Positions 1-41,560 of a stretch of DNA of 41,560 nt are shown here, piece by piece; position 1 is the first letter of the stretch; every line of letters starts with the position of its first letter. Made by a program: the position numbers and the translations under genes. The DNA lies in IMG/VR virus record IMGVR_UViG_3300000353_000002, positions 1 to 41,560 of that record. One strand, given 5' to 3'. The notes beneath the pieces are model-generated. The model ran no database searches. It saw only the letters and a list, made by a program, of their open reading frames with translations, and had not been told where the DNA came from. The stretch is from a virus.

Positions 1-1693
1 CACCTATTGGTGCGCCACCTGCTGGTTCTGCACCTAAACCACCTTCTTCACCACCCAATGGAGGCATTCCACCTTCTTCACCTGCTGGAGCAGGAGCACC
101 GCCTTCTGGTGGCATGCCTCCCTGTGTTTCTCCAGTCATTGCCATATCTTCAATTGGTTCACCAAATCTTTTATCTATATCAGTAAATAAGCCCGATTTC
201 TTAATTGTAACTGGAGAATCTTGAAGTTCTTGCATAACAACTTTTTCCATTTTTTGTTGTTTAAGGTCATCAACAATATCTCTATCACTCATATTAAATA
301 TCATACGTTTAGCACCAGTATGTGACATTGCAGCAATACCACCTTCAGCACGTGTTAATTCAGCATATGTTTGTGCTTTATCACGAAGTAATTCAGATTT
401 TAATAATTCTTGTTGTGTACTTGGATTTGTTAGTGTTAGTTCGAAACTACCTAAATCTTCACCAGTATAACCCAATAAATAAAGATGAACCATTGCCATT
501 TTATTTAATTCTTGGATTATTGCTTGTTGAATACGATTAACTTTTTTTGCAAATCTAATATCGTATTGCGCCATATTTTTTCCACCACCAGCAGCATCTT
601 GAAAACTTAAAAATGGTTTAGGAACACCTAACCCAATGAATAAATTATCTCTAAGATATTCAATATCATGTATTTGGTCTAGGTTTTGTGCACCGGGTAG
701 GGTTTCAATACCAGTCTGAGTATTAGCATTTCTTACAGGTAGAAAATAGTCTTCATCATTACCTAATATGTTAAAACGATAATCAATTTGACCATCATTT
801 GGTTGTACTTGTGCAGTTTTTTTAAATGTTGTTGCTACTTTATAAATATAATCTTCAATATCGTCTTCATCAATATTTCCAACATCAATTTTAAAAACCT
901 TTTTTTCACCAGCACGAATAATACGATATGTTAACATAGCGTCTTCAGCCATTACTAATTGACGAAAAACTCTACGTATTTTATTTAATATTGACGAACC
1001 ATAAGGTAAATATTTATCATCACCTAATAATCTAAAGTGTGCGATTTCAAAAACATTAAATTCGTCACCAGTCATTCTTTCTTTAAACTTAACAATCGGT
1101 TTACCATTTTGAATTCTTTCAAATCTCTCAATTTCATAGTTAACTAATTGTTTTACATGAGTAATACCTTTTTTTCGCTCACCATATAATAACACGAAAT
1201 TATCTCCGTATTTACATACGTTTCTCACCCAAAAAGGTAAGTTAACATTCACATTAACAGTATCATAAAAGAATTCTTCCAATAACGTTCTTATTCTTTC
1301 TTTATTAGAATAGATATTAAGCATTTTACCATTTAATCCAATAGTTGTCGCTTCTTCCATAAACAAATCTAATGCACTACTGATAATAGGATAATATTCC
1401 ATTCCTTCATAATCAATATATGCTGGAAGTCTTGCTGCTTCATATTGAAGTGCTTTTTGAAAACCTCTATCTGTTGTACGTGAAAACTTGTCTTGAAGAG
1501 CACGTTTTTGTTCAAGTTCTAATCCTTTTTTATGAATTTCTTCAGGACTATTACCTTTAATTACAATTTTAGATTTTTCTGGGGTTGATACAGGTGTCAT
1601 TGAAGCCGAATCTTGAAATCCAAACCCGTCAAGATTCAACATTTTATTAAGTTGTTGGTATATTGTACCTTTATTTTCTTTTTCGCCAGCCAT
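1..1693 (-). CDS. Portal vertex protein, T4 gp20-like (3' end cut by window edge)
   Basis: Reading leftward from the ATG at 1693 gives an open frame that runs off the window, at least 564 residues. It begins MAGEKENKGTIYQQLNK. The family signature is near the middle: AEDAMLTYRIIRAGEKKVFKIDVGN, written here only in outline, corresponds to the conserved 'R-x-P-E-R-R-V-F-x-I-D-V-G-N' region of T4-type portals. The portal is the dodecameric ring through which DNA enters the head and to which terminase docks. The visible C-terminal part is low in complexity (Pro, Gly and Glu). It lies directly downstream of terL on the same strand, an order expected for packaging genes. AGTATTTAT lies 33 bases upstream of the start. 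Confidence 0.88.
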   Translation of the reverse strand, partial: MAGEKENKGTIYQQLNKMLNLDGFGFQDSASMTPVSTPEKSKIVIKGNSPEEIHKKGLELEQKRALQDKFSRTTDRGFQKALQYEAARLPAYIDYEGMEYYPIISSALDLFMEEATTIGLNGKMLNIYSNKERIRTLLEEFFYDTVNVNVNLPFWVRNVCKYGDNFVLLYGERKKGITHVKQLVNYEIERFERIQNGKPIVKFKERMTGDEFNVFEIAHFRLLGDDKYLPYGSSILNKIRRVFRQLVMAEDAMLTYRIIRAGEKKVFKIDVGNIDEDDIEDYIYKVATTFKKTAQVQPNDGQIDYRFNILGNDEDYFLPVRNANTQTGIETLPGAQNLDQIHDIEYLRDNLFIGLGVPKPFLSFQDAAGGGKNMAQYDIRFAKKVNRIQQAIIQELNKMAMVHLYLLGYTGEDLGSFELTLTNPSTQQELLKSELLRDKAQTYAELTRAEGGIAAMSHTGAKRMIFNMSDRDIVDDLKQQKMEKVVMQELQDSPVTIKKSGLFTDIDKRFGEPIEDMAMTGETQGGMPPEGGAPAPAGEEGGMPPLGGEEGGLGAEPAGGAPIG

Positions 1694-1717
1694 TTTTATA
1701 ATTTTTTATATTTTTTT

Positions 1718-1726
1718 ATAAATACT
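1718..1726 (-). promoter_or_regulatory. Late-promoter-like motif for portal
   Basis: AGTATTTAT on the minus strand, followed by an AT-rich tract, upstream of the portal start. It is one of about 18 copies in the window placed upstream of genes. Confidence 0.55.
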
Positions 1727-1763
1727 CCAAAATTTGGAAAAGTCAGTTAATTATAAATACAAT

Positions 1764-3860
1764 CTATCTTTTATTTGTTCCTTTAATTCCTTTAAATAAC
1801 CACGAATTCTCACCATATGGGTTTAATGAGTTGGTATCGTTTCTATCAAAAATAGATTTATTATTTACTTTTTTATCTTTTCCAATTTTCTCAATATCGT
1901 TTAAAGTGAGAATACCTTTAATCATTTTCTCATTAATCCCTCTATTTTGTTTAAATCTTGCCATATCAAAATTCAAAACAAATAATCCGATTGCTAATCC
2001 CATAATACTATCATCATGGAATGTACGTTTGTGGTCAGCTACACGATTTCCGGGGACGGTCACAAATGTTTTTAATTCACCTAATAATCTACTTGACCTA
2101 ATAATTACATCTTCTAAATGAATTGCTCTTTGCATTTCAAGTAAAATTGATGGACGATTATTACCGATGTAGAATCCGGGAATTAAATCCACTACAGAAA
2201 CAGCACCATCTGGCATTGTTTTTTGACCTTTTTTAATATAACCTTGTAATCTATCTCTAGTTGGTTTATGAGTAATTTCGGCATGATGTACGTTTTCATA
2301 TCCGATTTCAAGTAGTTTTTCAACGGTATGAACACCATGACCACCAGTAATATCAATAACAGCATATGCGTTATTATATCTTTTACCATATTGGTATGCT
2401 ATTTCGGCAAGTAATTGAGGACTGATTTTACCATAATATTCAGCAACCTGTTCTAATTTATGTCGTTTTATTTTAACTTTTTTTGTCTTCCCGTTTTTCT
2501 TAATAATTTTTTCTTCAATAATTTCTTTAGTTTTTAACATATTTAATGTAGAAAAGTCTTCTCCATGACCCGGAGACGCATCCATTGCCATAATATAGTC
2601 TTCACCAGCAATTGGTTCTTCCCAAATCCACATATTATCATCAATATATTCTTGACGTATTGGTGGTAGTATTTCATTATCTTGAATTCGTTTAAGATAT
2701 TCTTCAGCAATAAAATTATCTCCTGAACCCAGAAATGAACATAATAACTCTTGTGCGACCTTACGCATGTCACCATTAGCATTTCGTATTTGTTCTTCAA
2801 ACCATTCATTAGTTGCTTCCCATCCATCTTCAATTAACTTATCTCTTTGTTCTTTTGACCTACCATTATCTTCAATTTTGATTTGATTTTCTTTTCCTTT
2901 ATTTTTAATCCAATGAAGGTCTTTATTATATCTTGGGTCATTATACCACCAAAGTTCAACAGGATGGAAATTATTTTCACCTTTACGTGCACCATTAAAT
3001 GTTTTATAAAAAACAGCATCAAGTCCAGAAGGCGTACTAACCATAATTGCTCTACCACCAGTAACTAACGATGGCAGTGCTGCTGTCCAGAACTTATCAC
3101 CTTTTTCAGCCCATGCAGTTTCATCCCAAAATAATAGTGTCGGAGTATAACCACGTAAACTTTTAGATGCAAACGCACCTAATTTCGAACCATTATCATA
3201 TATCTTTAATTTTTGTGTGTCTTTTAAATTCTCTTCAGTATCTCTACCTGTTTTAGGTCTCATCCATTTAGGACAACTATCAATAAAATCAACAACATCA
3301 CTCATTAATTCACCAGTAGCAGTTTCTAATTTATCGGCAACAATAGCAACTTGTCTATTTCGGTTAAACATAACATACCATGCAATATACGCACATGTTG
3401 TTGTACTAATACCTGCCTGACGATATTTATTTGCTACAACAAATCGATTTTCCTTATATGATTTAATTAATTCTTTTTGAAAATCAAATAATTTAAAACG
3501 AATTATCTTACCAGCAACACCTTGTGTCTGGTCAAAAATAGTTAAATACGTTTCAATAAAATAAATAGGGTCTATTGCACAACGAAGATATTCATCTTCT
3601 TGTTCTTGAAAATTTAGTTCACTAACCTTTTTTACTCCACGTGATTTTGTAATAACAACTGGTTCAAAATTACCTTGCTTCTTTAGCTTTTTTGCTAATT
3701 TCCTAGCTTCTTCTTTATCTTGTTGTCTTTGAACATCAATAGGAACTAAAGGTACGTGTTCTGGATGATTACCATCGTCTTTTTTTGAATCATTTAAATT
3801 AAGATTCATATTATCATCTCTATCTGAAGGTTCTAAATTAATATTAAATTCGTCACTCAT
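1764..3860 (-). CDS. terL: Large terminase subunit (gp17-like packaging ATPase/nuclease)
   Basis: 698 residues, close to the size of T4-type large terminases. It pumps DNA into the prohead and cuts the concatemer. The N-terminal ATPase shows a deviant Walker A around residues 145-154 (KYRQAGIST) and a Walker B with the acidic pair at about 246-247 (LLFWDETAW), followed by a coupling motif (VSTPSG). The C-terminal RNase H-like nuclease shows its acidic residues: MAMDASPG (about 427), a VIDITGGHG strand (about 500) and a late HDDS motif. The first 90 residues are charged and probably disordered. The portal follows 70 bases downstream. A terminator and a late-type motif precede it, so it probably starts its own transcript. 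Confidence 0.96.
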   Translation of the reverse strand: MSDEFNINLEPSDRDDNMNLNLNDSKKDDGNHPEHVPLVPIDVQRQQDKEEARKLAKKLKKQGNFEPVVITKSRGVKKVSELNFQEQEDEYLRCAIDPIYFIETYLTIFDQTQGVAGKIIRFKLFDFQKELIKSYKENRFVVANKYRQAGISTTTCAYIAWYVMFNRNRQVAIVADKLETATGELMSDVVDFIDSCPKWMRPKTGRDTEENLKDTQKLKIYDNGSKLGAFASKSLRGYTPTLLFWDETAWAEKGDKFWTAALPSLVTGGRAIMVSTPSGLDAVFYKTFNGARKGENNFHPVELWWYNDPRYNKDLHWIKNKGKENQIKIEDNGRSKEQRDKLIEDGWEATNEWFEEQIRNANGDMRKVAQELLCSFLGSGDNFIAEEYLKRIQDNEILPPIRQEYIDDNMWIWEEPIAGEDYIMAMDASPGHGEDFSTLNMLKTKEIIEEKIIKKNGKTKKVKIKRHKLEQVAEYYGKISPQLLAEIAYQYGKRYNNAYAVIDITGGHGVHTVEKLLEIGYENVHHAEITHKPTRDRLQGYIKKGQKTMPDGAVSVVDLIPGFYIGNNRPSILLEMQRAIHLEDVIIRSSRLLGELKTFVTVPGNRVADHKRTFHDDSIMGLAIGLFVLNFDMARFKQNRGINEKMIKGILTLNDIEKIGKDKKVNNKSIFDRNDTNSLNPYGENSWLFKGIKGTNKR

Positions 3861-3876
3861 TTATAAATATTTATAA

Positions 3877-3885
3877 ATAAATACT
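3877..3885 (-). promoter_or_regulatory. Late-promoter-like motif for terL
   Basis: AGTATTTAT on the minus strand, 17-25 bases before the terL ATG, embedded in repeated TATTTATAAA-type sequence (3861-3893). Confidence 0.5.
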
Positions 3886-3894
3886 ATAAATAGC

Positions 3895-3928
3895 AAAACA
3901 CGACATATTTCAAGACATGTCGTGTTTT
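3895..3928 (-). terminator. Intrinsic terminator after the 3958-4440 gene
   Basis: A perfect 12-bp stem (AAAACACGACAT with ATGTCGTGTTTT) around a 10-base loop, ending in T residues on both strands. It separates the 160-residue gene from terL. Confidence 0.75.
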
Positions 3929-3957
3929 GATTTCCTTCTTCCGAACGGTAAGATGAA

Positions 3958-4440
3958 CTATATTTTTATTGAAGATGTTTCAATAAAAGTATCATTTTTT
4001 AATATAATTTTTCGTGGTAATAATAAATTTTTTATTCTTTCAATTGACATTCCATAATGAAACACTAATAATGGTAAGTCATCGTTATTGTTTTCAAACA
4101 TCGATTCATAATCACTAAAAGGTGTGTCATCGTTTTCTTTTTCAATTTCATATGCTAATGCATGTATGGTATGATATCCATGCATATATTCTCTATCAAC
4201 GGCTTCATGTAAACAAAATAAATCAAAACTATCTGTTTTCAATCCGATAATTTTATCAATATAAGTTTCTGTTGGAGGCATAGCATTATCACATGCAGGA
4301 GACAAATCCCAACACCAATCTTCGATTTCAATATTTGTAGGGTCTGATGAAAAAACAAATTCATATTGACCATTTCCTTTTATATCATAACCAATTTTTA
4401 ATACATAAATTAGTTTTAAATCTTTTTCATCGTAATCCAT
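3958..4440 (-). CDS. Unknown 160-residue protein
   Basis: I do not recognise this protein. It is acidic, with no signal peptide or membrane segment, and has a cluster of Trp/Cys residues near residues 40-52 (DWCWDLSPACD). A late-type motif lies 15-23 bases before the ATG and a strong terminator follows, so it looks like a single-gene late transcript upstream of terL. A virion or assembly role is possible only by position. Confidence 0.75.
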   Translation of the reverse strand: MDYDEKDLKLIYVLKIGYDIKGNGQYEFVFSSDPTNIEIEDWCWDLSPACDNAMPPTETYIDKIIGLKTDSFDLFCLHEAVDREYMHGYHTIHALAYEIEKENDDTPFSDYESMFENNNDDLPLLVFHYGMSIERIKNLLLPRKIILKNDTFIETSSIKI

Positions 4441-4454
4441 GATAATATTTTATC

Positions 4455-4463
4455 ATAAATACT
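4455..4463 (-). promoter_or_regulatory. Late-promoter-like motif
   Basis: AGTATTTAT followed by GATAAAA on the minus strand, 23 bases from the start of the 160-residue gene. Confidence 0.55.
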
Positions 4464-4477
4464 ACTGAACTAATTTA

Positions 4478-4882
4478 TTATTTTTTAAAACAAAATCTTG
4501 TTTGTTCATTTATTAGCGTAATAATAAAATCATATTCACTAATATTTTTCTTTCCAAGAAATTTAAAAAATTGAGAAGTTAGTTGAAATAATAATGATAA
4601 TAATAAAACTAAAATTGAAAAGTATATACTTATTAATGATATAATAACTGCAATACTAATAAATATTATACTAAATAAATTAAACATATATTTCCAACTT
4701 AAAAGAATATTTAATTTATCATCAAAATATTTAATTATTAATGATTTAAATTCAAACCAATTACAATCGGAATTATCGTTCTTCTGACCTTGTACATCAT
4801 TTAATATTTTCTGTTCATTTTTCTTTGAACCACCAATATATGTTCGTTTAAATTTTAATTTATTGAATTCTCTATATAACAT
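4478..4882 (-). CDS. Unknown small membrane protein (134 aa)
   Basis: Two adjacent hydrophobic segments at about residues 64-100 (rich in Ile, Leu, Ser and Phe) are flanked by a charged N-terminal half and a basic C-terminus. This suggests a two-pass inner-membrane protein with both ends in the cytoplasm. The family is not recognised. No AGTATTTAT motif is obvious upstream, unlike its neighbours. It sits between two terminators, so it is probably transcribed alone or by readthrough. Confidence 0.68.
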   Translation of the reverse strand: MLYREFNKLKFKRTYIGGSKKNEQKILNDVQGQKNDNSDCNWFEFKSLIIKYFDDKLNILLSWKYMFNLFSIIFISIAVIISLISIYFSILVLLLSLLFQLTSQFFKFLGKKNISEYDFIITLINEQTRFCFKK

Positions 4883-4930
4883 AGTTACTTTATTTATATT
4901 GATATTACGAAATAGTTAATAATATGTTAC

Positions 4931-4960
4931 AAAAAAACCCGAATTTCTTCGGGTTTTTTT
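4931..4960 (-). terminator. Bidirectional intrinsic terminator
   Basis: A stem of A7-CCCGAA with TTCGGG-T7 closes a 4-base loop, immediately after the stop of the 891-residue gene. T tracts occur on both strands. Confidence 0.85.
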
Positions 4961-4976
4961 TATTATAAAAGGTTTA

Positions 4977-7652
4977 TTATACTCCACCCATTGCAGTTTT
5001 TCCTTGAGTTCCACCACCAGCAAATTGACTTCCAGTTGATTTATCTTTAACTGATTTTGGTTGAAAAACTAATTGTTTATTATTATCTAATCTTAATGTA
5101 CCACCATCATTTTCAATATATTGTTTTAATAATTCATATTTTTGATTCAATGGTGTTTGAGCAGCAGCATTCCTAATTGCTGACCATTTATATAATATAT
5201 TTTTAAAAACTTTTCCAAAAAGTTCATCAATACCTTTTTCATCATTAGGGTCTAGCTTTTGAAACTTTTCTTTAACAGACCAACCAAAAACTTCATTTAC
5301 TGGTTCAATTTTTTTTTTTAAATTACTTTCAAATAAATTAAATTGTTTATCTATAATCCTATCAAGTTTTTGAATTGCTTCTGATTTTTTACCTTCATTT
5401 AAACTAGGTTTTCTAATCCCAGCATGTTCTTCAAGTCTATTACGAATATATTTTCTTAACTTCTTTTCAGTTTCATTTAAACTAACATTAACACTATCTT
5501 TAGTTACTTCAACAGTAGTTGTTTCAGCACTATCAGGTTTAACAACACCACCACCAATTGATTCAAATCCAGAATTCATTTCCATTTCAGGTTTTTCGTG
5601 TTTACTTAAATCTAAATCACCTTCTTCATCAGAAACTTCTTCTGTTCCTTCATCGTCACTAACATTAAGGTCGTCAATATTTAAATCATCTTCTTTTTCC
5701 TCAACACCTTCTTTCATTTCTACTTCTGGTGTATTATCAGGACTAAGTTTTTTACCTTGTTTTTCACTAACTTTAATATCAACATCTTCATCAAGTGATG
5801 ATTCATCAAGTGATTGTTGTAATATTCCTACAGCATCACCCCAATTTTCTTCGTCACTAGCCTTTGTCATATTAACTAAACCCTTAATCATATAATCTGC
5901 TTTATCAGTATCATAATCTTCACCATGTGCTTTTTTTAATATAGTTGTTGCATAATTTCTAAAACTTTCTTCTGAATCAATTTTATCAGAACTCATTTCA
6001 GTATTTTCTTCTTCAAGTTCCATGTTAGGTTGAACTTCTGTATGGTCAACAGGAAGTCCTTCTTCATTAGTAGCATATTTACTTAAATCAGCAGCACCAC
6101 CACTAGCAACTTGATTTTTTATTGTAGTTAAAATGCTCTGAACATTAACTGGTTCTTTACCAGCTTTTTCCATACGAGTATTTAAAGCACCTATTTGTTG
6201 TCCTAATTGTGCTGCAAAACCTTCAAGTTTTTTCACTTCTTTTGGTAATTCACCTGTATGATAACTTTGTTTTACTGCAGTTGCAGCATCACCTACTTTT
6301 TGTCCAACAGCTTGAGCACCACGTTTAATACCTTGACCAGCATCTTTAGCTAAATTTTTAAGTCCACCAAATAATTCATTAATTTGAGCATCACGGTCTT
6401 CAGCACTAGCCTCATTCATTTCTGTTGAAAAAGGTTCTACTTGATTAGCAAATTCTTCATGACCATATTCACCTTTTAATTTATCAATAATTTCAGGAGT
6501 AATAAATAATGCAATTGCTTTAAAATCACCATCATTTTGTCCTTCACTATTGGCATTAGCATAACCACTAATTAAATTAGTCATTTCTTCTTCACCACAT
6601 TCTTTTATTGAATCAGCATCATAACCACGAGATTCAGCATATTGCGCAAATCCACCACATTCAGAACAATTTTCTTCTTCTAATCCTTCATCACCTGCAG
6701 TGTCTTCAACATTTTGACCTAAATCTTCTTTTTCTGTATCAGTAGTGACTTTTAAAATTTTATCGGCATATTCATGTCTTTTATCATCACTAAGATTTCT
6801 TAATTTATGTTCGTCACCTTCTCCTTGTGGTTCAAATGCTGAAAGGAATGTTCCTAGTGCCCATGAAAGTCCTTGTTCATTAATATCTGCACTTTTTATT
6901 CCATGAGCAATTTCACCTATTTTATCAACTAAATCACTATCAAGATTTCCTGTACCAGAATTATCTTCCTCCCCGCCTTCTTCACCATCGTCAGTAGATG
7001 GTAATTCTTCAGTATCTTCACCACTTTCCTCACCGTCTTCAGCAGGCGGTAGTTCTTCACTACCCTCTCCACCATCTTCAACAGGAGGCATTTCTTCACC
7101 ACTAGTAGGCATTGCATCAATGCCAGCATCCATTTCTTCAGCACCTTCTCCACCGTCTTCAGCAGGAGGCATTTCTGGTGTTGGTTCAGCAGGAACTTCA
7201 GCAGCATCAGTTGCAGCTTCTAAATCATCGACTTTACTTGCAGCCATATCAATTTCTTTACTGGCTTTATCTTCAGTTAGTACTTTTTTCGAACCTACTT
7301 TACTACCGTTTTTATTTATTTTGAATTCATGTGCTTCATTAATATTTTTTAACAACATATTCATTTGCTTTTCAGCTTCAGACAACTTACTATATTGATA
7401 ATCAGTAATATTACTTAATCCACCAATATATGCAAAATCAGCAACATTATGATTTTCATTAAGTCCACCTTTTTTAATATAATATTTATGTTGTTCTTTA
7501 ATAATACCATAAGCTACACCATTAGCTGCTCTCTTAGTATCAATTAAAGTACCTAATGTACGATTTTGAGATTCTTTTAATGAAGTCTTATTTACTTGAG
7601 CAAGATTTCTCATTCTCTCATAAAGTGCTTCTTCTGATTTATGTTTTTTCAT
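4977..7652 (-). CDS. Large acidic low-complexity protein, probable head-internal or scaffold-type protein
   Basis: 891 residues. The N-terminal 100 are charged and helical. Residues about 150-235 are a Glu/Asp/Pro/Gly repeat tract (EEMPPxEDGGEGxEE units). The middle holds amphipathic helices, and a second acidic tract covers about 640-720. The C-terminal 150 residues look folded. Many L/I-x-E sites (LNE, INE, LSE, LKE) occur, the pattern cut by T4-type prohead proteases. Position beside terL and portal, size and composition suggest a prohead core or internal head protein. No direct homology is recognised, so this is inference. A late-type motif lies about 45-50 bases upstream. Confidence 0.8.
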   Translation of the reverse strand: MKKHKSEEALYERMRNLAQVNKTSLKESQNRTLGTLIDTKRAANGVAYGIIKEQHKYYIKKGGLNENHNVADFAYIGGLSNITDYQYSKLSEAEKQMNMLLKNINEAHEFKINKNGSKVGSKKVLTEDKASKEIDMAASKVDDLEAATDAAEVPAEPTPEMPPAEDGGEGAEEMDAGIDAMPTSGEEMPPVEDGGEGSEELPPAEDGEESGEDTEELPSTDDGEEGGEEDNSGTGNLDSDLVDKIGEIAHGIKSADINEQGLSWALGTFLSAFEPQGEGDEHKLRNLSDDKRHEYADKILKVTTDTEKEDLGQNVEDTAGDEGLEEENCSECGGFAQYAESRGYDADSIKECGEEEMTNLISGYANANSEGQNDGDFKAIALFITPEIIDKLKGEYGHEEFANQVEPFSTEMNEASAEDRDAQINELFGGLKNLAKDAGQGIKRGAQAVGQKVGDAATAVKQSYHTGELPKEVKKLEGFAAQLGQQIGALNTRMEKAGKEPVNVQSILTTIKNQVASGGAADLSKYATNEEGLPVDHTEVQPNMELEEENTEMSSDKIDSEESFRNYATTILKKAHGEDYDTDKADYMIKGLVNMTKASDEENWGDAVGILQQSLDESSLDEDVDIKVSEKQGKKLSPDNTPEVEMKEGVEEKEDDLNIDDLNVSDDEGTEEVSDEEGDLDLSKHEKPEMEMNSGFESIGGGVVKPDSAETTTVEVTKDSVNVSLNETEKKLRKYIRNRLEEHAGIRKPSLNEGKKSEAIQKLDRIIDKQFNLFESNLKKKIEPVNEVFGWSVKEKFQKLDPNDEKGIDELFGKVFKNILYKWSAIRNAAAQTPLNQKYELLKQYIENDGGTLRLDNNKQLVFQPKSVKDKSTGSQFAGGGTQGKTAMGGV

Positions 7653-7694
7653 TTGAATATTTTTTTTATATAAATTATTTGGTTATATTTTTTT

Positions 7695-7703
7695 ATAAAT
7701 ACT
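7695..7703 (-). promoter_or_regulatory. Late-promoter-like motif
   Basis: AGTATTTAT followed by AAAAAAA on the minus strand, upstream of the 891-residue acidic protein. Confidence 0.5.
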
Positions 7704-7729
7704 TAATTAAGAGTAAAAATATTAATTAC

Positions 7730-7978
7730 TTATATTATTTGATAATTTTCATCAATTATTTTACTTTCAACGAGCATATCATAAACTCTTAAATTTATCA
7801 AATTTTTACGTTTATAATCATTAATAACTGATTGATTGACTTTTTTATATGAAATACTTTCATTTAAAAATTTAGTATTGTTATGTAAACTTTCAACAAT
7901 TTCATAGAAAGTTTTTTCAGCTTTTTTCTTTTCAATATATTCATTAAGCTGTTTTTTTGTTACTAAATATCGTTTCAT
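7730..7978 (-). CDS. Unknown 82-residue protein
   Basis: A small charged, helical protein beginning MKRYLVTKKQLNEYIEKKK, with LNE sites at two places as in its acidic neighbours. It starts 3 bases after the stop of the nucleotidyltransferase gene upstream, so the two are probably co-transcribed. The family is not recognised. Confidence 0.7.
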   Translation of the reverse strand: MKRYLVTKKQLNEYIEKKKAEKTFYEIVESLHNNTKFLNESISYKKVNQSVINDYKRKNLINLRVYDMLVESKIIDENYQII

Positions 7979-7981
7979 ATA

Positions 7982-8794
7982 CTATTTAATTATTTCATCA
8001 AGACTTAATGTTTTTGTCAGATAGTCATTTTTCATATTAACTAATTTTTCTAAATAACCACTATTTCTTAATATTTTAAAAACTAAATTTTCAGTAGAAA
8101 ATTCACCACTTTTATTAAGTCCTGATTGTCTTAATCTTTTTATTTTATTTTTTAAACCCTGATGTTTTCTAATAAAATCTTTTTCATTAAAATTCTTTTC
8201 CAAATCATCAATAGCATTCATTAAATCAGCAGATTTTAATTGAACATTAGCATTATCAACATTAATAATTTTTTTTGTTGGTTTTCTAATCCAATCATTT
8301 TTAATTAAAGAATATGTTCCCGAAGAATGATGCGGTTCAGAACTATCTTGAATATACATTTCAACATCATGTCCTTTAATTTTAATTGGAAGTTTTTCTT
8401 CCCATAACCGTTTTTTTAATTTAAAAAAATCACCGACAAATTCTTTATTTTCTGAAATTTGATTAAAATCAAGAAGAATGTGTATGTCTAAATCAGAATT
8501 CTCATTATAATTATAATTTGCCATGCTACCTGTTAAAATAACATCTTTAAACGTAAGTTCATCAATATCACAGAACTCAATAAATCTCTTAGCATTTTTT
8601 AATAATGTTTTTCTAACATCAGGTTTGATATTTTCATCAGATTCCCAAATAAGTGGATTTAATGTATCATGCATTTGAATTGATGATACATCAACGTTAT
8701 CAGGCTCAATAACTTCTTTGAGAGTTTCAGATATATCGTGACCTCTCCAATATTTTCCTGACCAAAAACGTGGGTTCTTTTTTACTTCATCCAT
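7982..8794 (-). CDS. Nucleotidyltransferase-fold protein
   Basis: 270 residues. Residues 88-107 carry the Pol-beta-type nucleotidyltransferase signature TGSMAN...NSDLDIHIL, with Gly-Ser at 89-90 and the metal-binding Asp pair at 101 and 103. A third acidic residue is probably in the DVEMYIQD strand near 145. The C-terminal 120 residues are helical and charged. Proteins of this type are common in large phages, but the substrate is unknown. It lies in a minus-strand operon: the acidic 171-residue gene, this gene, then the 82-residue gene, with gaps of 14 and 3 bases. Confidence 0.85.
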   Translation of the reverse strand: MDEVKKNPRFWSGKYWRGHDISETLKEVIEPDNVDVSSIQMHDTLNPLIWESDENIKPDVRKTLLKNAKRFIEFCDIDELTFKDVILTGSMANYNYNENSDLDIHILLDFNQISENKEFVGDFFKLKKRLWEEKLPIKIKGHDVEMYIQDSSEPHHSSGTYSLIKNDWIRKPTKKIINVDNANVQLKSADLMNAIDDLEKNFNEKDFIRKHQGLKNKIKRLRQSGLNKSGEFSTENLVFKILRNSGYLEKLVNMKNDYLTKTLSLDEIIK

Positions 8795-8808
8795 ATTATA
8801 ATATAATA

Positions 8809-9324
8809 TTAATCTACAATTCCCATTTTCTTTTCAAGAGCATTGTATTTTTTCTCAACTTCTTTATCCGATAAATCTTTTAAGTCTTCTTTTTTACATG
8901 ACTTATCATTTTTACAAATAAAATCTTCTTGAGATTTCCTATCTTTTAAATGATGTTCATTTAATTCTGTTTCTTCATTATCACCTACTTCAACTTCACC
9001 AGTTTCAATACTAATTTCTTCTGGCTCTTCAGTAGGTATATCATCAGACATTTCTTCTTCTTCACCAGTATCATGAACTAAAGCATAAATTTCATCAACT
9101 TTTGCTGTTAATTCAGCAAGTTTTTCCTCTGGAGTTTTTTCTTCTGCTTCAGGAGTTTCTTCACCACCTATTTCAGCAGGCATTTCTTCACCTGTTTCTG
9201 CAGGAACATCAATTTCACCATTAGTATCTTCAATTTCTTCAAAACCTTCATTTAAATTCGATTTAAATGTTTTGTCAAGTCTACCCATGACTTCGAATAA
9301 TCTTTCTTTATTGTCTTTTTTCAT
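8809..9324 (-). CDS. Acidic 171-residue protein, possibly head-internal
   Basis: Begins MKKDNKERLFEVMGRLDKTF, followed by KSNLNEGFEE and a long Glu/Pro/Thr tract (EETPEAEEKTPEEK) to about residue 115. ELNEHHLKDR follows, then a basic helical tail with two Cys (CKNDKSCKK). The LNE sites and the EEMP repeats resemble the 891-residue protein, suggesting a related origin or location. It is the first gene of a three-gene operon. Confidence 0.78.
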   Translation of the reverse strand: MKKDNKERLFEVMGRLDKTFKSNLNEGFEEIEDTNGEIDVPAETGEEMPAEIGGEETPEAEEKTPEEKLAELTAKVDEIYALVHDTGEEEEMSDDIPTEEPEEISIETGEVEVGDNEETELNEHHLKDRKSQEDFICKNDKSCKKEDLKDLSDKEVEKKYNALEKKMGIVD

Positions 9325-9357
9325 ATTCTTAATTATTATAATTTTATCTTATTTATT

Positions 9358-9366
9358 ATAAATACT
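9358..9366 (-). promoter_or_regulatory. Late-promoter-like motif (minus), with a second copy at 9401-9409
   Basis: AGTATTTATAATAAATAAG reads leftward 42 bases before the 171-residue gene. A second minus-strand AGTATTTAT lies at 9401-9409. With the plus-strand copy at 9431 this forms a divergent late control region. Confidence 0.5.
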
Positions 9367-9430
9367 ATATTAATACTTAAATTTAATTTCTTCATTTTTA
9401 ATAAATACTTCGATATATTCAATTGAGTTC

Positions 9431-9439
9431 AGTATTTAT
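9431..9439 (+). promoter_or_regulatory. Late-promoter-like motif (plus)
   Basis: AGTATTTATTATAAA, 27 bases from the start of the 678-residue gene. Confidence 0.55.
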
Positions 9440-9457
9440 TATAAATTCCTATATAAA

Positions 9458-11494
9458 ATGAATTTAGACTGTAAAAATAACATAATTACTAGTGATTTGG
9501 CAATACATATTGACCTTTCAAACCTCAATTCATGGGATTTGAACACTGGTTTAACATCATTTAGCTTAACTAAATGGTCTGATGCAATAACTGATAATAT
9601 TAATTTATATGATTTTGGTTTAACCGACTTTGATATTGGCAGAACTACTGAAATGTGGGATGGTTTTGCTATCACTTCAGATGATAATTTATTTTCAATG
9701 AATAGAGTTGGTTATAATGTCGTAAATAATCCAAGTACTGGTGAAACAAGTGGTCTTACTGTAACAACACAATATTTACCAATATCAGCATTTACTTCAG
9801 GAACATCGGGAAATTATTTTGAATTAAACGGTGGTTATTTACAAGGTTTTTTTAAGTTAGAGGACTATAATTATGAATTACTACCATCACGTTATAATAA
9901 TGGTATTACTATTGAAACATTATTATTTTTAAATCCTGATTCTCAAGGTATTTTTTATATGATGGGTGCTCGTGCCGAAGACAAATATAACCCATATTTT
10001 AGTGGTGAAACAACAACAGGTAATACTACTACTGGTGTAATAACTAGTTTAGATAATTACCTTGATGCATTAGAACCATACAAAGTAGTTAAGAAAAATT
10101 TTCGAATTCCTGAAGACATGATGGAAACAAAACATAAAGAATTTCCACCAGTTGATAATATTAAAAACAATATAATTGCATTTGAATTGACACCAGATAA
10201 AAAAATTGGGTACAAATATATTAATGATGATGGTTTAGTAATGTCGAACACCTCATCTTCATCAATTAATCCAAGTACGGGTAAAACAATGATTGATATT
10301 GTTTTCACACCAAATAATATTATTAATAAAAATGAATTAAAATGTGCTGAACGTAGATTAGGTAAGTTAATATTTTATGTTAATGGTCGTGCATTTTGGA
10401 TAATTAAAGATTTTCCAGAATTTTATTTTCATGGATTTAATAATGATAAAGAAAAACAATTAGGTGTTCCATATTCAATTAGTTGGGGTGGTGGTAGTTT
10501 TGGATTAGCAGAATCATGGCATTATGATTTTCAAACATATATATTATATGAAAGTAATAATACAACATATATTAACAGTAATTTTCTTGTAACTCAAGAC
10601 CCGATTCCAACAGAATGTTATACACCACCTACAGGAAATACTTATTTAAGTGGATTATCATTAAGTGCTGATAGCAGTACATTTACATATTCTAAAGAAT
10701 GTGACTCTGAAATAGAATTCCCACTTACTGTTATGAAAATTAACTATACTGGTGGTACGGGAAATACATATTTTATCAAATACGACCAACCAATTTCTGT
10801 TTTATCTAATAGAGATTATGTTGTTGATTTATCATTATATGTTGATAATATATTTAATTCAGAAGCAAAAAATAAAATTAGTGTCTTAATGTATAGTGAT
10901 GATGTTGATATTAATGTTGTTGATGACATAGAATATATATATCCATTAAGTAACGCTAATTTATTAGAGGAAAATGCATTGGGATTACATCCATTTCCAG
11001 ATAGACAAGAATATCAATGGTCTGTTGATAAAACAATTTATTATGGCGAAACTGGTTTTAAAGCTACATCAGATAATGCTTTATTAGTAGGTTATAAACG
11101 TCCTGACACTGGTGAAATTAGCTATGCTGTTACAGGTCAAGAAACATGGGTTAATTTACAAAGTACTTTTAGAACTGAAGATAATAGTGGTCAAAACACA
11201 GTTTATGTTGGTATTTTAATTGAAAGTAGTGAAGAACTTATTACTGGTGGAACTATATTCATGAATGATTTTAAATATACTGCTGCCGATATATTAGTAA
11301 AAGATGAAAGAAAAAATAATTTGACAATTGAAGAAAATTTTGATTATAGTTTTATTGGTGGAATTCAAAAATTAAGAATATATAATAATGCATTGACATC
11401 ACCAGAAGTACTACATAATGCAATAATTGAATCAAATAATGATTCAACTAATAATTTAAAAATTTCTAAAGGCGGTAGAATAATATATAGATAA
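9458..11494 (+). CDS. Virion structural protein (probable tail or baseplate, lectin-like)
   Basis: 678 residues, rich in Gly, Thr, Ser, Asn and Tyr, with no signal peptide. Residues about 100-380 look like a beta-sandwich of the concanavalin/laminin-G type: YFELNGGYLQGFF, a TIETLLFL strand, then LIFYVNGRAFWIIKDFPEF, which resembles the 'vNG.lvw..' core of such folds. Two further beta-rich stretches follow, and the C-terminus ends in the KLRIYNNAL pattern seen at the end of LamG-like domains. Late promoter, size and composition suggest an adsorption or baseplate-associated protein. The exact role is inferred. Confidence 0.72.
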   Translation: MNLDCKNNIITSDLAIHIDLSNLNSWDLNTGLTSFSLTKWSDAITDNINLYDFGLTDFDIGRTTEMWDGFAITSDDNLFSMNRVGYNVVNNPSTGETSGLTVTTQYLPISAFTSGTSGNYFELNGGYLQGFFKLEDYNYELLPSRYNNGITIETLLFLNPDSQGIFYMMGARAEDKYNPYFSGETTTGNTTTGVITSLDNYLDALEPYKVVKKNFRIPEDMMETKHKEFPPVDNIKNNIIAFELTPDKKIGYKYINDDGLVMSNTSSSSINPSTGKTMIDIVFTPNNIINKNELKCAERRLGKLIFYVNGRAFWIIKDFPEFYFHGFNNDKEKQLGVPYSISWGGGSFGLAESWHYDFQTYILYESNNTTYINSNFLVTQDPIPTECYTPPTGNTYLSGLSLSADSSTFTYSKECDSEIEFPLTVMKINYTGGTGNTYFIKYDQPISVLSNRDYVVDLSLYVDNIFNSEAKNKISVLMYSDDVDINVVDDIEYIYPLSNANLLEENALGLHPFPDRQEYQWSVDKTIYYGETGFKATSDNALLVGYKRPDTGEISYAVTGQETWVNLQSTFRTEDNSGQNTVYVGILIESSEELITGGTIFMNDFKYTAADILVKDERKNNLTIEENFDYSFIGGIQKLRIYNNALTSPEVLHNAIIESNNDSTNNLKISKGGRIIYR

Positions 11495-11496
11495 TT

Positions 11497-12153
11497 ATGG
11501 AAGAACAGGTATATGAATATTATGAAAACTATGATAATTTATTTGGTGAAATACTTATGGATATGGTTAATCGGTCAACAAAAAAACATGTGTTAAGAAA
11601 GATTAATCCCAATATGTATCAAAAAGCATTAAATGATTTTATAAAATTTGGTCAACTCACTAATTATCCAACGAAATATATTTATGATTGGAAAAACATT
11701 ATTATTGAAAATTTCACATATTTAGATGTTATTACTATGTTTTATGGTCATACTAATAGTTTTGATGTAGATACTTTTAACGATATGGTTTTAAATACTG
11801 ATGAAACAGGTAATCGGGTTAGTGATTGGTCTGAAGCAATGGAATATATTGAAGATAATGGTTATGATGAAATATTAGAAAATATCCTACCTAAGTTCTC
11901 TAATGGTCATGATTTAATTAGTGATTATGGATTAGAACCATTAAGAGAAATTGTTCATGAACTACTAACTACCACCGACCCTAATGAAATATTAGTTTTA
12001 ATTAATAAAGCATTAGATATTTCTCATCAAAGGTCTGATTTATCAGAAATATTTATTGAAGGTGGTGAAGCATCATTAAATAGAATTTCAGGTGTTGATG
12101 AAAATATAATTAAAATTATTAGAGAAGAAGTATCAAAATATTTTAATGACTAA
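11497..12153 (+). CDS. Unknown 218-residue protein, possibly virion-associated
   Basis: Acidic, mostly helical protein starting two bases after the stop of the 678-residue gene, so it is translated from the same late message. It has no membrane segment or recognised motif. Its last 8 bases overlap the start of the next gene. It may be a partner or chaperone of the upstream protein. Confidence 0.72.
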   Translation: MEEQVYEYYENYDNLFGEILMDMVNRSTKKHVLRKINPNMYQKALNDFIKFGQLTNYPTKYIYDWKNIIIENFTYLDVITMFYGHTNSFDVDTFNDMVLNTDETGNRVSDWSEAMEYIEDNGYDEILENILPKFSNGHDLISDYGLEPLREIVHELLTTTDPNEILVLINKALDISHQRSDLSEIFIEGGEASLNRISGVDENIIKIIREEVSKYFND

Positions 12154-12349
12154 ACTATCTGAAATATACGAAGGATGGAAAAATTTAACTTTTCAAAATC
12201 CTAAAATAGAAGAAGAAGCAAAAAAACGTATAAAAATTTGTATTAATTGTAATAAATTAGACAATAGAAATTTTTGTATCTTATGTGGTTGTTATATGCC
12301 AGCAAAAGTAAGAAGTCCTAAATCACGTTGTAGATTAAATAAATGGTAA
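12146..12349 (+). CDS. Small zinc-ribbon protein
   Basis: 67 residues with a Cys pattern CINC...CILCGC near residues 32-48 and a late Cys at the RCRLNKW end. This fits a one-zinc ribbon of a kind often carried by phages near structural genes. It overlaps the preceding gene by 8 bases. The function is unknown, but a protein- or nucleic-acid-binding role is typical of such ribbons. Confidence 0.72.
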   Translation: MTKLSEIYEGWKNLTFQNPKIEEEAKKRIKICINCNKLDNRNFCILCGCYMPAKVRSPKSRCRLNKW

Positions 12350-12814
12350 TTATAAATTATTATCTTTAATATATTTTTGAGTAAGTTCAGACCAATCTAA
12401 TCTATTACTAGTTGTGACAATATATGTGTTTTCCATTGCAGTACCCTCAATTCTATTAGAATTAAGAACAATTTTTGAATATCTATCAAGTATAATTTTT
12501 TTATTTTTTATTAATAATTCCAATTTACCGCTTAAACAAGTAATGTCTCCAATATGAAAACGTTCATTTAATTCAAATTTAGAATCTTTTGGTAGATAAA
12601 AGAACACTACGCTTTCATCGGGATTATCTTCATTAATTATTTTTTTATATTTAATATTTCCGTCTTCATCACAATTATCCCATTCAGTGAAAAAACGAAT
12701 AATAAAACCATCGTCAATATCATGAATTGATGGCAATTCTTTAAGTAATTCAGCTTTTCTCTTGCTAATTAACAAGTCAATCTTTTCTAATATTATTTTC
12801 TTTTCATCAGTCAT
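12350..12814 (-). CDS. Unknown 154-residue protein
   Basis: The family is not recognised. It is a soluble mixed alpha/beta protein, convergent with the zinc-ribbon gene: the stops abut at 12349/12350 with no visible terminator. The gene upstream on the same strand ends 6 bases before its ATG, so the two form an operon. Confidence 0.68.
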   Translation of the reverse strand: MTDEKKIILEKIDLLISKRKAELLKELPSIHDIDDGFIIRFFTEWDNCDEDGNIKYKKIINEDNPDESVVFFYLPKDSKFELNERFHIGDITCLSGKLELLIKNKKIILDRYSKIVLNSNRIEGTAMENTYIVTTSNRLDWSELTQKYIKDNNL

Positions 12815-12820
12815 TATTTA

Positions 12821-13327
12821 TTATGTTATTTTTGATATTTCACCTTCAATAAAATCTTGGATATATTGCTGAATAAACAATATTTGTATATTTTGTGGAG
12901 CACTCTTAAATGCGTTGAACTCAATTTCATCACCATTTATTGTATATATAGAAACATTAATATCTTTCCAATCAATATTATTATTTTCAACATCAATTTT
13001 ATCTGATTCAAATTCTAAATTAAAATCTAGTGGGTCTTTCATTGAATCATAGTTATATTCCATATGAATTGAATATTCTAATGAAATATCTTTTTCATCA
13101 TCTGTATTTGGCTCATTTAATTTAGTTATAAGATTAGAATCGATAATATTAAGAATTTTTATTTTATCATTTTTATTTAAAAGTGAATCCGAAATAAATT
13201 GTTTTTGTAATTCATCATTACTTAATAAATCAATTATTTCCTGTTCTTTAAGATATTCATCATTACCAAGAAAATCAAAATTTGATATTTCATCATTAAC
13301 AATTTCCATGATATTATTTTTTACCAT
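12821..13327 (-). CDS. Unknown 168-residue acidic protein
   Basis: The start is placed at 13327 (MVKNNIMEIVND) because a late-type motif lies at 13343-13351. The open frame extends upstream to 13387, but that part would contain the promoter. The ATG at 13309 is the alternative. The N-terminal half is helical with an ISDSLLNKNDK-type segment, and the C-terminal half is beta-rich. No family is recognised. Confidence 0.65.
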   Translation of the reverse strand: MVKNNIMEIVNDEISNFDFLGNDEYLKEQEIIDLLSNDELQKQFISDSLLNKNDKIKILNIIDSNLITKLNEPNTDDEKDISLEYSIHMEYNYDSMKDPLDFNLEFESDKIDVENNNIDWKDINVSIYTINGDEIEFNAFKSAPQNIQILFIQQYIQDFIEGEISKIT

Positions 13328-13342
13328 CACATATATTTTTTT

Positions 13343-13351
13343 ATAAATACT
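13343..13351 (-). promoter_or_regulatory. Late-promoter-like motif
   Basis: AGTATTTAT followed by AAAAAAA on the minus strand, 24 bases from the chosen start of the 168-residue gene. Confidence 0.5.
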
Positions 13352-13415
13352 TATATTTTTCATAAAAAAAAAAGATTTTTTTATCATAAAAAATATGAAA
13401 AATAATTAGTTTTAT

Positions 13416-13582
13416 AGTATTTATTAGTGAAAGTCATTGCTTAATCAATGTATTAAGTTAGGTCTGAGTAAATCAGGAATGGTTTTTTAATTTTATCGCC
13501 AGATAGTGGTTACGTAAAATTTGAGACTTGACTAAAACTCAATTATAATTGCACTATTTATATGGTGCAATTATTTTTTTTT
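13416..13582 (+). ncRNA. Candidate late noncoding RNA (promoter motif to terminator)
   Basis: AGTATTTATTA at 13416-13426 has the late-promoter form, but no gene follows. About 150 bases later there is a strong intrinsic terminator (TAATTGCAC, 10-base loop, GTGCAATTA, T9; 13546-13582). In between, short local inverted repeats can form hairpins, for example CATTG/CAATG, CTTAAT/ATTAAG, CTGA/TCAG and TTGAG/CTCAA. No open frame longer than a few codons is present. Confidence 0.5.
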
Positions 13583-13600
13583 GAAATTTTTTTAAAAAAG

Positions 13601-13631
13601 TTTGGTAGTTTTGTAACATTTTGTATCTTTG
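13601..13631 (+). promoter_or_regulatory. Bacteroidota-type promoter of leader unit A
   Basis: TTG at 13602-13604, a 19-base spacer, then TATCTTTG at 13624-13631. The spacer contains TTGTAACATTT, and CTACGTATTTAT follows. Both are shared with units B and D. Confidence 0.8.
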
Positions 13632-13673
13632 CTACGTATTTATAAACTCAAGACAAAATTTAAATATAGAAAA

Positions 13674-13730
13674 ATGAAAACAATAATTAACATAGTACAA
13701 CAACCGCAACAACATCCGATAGGATTTTGA
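13674..13730 (+). CDS. Leader peptide A (18 aa, Gln/Pro/His-rich)
   Basis: The ORF encodes an 18-residue peptide whose codons 9-15 are Gln-Gln-Pro-Gln-Gln-His-Pro (CAA, CAA, CCG, CAA, CAA, CAT, CCG). The tRNAs in the array downstream have anticodons UGG (Pro), GUG (His) and UUG (Gln), which read exactly these codons. The stop codon overlaps GAACGGG, which is complementary to the 5' arm of the terminator 45 bases further on. I read this as the sensing peptide of a ribosome-mediated attenuator, comparable in logic to HisL or TrpL. The start follows an A-rich tract with no Shine-Dalgarno sequence. Confidence 0.82.
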   Translation: MKTIINIVQQPQQHPIGF

Positions 13731-13804
13731 ACGGGAAAGTTATGTTAATTTATCATTATAATATATAATTTACTTAAACCCCGTTCATAAAGAACGGGGT
13801 TTTT
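13728..13804 (+). terminator. Attenuator A: alternative antiterminator/terminator
   Basis: Three segments: TGAACGGG (13728-13735), CCCCGTTC (13779-13786) and GAACGGGG followed by T5 (13792-13804). Segments 2 and 3 form an 8-bp intrinsic terminator with a 5-base loop. Segments 1 and 2 can pair instead over 8 bp, which would prevent termination. Confidence 0.78.
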
Positions 13805-13830
13805 ATTTAAATATTTTAAAACAAATTATT

Positions 13831-13962
13831 ATGGCAGTACCAAGAAGAAAAGAAAGAAATTTAAAACGTCTTAACGACCAAATTAAGAAACATGATAATA
13901 ACCCTAAAATGGTTGAAAAACTTAAAATGAGAGTTAAGACATTAGAAAGTAGTAAAGGATAA
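13831..13962 (+). CDS. Small basic protein (43 aa) with a bL32-like N-terminus
   Basis: MAVPRRKERNLKRLNDQIKK opens a very basic 43-residue helical protein. The first seven residues resemble the conserved start of ribosomal protein bL32 (MAVPKRK), but there is no zinc ribbon and the rest does not match. It lies directly after attenuator A, ahead of the Pro/His/Gln array. The resemblance may be chance. A ribosome- or RNA-binding role is conceivable. Confidence 0.55.
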   Translation: MAVPRRKERNLKRLNDQIKKHDNNPKMVEKLKMRVKTLESSKG

Positions 13963-14005
13963 AAAGGATTTGAAATAATTCCAAGTATCATTTCATATTT
14001 CAAAT

Positions 14006-14014
14006 AGTATTTAT
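14006..14014 (+). promoter_or_regulatory. Late-promoter-like motif before HNH gene
   Basis: AGTATTTATC. It lies unusually close (5 bases) to the nearest ATG at 14019. The usual spacing would put the start near 14030-14035. Confidence 0.45.
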
Positions 14015-14018
14015 CTAT

Positions 14019-14418
14019 ATGAAAAAATAAAAAAATATGTCCTATTTGTGAAAATGAATTTGAGACAAAATTAGGTCATCCCAAAGAAAAGACTGTATGT
14101 TCACATTCATGTGCAAATACATATTTTAGGTCGGGTGAAAATAATCCTAATTATAAAAAAGATAATGAATTAAATGGTGTTGAATCTTATAAAATAATTT
14201 GTTTTAGACATCACGAAAAAAAATGTGTTTGTTGTGGGGAAAATTTAATTGTTGAAGTACATCATTATGATGGTGATAAAAAGAACAACAAACCTGAAAA
14301 TTTAATACCTATGTGTCCAACACATCATAGTTATTGGCATAGTAAGTTTAGAAAACATGTTAAATCAAAGGTTGATAAATATGTTAAAAATTTTAAATTA
14401 AAATATAAAATCGGGTAA
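14019..14418 (+). pseudogene. HNH homing endonuclease, start disrupted by a poly-A frameshift or using a non-ATG start
   Basis: From 14023 to the TAA at 14416-14418 the frame encodes about 131 residues. CPICENEF...CSHSCAN is an N-terminal zinc finger, followed by CVCCGENLIVEVHHYDGDKKNNKPENLIPMCPTHH (given in outline), a full HNH core with the His-His, Asn and final His-His in place. The ATG at 14019 is out of frame through the A-run at 14022-14037: one or two inserted bases would restore MKK-I-K-K-ICPIC. Either there is an indel (real or in the sequence) or translation starts at ATA 14035. The stop lies inside the acceptor stem of tRNA-Pro. Such free-standing nucleases cut tRNA-rich regions and spread by homing. 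Confidence 0.75.
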
Positions 14419-14488
14419 TTGGGGAGTCAGGTCACCCCGCCACATTTGGGATGTGGAGAACTCGCAGGTTCGAATCCTGCTTACCCGA
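14412..14488 (+). tRNA. tRNA-Pro(UGG)
   Basis: Full cloverleaf: acceptor CGGGTAA/TTACCCG, anticodon loop TTTGGGA (UGG) closed by CCACA/TGTGG, T-arm GCAGG TTCGAAT CCTGC, no encoded CCA. Its first seven bases overlap the HNH stop region. Confidence 0.93.
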
Positions 14489-14494
14489 CAAAAA

Positions 14495-14566
14495 CTGGAT
14501 GAGAGACTAAGGTAGCAACCCTGTCTTGGTAACAGGGGGTAGTGAGTTCGATTCTCACCTTCCAGA
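14495..14566 (+). tRNA. tRNA, probably Pro(UGG), with weak D-arm
   Basis: Acceptor CTGGATG/CTTCCAG with one mismatch, good T-arm (GTGAG TTCGATT CTCAC), anticodon stem CCTGT/ACAGG with loop CTTGGTA, giving UGG with an unusual U37. The D-arm is poor. The identity is less certain than for its neighbours, but Pro fits the array. Confidence 0.6.
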
Positions 14567-14572
14567 CAACAT

Positions 14573-14648
14573 GGTGTTGGTAGCTTAGTTGGTCTAAAGC
14601 GTCTGACTGTGACTCAGAAGAACGGGGGTTCGAATCCCCTCCAACACC
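14573..14648 (+). tRNA. tRNA-His(GUG)
   Basis: Anticodon loop CTGTGAC closed by TCTGA/TCAGA. Acceptor GTGTTGG/CCAACAC with an extra G at position -1 facing C73, the hallmark of tRNA-His. T-arm GGGGG TTCGAAT CCCCT. Confidence 0.94.
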
Positions 14649-14673
14649 CACATGGTCGTTTTTTGTACTTTTT

Positions 14674-14682
14674 AGTATTTAT
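14674..14682 (+). promoter_or_regulatory. Late-promoter-like motif before GIY-YIG gene
   Basis: AGTATTTAT, 24 bases from the start codon. Confidence 0.5.
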
Positions 14683-14697
14683 TAGAAAGTACAAATT

Positions 14698-15342
14698 ATG
14701 GCTAGAAAAGAAAAAAGATATCATTTTATCTATAAAACAACAAACGTTCTTACAAATAGATATTATATTGGAATGCACAGTACCGACAATCTTGATGATG
14801 GTTATTTAGGGTCTGGAAAAAGATTAAGATATTCAATCAATAAATATGGTGAAGAAAATCATATACGTGAAATTATCGAATTTCTTCCTAATAGAAAATC
14901 TTTAATTAATAAAGAGAAAGAAATTGTAAATCTTAATGAAATTGCGAAAACCGATTGTATGAATTTAATGGTTGGAGGAGAAGGTGGAAGGGGTTTTACC
15001 GTAGAACAACAAAAGAAAAATGCTGTTAAATCTAATAAAAAACAAAAACAATTAAAGGAAGATAATCCTGAATGGTATAGAAAAAAATGTGAAAATATTT
15101 CTTTAGGTAATAAAAAAATATATGATGAAGGTAAAAGAAAAAGAAAGTATTTTTATGATTGGAACGGTAAAAAACATTCCGATGAAACAAAAAATAAAAT
15201 GTCAAATAAAGCAAAATTGAGAATAGGTAATAAAAATTCACAATTTGGAACTTGTTGGATAACTAATGGTAATGAAAATTTAAAAATAAAAAAAGTTGAT
15301 AAAATACCTGATGGTTGGAAATTAGGTAGAGTAATGAAATAA
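14698..15342 (+). CDS. GIY-YIG homing endonuclease (Seg-like)
   Basis: 214 residues. The N-terminal GIY-YIG domain is visible as FIYKTTN (residues 10-16) and YYIGMHS (about 22-28), then GYLGSG, the catalytic-type Arg/Glu helices and NLMVGGEGG near residue 100. The C-terminal part holds repeated lysine-rich NUMOD-like segments (HSDETKNKMSNKAKLR and SQFGTCWITNGNENLKI), typical DNA-binding modules of this family. It sits inside the Pro/His/Gln tRNA array with its own late-type motif, as expected for a free-standing homing nuclease. Confidence 0.92.
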   Translation: MARKEKRYHFIYKTTNVLTNRYYIGMHSTDNLDDGYLGSGKRLRYSINKYGEENHIREIIEFLPNRKSLINKEKEIVNLNEIAKTDCMNLMVGGEGGRGFTVEQQKKNAVKSNKKQKQLKEDNPEWYRKKCENISLGNKKIYDEGKRKRKYFYDWNGKKHSDETKNKMSNKAKLRIGNKNSQFGTCWITNGNENLKIKKVDKIPDGWKLGRVMK

Positions 15343-15362
15343 ATATAATATTAATAAACTAT

Positions 15363-15448
15363 TGACCTATGGTGGAATTTGGCTAAACACGTCACACTTT
15401 GAATGTGATGCCCTTACGGGTTTGCAGGTTCGAATCCTGCTAGGTCAG
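15363..15448 (+). tRNA. tRNA with UUG anticodon (Gln) and a long variable arm
   Basis: Acceptor TGACCTA/TAGGTCA is perfect. The anticodon loop CTTTGAA gives UUG. The T-arm is GCAGG TTCGAAT CCTGC. A variable arm TGCCCTTACGGGTTT forms a class II-like hairpin, which Gln tRNAs normally lack. The D-arm resembles that of the normal tRNA-Gln at 15543. Confidence 0.82.
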
Positions 15449-15450
15449 CA

Positions 15451-15537
15451 AAGTAAGTAGCTTAATGAAGAGGTTGTACAGCCGAGAGCGTAGACCATTG
15501 GGGTCTAAAGGTATAGGTTCAATTCCTATCTCATTTT
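15451..15537 (+). tRNA. tRNA-like element with extended D region (possibly Gln, degenerate)
   Basis: A T-arm (ATAGG TTCAATT CCTAT), an acceptor pairing at 6 of 7 positions, and an anticodon-like stem TAGAC/GTCTA with loop CATTGGG are present. The D region is about 15 bases too long and U33 is missing. If functional the anticodon would be UUG, but it may be decayed. Confidence 0.45.
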
Positions 15538-15542
15538 CTTAT

Positions 15543-15616
15543 TGCCCTTTGGTGTAATTGGCTAACACGTCAGATTTTGGTTCTGAAGAGTGCAGGTTCG
15601 AATCCTGCGTGGACAG
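15543..15616 (+). tRNA. tRNA-Gln(UUG)
   Basis: Anticodon loop TTTTGGT closed by TCAGA/TCTGA, D-arm TGGTGTAATTGGCTAACAC typical of Gln, T-arm GCAGG TTCGAAT CCTGC. The acceptor stem has mismatches. It abuts the stop codon of the convergent gene at 15617. Confidence 0.85.
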
Positions 15617-16315
15617 CTAATTTAAAAGTTTAATTCTATTTGGGTCAAAAACCATTCTAACATTGGATTTAACATTACCAATATGATAACTATCTAATAC
15701 GCCTTGCACATCAACTATATCAAAACCCAATAATTGTGCAATAATTCCCAGAGTTTCAGATGTCATTTTACCATTTCTAATGTCAGTTGGAAACATATCA
15801 AAATATTTTTCAATTTCATTTTCATTAATACCTGCTTTAATTAATGAGTCTTTAACTATTTCTACTTTAATTCCTCTAAAACTTTCACCTTGAGCATTTA
15901 CTTTAAGTATATTTCCATTATCATTTATTTGCGCACGTAACAATGATGGTTCAGCACCTTGATAATCAAAAGCACGACTAGCATCAGTATATGTACTGGC
16001 AACATCTGATTTATTAGTAAAATAAATTGGTTTTTTATATGACATTTGTTTTCTTAAAGCACCTGCTTGGTCTAATAAATCAAAATATAAATCCTCTTTT
16101 CCTGTATCTCTAGCAATCTGCATTTCATTTTGTAGTTCTCGCCATTTTTTAGGGTCTGAAATATAATCGGTAGTATTAGTTCTTTGAGTAAACCCACCTG
16201 CTTGCATAACTTCTCTGCTATCAGGCGTTCCATGATACCAAATATTGTTATCAGAAATCACTTCAGCAATAATTTCATTAATAATATTCTTTATATTCAT
16301 ATTATTTATTTTCAA
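15617..16315 (-). CDS. ADP-ribosyltransferase-like protein (ART fold)
   Basis: 232 residues. After a 20-residue leader comes IWYHGTPDSREV (about 25-36), the His-containing strand of ART toxins and polyvalent-protein ARTs. PIYFTNKSDVASTYTD (about 96-111) follows with the conserved Tyr, and VRMVFDPNRIKLL at the end resembles the 'vvFdp..I' closing strand. The classic catalytic Glu is not certain. Such enzymes modify host or defence proteins, as T4 Alt/ModA do, or act as toxins. It overlaps the receiver-domain gene upstream by 14 bases, so the two are translated from one message. The identification is by motif only. Confidence 0.65.
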   Translation of the reverse strand: MKINNMNIKNIINEIIAEVISDNNIWYHGTPDSREVMQAGGFTQRTNTTDYISDPKKWRELQNEMQIARDTGKEDLYFDLLDQAGALRKQMSYKKPIYFTNKSDVASTYTDASRAFDYQGAEPSLLRAQINDNGNILKVNAQGESFRGIKVEIVKDSLIKAGINENEIEKYFDMFPTDIRNGKMTSETLGIIAQLLGFDIVDVQGVLDSYHIGNVKSNVRMVFDPNRIKLLN

Positions 16316-16841
16316 GTATTTTTTTTATTTCATCTAATTTTTTTATTATCTCATTAGATTGTGTTTTATTTCCATAATCAGTTAATTGTAATATTTCAGT
16401 AACACCAGTTAATGCTTTAATACTTTTTTCTTCAGATTCTTTTAATTTATTTTGGTCTTTCTCATTTTTTTCAATTATATCAGTTATAACATTTTTTATG
16501 TGATTTTCAATAGCCGACAATAATTCATTAATATGAACTGGTTTTTGGATATATGAATCAAAATATAAATTATTTTGAACATTATATTGAAATGCTGATA
16601 TACCAATAATTGGAATGTCATTGTTAATTTCTTTTATTTCTTTTGCTGCCATATCACCATTTTTTACAGGCATTTGAATATCCATTAATATTGTGCTAAT
16701 ATCTGGGTTTTCTTTATAAATTTCAATTGCTTCACTCCCATTTTTTGCCCATAAAATCTCAATATTCTCATTTTTTATAATTTCAAAAATTAATTTATAA
16801 CTAGCATAATCGTCTTCAGCAATAAGTATTTTCTTTTTCAT
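16302..16841 (-). CDS. Response-regulator receiver (CheY-like) protein with helical tail
   Basis: 179 residues. A complete receiver domain: acidic pair at 10-11 (AEDD), phosphoacceptor Asp54 (ILMDIQMP), Ser82 (GISAF) and Lys100 (QKP). The tail from about 118 is a helical, coiled-coil-like region without any DNA-binding domain. In bacteria such stand-alone receivers act by protein contact and are phosphorylated by histidine kinases. In a phage it would have to listen to a host kinase or mimic a host regulator. The operon with the ART-like gene suggests the two work together. Confidence 0.9.
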   Translation of the reverse strand: MKKKILIAEDDYASYKLIFEIIKNENIEILWAKNGSEAIEIYKENPDISTILMDIQMPVKNGDMAAKEIKEINNDIPIIGISAFQYNVQNNLYFDSYIQKPVHINELLSAIENHIKNVITDIIEKNEKDQNKLKESEEKSIKALTGVTEILQLTDYGNKTQSNEIIKKLDEIKKILENK

Positions 16842-16911
16842 ATTTTAATATTTTTACCTATACTATAAATAGTTTAATTGATGCTGAAATAATGTTAATT
16901 TATAATAAATC

Positions 16912-16941
16912 TTGATTATGTTTAAAAAATTATTATCTTTG
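16912..16941 (+). promoter_or_regulatory. Bacteroidota-type promoter
   Basis: TTG at 16912-16914, a 19-base spacer, then TATCTTTG at 16934-16941. It drives the receiver-like gene at 16986. The divergent region (16842-16985) also holds CTATTTATAG on the minus strand for the response-regulator gene. Confidence 0.7.
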
Positions 16942-16985
16942 TATTATGGAAGCTGAAGATTTAATAATAAAAATAAAAATTATAA

Positions 16986-17408
16986 ATGGAAAAAAAATAC
17001 ATGCTTTTCTTAGATGATATAAGAAAACCTAAAGGCACTTTTAGTTATATGGGACTTCCAGTATTTAATGAACCTAATTGGATTATTGTTAGAGATTATA
17101 ATGAATTTATTTCATCAATAGAAAAGAATGGTATTCCAGAAGTAATTGCTTTTGACCATGACCTTGCTGATGAACATTATAAACAACAAGAGTTCGATTA
17201 TAGTAAAGAAGATAGCGAAAAAACAGGATATCATTGTGCTAAGTGGCTTATTGATTATTGTATTGATAATGAATTAGAACTTCCACATGAAATCATTATT
17301 CATTCAATGAATCCATATGGAAGTATGAATATTAAGTCATTATTTGAAACTTATTTTAAAGTTTATAATATCGAACATTCACCGATAAAACTTAATCCAC
17401 ATTTTTGA
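16986..17408 (+). CDS. Cyclic-phosphate-processing receiver-domain protein (cREC-like)
   Basis: 140 residues. The opening MLFLDDIRKPKG, a WIIVRDYNEF strand, the catalytic-type AFDHDLAD (about 55-62), TGYHCAKWLIDYC (80-92) and HSMNPYG (106-112) match the pattern I know for receiver-derived proteins found with RNA-repair and cyclic-phosphate systems. The function in phages is not settled, but processing of 2',3'-cyclic phosphate RNA ends would fit a genome that also carries an RNA ligase and many tRNAs. A host-type promoter precedes it. A short overlapping ORF at 16947 is probably not translated. Confidence 0.75.
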   Translation: MEKKYMLFLDDIRKPKGTFSYMGLPVFNEPNWIIVRDYNEFISSIEKNGIPEVIAFDHDLADEHYKQQEFDYSKEDSEKTGYHCAKWLIDYCIDNELELPHEIIIHSMNPYGSMNIKSLFETYFKVYNIEHSPIKLNPHF

Positions 17409-17416
17409 AAAATAAA

Positions 17417-18223
17417 TTATCTTCTACCACCACTTCTACTTCCTGAAGAACTTCTACTTGAGCTACGTCCAGAATTTCTAGTAGCTGAATTTCTTTGTGA
17501 ACCAGACCTTGATGGTCTATTATATGATTTATTATAACTTCTATTATTATTTCTATTTGAAGAATATGTACTTGATTGTCGTCTTGACCTTACATAAGTA
17601 TTTCGTTCATCATATTTTCTTTCTGGTTTTCTATAAGTCGATGTTCTTTTAACAACATTTTGTTCTCTAGTTGGACGATTATATCTTTTATTTGATACTG
17701 CTGTTCTAGGTCTGATATATTTATGATTTGTTACTCTATTAATTTCTCTTTTGATGTCAGGTCTAACCGTTCTAGTACTAATTGTTCTTTGTCTATAAGA
17801 TTTAATTGGTTTTTGTTTATGATATCGATAATCATTATAATAGTTCCAATAATGTCTATGATAGTATCTATAATAATTACTGTTCCAACCCAGATAGTTG
17901 TTATAATACCAATTATGATGGTAAAACCAGTAATAATTATCATAAAACCAATCATTATAATACCAAAAATAAGAACTGTACTTCCAATGATTACGATACC
18001 AATTATGTCGATAATTCCAATGACCAAATGGGTCAACATAATCAATTAATCCATTAATATATAATGTATATTGTATTGTATATATACTGTCTTTCTGAAT
18101 AGTATCAACAGAAAAAAATCGTTTCATTAATCGTTCTCTATTGTTTTCAGTAAAATATACTGTTTGTGAAAATATTGGTAATGTGAATAAAAATAATGTT
18201 AATATTAATAAAAGTTTTTTCAT
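17417..18223 (-). CDS. Secreted low-complexity protein: aromatic-rich then Arg/Ser-rich
   Basis: 268 residues. A clear signal peptide (MKKLLLILTLFLFTLPIFSQ) ends at about residue 20. Residues about 65-135 are extremely rich in Tyr, Trp, His and Asn (NWYRNHWKYSS-type repeats). The last 120 residues are rich in Arg, Ser and Thr and end in SGSRSGGRR. It looks like a periplasmic or surface protein of host (Bacteroidota) type. Export from a phage-infected cell suggests an envelope-directed role, such as superinfection exclusion or lysis, but this is inference. Confidence 0.78.
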   Translation of the reverse strand: MKKLLLILTLFLFTLPIFSQTVYFTENNRERLMKRFFSVDTIQKDSIYTIQYTLYINGLIDYVDPFGHWNYRHNWYRNHWKYSSYFWYYNDWFYDNYYWFYHHNWYYNNYLGWNSNYYRYYHRHYWNYYNDYRYHKQKPIKSYRQRTISTRTVRPDIKREINRVTNHKYIRPRTAVSNKRYNRPTREQNVVKRTSTYRKPERKYDERNTYVRSRRQSSTYSSNRNNNRSYNKSYNRPSRSGSQRNSATRNSGRSSSRSSSGSRSGGRR

Positions 18224-18279
18224 AATAGCGGTTTTTTAATTAAAAACAATAAACGTGCCAAAACATAAAATTAAACTAA

Positions 18280-18288
18280 AGTATTTAT
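18280..18288 (+). promoter_or_regulatory. Late-promoter-like motif before candidate ncRNA
   Basis: AGTATTTAT followed by ATGTAAAAAAA. No start codon with an open frame follows. Confidence 0.5.
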
Positions 18289-18294
18289 ATGTAA

Positions 18295-18381
18295 AAAAAT
18301 TCAATAATATACGGTTTAGGACCGTTATGGTTTCGACCATATAAAGGTGATAAGAAGTTCGCTACTATTATCACCTTTTTT
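18295..18381 (+). ncRNA. Candidate compact late RNA of three hairpins
   Basis: Three hairpins in tandem: ACGGT-TTAGG-ACCGT (18311-18325), TATGG-TTTCGA-CCATA (18326-18341), and AAAGGTGATAA / TTATCACCTTT with an 11-bp stem and T6 (18343-18381), which acts as the terminator. The late motif lies just upstream. The RNA would be about 85 bases with almost no unpaired sequence between the stems. Confidence 0.55.
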
Positions 18382-18391
18382 ATATTTATAC

Positions 18392-18400
18392 TGTATTTAT
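18392..18400 (+). promoter_or_regulatory. Late-promoter-like motif
   Basis: TGTATTTATTATAAAA, 26 bases before the start of the 139-residue gene. Confidence 0.5.
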
Positions 18401-18417
18401 TATAAAATTAGTACATT

Positions 18418-18837
18418 ATGAAAGAAAAAAAAGATATTAGTAAAGATATGCTCTTAGAAATGATGCATAAAGTAGGTGGAATGCCATTGAATGAAAATTA
18501 TCCAATGGGTGCTGAACCAGAACATGCTGGTGATGATGCGCCATATAATCAAAACGATGATGATTATGAAGATAATGAACCAGACCCAGATATGTATCGT
18601 GATGATGATTTAGATGAAAATGCTAATTTAAATTCAATTAAGCATAATATTGCTGATTCTGTATTTAAAACTATTGAAAATCAAATTCCTGAAGAAATAT
18701 ATACACAAATTAGTAGTAATTCTGAAACATTTTTCAAGTTTTATGATGAAATATTAGATGTGGTAAAAAATATTGTTTCTGAAAAATATGCAGATTCATT
18801 TAATACAAAAGCAGGTGCTGCTCCTGATGAAATGTAA
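18418..18837 (+). CDS. Acidic 139-residue protein, possible prohead component
   Basis: Begins MKEKKDISKDMLLEMMHKVGG, then MPLNENYPMG, an Asp/Glu/Pro tract to about residue 65, and a helical C-terminal half. The LNE site ahead of an acidic stretch is the same design as the 171- and 891-residue proteins, which supports a shared head-internal location and prohead-protease processing. No homologue is recognised. Confidence 0.72.
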   Translation: MKEKKDISKDMLLEMMHKVGGMPLNENYPMGAEPEHAGDDAPYNQNDDDYEDNEPDPDMYRDDDLDENANLNSIKHNIADSVFKTIENQIPEEIYTQISSNSETFFKFYDEILDVVKNIVSEKYADSFNTKAGAAPDEM

Positions 18838-18920
18838 TAAAATATTATCAACCAAATCAACTATAAATCAAGTACTTTTGGCTAGTAATAAAAAATAATT
18901 TGAAAATAAATCAAAAAAAG

Positions 18921-18951
18921 TTTGTAATTATTGTAACATTTTATATCTTTG
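18921..18951 (+). promoter_or_regulatory. Bacteroidota-type promoter of leader unit B
   Basis: TTG at 18922-18924, a 19-base spacer, then TATCTTTG at 18944-18951, with the shared TTGTAACATTT in the spacer and CTACGTATTTAT downstream. Confidence 0.82.
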
Positions 18952-19034
18952 CTACGTATTTATGAACTCAAGACAATAAGTTTATAAAATAACAAATTGA
19001 TGAAAAAAGTTTTAATTTAAAAATAAAAAGACAA

Positions 19035-19121
19035 ATGAAAAATTTACTCGACATATTAATGGTAGTTCTGGATGCAGTCTTATGGGCAGCAGATGAGGAT
19101 AGATTATATTCAGTCGGGTAA
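19035..19121 (+). CDS. Leader peptide B (28 aa: Leu, Asp, Val, Ala, Met, Trp, Glu)
   Basis: Eighteen of the 19 residues at positions 4-22 are Leu, Asp, Met, Val, Ala, Trp or Glu; the exception is Ile7. These are the seven identities carried by the array downstream (Asp, Glu, Val, Leu, Ala, Trp, Met). Several Leu codons are used (TTA, CTC, CTG), matching anticodons UAA, AAG and UAG in the array, even though CTC and CTG are rare in this AT-rich genome. The last codons and the terminator share AGTCGGG. It is probably an attenuator leader. An 86-base 5' leader separates it from the promoter. Confidence 0.85.
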   Translation: MKNLLDILMVVLDAVLWAADEDRLYSVG

Positions 19122-19185
19122 TAATATATTACGCACTCCTTTCTTAAAAAGAAACCCGACTAACTAAAAAGAGTCGGGTTTTTTG
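19112..19185 (+). terminator. Attenuator B
   Basis: Segment 1 AGTCGGGT (19112-19119, overlapping the stop), segment 2 ACCCGACT (19154-19161), segment 3 AGTCGGGT followed by T5 (19172-19185). Segments 2 and 3 form the terminator (10 bp with flanking A/T pairs). Segments 1 and 2 pair over 8 bp as the antiterminator. Confidence 0.82.
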
Positions 19186-19200
19186 ATTTTAAGGAGTATA

Positions 19201-19217
19201 GTTCTTTGACATGTTGG
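19201..19217 (+). promoter_or_regulatory. boxA-like antitermination site, unit B
   Basis: GTTCTTTGACATGTTGG, close to the bacterial rrn boxA consensus (TGCTCTTTAACA) and identical to the copy in unit D. It lies after the attenuator and before the first tRNA. Confidence 0.65.
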
Positions 19218-19242
19218 AAAAAAGTAAAAAAATAAATTCATA

Positions 19243-19284
19243 GGAATGGATAATTATATTAAATTTATTATCTTTATCCATTCC
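19243..19284 (+). other. Hairpin before tRNA-Asp, possible processing stem
   Basis: GGAATGGATAA pairs with TTATCCATTCC (11 bp) across a 20-base AT-rich loop, ending 5 bases before the tRNA. A boxA followed by a long stem is the layout of bacterial rrn leaders, where RNase III cuts. Confidence 0.5.
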
Positions 19285-19289
19285 AAATA

Positions 19290-19364
19290 CCGTTCTCGAA
19301 GTGTAATGGTTTTGCATGCCACCCTGTCACGGTGGAGGAGGGGTCCGATTCCCACGGGGACGGC
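19290..19364 (+). tRNA. tRNA-Asp(GUC)
   Basis: Anticodon loop CTGTCAC closed by CCACC/GGTGG. Acceptor CCGTTCT/GGGACGG. The T-arm is imperfect (AGGGG TCCGATT CCCAC). Confidence 0.83.
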
Positions 19365-19422
19365 AAATCATAATAAAAAATTATGGCTGTCACCATATTA
19401 ATTTTATTTTTCGAACCATGAC

Positions 19423-19431
19423 AGTATTTAT
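19423..19431 (+). promoter_or_regulatory. Late-promoter-like motif before HNH gene
   Basis: AGTATTTATTATAAAA, 23 bases from the start codon. Confidence 0.55.
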
Positions 19432-19445
19432 TATAAAATATTGTT

Positions 19446-20129
19446 ATGAAAAATAAAAGATATGATAAAGAAAGTTTTACTGAAATAGTTTTAAATTCAA
19501 ATAATTTAAGTGATGTTGCTAAAAATTTAGGTTTAAAACCATTTTGTGGAAATCGAAATACAATAAAAAAATATATTAGATTATATGATTTAGATACTTC
19601 ACATTTTAGAATTAGATATGAAATAAGAAAATCAAGAAAAAAAAGTTTAGATGATATAATGATTTCTGGTTCAACATATAATACTACTAATTTAAAAGAA
19701 AGGTTATATGATGAAGGTTTAAAAGAAAGAATTTGTGAGAAATGTGGACAAGATGAAAATTGGAACGGTGAAAAAATGAGTCTAATTCTTGACCATATTA
19801 ATGGTGATAATACTGATAATAGATTAATTAATCTTAGAATTGTATGTCCTAATTGTAATGCAACACTTCCTACTCATGGTGGTAAAAATAAAAAACAATA
19901 CACAATACAAAAAAAAGAGATTAGTTATTGTGTTTGTGGAAATAAAAAAGAAAAGAAAGCAAATTACTGTAAAAAATGTTCAGAAATACAACAACGTAAA
20001 GTTAAAAGACCACCATATAATCAACTTATAAAAGAGATTGAAGATTTAGGTTATTCTGGAACAGGTAGAAAATATGATGTTAGCGATAATGCAATAAGAA
20101 AATGGATTAAATATTATAAAAAAACATAG
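19446..20129 (+). CDS. HNH homing endonuclease with N-terminal helix-turn-helix
   Basis: 227 residues. Residues 1-55 (SNNLSDVAKNLGLKPFCGN...) look like a helix-turn-helix. CEKCGQDENWNG (about 97-108) and LILDHINGDNTDNRLINLRIVCPNC, in outline, form the HNH core with a Cys4 zinc site. A second Cys4 ribbon (CVCGNKKEKKANYCKKC) follows, and the C-terminus repeats an HTH-like YSGTGRKYDVSDNAIRKWIK. It lies between two Asp-type tRNAs, and its TAG stop is the first bases of the second one. Confidence 0.93.
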   Translation: MKNKRYDKESFTEIVLNSNNLSDVAKNLGLKPFCGNRNTIKKYIRLYDLDTSHFRIRYEIRKSRKKSLDDIMISGSTYNTTNLKERLYDEGLKERICEKCGQDENWNGEKMSLILDHINGDNTDNRLINLRIVCPNCNATLPTHGGKNKKQYTIQKKEISYCVCGNKKEKKANYCKKCSEIQQRKVKRPPYNQLIKEIEDLGYSGTGRKYDVSDNAIRKWIKYYKKT

Positions 20130-20202
20130 CCTCGTAGGCTTCTTGGTGAAGAACGTGACTGTCACTCACGTAAAATAAACGGACCGTAACCGTTCGGGGC
20201 TG
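20128..20202 (+). tRNA. tRNA-Asp-like (GUC) with non-canonical T-loop
   Basis: Acceptor AGCCTCG/CGGGGCT, anticodon stem CGTGA/TCACG with loop CTGTCAC. The T-stem AACGG/CCGTT closes ACCGTAA instead of TTCGAAT. It may be a degenerate copy of the Asp tRNA split from the first by HNH insertion. Confidence 0.6.
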
Positions 20203-20405
20203 CTACAATACTTTACTGTCGGATTATATCACGTGGATGTAATTTATGAGAATACTGCAAGTTGGTGTAATAAACATATCTGCCTTAAATAAGCAGAAGC
20301 CTGTGACATGAAAAAGTCATCACTTGCCAAAAAGTATGTAAAGTTAAATAAAGTGGATTAATATGTGCAGTAACCACAGGGAAGATATCTCCCACTGCAC
20401 TCTAT
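20203..20405 (+). other. Gene-free structured interval between tRNAs
   Basis: No open frame of note. It holds a hairpin at 20223-20243 (ATTATATC/GATGTAAT), the tRNA-like element at 20257-20328, and a nested hairpin at 20365-20400 (GTGCAGT/ACTGCAC outside, GGGA/TCCC inside) ending just before tRNA-Glu. Confidence 0.5.
20257..20328 (+). tRNA. Degenerate tRNA-like cloverleaf, anticodon unclear
   Basis: Acceptor GCAAGT/ACTTGC, an anticodon-like stem TCTGC/GCAGA with a 9-base loop CTTAAATAA, and a T-arm-like stem GTGAC/GTCAT with an 8-base A-rich loop. The D-loop GG and T-loop TTC are absent. It could be a decayed Leu(UAA)-type tRNA or another structured RNA. Confidence 0.4.
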
Positions 20406-20479
20406 GGCGCAGTCCTCTAAATGGATAGGAGTCCAGCCCTTCAAGCTGTGGAATGCGAGTTCGAGTCTCGTCTGCGCTA
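20406..20479 (+). tRNA. tRNA-Glu(UUC), atypical C33
   Basis: Acceptor GGCGCAG/CTGCGCT (G1-U72), T-arm GCGAG TTCGAGT CTCGT, anticodon loop CCTTCAA giving UUC, but with C instead of U at position 33 and a weak lower anticodon stem. Confidence 0.68.
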
Positions 20480-20506
20480 CTAATATTAATTAAAAAAAGT
20501 AAATGA

Positions 20507-20719
20507 ATGGAATTTTATTGTGACAAAAGCAGGCATGTCGTATGCGTTCCATATTCAATTAAGAACCTTCATAAAATGGCAAAAAAATTAAAAATTAAAA
20601 GGTATTGGTTTCATAAAAATCATTACGACATGCCTAAGAAAAGAATCGATGAAATTACAGCAAAATGTAATGTTGTTAGTAGTAAAGACATCGTGAGAAT
20701 AATTAAAAACGAATTTTAA
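20507..20719 (+). CDS. DUF4031-like small protein
   Basis: 70 residues: YCDKSRHVVCVPYSIKNLHK and the RYWFHKNHYDMPKKR core (about 37-51) match the pattern of the DUF4031 family as I know it, which is common in phages and bacteria but has no established function. The ATG at 20507 is chosen because an earlier ATG (20503) is out of frame and stops at once. It lies between two Glu tRNAs. Confidence 0.75.
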   Translation: MEFYCDKSRHVVCVPYSIKNLHKMAKKLKIKRYWFHKNHYDMPKKRIDEITAKCNVVSSKDIVRIIKNEF

Positions 20720-20728
20720 TTATTTCAT

Positions 20729-20800
20729 GGCGCATTCGTCTAGTGGTTAGGACGCTAGGTTTTCATCCTAGTAACAGGAGTTCGATTCTCCTATGCGCTA
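20729..20800 (+). tRNA. tRNA-Glu(UUC)
   Basis: Anticodon loop TTTTCAT closed by CTAGG/CCTAG. Acceptor GGCGCAT/ATGCGCT with G1-U72. T-arm AGGAG TTCGATT CTCCT. Confidence 0.93.
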
Positions 20801-20841
20801 CTAAGTTTAAATATTTTTTTATATATTTGTAAAAAAACATT

Positions 20842-21543
20842 ATGAAAGAAAAAATACTGATTTTAGGTGATGGACTATTGGGTTCTGAATTAATTAAACA
20901 AACAGGTTGGGATTATCTTTCACCAAGTAAAGACAATATTGATGTAATAAAAAAATACGGTACATTTATTAAAAAAATATTGGATATAAAACCAGATATT
21001 ATTATTAATTGTATTGGATATACAAATACATATGATAAAGAAAGACAGAAACATTGGGATTTAAATTATAAATTAGTTGTTAACTTAACTGATTTTTGTA
21101 GTGCGAATGATATTAAATTAATACATATTTCAACTGATTATGTTTATGCTAATTCAACAGGTAGTAATTCTGAAAATGATGTTCCTGTTCATCAAGAAAC
21201 ATGGTATGGTTATACAAAATTACTTTCAGATGCATATGTTCAATTAAATTCGAGAAATTATCTAATGTTTAGATGTAGTTTTAAACCCAAACCTTTTCCT
21301 TATGAAAGAGCATATGTAAATATTAAAGGAAATTTTGATTATGTCGATGTTATTGCAGGACAAATGATTGAATTAATTAAAGAGAATAGAACAGGTGTTT
21401 GGAATATAGGTACTGAATATAAATCAATATTTGATTTAGCATATCAAACCAAATCAGATGTTGGTGAAGCACAAAGTTTCAAATTACCAACAATAATGAT
21501 GTCTTTATTTAAATTTAAAAATAGAAAAAAGAAAAGATATTAA
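20842..21543 (+). CDS. RmlD-like NAD(P)-dependent sugar-nucleotide reductase
   Basis: 233 residues. An N-terminal Rossmann motif ILGDGLLGSEL (Gly-x-Gly-x-x-Gly, residues 7-13), IINCIGYTNT, ISTDYVYANSTGS (about 98-110) and the catalytic WYGYTKLLSDAYV, where YGYTK is the Y-x-x-x-K of extended short-chain dehydrogenases. RmlD-family enzymes make dTDP-rhamnose or related sugars. It is shorter than bacterial RmlD (about 290), and the C-terminal substrate part is reduced and ends in a basic tail. It may modify DNA, virion or host surface sugars. TATATTTG at 20822-20829 is a probable promoter -7 box. Confidence 0.87.
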   Translation: MKEKILILGDGLLGSELIKQTGWDYLSPSKDNIDVIKKYGTFIKKILDIKPDIIINCIGYTNTYDKERQKHWDLNYKLVVNLTDFCSANDIKLIHISTDYVYANSTGSNSENDVPVHQETWYGYTKLLSDAYVQLNSRNYLMFRCSFKPKPFPYERAYVNIKGNFDYVDVIAGQMIELIKENRTGVWNIGTEYKSIFDLAYQTKSDVGEAQSFKLPTIMMSLFKFKNRKKKRY

Positions 21544-21545
21544 AT

Positions 21546-21632
21546 ACCCACATAGCTCAGTCAGGTCAAGAGCACTTCCCTTACAAGGAAGAGGCGAATA
21601 GTATAACGGTAGTTCGAATCTATCTGTGGGTA
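21546..21632 (+). tRNA. tRNA-Val(UAC) with enlarged variable region
   Basis: Acceptor ACCCACA/TGTGGGT perfect, anticodon loop CTTACAA closed by CTTCC/GGAAG, T-arm GGTAG TTCGAAT CTATC. About 16 bases separate the anticodon stem from the T-stem, where 4-5 are normal for Val. Confidence 0.82.
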
Positions 21633-21650
21633 CAACTAGTTGCAACGGTT

Positions 21651-21718
21651 CTTAACAGGTTCAATTCCTGCTCGTTTTTGGTCATGCTTAAACGGGATGG
21701 TGCAAGATGGCGAAGCAC
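21651..21718 (+). other. tRNA-half-like fragments in permuted order
   Basis: A T-arm-like hairpin (ACAGG TTCAATT CCTGC) is followed by CTCGTTT, then 12 bases, then AAACGGG, which pairs with CTCGTTT, and a D-arm-like hairpin GTGC-AAGATGGCGAA-GCAC with GG in the loop. No anticodon stem is found, so these are most likely remnants. Confidence 0.3.
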
Positions 21719-21722
21719 ACAT

Positions 21723-21799
21723 GCTCCTTTAGCTCAGATTGGTAGAGTGTCTGCCTTACATGCAGAAAGTCGCTGGTTCGATTCCAGCAGGGAGTACCA
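21723..21799 (+). tRNA. tRNA-Val(UAC), CCA encoded
   Basis: Anticodon loop CTTACAT closed by TCTGC/GCAGA. Acceptor GCTCCTT/AGGGAGT, discriminator A, and an encoded CCA (21797-21799), unlike most tRNAs here. T-arm GCTGG TTCGATT CCAGC. Confidence 0.93.
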
Positions 21800-21800
21800 A

Positions 21801-21870
21801 GGTTGTATATGATAAATGGTTGCCAATATCGGTAAATTCATCGATAAACCCATTTATCGTACCTACAACC
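21801..21870 (+). other. Long RNA hairpin between tRNAs
   Basis: GGTTGTA...GATAAATGG pairs with CCATTTATC...TACAACC (16 bp with an internal loop). A small inner stem TATCG/CGATA can form. It begins two bases after the encoded CCA of tRNA-Val, so it may be a processing or stability element. Confidence 0.45.
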
Positions 21871-21879
21871 GATAAATTA

Positions 21880-21961
21880 CCCTTTGTGGTGGAATTGGTA
21901 TACACGCATGTCTTAGGAACATGTGCCGAAAGGATTGAGAGTTCGAGTCTCTCCAAAGGGA
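21880..21961 (+). tRNA. tRNA-Leu(UAG)
   Basis: Acceptor CCCTTTG/CAAAGGG, anticodon loop CTTAGGA closed by CATGT/ACATG, Leu-type D-arm (GGTGGAATTGGTATACACG), variable arm GCCGAAAGGATT, T-arm GAGAG TTCGAGT CTCTC. Confidence 0.93.
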
Positions 21962-22011
21962 CAAAGTAGTTCGTGGAAGAGCATCTACTATAAAAATAGC
22001 GATTCTGTCAT

Positions 22012-22086
22012 GGGGCGGTAGCATAGTCTGGCTAATGCGTCTGTTTTGCAAGCAGAAGACCACGGGTTCAAATCCCGTCCGTTCCA
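22012..22086 (+). tRNA. tRNA-Ala(UGC)
   Basis: Anticodon loop TTTGCAA closed by TCTGT/GCAGA. Acceptor GGGGCGG/CCGTTCC with two G-U pairs. T-arm ACGGG TTCAAAT CCCGT. Confidence 0.92.
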
Positions 22087-22101
22087 CTAAAATTCTTTAT
22101 T

Positions 22102-22299
22102 ATGAAAACAGAAATCAAAAAAAGACTTTACAAAGAAAAACCTGAAGCATTATTTTCTCATATAAAAATGGGAACAGCGTATTATTATTGTAAATTAGAT
22201 GAAGAAACATTAATATTTGAAATTCCTGTTTCAGATATGGGTGAAGCTCAATTTGGGTCAAGAATGGAAGCACAATTATTAATTAGGTGGTTAGTTTAA
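22102..22299 (+). CDS. Unknown 65-residue protein
   Basis: MKTEIKKRLYKEKPEALFSH opens a small alpha/beta protein with a TAYYYCKLDEETLIFEIPV strand pair and a C-terminal EAQLLIRWLV helix. It lies between tRNA-Ala and tRNA-Leu, ten bases before the latter. The family is not recognised. Confidence 0.7.
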   Translation: MKTEIKKRLYKEKPEALFSHIKMGTAYYYCKLDEETLIFEIPVSDMGEAQFGSRMEAQLLIRWLV

Positions 22300-22308
22300 C
22301 CACCAAAT

Positions 22309-22390
22309 GGGGATGTGCTGGAACTGGTAGACAGGACGGTCTAAGAAGCCGTTGCAGCAATGCGTGTGGGTTCGAGTCCCACCATCCTCA
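22309..22390 (+). tRNA. tRNA-Leu(AAG)
   Basis: Class II body: acceptor GGGGATG/CATCCTC, D-arm GCTGGAACTGGTAGACAG, anticodon loop CTAAGAA giving AAG, variable arm with GCAGCAATGC, T-arm GTGGG TTCGAGT CCCAC. A34 in a bacterial Leu tRNA is unusual and would need editing to inosine to read CTC. Confidence 0.85.
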
Positions 22391-22393
22391 CAA

Positions 22394-22477
22394 GCGAGAA
22401 ACTGTGGGGTTGATATTCCTCCCATTAGGGGATATCCTCTAAGATTCAGGTGTGCGCACACTGTCTTAGAGTCTCGC
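22394..22477 (+). ncRNA. Three-way-junction structured RNA, not a tRNA
   Basis: Closing stem GCGAGA/TCTCGC. Arm 2 is GATATTCCT/GGGGATATC (9 bp, two G-U pairs, about a 7-base loop CCCATTA). Arm 3 is CTCTAAGA/TCTTAGAG (8 bp) topped by GTGT-GCGC-ACAC. There is no T-loop or anticodon, and no coding potential. It sits between two tRNAs and would be released by their processing. Confidence 0.6.
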
Positions 22478-22491
22478 AACCAATTAAAGAT

Positions 22492-22565
22492 AGTCCTATA
22501 ATCCAATTGGCAGAGATAACGGTCTTAAACTCCGTACAGTCTGAGTTCGAATCTCAGGGGGACTA
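22492..22565 (+). tRNA. tRNA with UAA anticodon but class I body
   Basis: Acceptor AGTCCTA/GGGGACT (6 of 7), anticodon loop CTTAAAC (UAA) closed by ACGGT/TCCGT, T-arm CTGAG TTCGAAT CTCAG. The variable loop is only 5 bases (ACAGT), whereas Leu tRNAs normally have a long arm. It is called Leu by anticodon, and charging is uncertain. Confidence 0.78.
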
Positions 22566-22595
22566 CAAATAGGGTTAATATTAATATTTAAATTT

Positions 22596-22669
22596 GGGGT
22601 CGTAGTGATAACTGGCTAACACGATGCGCTTGCACCGCATAAATGGGGAATCATACTCCCTCGACTCCA
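22596..22669 (+). tRNA. tRNA-Ala(UGC) with non-canonical T-loop
   Basis: Acceptor GGGGTCG/CGACTCC, anticodon loop CTTGCAC closed by ATGCG/CGCAT, T-stem GGGGA/TCCCT closing ATCATAC in place of TTCGAAT. Confidence 0.68.
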
Positions 22670-22705
22670 CAACAACATTAGGTTCAAAACCCAAACACTC
22701 CACTT
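22670..22705 (+). other. Extra tRNA 3'-half fragment
   Basis: Directly after the Ala tRNA lies a T-arm-like TTAGG TTCAAAA CCCAA followed by ACACTCCA, which could pair in part with the same GGGGT acceptor strand. It looks like a leftover or alternative 3' half. Confidence 0.3.
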
Positions 22706-22715
22706 TTTAATTCCA

Positions 22716-22724
22716 AGTATTTAT
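22716..22724 (+). promoter_or_regulatory. Late-promoter-like motif
   Basis: AGTATTTATGATAAAA, 23 bases before the membrane-protein gene. Confidence 0.55.
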
Positions 22725-22738
22725 GATAAAATTTAATT

Positions 22739-23206
22739 ATGTTAACAATGATTTTATTCGCTTTAATGGTATCTGTATTTATTTCATATGTAGCATATAT
22801 TATTTTTAAATACGGTATTCAAAAAAGTATTTCAGAAAGTTATTATGTATTACCTAAGAAATTAAACTTTTTATTTGTACTCTTTACTTGGTTATTTGCA
22901 ATACCAGCAATGTTTTTAGGTAATAGTTTACTTATGTTTTTTGCTGGTGGTGGTATTGTTTGGGTTGGAGCAAATGCTGCAATGCATAAAAATCCAACAA
23001 GAACAATTCATTTAATCGCAGCGATTGGTGGTATGATATTAGGTGGATTAGCAATGATATTTCAATATCATATGTGGTATATGACAGCAGGAGTAGCAGG
23101 ATTATTACCAATTCTTTATTTAGTTGATAAAAAACATTTTATGTTCTGGGCTGAATTGGCAGTTTTTATTGCAATAACAATCACATTAGGTGTTAATATT
23201 TTTTAA
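22739..23206 (+). CDS. Unknown multi-pass membrane protein (155 aa)
   Basis: About five hydrophobic segments: residues 1-25, 45-65, 66-80, 92-112 and 115-152, with short basic loops (KKLNF, HKNPTRT, DKKH). No catalytic motif is seen. It lies in the tRNA array with its own late-type motif, followed by a perfect palindrome. It may be an inner-membrane phage protein of unknown role. Confidence 0.78.
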   Translation: MLTMILFALMVSVFISYVAYIIFKYGIQKSISESYYVLPKKLNFLFVLFTWLFAIPAMFLGNSLLMFFAGGGIVWVGANAAMHKNPTRTIHLIAAIGGMILGGLAMIFQYHMWYMTAGVAGLLPILYLVDKKHFMFWAELAVFIAITITLGVNIF

Positions 23207-23228
23207 TTCTCCAGACATGTCTGGAGAA
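23207..23228 (+). terminator. Perfect 22-base palindrome after the membrane-protein gene
   Basis: The palindrome (TTCTCCAGACA and its complement) starts right after the TAA at 23204-23206. No T tract follows, so it is a hairpin that may only pause transcription or mark a processing site. Confidence 0.5.
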
Positions 23229-23235
23229 TTCATAC

Positions 23236-23314
23236 ACGTCCGCATTCATCGGTGAGATAAGCAGTCTCCAAAACTGTGCCGAAAGGTCTGCTGGTTCGAT
23301 TCCAGCCGGGCGTG
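23236..23314 (+). tRNA. tRNA-Trp(CCA) with long variable arm
   Basis: Acceptor ACGTCCG/CGGGCGT, anticodon loop CTCCAAA closed by GCAGT/ACTGT, T-arm GCTGG TTCGATT CCAGC. The variable region GCCGAAAGGTCT is 12 bases and can form CC-GAAA-GG, unlike normal Trp tRNAs. Confidence 0.9.
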
Positions 23315-23319
23315 CTTTT

Positions 23320-23352
23320 TTTGTAACAATCCTTGTTTTTCTACGTATAATT
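23320..23352 (+). promoter_or_regulatory. Promoter-like sequence of the TTGTAACA type
   Basis: TTTGTAACAATCCTTGTTTTT then CTACGTATAAT. It closely matches the sequence upstream of leader C (TTTGTAACA, CTTGTTTTTCT, CGTATTTAT) and lacks a perfect TAnnTTTG. Confidence 0.5.
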
Positions 23353-23382
23353 ATTTAATTTAGCAATCAATAATTTAATATT

Positions 23383-24123
23383 ATGTATATAATTTCAAAA
23401 AATAAAGATTATTATGATGGTGTTGTCGGTACAGTAGGTATTGATAAAACTATTGTATATGAACGTGCTGAAAAAGAAATTGAAGAAAAAACTGAATTTC
23501 CAGAACCATTTAAATATAAAAGAACATATGGAATTTATAGTGAAAATGATAGTTCTTTTGTTAGATTAGGTGATTTTGGAACAAAAAAAGATAGTAAATA
23601 TTTTAATAATTCTTTTTTTGTTATTGGATTTTGCGGTAAACTTTATTTGGGTTGGAGAATGTTTTATAACGTAAAAAAATTTAATCCAGAACTCGGAATA
23701 CATGAAGATATTCCTAAATTTAAAATAATTTATGGATTTGATAATGTGAGTGATGATTTAAATAATAGTCGTTGGGGTAAAAATCTATATGATACCGTTC
23801 AATATGTTTTGACATACGACCCTATTGAAATTTTTAGAACAGTAAATGCTCCTGTATTCATATATGATAGTGGTATTGACTTAAATTATAACACATATCT
23901 TAGTAATAAGAAAAGTGTTTTTATTATAAATCCTGTACTTAAAGACTATGAATTTTACAAAGTAGTAGATGCATTCACTGCATTTCAAGAAATTCAAATG
24001 TTTATTGCAGGGGTTTTAGGTATTGGTGAAAAAGAAATTATTGAAGTAGAAGATAAATATAAAATTCCTCAACATGGCTTTGATAAATGGAGTTTTAGAA
24101 AAGAACCAACTAAAAAGAAATAA
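23383..24123 (+). CDS. Conserved phage protein of unknown function (246 aa)
   Basis: Begins MYIISKNKDYYDGVVGTVGID and ends with a GFDKWSFRKEP motif. The centre has VIGFCGKLYLGW. I recognise this layout from proteins of other large phages and giant viruses, always without function. It has no membrane segment or known catalytic motif. The next gene starts one base after the stop, so it is the first of a four-gene group ending before the tmRNA. Confidence 0.8.
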   Translation: MYIISKNKDYYDGVVGTVGIDKTIVYERAEKEIEEKTEFPEPFKYKRTYGIYSENDSSFVRLGDFGTKKDSKYFNNSFFVIGFCGKLYLGWRMFYNVKKFNPELGIHEDIPKFKIIYGFDNVSDDLNNSRWGKNLYDTVQYVLTYDPIEIFRTVNAPVFIYDSGIDLNYNTYLSNKKSVFIINPVLKDYEFYKVVDAFTAFQEIQMFIAGVLGIGEKEIIEVEDKYKIPQHGFDKWSFRKEPTKKK

Positions 24124-24124
24124 A

Positions 24125-24541
24125 ATGGCTTACATGAATGATGAAAAAACGAGAAGGATGCGTGATTTAATTGAAAGAGAAAGAGCATTGAAACGAAAAA
24201 TTGAAACTGATAAATCACACCAGTTATTAAAAAATTTAGATGATGATTATGATTATAAAGATAGAAATGATAATATCCCTCAATCACCTTCTTCAAGAGA
24301 AAATGACCTTCATCTTAAAATAAGTGTTTTAACAAGTGAAAATCAAAAATTAAAGACACAATATTCTGATTTAATTAAAAAAACTAACTTATTAATTGAT
24401 GCTTATCGAAAATTAGAAACTGAAAATACTAAACTTAAAACAAAAAAAGAAAAACGTGAATCTTGGGATAATTTCCTTCGTGGTTTATGGGAAGGCGTTA
24501 ACAATTTAACGAAAAAAATAATTGTATGGTTTAATACATAA
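24125..24541 (+). CDS. Coiled-coil protein (138 aa)
   Basis: The start is set at 24125 (MAYMNDEKTRRMRDLIERER) because the frame upstream overlaps the previous gene. The sequence is almost entirely charged helix. A heptad-like stretch from about residue 58 to 105 (LKISVLTSENQKLKTQYSDL) suggests dimerisation. It ends in a short amphipathic helix, NLTKKIIVWFNT. No family is recognised. Confidence 0.72.
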   Translation: MAYMNDEKTRRMRDLIERERALKRKIETDKSHQLLKNLDDDYDYKDRNDNIPQSPSSRENDLHLKISVLTSENQKLKTQYSDLIKKTNLLIDAYRKLETENTKLKTKKEKRESWDNFLRGLWEGVNNLTKKIIVWFNT

Positions 24542-24543
24542 AA

Positions 24544-24723
24544 ATGAAAAAAATAAAATCAAAATACGCAAATAAAATAGTTAATTCGAAACCTTATTTA
24601 CTGTTAATAGTGAATAATGATGAAAATAAACCAAAGAAGTTGACGAGAGAAGAATTCGAAGCAGGAGAAGCAGGTTTAGTGTATTATGATAATGAAACAG
24701 GTAAATTAATATTTGATGAATGA
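24544..24723 (+). CDS. Unknown 59-residue protein
   Basis: Starts 2 bases after the coiled-coil gene: MKKIKSKYANKIVNSKPYLL, ending VYYDNETGKLIFDE. Small basic N-terminus, acidic C-terminus. It overlaps the next gene by 8 bases. Tight spacing supports real translation. Confidence 0.62.
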   Translation: MKKIKSKYANKIVNSKPYLLLIVNNDENKPKKLTREEFEAGEAGLVYYDNETGKLIFDE

Positions 24724-24979
24724 AGAAATTAAAAGTATAGATATAATACCTGCAATCTTTTTAAATTATAGAGAAGATGGTAATGTATTATTGAAGTGTT
24801 TACAAGGCACTGAAACAGTTAATAGAGCATTTGAACCTAATTTAATTCAAGGAATTGAAAATCCAAACTATTTATTTATTGGTTTAAAAACTGGTCAAAA
24901 TATGATGGAAATAACTGTTAAAGATGCTAGTGAATATGAAGAAATGTTTAATGATAAATGGAGTTTATTATTAAGTTAA
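24716..24979 (+). CDS. Unknown 87-residue protein
   Basis: The ATG at 24716 is preferred over TTG 24713. The sequence contains IPAIFLNYREDGNVLLKCL and YLFIGLKTGQNMMEI, consistent with a small beta-barrel. It is the last gene before the tmRNA, which starts two bases after its stop. The function is unknown. Confidence 0.65.
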   Translation: MNEEIKSIDIIPAIFLNYREDGNVLLKCLQGTETVNRAFEPNLIQGIENPNYLFIGLKTGQNMMEITVKDASEYEEMFNDKWSLLLS

Positions 24980-24981
24980 TC

Positions 24982-25345
24982 GGGGGTGAAAGGTATTGAC
25001 AGGATGTAGAATGGTAATGTAAGCAAGTAGTGGTTTGTATAAGTTCACTTAAAACAAATGTTCAAACAATAAACGCAGAAGACATTATGTCTATTCCAAC
25101 TTCTCTAACAAGAGGAAAAAACGTATTTGCGAAGAATGTTGAACTTGCATTTGTAGCGTAGGAATAATAAAAGAAATCAACAAACCTTCTGTAAATTTTG
25201 AGATTTTAGTGATTACTCAAAAGGCGTAGAAGTTAAACTCAGGCAAAATCATTATATTTTTGGAAAGTAAGAAAACTTTATCCTAAACTTGTAGAAATCT
25301 TATTAATCACATGGCTGGACGGCAATTCGAATTTGCCCACCTCCA
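24982..25345 (+). ncRNA. ssrA: tmRNA
   Basis: Both tRNA-like ends are present: GGGGGTG at the 5' end pairs with CACCTCC at the 3' end, with T-arm GGCAA TTCGAAT TTGCC just before it and the GGACGGCAATTCGAAT block. The internal part has the usual AAACAATAAACGCA resume region. The resume codon is GCA at 25075, and the tag frame runs to TAG at 25159-25161, encoding 28 residues that start AEDIMS and end ELAFVA. Bacterial tags usually end in ALAA. Phage tmRNAs are known in large phages. It rescues stalled ribosomes in trans-translation. Confidence 0.95.
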
Positions 25346-25366
25346 CAACATTTTTCTTATCTCCAC

Positions 25367-25375
25367 AGTATTTAT
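25367..25375 (+). promoter_or_regulatory. Late-promoter-like motif before HNH gene
   Basis: AGTATTTATC, 26 bases before the start codon. Confidence 0.5.
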
Positions 25376-25392
25376 CATTAAATACTTGAGAT

Positions 25393-25962
25393 ATGGAAAA
25401 AAAATATAAAAGGAAAAGTAAAAAAATTATTTGTGATTGTTGCGGAAATACATTTGAAAAAGCAATATCAGAAATAAAAAGAACTGAAAAAAATAATGGT
25501 AAACATTATTGTAGCTTAACATGTTCAGGAACAAAAAATATTAATAATTTAGGTGAATATAAAGGGAATGTTGAAAATTTTAGAAAAAAAACTAAAGGCA
25601 AAAGAGACAAATATACTGGTTTTAGAGATTTTATTAGAAGGGCAAGACAAAGAAATAAATTGGGTAATTTAACTTTAGATGATTTATTGGTGCAATGGGA
25701 TTTACAAAAAGGTTATTGTCCATATACTGGAATTAAATTAAAATTACCTAAATATAATAGGAAATATGAAAAATTATTTGAATTAGCATCGTTAGATAGA
25801 ATTGATTCAAATAAATTATATGAAAAAGGTAATGTTATGTTTGTAAGTACACCAATAAATTATATGAAAAATTCAATGACTAAAAATGAAACAATTGAGT
25901 ATTGTAAAATAATAACATCATTTTGGAATGATAATACAAATAAAGGGACGAATAAAACTTAA
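25393..25962 (+). CDS. HNH-type homing endonuclease
   Basis: 189 residues. An N-terminal zinc finger (CDCCGNTF...CSLTC) and the core CPYTGIKL (about 113-120), ASLDRIDSNKLYEKGNVMFVS (in outline) and NYMKNSMTKNE match the 'C-P-x-T-G / S-L-D-R-I-D / G-N-v-x-f-v' HNH subfamily found in phages. It lies immediately after the tmRNA with a late-type motif, as the other nucleases lie next to tRNAs. Confidence 0.9.
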   Translation: MEKKYKRKSKKIICDCCGNTFEKAISEIKRTEKNNGKHYCSLTCSGTKNINNLGEYKGNVENFRKKTKGKRDKYTGFRDFIRRARQRNKLGNLTLDDLLVQWDLQKGYCPYTGIKLKLPKYNRKYEKLFELASLDRIDSNKLYEKGNVMFVSTPINYMKNSMTKNETIEYCKIITSFWNDNTNKGTNKT

Positions 25963-26041
25963 AGAAAGTTTGCAAACATACATAACTGGACTTCATGGGA
26001 AAGGTTATGAAAAAATCATCTTAGACCGTTTCGGAGCGTGA
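25928..26041 (+). CDS. Small ORF (37 aa) overlapping the HNH 3' end
   Basis: An ATG in another frame opens MIIQIKGRIKLKESLQTYIT, and the ORF ends EKIILDRFGA. The composition after the HNH stop looks protein-like, not random, so it may be a remnant of a gene end displaced by the HNH insertion, or a real small gene. Confidence 0.4.
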   Translation: MIIQIKGRIKLKESLQTYITGLHGKGYEKIILDRFGA

Positions 26042-26047
26042 CCGATA

Positions 26048-26521
26048 ATGATTACTTTAAGAAAGTCCCTTTTTAATTTTGAATATATGAAAACAAGAAA
26101 TATTGAAGAAATCAAACAAGACATTGATAAATGGTTTAAATCTGAAGCAGGTCAAAAATATTTTTATGATTTAACTGAAAAACATAAAATATTAGAACAA
26201 AGATTTTTACGTTTTGAAAAATGGTTAATTGACCATGATTTTGATAAATTAATGTATCGTTTAATTAATGAACATAATGATGATTATATTGAAAAATGTT
26301 ATCATAATGGTTATCAGCCATATCCAAACAATAAATTAAGTTTTGTTATTAGTTATGTGACAAGAAATAATGCACATCCTATTAATGTGAAAAAACTTAA
26401 ATCTGATTTTCCTAATGATATATGGGAATTTAAAGGTTATTATTTTCAATTAATTTATGGTCAGGGCACATTAATTCGTATTTACAATAAAGATGATATG
26501 AGATTATTATTACAGTTATGA
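26048..26521 (+). CDS. Unknown 157-residue protein
   Basis: Helical, charged N-terminal half (NIEEIKQDIDKWFKSEAGQK) and a beta-rich C-terminal half with WEFKGYYFQLIYGQGTLIRIY. ATG 26048 or ATG 26087 (MKTRNIEEIK) may be the true start, and the second is the better protein start. It overlaps the next gene by 4 bases. No family is recognised. Confidence 0.7.
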   Translation: MITLRKSLFNFEYMKTRNIEEIKQDIDKWFKSEAGQKYFYDLTEKHKILEQRFLRFEKWLIDHDFDKLMYRLINEHNDDYIEKCYHNGYQPYPNNKLSFVISYVTRNNAHPINVKKLKSDFPNDIWEFKGYYFQLIYGQGTLIRIYNKDDMRLLLQL

Positions 26522-26838
26522 AAAAAATTAAAGAACATAATAAGTTAGTTAGAGATAATATTCCTGATATATTAAAAAATAAAGGTATTGAAGTTAATTC
26601 ACATATTGCCGATAATAATGAATATGAAAATGAATTATATTTAAAATTACAGGAAGAATTAGAGGAATTCATACTTAAACCCAGCAGTGAAGAACTTGCT
26701 GATATGTTAGAGGTAATTGATGCAATAAGAATCTTTCATAATATTAGTCTTGATGAATTAAAAAAACAAAAAATTAATAAAAAGAAAGAACGTGGTGGAT
26801 TTAAAAAGAAAATTATTTTAGATACCACAGAAGAATAA
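26518..26838 (+). CDS. MazG/HisE-like nucleotide pyrophosphohydrolase
   Basis: 106 residues. EHNKLVRDNIPDILKNKGIE (6-25), LQEELEEFI (about 63-71) and EELADMLEVIDAI (about 78-90) give the E-x-x-E...E-x-x-D metal-binding pattern of all-alpha NTP pyrophosphatases. The end KERGGFKKKIIL is typical of the phosphoribosyl-ATP pyrophosphohydrolase-like subgroup common in bacteria and phages. It may sanitise nucleotides or lower alarmone or NTP pools. Coupled to the previous gene by a 4-base overlap. tRNA-Leu follows 3 bases after the stop. Confidence 0.87.
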   Translation: MKKIKEHNKLVRDNIPDILKNKGIEVNSHIADNNEYENELYLKLQEELEEFILKPSSEELADMLEVIDAIRIFHNISLDELKKQKINKKKERGGFKKKIILDTTEE

Positions 26839-26841
26839 TAT

Positions 26842-26927
26842 GGCGCAGTGACGTAATCGGCAGCCGTGCTGGACTTAAAATCCAGTGAGTAGAAATACTC
26901 GTGCGGGTTCAAATCCCGCCTGCGCTA
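26842..26927 (+). tRNA. tRNA-Leu(UAA)
   Basis: Class II body with variable arm GAGTAGAAATACTC, anticodon loop CTTAAAA closed by CTGGA/TCCAG, acceptor GGCGCAG/CTGCGCT, T-arm GCGGG TTCAAAT CCCGC. Confidence 0.95.
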
Positions 26928-26941
26928 CAATAAAATTAATA

Positions 26942-27295
26942 ATGACAAAAGAAATTAACATAAAATTAGACACTAAAAAAGTTGGTGAATATACTATCGA
27001 GGATATGAAAAAAATGTTCTGTAAAAGAATATCTAAAGCAGTTTTTGAAAATAAAACAGATAATTGTAGAATATATGAGGGGTTAATTGCTAAAGAAATG
27101 TCTAAAATATGTAAACGATGGAAATTTTGGAATAAAGATATTCGTAATGCATATAAAAATTATAATGGACTTATATTAGCACCTTACACCATCGTATGTG
27201 AAGATGTTGAAGTTTTTTGTGACAATATGATTATTACTAAAGAATTAAAAAGTAGATATAAAATAAGACATATTGATAATGAAAAAAACGATTAA
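26942..27295 (+). CDS. Unknown 117-residue protein
   Basis: The start is set at 26942 (MTKEINIKLDTKKVGEYTIE), because the longer frame runs through the tRNA. A basic alpha/beta protein with Cys at several places (MFCKRI, DNCRIYE, KICKRW). No family is recognised. Its end overlaps the next small gene by 17 bases. Confidence 0.68.
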   Translation: MTKEINIKLDTKKVGEYTIEDMKKMFCKRISKAVFENKTDNCRIYEGLIAKEMSKICKRWKFWNKDIRNAYKNYNGLILAPYTIVCEDVEVFCDNMIITKELKSRYKIRHIDNEKND

Positions 27296-27395
27296 AGCAG
27301 TTAGACCAAAAGATGATGATTGTGGGTGTGGTAGACGTGTAAAAAGAACAAAAAAAAGAAAACTGGTATATAAGAAAAAAGTTAAGAAACGTTAA
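27279..27395 (+). CDS. Very basic 38-residue protein
   Basis: MKKTIKAVRPKDDDCGCGRR, then a Lys/Arg-rich tail ending KKKVKKR. It has a Cys-x-Cys pair and would bind nucleic acid if made. It overlaps the previous gene by 17 bases, and its stop is followed at once by tRNA-Leu(CAA). Confidence 0.5.
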   Translation: MKKTIKAVRPKDDDCGCGRRVKRTKKRKLVYKKKVKKR

Positions 27396-27469
27396 CCCCA
27401 GATGATGGAACTGGTATACGTGTTCGTTTCAAAAGCGAAATTTTGTGGGTTCGAATCCCACTCTGGGGA
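27396..27469 (+). tRNA. tRNA-Leu(CAA), short variable loop
   Basis: Acceptor CCCCAGA/TCTGGGG, anticodon loop TTCAAAA closed by TTCGT/GCGAA, T-arm GTGGG TTCGAAT CCCAC, Leu-like D-arm GATGGAACTGGTATACGTG. The variable loop is only 5 bases (ATTTT). Confidence 0.83.
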
Positions 27470-27486
27470 CTATTTATTAATAAATT

Positions 27487-27633
27487 ATGAAAAGAAAATT
27501 ATTACAAAAAATGGCTGATTTTATTGTTAATAAAATAAAAAATGCTGAAACAATGAAAGCAGTAATAATTTGGTTTAATATCGGAATGGAAATTAATTCC
27601 AGATTAGTTAATAATGATAATTACTTAAATTAA
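27487..27633 (+). CDS. Small 48-residue ORF
   Basis: MKRKLLQKMADFIVNKIKNA, then a hydrophobic AVIIWFNIGMEI segment. Helical, possibly membrane-associated. It is followed by an 8-codon ORF (27641-27667) and a hairpin (AACGCA/TGCGTT, 27666-27687). Confidence 0.45.
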   Translation: MKRKLLQKMADFIVNKIKNAETMKAVIIWFNIGMEINSRLVNNDNYLN

Positions 27634-27694
27634 AACTACTATGAAAGAAAAATTTAAAGTTCTATAACGCAACTCTAATGGTGCGTTTGAGAAC

Positions 27695-27997
27695 ATGAAA
27701 GTAAAAAAAATCTTAGACACTACCACAAATCGTGGTGAATTTAATCGTGCTTATAAAAGATATTTAGAGCATAGAAAAAATGGTATTCATTGTTCATATT
27801 GTAAATATCATCGAAATGAAAACCAAGACCATAAATGGTATGGTGGTTTTGTTGATGATGAAGACGAAAATATAAGGTATCCTAGTTGGAAACTTGTTAG
27901 TAAAAACAGAAAACAATGGATGAAAAAAGACATTAGAATTAGTGAGGTAAAATCAACTCGCATTTCTAAAAGAAAATATATCGACATTACTTGGTAG
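27695..27997 (+). CDS. Unknown 100-residue protein with CxxC
   Basis: MKVKKILDTTTNRGEFNRAY; then HCSYCKYHRNENQDHKWYGG (about 32-51), a possible Cys2His2 metal site; then PSWKLVSKNRKQWMKKDIR, a basic nucleic-acid-binding-like tail. The family is not known to me. The stop lies in the loop of a 9-bp hairpin. Confidence 0.68.
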   Translation: MKVKKILDTTTNRGEFNRAYKRYLEHRKNGIHCSYCKYHRNENQDHKWYGGFVDDEDENIRYPSWKLVSKNRKQWMKKDIRISEVKSTRISKRKYIDITW

Positions 27998-28006
27998 TGT
28001 CGATAT
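27978..28006 (+). terminator. Hairpin overlapping the gene end
   Basis: ATATCGACA pairs with TGTCGATAT (9 bp) around a loop containing the TAG stop. The T tract after it is weak, and tRNA-Met follows 7 bases later. Confidence 0.5.
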
Positions 28007-28012
28007 TTATAT

Positions 28013-28085
28013 AGCGAGGTAGCTTAGTGGCTAAAGCATCGGAGTCATAACCCGAAGACCGAGGGTTCAAATCCCTCTCTCGCTA
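28013..28085 (+). tRNA. tRNA-Met(CAU)
   Basis: Acceptor AGCGAGG/TCTCGCT, anticodon loop GTCATAA (CAU), T-arm GAGGG TTCAAAT CCCTC. A1-U72 is paired, so it is not an initiator. Ile2 (lysidine) cannot be excluded from sequence alone. Confidence 0.87.
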
Positions 28086-28100
28086 CTAATTTCCAACATG

Positions 28101-28559
28101 TTAAACTTGATTATCAGAATCGAAGAAAGTAACTACACAATTTTTGGTGTTGAAATCAAAGTCTAAAGATTCAATATATAAACCATCTCTTAATTTTAAT
28201 ACAGCATCATTAATTTGAAATTCCCAAGGTATTTCGGCAATATTTTTATCATTTTCTTGACTAACTTCATCGCTTTGTTTGTCTCGTAATACTACTTTAT
28301 ATGTTCCTTCAACACTATCTGCTTGAACTAAAAAATTTTCAACACCCATATCATTTAACCAGAACCCAATACGCCAATTAACAAATATTTCGTTTTCAAC
28401 AATATCTACATCAAAATCATTTGAAAAATTTTCGTAATTATAAAAACCTATTTTAGTTGGTTCTACTTGTTGACGAAACTTAAAATTATCGTGTTCCATC
28501 ACATATCCTTCTTTTAGGATTTCTTTTAATTCTTCTTTTATAATATCATTAATTTTCAT
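28101..28559 (-). CDS. Unknown 152-residue protein
   Basis: Begins MKINDIIKEELKEILKEG, the same kind of short helix found at the start of other late proteins here (compare MKIN-NMNIKNIINEIIAE in the ART-like protein). The rest is beta-rich and acidic. A late motif lies 17-25 bases upstream. It may be a virion-associated protein. No family is recognised. Confidence 0.7.
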   Translation of the reverse strand: MKINDIIKEELKEILKEGYVMEHDNFKFRQQVEPTKIGFYNYENFSNDFDVDIVENEIFVNWRIGFWLNDMGVENFLVQADSVEGTYKVVLRDKQSDEVSQENDKNIAEIPWEFQINDAVLKLRDGLYIESLDFDFNTKNCVVTFFDSDNQV

Positions 28560-28575
28560 TTGATAACAATTTCAT

Positions 28576-28584
28576 ATAAATACT
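28576..28584 (-). promoter_or_regulatory. Late-promoter-like motif
   Basis: AGTATTTAT on the minus strand, 25 bases before the 152-residue gene. The divergent plus-strand gene has TATCTTTG at 28608-28615. Confidence 0.55.
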
Positions 28585-28639
28585 GATGAAAATCTAAATT
28601 ATTTTTATATCTTTGTTTATATTATATTATTGTAACAAT

Positions 28640-29005
28640 ATGACAAAAATTGCGTATAAATTATTTAGACAATTAAAATCTGGTGAAATAACATCACTAT
28701 TCATTAATAGACAGCAAAAGTTAAATATTGGTGAATGGATGGAAAGTGAAAATCATCCAACTACTGGTTTTGCTATTAGAGAGGGTTGGCATTGCACTGC
28801 TGAACCACATGCACCGCATTTAAAAATGAAATTAAGTAATGGTGAGGTTAGGGTTTGGAAAAAAGTATTAATCGAAGACTATTCTGAATTTAAAAGACCT
28901 GAAAATCAAGGTGGTTTATGGTATCTTGCAAAAAAAATGTTAATATTAGATGATAATGTGATAAAATTAATTGAAAATCATAAATTAAATGAAATTATTA
29001 AATAA
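28640..29005 (+). CDS. Conserved phage protein of unknown function (121 aa)
   Basis: The start is set at 28640 (MTKIAYKLFRQLKSGEITSL), because the upstream part of the frame contains the promoter. REGWHCTAEPHAPHLKM (about 47-63), RVWKKVLIEDY and RPENQGGLWYLAKKM form a pattern I recognise from many phage proteins with no function assigned. TATCTTTG 25-32 bases upstream is a probable promoter. It overlaps the RNA ligase by 17 bases, so the two are coupled. Confidence 0.75.
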   Translation: MTKIAYKLFRQLKSGEITSLFINRQQKLNIGEWMESENHPTTGFAIREGWHCTAEPHAPHLKMKLSNGEVRVWKKVLIEDYSEFKRPENQGGLWYLAKKMLILDDNVIKLIENHKLNEIIK

Positions 29006-30080
29006 AGTCGACTGGAATACTTTAAATCATTATATTGATAATAATTTAATTGTTGCAAATAAACATCCAGAATATAACATATGGATTCTTAATTATAGTC
29101 CTAAAGCACAATCAAAAAGATTTTGGGATGAATATACTATGGCTTGTCGTGGTATGGTTGTTGATGCCGATGGAAATATTTTAGCACGTCCATTTCAGAA
29201 ATTTTTAAATTTTGAAGAACACGACCCATCTGATATTGATTTATCGCAAGATTTTGATATTTTTGAAAAAATGGATGGTTCATTGATTATATTATTTTAT
29301 TATGATTTATATAAAATATGGATTGTTGCATCGAGAGGTTCATTTATTTCTGAACAATCAATTGTTGCAAAAAAAATGCTTGAGTCTAAAAACAATGTTT
29401 ATTTTAAATTAAATAAAAAGTGTACGTATTTGTTTGAAATAATTTATCCTGAAAATAGAATTGTTGTTGATTATGGTGATTTAAGAGATTTAATTTTATT
29501 AACTAGAATTGAAACCAGTACTGGTTTTGAATTATTTTATAAAGATTTAGTTGGTAAATATTCTGATTTTTTTACTGTTGTAAAAAAACATAAAGTTAAT
29601 AATATTAATAAATTAAATGAACTCAAAGAACTTGAAGAAGAAAATCGTGAAGGATTTGTAATTAGATTCTTTAGTGGGTTTAGAGTTAAAGTTAAATTTA
29701 CTGAATATGTAAGATTACATGGTATTTTAACAAATGTTTCAAACCTAACTGTTTGGGAACACTTGTTAAATAATTATGATTTTGATGAATTATTCGATAG
29801 AGTACCTGATGAATTTTATGATTGGTTAAGACGAACAATAACTAAATTACAAAATAAATATAATGAAATCGAAAGACTGTCATTATTAGAGTTTGTAAGG
29901 ATTTATCATGTTAATAATATTGTTAGTCGTGCTGAATTTGCTGAACAAGCAAAAGAATCAGATTATCGTGCAATACTATTTAAATTATATGATAAAAGAC
30001 CTTATGATGAAATTATTTGGAAAATGATTAGACCAGTCTATAGTAAACCGTTTGCTGACGGATATAATCCAATTATTTAA
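28989..30080 (+). CDS. T4 Rnl1-type RNA ligase
   Basis: 363 residues, near the 374 of T4 RNA ligase 1. The nucleotidyl-accepting lysine is in FEKMDGSLI (Lys94, motif I). ACRGMVVDADGNILARPFQKF (51-71, in outline) precedes it. YLFEIIYPENRIVVDY is motif IIIa, EGFVIRF motif IV (about 221) and VKVKFTEYVR motif V (about 232). Rnl1 seals broken tRNA anticodon loops in T4 after PrrC attack. Here it lies between two tRNA arrays. No polynucleotide kinase/phosphatase partner is visible in the window. A strong terminator follows. Confidence 0.94.
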   Translation: MKLLNKVDWNTLNHYIDNNLIVANKHPEYNIWILNYSPKAQSKRFWDEYTMACRGMVVDADGNILARPFQKFLNFEEHDPSDIDLSQDFDIFEKMDGSLIILFYYDLYKIWIVASRGSFISEQSIVAKKMLESKNNVYFKLNKKCTYLFEIIYPENRIVVDYGDLRDLILLTRIETSTGFELFYKDLVGKYSDFFTVVKKHKVNNINKLNELKELEEENREGFVIRFFSGFRVKVKFTEYVRLHGILTNVSNLTVWEHLLNNYDFDELFDRVPDEFYDWLRRTITKLQNKYNEIERLSLLEFVRIYHVNNIVSRAEFAEQAKESDYRAILFKLYDKRPYDEIIWKMIRPVYSKPFADGYNPII

Positions 30081-30096
30081 TTGTATGATATGATTT

Positions 30097-30126
30097 AAAT
30101 GACTACAAACAGTAGTCATTTTTTTT
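30097..30126 (+). terminator. Intrinsic terminator after RNA ligase
   Basis: AAATGACTAC pairs with GTAGTCATTT (10 bp, 5-base loop), followed by a run of T. Confidence 0.88.
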
Positions 30127-30132
30127 ATATAA

Positions 30133-30141
30133 AGTATTTAT
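30133..30141 (+). promoter_or_regulatory. Late-promoter-like motif
   Basis: AGTATTTATATAAAA, 22 bases before the 148-residue gene. Confidence 0.55.
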
Positions 30142-30154
30142 ATAAAAAATAATT

Positions 30155-30601
30155 ATGGCAGCAGGAACGTTTACTACAGGAACACTATCAGTACGTAATA
30201 TACAATCAGGTTATTATAGTTCAAGTAGTGGTGGTATAAGGGAAGCTGGTGGTGATACATTAACATTATCAGCACCATATAAAATTGGTGATTTTAAAGG
30301 ATTACCTTATTGTCGTATTGTTTCAAATGATATTTCAATGAAATGGGGAGGTAGTGAGAGTGGTAGTTTTTATGGTACAACAGCTACATTAACAATAAAT
30401 CCTGACCAAACCTTTACAATTTATTCTAAACCATCTTGGATTGGTGCATTGTGTAATCAAACAAATAATACTACATGTTTATATCCAACAAGTACTTATT
30501 CCAGCACTAGAACAGGGAATGTATATATTTGCACTACTTCTGGTAGTTATACCGTTGAAACTATTTTTGTTTGTCAATGTGATGACTTTGTAGTAACTTA
30601 A
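30155..30601 (+). CDS. Small virion-type protein (148 aa)
   Basis: MAAGTFTTGTLSVRNIQSGY opens a Gly/Ser/Thr/Tyr-rich beta protein with no signal peptide and five Cys in the C-terminal half (including CQCDD). Composition and late motif suggest a structural or decoration-type component. The exact role is unknown. The fusion enzyme gene follows 12 bases later. Confidence 0.68.
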   Translation: MAAGTFTTGTLSVRNIQSGYYSSSSGGIREAGGDTLTLSAPYKIGDFKGLPYCRIVSNDISMKWGGSESGSFYGTTATLTINPDQTFTIYSKPSWIGALCNQTNNTTCLYPTSTYSSTRTGNVYICTTSGSYTVETIFVCQCDDFVVT

Positions 30602-30613
30602 AAATATTAATAC

Positions 30614-32527
30614 ATGATATATAATAATGAAAAAATAAAATCAGATTTATTAGAATTTTTAGTTACTAATATCTTTAATAATTTTAAAAATTATATTGAT
30701 TCTGGTGATTTAATTTTTACTGGCGGTATTGTTCATGATAGAGTTGAAATAATAAAAAAAGAACGTTTTCATGATTTGGATATTTCAATTATTATTGGGG
30801 ATTATGGTGATAAAATACTATATGAATTAAAGGATTATTTATTAAATTTGGATTTCACAATTTTTGAAGACAGTATTAAAACTAATTTAAATAATGAATT
30901 TAAATTTAAAGAAGAAAATAATTATTTAACAGCGTGTTTTTATATTGATGATTTTTATGGTATTGATATTTATAGAGATGAATATCCTGAAGAAAATATT
31001 AGTACCGTTGAATTATATCCTAACATATATACTAAATATTATGGTAATGAATGGATTTTACGTGAAACTTTTTCTACATATAAAAAGATGTTGTCTTCAA
31101 ACATTAATAATAAAACAAAAAAACGTAAAATTGATAAAATCGAAAGAACATTAGTTAAAATTTTTAATTCAATTAATGACTTTAAAGATAATGAACTTTA
31201 TAATGATACAAGTAATTTAAATAAATTTGTTAATGAAGTTAATTTAAATGATTTTAATTTAAATGTTATTTCAAGTTCAAGAAGTGGTCATAATTTTGTT
31301 ATGAACAATATTAAATCATGGATTAAAGACATTAATTATAATTATACTAATATTGAAAACATTACTCCGATGAAATTTAGATTAGATAATGGATATTATA
31401 GTATTCAAGATAATAGTATTAATGTTATAGTTGTTCGAGATTATTTAAATTGGTTGGCATCTTATTTACCATTAATGAAAGTTAATTTAATAAATTATCG
31501 AGATGGTTATGATGATTCTGTATTAATGAATGAAATGAATCAACAAATAAAAATATGGTGTGAAACAGTAAAAGAATTTTATGGAGAAACTAATTACGTA
31601 AATAATAAAGTATTAGTAATTTATGATGATTTTTTCACTTTGAAAGAATATCGTGAAAATATTTGCGATGAATTAAATGGTGATTATAATGAAGATAAAT
31701 TAAATGAAGTAGCAATTAATGGTTACTATAGTAGTTTTGATGTAGATAAATTTGATGGGAATGCTAATGAAATGAAAGTTGATGAAAGATATTTGCAAAT
31801 ATTAGATACTGAATATCATGACATTTACCTAAAAATATTGATGAATAATCAAGAAGCATTAGATTTATATTTTAAATATTTTAATCTATCTGATAACAAA
31901 AAAGAATTTATTAATAACTTAAATAAAGTAAAATTAATTGGTAATAATGTTAAATTTAATTTAAATACTCCTTATGAAAAAGGTGCAAATAATATGCTTA
32001 AGTACGTTCATTTAATTAGAAATTATAATAATTTAAATACAAATGAATTATTAAATGAATACAAAAATTTGGGTAATACTTTTATTGAATTTAAAAAAAA
32101 TCAAGAAAAAAAGAAAAACCAATTATATCCATATATTGAAATATCAAAATCATTAGGTGACAATACTAATTATAAAATAGCTAATTTTGGATGTGGTAGT
32201 AATTATTTTTCTGAACTAAGAAAAAATGATAGTGTTATTGGTTTAGATTTTATTGCTATGGATAATAATGTTATTGAATGTGATATTGCAAACACACCAT
32301 TAGAAAACAATTCATTTGATGTTGTCGTAGTTTCATCAATTAATGCCGATAATTACTTAGATGTTTTGAAAGAAGCACACCGTGTATTAAAAACAAATGG
32401 AATTTTAAAAATTAGTGAACAAAAAAATAATTCAATTATTTTGAAAATGGATTTATTTGACTTAGGATTTAATAACATAACTTCCTATATTAAAAGTAGT
32501 TATGTTTTTATATCAGCAAAAAAATAA
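30614..32527 (+). CDS. Three-domain fusion: nucleotidyltransferase, sulfotransferase-like and SAM methyltransferase
   Basis: 637 residues. Residues 1-190: nucleotidyltransferase fold with TGGIVHDR (36-43), FHDLDISIII (52-61) and a later acidic strand GIDIYRD (116-122). Residues about 215-420: sulfotransferase/P-loop-like, with VISSSRSGHNFVMN (218-231) as the phosphosulfate loop and VIVVRDYLNWLASYL (271-285) as the second cofactor motif. Residues about 515-637: class I methyltransferase with IANFGCGSNYFSEL (522-535), GLDF, ECDIANTPLENNSFDVVVV (555-573) and HRVLKTNGILKISE. Probably builds or decorates a nucleotide, sugar or surface group. The substrate is unknown. Confidence 0.8.
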   Translation: MIYNNEKIKSDLLEFLVTNIFNNFKNYIDSGDLIFTGGIVHDRVEIIKKERFHDLDISIIIGDYGDKILYELKDYLLNLDFTIFEDSIKTNLNNEFKFKEENNYLTACFYIDDFYGIDIYRDEYPEENISTVELYPNIYTKYYGNEWILRETFSTYKKMLSSNINNKTKKRKIDKIERTLVKIFNSINDFKDNELYNDTSNLNKFVNEVNLNDFNLNVISSSRSGHNFVMNNIKSWIKDINYNYTNIENITPMKFRLDNGYYSIQDNSINVIVVRDYLNWLASYLPLMKVNLINYRDGYDDSVLMNEMNQQIKIWCETVKEFYGETNYVNNKVLVIYDDFFTLKEYRENICDELNGDYNEDKLNEVAINGYYSSFDVDKFDGNANEMKVDERYLQILDTEYHDIYLKILMNNQEALDLYFKYFNLSDNKKEFINNLNKVKLIGNNVKFNLNTPYEKGANNMLKYVHLIRNYNNLNTNELLNEYKNLGNTFIEFKKNQEKKKNQLYPYIEISKSLGDNTNYKIANFGCGSNYFSELRKNDSVIGLDFIAMDNNVIECDIANTPLENNSFDVVVVSSINADNYLDVLKEAHRVLKTNGILKISEQKNNSIILKMDLFDLGFNNITSYIKSSYVFISAKK

Positions 32528-32530
32528 ATA

Positions 32531-32563
32531 TTTTGTAACATTTACTTGTTTTTCTCGTATTTA
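32531..32563 (+). promoter_or_regulatory. Promoter region of leader unit C
   Basis: TTTTGTAACATTTACTTG, then TTTTTCTCGTATTTAT. It shares TTGTAACA and CGTATTTAT with units A, B and D but lacks a perfect TAnnTTTG, resembling instead the sequence at 23320. Confidence 0.55.
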
Positions 32564-32601
32564 TGTTATAGTTTTACAAACTCAAATTAAAATTTATAGA
32601 A

Positions 32602-32694
32602 ATGACAACTTTTAGAAAATATTATTACGGTAAAAAATCTTATAAGAAGTATCTTATACGAATCGGGATTATTATGTCTAAAGTTATGATATAA
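32602..32694 (+). CDS. Leader peptide C (30 aa, Lys/Tyr-rich)
   Basis: Residues 6-17 read KYYYGKKSYKKY: ten of twelve are Lys or Tyr, using AAA and AAG for Lys and TAT and TAC for Tyr. The array downstream encodes Lys(CUU), Lys(UUU), a Lys-like tRNA and Tyr(GUA), which read these codons. GAATCGGG within the ORF (codons 19-22) is complementary to the terminator 5' arm. It is probably the sensor of attenuator C. Confidence 0.85.
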   Translation: MTTFRKYYYGKKSYKKYLIRIGIIMSKVMI

Positions 32695-32750
32695 AAGTAA
32701 TGACTTTATAACAAATTTAAAGCCCGATTCGAAAGAGTCGGGTTTTTTTT
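32659..32750 (+). terminator. Attenuator C
   Basis: Segment 1 CGAATCGGG (32659-32667), segment 2 CCCGATTCG (32723-32731), segment 3 GAGTCGGG followed by T8 (32735-32750). The antiterminator pairing 1:2 (9 bp, perfect) is better than the terminator 2:3, which contains a G-U pair. Confidence 0.82.
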
Positions 32751-32757
32751 GTTATAT

Positions 32758-32766
32758 GTTCTTTGA
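32758..32766 (+). promoter_or_regulatory. boxA-like site, unit C
   Basis: GTTCTTTGA, followed by AAATAATG where B and D have CATGTTGG. The leader up to the first tRNA (32767-32948) holds a small hairpin (AAGTC/GACTT) and no convincing gene. Confidence 0.5.
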
Positions 32767-32948
32767 AAATAATGTGAAAGTCGAAATGAAGACTTAATGG
32801 AAAATATGTGAAATGTCTTAATGTAACAATAGCAAAGGCGAAAAAAGCGTGAGCAGAGGAAGGTTCTGACAGGCATTAATTCAGGAAACATATTAGTAAA
32901 TTAAATCAGTACTGGAGACAAGTAATATTATGAGTAAACACATTGGCT

Positions 32949-33032
32949 GCATCAGTAGCTCAGTTGGCAGAGCAAGGGAACGCATTTGCTATTCTTAATC
33001 CCTGCGCACGGGTTCGAGTCCCGTTTGGTGAC
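32949..33032 (+). tRNA. tRNA-Lys(CUU) with a 12-base insertion in the anticodon arm
   Basis: D-arm GTAGCTCAGTTGGCAGAGC, T-arm ACGGG TTCGAGT CCCGT. The anticodon stem AGGGA/TCCCT is intact, but between the 5' strand and the loop TTCTTAA lie 12 extra bases, ACGCATTTGCTA (32980-32991), containing a GCA-TT-TGC mini-repeat. Without them the tRNA would be an ordinary Lys(CUU). Acceptor GCATCAG/TTGGTGA has a 1-72 mismatch. Confidence 0.75.
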
Positions 33033-33050
33033 CAACAGTCAATGTGAAAT

Positions 33051-33125
33051 GACCTCTTAGCTCCTAATTGGTAGAGCAACTGGCTTTTAACCAGTGGGTT
33101 CTGGGTTCGAATCCCAGAGGGGTCA
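33051..33125 (+). tRNA. tRNA-Lys(UUU)
   Basis: Acceptor GACCTCT/AGGGGTC, anticodon loop CTTTTAA closed by ACTGG/CCAGT, T-arm CTGGG TTCGAAT CCCAG. Confidence 0.95.
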
Positions 33126-33131
33126 CAACTT

Positions 33132-33204
33132 GCGTTCGTAACTCAGTTGGTAGAGTATCGCACCTTTAATGCGAGAGTCGGGGGTTCGAGTCCTACCATC
33201 CCCA
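33132..33204 (+). tRNA. Lys-like tRNA with unmatched acceptor (chimeric or decayed)
   Basis: The 5' half is tRNA-like (GTAACTCAGTTGGTAGAGT; anticodon stem TCGCA/TGCGA, loop CCTTTAA, anticodon UUU with C33). The 3' half GGGGG TTCGAGT CCTAC CATCCCC does not pair with the 5' acceptor strand GCGTTCG (3 of 7), but closely resembles the 3' half of tRNA-Leu(AAG) at 22309. Confidence 0.5.
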
Positions 33205-33209
33205 CAAAT

Positions 33210-33289
33210 GAGAGTGTTGAGCAATTGGTGGCTCGCCAGATTGTAGGTCTGGTTCTTCGGACTTGGGGGTTCGAATCCCTCCACTCTCA
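33210..33289 (+). tRNA. tRNA-Tyr(GUA)
   Basis: Acceptor GAGAGTG/CACTCTC, anticodon loop TTGTAGG closed by CCAGA/TCTGG, class II variable arm TTCTTCGGACTT as normal for bacterial Tyr, T-arm GGGGG TTCGAAT CCCTC. Confidence 0.94.
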
Positions 33290-33290
33290 C

Positions 33291-33360
33291 AAAAGTTATG
33301 ATTTATATCATATTGGTCAGGTTAAACCTTATCTTTACGATATAATACATAACTTTTTTT
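33291..33360 (+). terminator. Long structured terminator after the Lys/Tyr array
   Basis: Outer stem AAAAGTTATG/CATAACTTTT with a following T run, middle stem TTATATC/GATATAA, small inner AGGT/ACCT hairpin. It ends the array. Confidence 0.75.
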
Positions 33361-33389
33361 ATTGTAGTTAATTATGAATAAAAAAATCC

Positions 33390-33420
33390 TTGCATTTTAT
33401 TTAAAATTGAATTATCTTTG
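33390..33420 (+). promoter_or_regulatory. Bacteroidota-type promoter
   Basis: TTG at 33390-33392, a 20-base spacer, then TATCTTTG at 33413-33420, upstream of the VWA gene. Confidence 0.72.
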
Positions 33421-33457
33421 GACAAAATAACTTTAAAATAAATGCTTATGTATAAAA

Positions 33458-34159
33458 ATGGCTAAAAGAAAGAAAAAAGTAACCACAACTGTTACGACAG
33501 TAACCGAAGAATCACTTCACACAAATGAAAAAACTCAAATAATTTGTATTTTAGACCGTAGTGGGTCAATGACTGGTATTATGGATGATAGTATTGGTGG
33601 ATTCAACACGTTCATTAAACAACAAAAAGATTTACCTGATGAAGCAACACTTACCGTTGCACTTTTCGATGACAAATACGAATTACTGTATGATAATGTC
33701 GATATTAAAGAAGTAAAAGAAATAACTGATGATGAATGGTATCCAAGAGGTACTACAGCACTTTATGATGCAATTGGTAAAACAATAAATGATGTCAAAC
33801 AAAATCACAAAAAACTTGGTGTTGAAGCACCATCAAAAGTACTGGTGTGTATTGTAACCGATGGTCATGAAAACAATAGTAAGGAATATACTAAAGATAA
33901 TATTCAAAAACTTATTGAAAATTGCGAAAAAGACGATTGGAATTTCATATATCTTGCTGCAAATCAAGACGCTTTCTCAGTAGGGTCTAGTTTTGGTATT
34001 AGTGGTGGTAATACATATACATATACTGCTAATAGTGATGGTGTATTTAATATGTCGAGCACATTAAATGATGCTGCAGTTAATTATAGGAGTATGACAA
34101 CAACTGATGCAAATTTTGATACTTTATCTAAATCGTTAATTGATAAAGAAGAAGATTAA
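33458..34159 (+). CDS. VWA-domain protein (TerY-like)
   Basis: 233 residues, essentially one von Willebrand factor A domain. The MIDAS site is complete: ILDRSGSMTG (Asp33, Ser35, Ser37), a Thr in RGTTALYDA (about 110) and Asp in VTDGHEN (about 142). No signal peptide. Stand-alone cytoplasmic VWA proteins of this type bind partners through a metal ion. Their phage role is unknown. It lies 230 bases upstream of nrdJ, and another large VWA protein follows nrdJ. Confidence 0.88.
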   Translation: MAKRKKKVTTTVTTVTEESLHTNEKTQIICILDRSGSMTGIMDDSIGGFNTFIKQQKDLPDEATLTVALFDDKYELLYDNVDIKEVKEITDDEWYPRGTTALYDAIGKTINDVKQNHKKLGVEAPSKVLVCIVTDGHENNSKEYTKDNIQKLIENCEKDDWNFIYLAANQDAFSVGSSFGISGGNTYTYTANSDGVFNMSSTLNDAAVNYRSMTTTDANFDTLSKSLIDKEED

Positions 34160-34182
34160 TACTTAATTTTTTCTGTTTTTTT

Positions 34183-34212
34183 GGGGTGTGTATTTATTTC
34201 ACACCCCTTTTT
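34183..34212 (+). terminator. Intrinsic terminator after VWA gene
   Basis: GGGGTGTG pairs with CACACCCC (8 bp, 9-base loop TATTTATTT), followed by T5. Confidence 0.85.
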
Positions 34213-34260
34213 AAATTAATAAATTTGTGTCCCTTTTTCTTTAACTTTATGAATATAAAA

Positions 34261-34314
34261 ACGTTAAAAATTAATTTGAAATCATTGTAAAAAATATTAA
34301 ATAATTTTTAACGT
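34261..34314. repeat. Inverted repeat upstream of nrdJ
   Basis: ACGTTAAAAATTA (34261-34273) and its perfect complement TAATTTTTAACGT (34302-34314), 28 bases apart. It could be an operator or an RNA stem upstream of the nrdJ promoter. Confidence 0.5.
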
Positions 34315-34329
34315 ATTTTTGTAAATCTG

Positions 34330-34360
34330 TTGTATTTATTGTAACTAATCAATATATTTG
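34330..34360 (+). promoter_or_regulatory. Bacteroidota-type promoter of nrdJ
   Basis: TTG at 34330-34332, a 20-base spacer, then TATATTTG at 34353-34360, with TTGTAACT in the spacer. Confidence 0.68.
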
Positions 34361-34392
34361 TAACTCAAAAATTATAAAAAATTATTATTTCT

Positions 34393-37300
34393 ATGATAAA
34401 AAAAAACAGAAAAACCTACACTAAAGAACAAGTCGAAAAATCAACTCTACCCTATTTTAATAATGACCAATTAGCTACTGATGTCTGGATAAGAAAATAT
34501 TGTTTAAAAGATAATGACAATTATTACGAATTAAATCCAGATGACATGCATTGGAGATTAGCAAATGAATTTGCAAGAATAGAATCTAAATATCCTAATC
34601 CGCTATCAGCAAAAGAAATTTATGAAACAATAAAGAAATTTAAAAGAATTGTTCCACAAGGTGGTTCAATGTCTGGTATTGGTAATGACTATCAAATCGT
34701 ATCATTATCCAATTGTTTTGTAATTGGAAACAATAAAGATAGTGATAGTTATGGTGGTATTTTAAAATTAGACCAAGATATGGTTCAACTCCAAAAAAGA
34801 CGTGGTGGTGTTGGATTGGATTTGTCTTTTGTTCGCCCTAAAGGAAGTCCTGTAAAAAATAGTGCTATATCAAGTACAGGTATTGTTCCTTTTATGGAAA
34901 GATATTCAAATAGTACTAAAGAAATAGCACAAGATGGACGTAGAGGTGCATTAATGGAAAGCATTTCTATTATACATCCTGATTCTGAAGACTTTATTGA
35001 TGCTAAAATGGTTAATGGTCAGGTTACAGGTGCTAATGTATCTGTAAGACTGACAGATGAATTTATGAAAGCAGCAAAATATGAATATTCTTTTAAACAA
35101 AAATATCCTATCGATAGTAATGAACCTAAGTACAGTAAAGATATTAACCCAACTGCTCTTTGGAAAAAAATAATTCATAATGCATGGAAATCAGCCGAAC
35201 CCGGTATATTATTTTGGGACAAAGTAATTAATGAGAGTATTCCTGATTGTTATGCCGACCTCGGTTTTAGAACAACGAGTACTAATCCTTGTTTCCCTGC
35301 ATCAGAATATTTATTAACTGAAAAAGGATATTTTAAATTTGGAGATTTGGTTACAATAGATTTAAATAAAACAAACAATGTTGTTTGTGATAAAAGAATT
35401 TCGTATGTTAATGATGGTGAAGAAAAACCTGAAAATTGGAAAATTAATAATGATGAATTCGGTACTGTTGTTAGAAAAGCAAGCAATGTATTTTTAACAA
35501 AAAAAGAAGCTGAAATTATTGAAATAAAAACATCAAAAGGTTTCAAATTAAGATGTACATTAGACCATCATATTGCTACTACAAAAGGTATGATTGAAGC
35601 AAAAGATTTAACACCTAATGATAATATTTTAATAGCGATTCCAGAAAATAATGGAACTATTATTAATAAAAAATCTGAAACAAAATTGGAGATGTTGAGT
35701 TTATTATTAGGATTACTTCAAGGTGATGGAACTTTAGATAAAAAAAGAAAAAGAATATATTTTGAGTTTTGGGGTGACGATGCCGAAAGAATGAAAAATA
35801 TGGTTTGTGAAATCATCGATAACCTATATGAAATTTATGGTGAACGTAAAAATAATAAAAATAGAAATCTAAGTAAATATTTCGTTTCACATAAAAATAA
35901 TAAAATTAGAATTGGAAGTGCTTGGATAGGAAAAATTTTCGAAGAACAAGGATTTAATTTTAAAAATAAATTTCATATACCTGAATTTATTTTTAATAAT
36001 TCAAGTAATAATATCGGTAAATTTTATGTTGCTGCATTAATGTATTCTGATGGTAGCCTTCAAGGAAGTATCAAATCAGGATATACAATAAGATTATCAC
36101 AAAGTAATGAAGACTTCTTAAATAAGATTCAAATGATATTACATTCAAATGGATTAATTTTTGGGATTTATAAAAGACGTGATTCTAAATTAACTGAACT
36201 TCCAAATGGAAAGGGTGGTAGATTTAAATATAAAACCAAAGACCAATTTGAATTAATTAGTCTTGGTGGAAGCATTGTTAATTATATGTCATCAATCGGA
36301 TTTTTAGGTGATACTAATAAAGAAAATAAATTTAATAATACTCATAATTATCAAATAAAAAAATCATTTACTGATAATATTATTAATGTAACATTATTAG
36401 AAAATGAACCAGTTTTTTGTTTAAAAGAAGATATTGGTAGGAATATTATAGTTAATGGAATATCAGCACGAAGATGTGGTGAAATACCTTTGTGTCCTTA
36501 TGATAGTTGTAGATTATTGGCAATAAATTTATTCGGATATGTTGTAAATCCATTTACTCCCGAAGCATATTTTGATTCAGAACTATTCAGAGAAGATGTG
36601 ATTAAAGCAATGCGATACATGGATGACCTTATTGATTTAGAAATTGAAAAAATTGATGGAATCCTTGCTAAGATTAAATCAGACCCCGAAGAAGAATTTA
36701 TTAAATTATATGAACTTAATCTCTGGACTAAAATCAGAGAAAAAGCAATCGAAGGTCGTAGAACGGGTTTAGGTGTTACTGCTGAAGGCGACATGCTTGC
36801 TGCGTTAGGATTAACATATGGTACTGATGATGCTAATGATTTTAGTGAAGATATTCATGAAAAATTAAAATTATATGCTTATGAATCATCAGTTAATTTA
36901 GCTAAAGAACGTGGCGCATTCCCAATATATGATTGGAAACGTGAAAAAGATAATCCGTTCATATTGCGAATTAAAGAAGCCAATCCTGAGTTATATGATA
37001 AAATGGTTAAGTACGGAAGAAGAAACATTGCATTATTAACAATTGCTCCTACTGGAACAGCAAGTCTTATGACCCAAACAACATCAGGAATCGAACCAGT
37101 TTTCTTACCTGTGTATAAGAGAAGAAGAAAAATTAATCCACAAGAAAAAGATATTCAAATTGATTTTATTGATGATGAAGGTATTGCTTGGAAAGAATAT
37201 CTTGTTTTTCACTATAATTTCGAAACATGGTTAGAAGCAAACGAATATGATGTTGAAGTGGTTAGAACCATGACAGAAGAACAAGTTGATGAAATAGTAA

Positions 37301-38148
37301 AAAAATCACCTTATTATAAAGCTACTTCAAATGATGTGAATTGGGTTAAGAAAGTTGAAATGCAAGGTCGTATTCAAAAACACGTAGACCATAGTATTTC
37401 AGTAACAGTTAACTTACCTGAAAACGTTAGTGAAGACCTTGTTCGTCAAGTATATGAAACAGGATGGTCTGCTGGTTGTAAAGGTATGACAGTTTATCGT
37501 GAAGGTTCGAGAAGCGGTGTATTGGTTTCTAATGAAAAGAAAAAAGAAGAAAAACTTCCTGAAGAAATTCATGCTCCAAAAAGAGGTAAGAGATTAAAGG
37601 CAGAAATTTATAGATTTCAAAATAATCTTGAAAAATGGATTGCTGTTGTTGGAATGAAAGATGGTCATCCATATGAAATTTTTACAGGTAAATTTGAAAA
37701 TGGATTAAGTGATTTACCTTCAACTTTAAAAGAATGTGAAGTAGTAAAAAATATTATTGAAACAGAGGAAACAGATGAGTTCGGCAATACAACCAAAGTA
37801 AAAAGAAAAAGATATGATATTGAATACGTTGATAAAGATGGTGAAAAACATGTACATACGGGTTTAAATCATGCTTTTGACCCTGAGTATTGGAATTATG
37901 CCAAATTTATTTCTGGTGTACTAAGACATAAAATGCCGTTAGTATATGTGTATGAATTGGTTGATTCTTTAACATTTAAAGAAGACCATATTAATACATG
38001 GAAAAACGGTGTTGCTCGTGTAATAAAAAGATTTATTAAAGACGGAGAAAAAGGCAGTGGTACTTGTCCTATATGTGGTAGTAATGATTTACAATATAAA
38101 GAGGGTTGTCTGATTTGCATGGGATGTGGAAACAGCAAATGTGGATAA
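34393..38148 (+). CDS. nrdJ: Class II (adenosylcobalamin) ribonucleotide reductase with intein
   Basis: 1251 residues. Host part: SLSNCFV (about 104-110) with the first redox Cys; the LQKRRGGVGLDLSFVRPKGS loop (134-152 region); TSTNP then, after a 395-residue insert, CGEIPLC with the thiyl-radical Cys at 695; a TIAPTGTASLMTQT substrate/effector loop; and a C-terminal Cys4 ribbon (CPICG...CMGCGNSKCG), typical of NrdJ. It makes dNTPs without oxygen dependence, using B12. The insert (300-694) is an intein with a LAGLIDADG endonuclease, placed exactly before the catalytic Cys. Expressed from its own promoter, with a terminator after it. Confidence 0.95.
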   Translation: MIKKNRKTYTKEQVEKSTLPYFNNDQLATDVWIRKYCLKDNDNYYELNPDDMHWRLANEFARIESKYPNPLSAKEIYETIKKFKRIVPQGGSMSGIGNDYQIVSLSNCFVIGNNKDSDSYGGILKLDQDMVQLQKRRGGVGLDLSFVRPKGSPVKNSAISSTGIVPFMERYSNSTKEIAQDGRRGALMESISIIHPDSEDFIDAKMVNGQVTGANVSVRLTDEFMKAAKYEYSFKQKYPIDSNEPKYSKDINPTALWKKIIHNAWKSAEPGILFWDKVINESIPDCYADLGFRTTSTNPCFPASEYLLTEKGYFKFGDLVTIDLNKTNNVVCDKRISYVNDGEEKPENWKINNDEFGTVVRKASNVFLTKKEAEIIEIKTSKGFKLRCTLDHHIATTKGMIEAKDLTPNDNILIAIPENNGTIINKKSETKLEMLSLLLGLLQGDGTLDKKRKRIYFEFWGDDAERMKNMVCEIIDNLYEIYGERKNNKNRNLSKYFVSHKNNKIRIGSAWIGKIFEEQGFNFKNKFHIPEFIFNNSSNNIGKFYVAALMYSDGSLQGSIKSGYTIRLSQSNEDFLNKIQMILHSNGLIFGIYKRRDSKLTELPNGKGGRFKYKTKDQFELISLGGSIVNYMSSIGFLGDTNKENKFNNTHNYQIKKSFTDNIINVTLLENEPVFCLKEDIGRNIIVNGISARRCGEIPLCPYDSCRLLAINLFGYVVNPFTPEAYFDSELFREDVIKAMRYMDDLIDLEIEKIDGILAKIKSDPEEEFIKLYELNLWTKIREKAIEGRRTGLGVTAEGDMLAALGLTYGTDDANDFSEDIHEKLKLYAYESSVNLAKERGAFPIYDWKREKDNPFILRIKEANPELYDKMVKYGRRNIALLTIAPTGTASLMTQTTSGIEPVFLPVYKRRRKINPQEKDIQIDFIDDEGIAWKEYLVFHYNFETWLEANEYDVEVVRTMTEEQVDEIVKKSPYYKATSNDVNWVKKVEMQGRIQKHVDHSISVTVNLPENVSEDLVRQVYETGWSAGCKGMTVYREGSRSGVLVSNEKKKEEKLPEEIHAPKRGKRLKAEIYRFQNNLEKWIAVVGMKDGHPYEIFTGKFENGLSDLPSTLKECEVVKNIIETEETDEFGNTTKVKRKRYDIEYVDKDGEKHVHTGLNHAFDPEYWNYAKFISGVLRHKMPLVYVYELVDSLTFKEDHINTWKNGVARVIKRFIKDGEKGSGTCPICGSNDLQYKEGCLICMGCGNSKCG
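35290..36474 (+). other. Intein with LAGLIDADG endonuclease inside nrdJ; C-terminal HN replaced by RR
   Basis: Residues 300-694 of the reductase. Block A is CFPASEYLLTEKGYFKFGDL (Cys1). Block B is LRCTLDHHIAT (Thr389, His392). The two endonuclease motifs are LLLGLLQGDG (437-446) and YVAALMYSDGS (545-555). Block F is EPVFCLKED, and block G is NIIVNGISARR followed by the +1 Cys. The penultimate His and terminal Asn expected for splicing are Arg-Arg here. Confidence 0.88.
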
Positions 38149-38152
38149 TTTT

Positions 38153-38181
38153 AAAACCCTAATTAATTTTAGGGTTTTTTT
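38153..38181 (+). terminator. Intrinsic terminator after nrdJ
   Basis: AAAACCCTAA pairs with TTAGGGTTTT around a 6-base loop, with a T run. Confidence 0.88.
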
Positions 38182-38249
38182 ATTTATTACTTTGAAAATA
38201 AATATCATTTAATTATATTTGAAAAATTATTATAATTTTTAATAAAAAA

Positions 38250-38280
38250 ATGTAACAATTAGTATTTATATTCGTATTGT
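38250..38280 (+). promoter_or_regulatory. Promoter region with early-like and late-like signals
   Basis: TGTAACAATTAGTATTTAT then ATTCGTATTG. It combines the TTGTAACA-type element with AGTATTTAT (38261-38269), about 70 bases before the start of the large VWA gene. Confidence 0.45.
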
Positions 38281-38340
38281 AAATATTGACTGAAATAAAT
38301 AAAATTGAAAAATAAATAACTGTAATTAACAATTAATTGT

Positions 38341-40614
38341 ATGAAAAAAAATGTTAAACTGAATGAGAACTATTATCTTATTAGTCAAGAAGTTAATAGT
38401 GATGCAACAGTGGAAGTTGCAAAAAAAACAAACCACATTTTCGTAGTCGATGTATCTTACTCGATGTACCAAGACCTTCCTCTAATAAAGAAACAGCTAA
38501 AAAACAAATTATCAAATGTAATGAAAGATGGCGATACGATTTCGATTGTATGGTTTTCTGGTAGTCATGATTGTGGTGTTTTAAAAGAAGAGGTTGAAGT
38601 TAAATCATTAAAAACACTTAGTGATTTAAATGATGCTATTGATAAATGGTTGCGTCCTGTTGGATGCACAGCATTTCAACAACCATTAGAACTTGTTCAT
38701 GAAATCATTGGAAGAATAAAAACTAATCGTCCTGATAGTATTTTCTCAATGATTTTCCTTACTGACGGATATAATAATGATTGTCCTTGGAGCGAAGTAG
38801 TTTCAGCATTAAATGTATTGGGAAATGAATTAGCAGCATCGACATTTGTTGAATATGGATATTATGCTGATTCACGAAGAATAACCGAAATGGCTTCAAT
38901 GTTAGGTGGTGAAAAAATAAGTACATCAGGCTTTGATGAATTCGAACCAGTATTGAACGATAAATTATCTACACAAGTTCTTGGTGGAAAGAAAACCGTT
39001 GTAGAAATTAATGATGCTTACCTTTATGATTTTGCGTTTAGTGTTAGTAATGACGGAAGTGTGTTGTTATATAATATTAACGAAGGCGAAATACTTGTTA
39101 ATTCAAGTGTGAAAGAAATTCATTTCTTCTCTCCATCAGCTATTGGTCATGAAGATATTAATCAGGATACTGCATTATATGCTGCAATTTACGTTCTATC
39201 TGACAAATTATTGAATGAAGATGCTGAAAAGATATTCTATGCATTAGGTGACCAACATTACTATAAGATGATTACCAATGCATTTGGTAAACAAAAACTA
39301 AATGAATTTAAATCAGCAATAAAAGAATGTGTTGCCGATACAGCAAAGAGATTCCCTGAAGGTCAATCAACTATTCAACCAGTTCCAGATGATGCTTATT
39401 GTCTAATGAATCTTATTGAAGATTTAGGTAGTATTGGTGATTGTCAATTTTATCCAAATCATGAAGATTTTAATTACAATAGGATTGGTAGAAAAAAAGT
39501 TGCTGTTGGTTCAACAATAACTGCTGCCGATAAGAAAAGATTGTCTGAAGCAAAAGATGTTGAAGAACTTGCTAAAATTACATCAGAACTTGCTGAAAAT
39601 AAAGTTGATGTGAAATTCAAAAACAGTAATCCTGAAAGAGGTTATCCATTAACTGATTTGGTTTGGAATGAAAGCAGAGCAAATCTAAGTGTTAGAATTT
39701 ATATCGAAGGTGAAGCAATATTACCTGAAAATAAATTCGGAATCGACAAGGTTAATTCATTTAAATATAACACATTTACTATTGTAAAAGATGGTATTGT
39801 TAACGTGAAAAAACTTCCTGTACTTTGGAGTCAAGAATTAGAAGACCTATTAAATGAAAAAGGTGTTTCTTATACTTGTGACAAAACAATACATAATGCA
39901 CAAGTTAGTGGTAGTACTTATGGTCACACAATAGTTATTGATTTAACTAGTATTCCATTAGTTAATCGTGGTATGGTTAAATCAATATCTGCAATGGAAC
40001 TTGCTAAATTACAATGGGAATTGAAAAAATTGCAAGGCGATAAGAAAGTTTATGATTTTTACAAAAAAGAATTATTTCCAAAAACCAGTAAAGGTTATGC
40101 TGAATTACTTGGTGAAGAAGCTGCTGATTGGTTAAAAGAAGTAGGTATTACTGATTATAATGGATTTAATCCTAAAGTCAGTAGTGCAGAAGCAACTGAT
40201 TTCTATATGTCAGTTGTACTTAATACTAAAATTAAAGGTTTATCTGGTCTTCCTAAAGTAGTTGATGTAGTGAAGAAAATTGAAGCAGGTAAAGAATTAA
40301 AACTTAATGAGTACGTAATGTCAGATGCCATTAAGAAATACCAAGAACAATTAAATTCTGATATGTATAAATCACTTAATGAAGAACAACAAAAGGGTGT
40401 TTTAAAAACATATCTTGAAACCAAATCAGAAATACTTAATAAACAAAGAAGAAAATTATTGCAAGAAATTGCTGAAATTAAATTCTCATTGATATTAAGT
40501 AAAAAATGGTTCACCGAATTTGATAGTTTTGATGAAAACAAACTCAATGTTAACTTCGATGGTAAAGATTTAGACTTTACTTTCGATTTAAATGAAAAAG
40601 AAGAAAAAATTTAA
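38341..40614 (+). CDS. Large VWA-domain protein (757 aa)
   Basis: Residues 30-210 are a VWA domain with FVVDVSYSMYQD (MIDAS Asp37, Ser39, Ser41), a Thr in VGCTAFQQ (about 109) and Asp in IFLTDGYNND (about 139). The remaining 540 residues are alpha/beta with a long helical region near 570-740 (LAKLQWELKKLQGDKKVYDF). No signal peptide or membrane segment is visible. I recognise similar VWA proteins in other large phages, without known function. It is the second VWA protein next to nrdJ. A terminator follows. Confidence 0.85.
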   Translation: MKKNVKLNENYYLISQEVNSDATVEVAKKTNHIFVVDVSYSMYQDLPLIKKQLKNKLSNVMKDGDTISIVWFSGSHDCGVLKEEVEVKSLKTLSDLNDAIDKWLRPVGCTAFQQPLELVHEIIGRIKTNRPDSIFSMIFLTDGYNNDCPWSEVVSALNVLGNELAASTFVEYGYYADSRRITEMASMLGGEKISTSGFDEFEPVLNDKLSTQVLGGKKTVVEINDAYLYDFAFSVSNDGSVLLYNINEGEILVNSSVKEIHFFSPSAIGHEDINQDTALYAAIYVLSDKLLNEDAEKIFYALGDQHYYKMITNAFGKQKLNEFKSAIKECVADTAKRFPEGQSTIQPVPDDAYCLMNLIEDLGSIGDCQFYPNHEDFNYNRIGRKKVAVGSTITAADKKRLSEAKDVEELAKITSELAENKVDVKFKNSNPERGYPLTDLVWNESRANLSVRIYIEGEAILPENKFGIDKVNSFKYNTFTIVKDGIVNVKKLPVLWSQELEDLLNEKGVSYTCDKTIHNAQVSGSTYGHTIVIDLTSIPLVNRGMVKSISAMELAKLQWELKKLQGDKKVYDFYKKELFPKTSKGYAELLGEEAADWLKEVGITDYNGFNPKVSSAEATDFYMSVVLNTKIKGLSGLPKVVDVVKKIEAGKELKLNEYVMSDAIKKYQEQLNSDMYKSLNEEQQKGVLKTYLETKSEILNKQRRKLLQEIAEIKFSLILSKKWFTEFDSFDENKLNVNFDGKDLDFTFDLNEKEEKI

Positions 40615-40636
40615 ATCAAATTTACAATAATAACTG

Positions 40637-40668
40637 AAAACCTGAATTAATAATTCAGGTTTTTTTTA
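40637..40668 (+). terminator. Intrinsic terminator after large VWA gene
   Basis: AAAACCTGAATT pairs with AATTCAGGTTTT, followed by T residues. Confidence 0.88.
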
Positions 40669-40732
40669 ATATAATGATAATGTTCACTTAACATACTTAT
40701 TATATATTTGAAGTAATTATGTAAAAAAAGTT

Positions 40733-41011
40733 ATGTTAAAAATATTAATTATTTCGTTATCTCTAATGTTCATCAATCCAAGTAATTCTAATAATATAAT
40801 TACTGGTAAAATATTAGATAAAAATACCAGAGAAGAACTTGCTGGTGTTAGAATTATTTCAGATTGTGATACAGTATATACTGATTTTGATGGTAATTTT
40901 ACAATAAAACATCTATCAGATACTATAAAATTACAATTTAATTTAATTTCTTATGATTCTGATAATCTGGAAATTATAAGTCAATTTGAAAATTATTTAG
41001 CAAAAAAATAA
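40733..41011 (+). CDS. Secreted carboxypeptidase-regulatory-like (CarboxypepD_reg) protein
   Basis: 92 residues. A signal peptide (MLKILIISLSLMFINPSNS) ends near residue 19. IITGKILDKNTREELAGVRI (22-41), then TDFDGNFTI, is the beta-sandwich found at the N-terminus of TonB-dependent receptors and other surface proteins of Bacteroidota. Here the domain stands alone. It may be a captured host module that acts in the periplasm, perhaps blocking a receptor. TATATTTG at 40703-40710 is a probable promoter -7 box. Confidence 0.8.
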   Translation: MLKILIISLSLMFINPSNSNNIITGKILDKNTREELAGVRIISDCDTVYTDFDGNFTIKHLSDTIKLQFNLISYDSDNLEIISQFENYLAKK

Positions 41012-41018
41012 AAAAAAG

Positions 41019-41049
41019 TTTGGTATTAATGTAACATTTTATATCTTTG
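41019..41049 (+). promoter_or_regulatory. Bacteroidota-type promoter of leader unit D
   Basis: TTG at 41020-41022, a 19-base spacer, then TATCTTTG at 41042-41049, with GTAACATTTT in the spacer and CACGTATTTA downstream. Confidence 0.82.
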
Positions 41050-41097
41050 TCACGTATTTAGAAGAAAGAAATTTACAAAAATTTAAATAAAATTAAA

Positions 41098-41229
41098 ATG
41101 GAAACAAGAAACATAAATAGTATTATTTCGTCAACGACAATTATTAGTCGCAATGGGAATAGTATATTCTGTTCAAATTTTGGCAGAGATATGAATTCGG
41201 GTACTGGTTTTAATGATATTAGAATATAA
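41098..41229 (+). CDS. Leader peptide D (43 aa: Ile, Asn, Ser, Thr, Arg, Gly, Phe, Cys)
   Basis: Residues 3-30 consist only of Thr, Arg, Asn, Ile, Ser, Gly, Phe and Cys, with varied codons (Thr ACA/ACG, Ser AGT/TCG/TCA, Arg AGA/CGC, Gly GGG/GGC, Phe TTC/TTT). These are exactly the eight amino acids not covered by leaders A-C. The first tRNAs downstream are Cys(GCA) and a probable Ile(GAU). TTCGGGT in the ORF matches the terminator. It is probably the sensor of attenuator D. Confidence 0.83.
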   Translation: METRNINSIISSTTIISRNGNSIFCSNFGRDMNSGTGFNDIRI

Positions 41230-41283
41230 GAAAGAATCGTTTAAAAAAATCAAAAACCCGAAGCATAAGTTTCGGGTTTTTTT
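41196..41283 (+). terminator. Attenuator D
   Basis: Segment 1 TTCGGGT (41196-41202), segment 2 ACCCGAA (41256-41262), segment 3 TTCGGGT followed by T6 (41271-41283). The terminator 2:3 is 10 bp with A/T flanks, and the antiterminator 1:2 is 7 bp. Confidence 0.8.
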
Positions 41284-41292
41284 ATGCATAAA

Positions 41293-41339
41293 ATTATAAG
41301 TGCCAAGACTTATAATCATAAAAAATAAGGTTTGGCACT
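41293..41339 (+). promoter_or_regulatory. Two mutually exclusive hairpins before boxA
   Basis: ATTATAAGT/ACTTATAAT (41293-41316, 9 bp, loop GCCAAG) and AGTGCCAA/TTGGCACT (41299-41339, 8 bp) share bases 41299-41301 and overlap, so only one can form fully. Confidence 0.45.
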
Positions 41340-41342
41340 AAT

Positions 41343-41359
41343 GTTCTTTGACATGTTGG
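41343..41359 (+). promoter_or_regulatory. boxA-like antitermination site, unit D
   Basis: GTTCTTTGACATGTTGG, identical to the copy in unit B over all 17 bases. Confidence 0.65.
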
Positions 41360-41435
41360 TTTAGGTAATCAGGTAAAACTACCTGCACGTGGTGATTACT
41401 GCACAATCTATGATTGACTAAAGTTTTACATATAT

Positions 41436-41516
41436 GCACGTATTGCTGAGTGGTCAAAAGCGTTGCTCTGCAAAAGCAATCCGAAAGGTTCGGGGGTTCG
41501 AATCCCTCTACGTGCT
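41436..41516 (+). tRNA. tRNA-Cys(GCA) with long variable arm
   Basis: Acceptor GCACGTA/TACGTGC, anticodon loop CTGCAAA closed by TTGCT/AGCAA, T-arm GGGGG TTCGAAT CCCTC. The variable region TCCGAAAGGTTC is 12 bases and can form CC-GAAA-GG. Normal Cys tRNAs have 4-5 bases here. Confidence 0.88.
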
Positions 41517-41519
41517 CAA

Positions 41520-41560
41520 CATTGGGATGTATCACCTCTGCCTGATAAGCAGTAGAAAGT
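41520..41560 (+). tRNA. Probable tRNA-Ile(GAU), cut by window edge
   Basis: An anticodon stem CTGC/GCAG with loop CTGATAA gives GAU. The 5' part appears short for a normal D-arm, and the 3' half is outside the window. Confidence 0.45.

Follow-up and report, generated by a model that had tools for sequence, protein, structure and literature searches.

Why phages carry tRNA genes has been disputed for decades, the opposing explanations being compensation for codon usage and replacement of cleaved tRNAs (PMC10264068). The viral DNA analysed here (below, the window: a whole IMG/VR record of 41,560 bases) raises this question at a particular locus. Its tRNA genes fall into four groups (arrays A–D), a short open reading frame (ORF) lies ahead of each group, and it has to be asked whether these leaders control the tRNAs that follow them and, if so, which signal they would answer.

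The Window and Its Relatives

The record stops at position 41560, inside array D, and a 36-base stretch near the 3′ end of the window had no match in an exact scan. The window encodes a T4-type large terminase; there is no near DNA match to it among named phages, and the closest protein matches (tblastn) are found in T4-like phages (32–34% identical). Relatives were collected via the VWA protein encoded immediately upstream of leader D, the searches yielding 15 loci with a single-sequence query and 53 loci with an alignment query; records of the close group are up to 365 kb long, so that the phages of this clade count as huge. The core set comprises 42 leaders in 13 related records. These leaders are homologous, and the genomes are not independent samples.

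The window also harbors a tmRNA gene within the tRNA region (24982–25348, + strand; Rfam RF00023, 78 bits), i.e., a further component of ribosome-stall rescue on the phage, and, at 34393–38148, a gene for the large subunit of ribonucleotide reductase with an intein bearing a LAGLIDADG homing endonuclease domain.

Leader Peptides and tRNA Arrays

The leaders, their promoters and terminators, and the arrays all lie on the + strand. Leader A (13674–13730, MKTIINIVQQPQQHPIGF), whose [PHQ]-rich character is conserved in relatives, features Pro, His and Gln and precedes array A (14412–15617; Pro, Pro, His, Gln, Gln). Leader B (19035–19121, MKNLLDILMVVLDAVLWAADEDRLYSVG) features Asp, Leu, Glu, Val, Ala, Trp and Met; array B (19283–28086) comprises Asp, Glu, Val, Leu, Ala, Trp and Met tRNAs with small genes interspersed, an Asp(GTC)-like tRNA at about 19285 and a Trp(CCA) anticodon at 23235–23314 being read by eye. 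Leader C (32602–32694, MTTFRKYYYGKKSYKKYLIRIGIIMSKVMI) is distinguished by Lys and Tyr, and array C (32949–33290) by Lys and Tyr tRNAs at 32949, 33051, 33132 and 33210. The first of these tRNA-like genes (32949–33032, 35 bits) shows an apparent insertion of ~12 nt in the anticodon arm before the CTT (Lys) loop, possibly an intron or the sign of a degenerate copy. Leader D (41098–41229, METRNINSIISSTTIISRNGNSIFCSNFGRDMNSGTGFNDIRI) features Cys, Ile, Asn, Ser, Thr, Arg, Gly and Phe. It is followed by tRNA-Cys(GCA), the first gene of array D (41436–41517), and by a tRNA-Ile(GAU) gene truncated to its 5′ part at the end of the window (41523–41560, anticodon loop CTGATAA), which is homologous to a complete tRNA-Ile in the nearest relative (L005:16012–16088).

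The original prediction, made from the sequence alone, held that the clustered residues of the four leaders form disjoint sets totalling 20 amino acids, that residues 3–30 of leader D all belong to its eight, and that leader D is followed by a Cys tRNA and then by one resembling Ile(GAU). All three claims held: the ORFs are present where it had placed them, and the residues of leader D comply in 28 of 28 cases. At the codon usage of the window (42.6% for that set), the chance of such a run is ~4e-11, with the caveat that the set was picked after looking. Speaking of clustered residues is itself a selection: pooled over relatives, other residues make up ~45% and ~52% of the sensor segments of the A and C leaders, respectively. 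Yet this selection was vindicated, the arrays carrying exactly those sets.

Bacteroidetes-type promoters, as pattern matches to TTTG-N19-TATCTTTG, were located ahead of leaders A (13601–13631), B (18921–18951) and D (41019–41049). Across relatives, the promoter-like TANNTTTG is present no more than 105 nt upstream in 62 of 67 leaders, as compared with 0.08 of random windows, so the promoter-like sites are an established feature of these leaders. As sites of the form TTTG-N19-TANNTTTG are Bacteroidetes-type, the host probably belongs to that group, albeit only by inference.

The Leader–Array Match in Related Phages

A further part of the original prediction was that the array cut off at 41560 would continue with Ile, Asn, Ser, Thr, Arg, Gly and Phe tRNAs and none of the other twelve amino acids. 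The phage's own downstream DNA is absent from the record, but the relatives support the positive half of the claim. In L005, Cys is followed by Ile(GAU), Ser(UGA) and Asn(GUU) (anticodons read by eye), whereupon the contig ends; in all relatives reaching further, the D arrays are composed of the predicted amino acids, e.g., Thr-Cys-Ile-Ser-Asn-Phe-Phe-Gly-Thr-Ile-Asn-Asn-Thr-Arg-Arg-Arg-Arg-Gly in L013. The conserved motif of the D leader was retrieved by a DNA scan from 19 viral stretches, and those examined lie upstream of Cys-containing D arrays; the single bacterial match (Foetidibacter luteolus) has no tRNAs nearby and was treated as chance.

When each tRNA in the 13 records was assigned to the nearest upstream leader, 55 of 56 tRNAs in the A arrays fell within {P,H,Q}, 125 of the 126 identified in the B arrays within {D,E,V,L,A,W,M}, all 44 in the C arrays within {K,Y}, and 146 of 163 in the D arrays within {C,I,N,S,T,R,G,F}. 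Conversely, every one of the 42 core leaders contains every amino acid of its own array's set. The match of leaders and arrays in their amino acids is thus shown directly. The exclusion of the other twelve amino acids held nearly, not strictly, in the relatives: the D-array exceptions, most of which can be accounted for, are one Pro, three initiator Met, five tRNAs with a CUA anticodon, one with UUA, three unassigned, and four annotated as Met(CAT) that represent tRNA-Ile2, a tRNA with a CAU anticodon that reads AUA as Ile. The latter assignment comes from a tree in which four of the seven D-array Met(CAT) genes group with E. coli tRNA-Ile2(CAU) and three with the initiator tRNA; the tree rests on few columns, though the classes separate.

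Some exceptions are concentrated in one genome, G011, with Phe in array A and Pro in array D. Its C leader looks decayed: promoter and terminator persist, but all that is left of the ORF is a KKYY-like remnant lacking ATG. Nor could a Lys tRNA be identified in this genome. The G011 tRNA-Tyr was considered as having joined array B, which would have been a third case of covariation; this was rejected in view of its own terminator and the decayed C leader.

The CUA (amber) tRNA recurs near the end of the D array (G002, G003, G004, G006, G009, G013, G015), often beside Ser(GCU) or the initiator tRNA. Recoding of TAG as its explanation was rejected: TAG still ends 5–25% of long ORFs, and there is no clear excess of open frame beyond it.

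These findings bear on the simplest objection, namely that the leader sets are a product of chance or of selective reading. In its favor, the sets were chosen by eye, and the A and C leaders do hold other residues. However, the prediction was met in relatives lying outside the sequence on which it was made, and by these the objection is already refuted; we regard it as all but excluded.

More distant VWA relatives with tRNA arrays (31–39% identity) lacked a convincing leader. Large mixed tRNA arrays of this kind were seen in G012, G030, L158, L163, L168 and L170, the sequence of G012 breaking off shortly before its array; the leader candidates of G030 and G012 were judged to be chance. The system may therefore be limited to one clade.

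Natural Rearrangements of Leaders and Arrays

Within the clade, two genomes have redistributed the amino acids. In G024 (VWA 46% identical), tRNA-Trp resides in array D, not in B; its D leader (...NRSNWCGN...) contains W, and its B leader does not, while the other B leaders have W and most of their arrays hold Trp. In G028 (VWA 59% identical), the code is split three ways, into {R,L,Q} and two other sets: the leader MKTVTSILRLRQRRQRLLQRSQ... precedes Arg, Arg, Leu, Leu, Leu, Gln and Gln tRNAs, the leader ...QFYWGVPTTNPTTDGDG... precedes His, Tyr, Thr, Asp, Pro, Trp and Gly tRNAs, and the third leader precedes Ala, Glu, Leu, Ser and Cys tRNAs. One exception is the His tRNA of the second array, without H in its leader. 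In the window, G024 and G028 alike, enrichment is highest for each leader's own array, so that the comparison matrix is dominated by its diagonal.

Since the leaders changed along with the arrays, the rule that the leader equals the array survives a change of partition. That the match has a function is inferred from sequence, and the rearrangements are the weightiest evidence for it. The division into four sets belongs to this clade and is not a law, given Trp in array D of G024 and the three different sets of G028: the leader–array principle is general in the clade, the four-way split of 20 is not universal.

Codon Choice in the Leaders

For Gln, Glu, Lys, Arg, Gly and Phe, the leaders combine codon classes above the expectation from genome usage. 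The classes mixed in the leaders and rarely mixed in the genome are CAA + CAG, AAA + AAG, GAA + GAG, CGC/CGT + AGA, and GGC + GGA/GGG; for instance, CGC occurs in 9 of 12 D leaders but accounts for only 1 of 110 Arg codons in five window genes. This mixing fits the sensing of separate isoacceptors. It does not hold for Ala, and no correlation was seen by eye between the presence of a Thr(GGU) tRNA and ACC/ACT codons in the D leader. Some of the C/G-rich codons (CCC in A, CTCGAC in B) might serve RNA pairing instead.

Terminators and Antiterminators

In all four leaders of the window, an intrinsic terminator follows the ORF and precedes the first tRNA: terminator A at 13776–13806 (AAACCCCGTTC/GAACGGGGTTT, then a T run), B at 19152–19187 (AAACCCGACT/AGTCGGGTTT, then a T run), C at 32719–32752 (AAAGCCCGATTC/GAGTCGGGTTTT, then a T run) and D at 41252–41287 (AAAAACCCGAAGC/GTTTCGGGTTTTT). 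In the following, the 5′ and 3′ arms of the terminator are called regions 3 and 4. A copy of the 3′ arm, called region 2, sits in every leader in the last part of the ORF or at its stop codon: TGAACGGG in A (13728–13735), which pairs with the terminator 5′ arm, AGTCGGGT in B (19112–19119), CGAATCGGG in C (32659–32667) and TTCGGGT in D (41196–41202). Being such a copy, region 2 can pair with the terminator 5′ arm in place of region 4.

The complementarity is well above background, the upstream complement to the 5′ arm having a median score of 20.8 as compared with 10.0 for 176 other terminators of the same phages (P ~2e-23). Moreover, when the 5′ arm of each leader was compared with those of its homologues from other genomes, region 2 made the better fit to its own in 58 of 66 cases (P 3e-9), which amounts to covariation across three elements; e.g., GAACGGG in leader A of the window corresponds to GAATGGGG in homologues, with both arms changed. 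An antiterminator can also be formed in all three G028 leaders. Terminators, complementarity and covariation alike are thus features shown in the sequences.

Another view holds that the leaders are functional small peptides, the match with the arrays being a mere bias of composition. This view can invoke the conserved SRNGxxIFCS core of the D leaders. Against it, composition follows the array, including the shift of W and the {R,L,Q} leader; the C-terminal residues (EWG, IGN, SVG over region 2) are set by RNA pairing; and other leaders in one and the same genome, though alike in base composition, show enrichment for different sets. We consider it very unlikely.

The geometry is that expected of attenuators: from the last sensor codon to region 2, the medians are 8–12 nt. 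This is approximately the distance from the A site to the leading edge of the ribosome. With the upstream RNA masked, regions 2 and 3 are predicted to pair in 41 of 42 leaders at a stage when region 4 has yet to be transcribed. In the complete RNA, the free-energy minimum is the terminator in nearly all leaders; therefore, the antiterminator must win kinetically. A protector hairpin between regions 1 and 2 is only weakly supported overall: in B it beats both codon controls (P ~0.03–0.05), in A and D only the synonymous controls, and in C neither control. A universal 1:2 hairpin was accordingly rejected as unsupported across the leaders. In the C and D leaders, the stop codon is mostly 13–31 nt beyond region 2; hence, a ribosome waiting there would leave part of region 2 exposed, and the off state would depend on timing. 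The repressed state of C and D likely relies on the ribosome pacing the polymerase, and this is the weakest part of the mechanism.

These weaknesses leave some room for the opposite polarity, in which stalling promotes termination, or leader translation blocks the terminator, the leaders being general sensors of growth rate or translation. The terminator as the stable fold in nearly all leaders and the inconsistency of the 1:2 hairpins support this reading. However, in every leader, region 2 comes directly after the sensor codons, a position from which it can antiterminate only if the ribosome has stalled upstream, and a general sensor needs no tracking of composition, whereas these leaders track their arrays even after rearrangement. 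Opposite polarity is, in our opinion, unlikely.

Proposed Mechanism and Its Possible Trigger

Taken together, it is very likely (with a probability of roughly 0.83) that each array is a tRNA operon under trp-type ribosome-mediated transcription attenuation, although stalling, readthrough and the trigger are inferred, with no expression data. According to this model, a ribosome would translate the leader behind RNA polymerase. As long as the tRNAs needed for the leader are all charged and plentiful, the ribosome would cover region 2 while regions 3 and 4 are made, the 3:4 terminator would form, and the tRNAs of the array would not be transcribed. If any one of these tRNAs is missing, cleaved or uncharged, the ribosome would stall at an upstream sensor codon, leaving region 2 free to pair with region 3, the 5′ arm of the terminator, and allowing readthrough into the array that supplies the missing tRNA. 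Between them, the clade's four operons would keep watch on all 20 amino acids, in many cases on both codon classes of an amino acid. The likely benefit would be the on-demand replacement of limiting tRNAs, e.g., upon their depletion by host anticodon nucleases or host shut-off.

As to the signal, an RNA ligase of the T4 Rnl1 family is encoded between arrays B and C (28989–30080, + strand; PF09511, E=1.4e-18; phrog_562), and a ligase of this family lies 1.4–5.2 kb upstream of leader C in every placeable relative record except G016. T4 Rnl1 repairs cleaved tRNA, and the family also attaches tail fibres. In published work, phage tRNAs have been shown or argued to be able to offset the cleavage of tRNAs by the host (PMC10264068, PMC11555353). 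The ligase and these reports therefore suggest, without showing it, the loss of tRNA during infection as the signal.

A possible, though less likely, alternative retains the same attenuators but takes the signal to be host amino acid starvation, i.e., uncharged tRNA in place of lost tRNA. Whether an amino acid is short or its tRNA is lost, the ribosome would stall at the codon, so the two are mechanically indistinguishable; besides, the classical leaders (trp, his, ilv) answer to charging. On the other hand, the operons yield tRNAs and not biosynthetic enzymes, so starvation would not be relieved; the leaders sample several codon classes, rare codons included, as befits isoacceptor sensing; and an Rnl1-type RNA ligase is present in the region, with the reservation about tail fibres already made.

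A bolder version of the tRNA-loss reading would see here a complete self-correcting tRNA supply in a clade of huge phages, where a few attenuators divide the 20 amino acids and, in many cases, their codon classes, sense the loss of any single tRNA and induce only the array that replaces it, countering the tRNA-cleaving defences of the host. For this version, the grounds for doubt seem to us slightly to outweigh those for belief.

Comparison with Known Systems

The closest parallel to the proposed attenuation is found in the attenuators of amino acid operons (trp, his, leu, ilvGMEDA, thr, pheST), with which the phage leaders share a short leader ORF, clustered cognate codons, an intrinsic terminator before the first gene, and an antiterminator sequestering the 5′ arm of the terminator. 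Unlike them, the phage arrays would regulate tRNAs and small interspersed genes, without the biosynthetic or synthetase targets that are common in, not defining of, the known systems; a phage leader covers up to eight amino acids, the leaders jointly covering 20; and, as opposed to trp-type attenuators, support for a 1:2 protector hairpin is weak and inconsistent. No match to Rfam amino acid operon leaders (Trp, His, Leu and similar) was obtained in the Rfam scan of the window. T-box riboswitches are comparable in sensing tRNA charging and in their control by antitermination, but the phage would sense via a translated ORF, and tRNA genes, not synthetase or biosynthesis genes, lie downstream; scanning the entire window against Rfam (E<=0.1) yielded no T-box family.

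Phage tRNA arrays replacing cleaved host tRNAs (PMC10264068; PMC11555353) resemble the present ones in the large tRNA sets and in depletion by host defence as a possible driver, a likeness to which the T4 Rnl1-family ligase next to the arrays also belongs; the arrays of the window's clade differ in carrying putative sensors of their own. Leaders, attenuation and operon control are not discussed in the eLife paper on phage tRNA arrays, and no precedent for a leader peptide or attenuation controlling tRNA operons or phage tRNAs was found in the literature searched, most subscription journals being outside it.

In kind, then, this is a known device, the leader-peptide attenuator; what is new, to the extent that this could be established, is its target, the breadth of each leader and the coverage of every amino acid. 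It would be the first leader-peptide attenuation of tRNA operons in the literature searched, and a regulatory system whose sensors split the whole amino acid set among themselves. The phage DNA itself appears to state when each tRNA set is wanted, namely when translation is stalled for lack of it, and, if this is true, the purpose of phage tRNAs becomes directly testable via the leaders.
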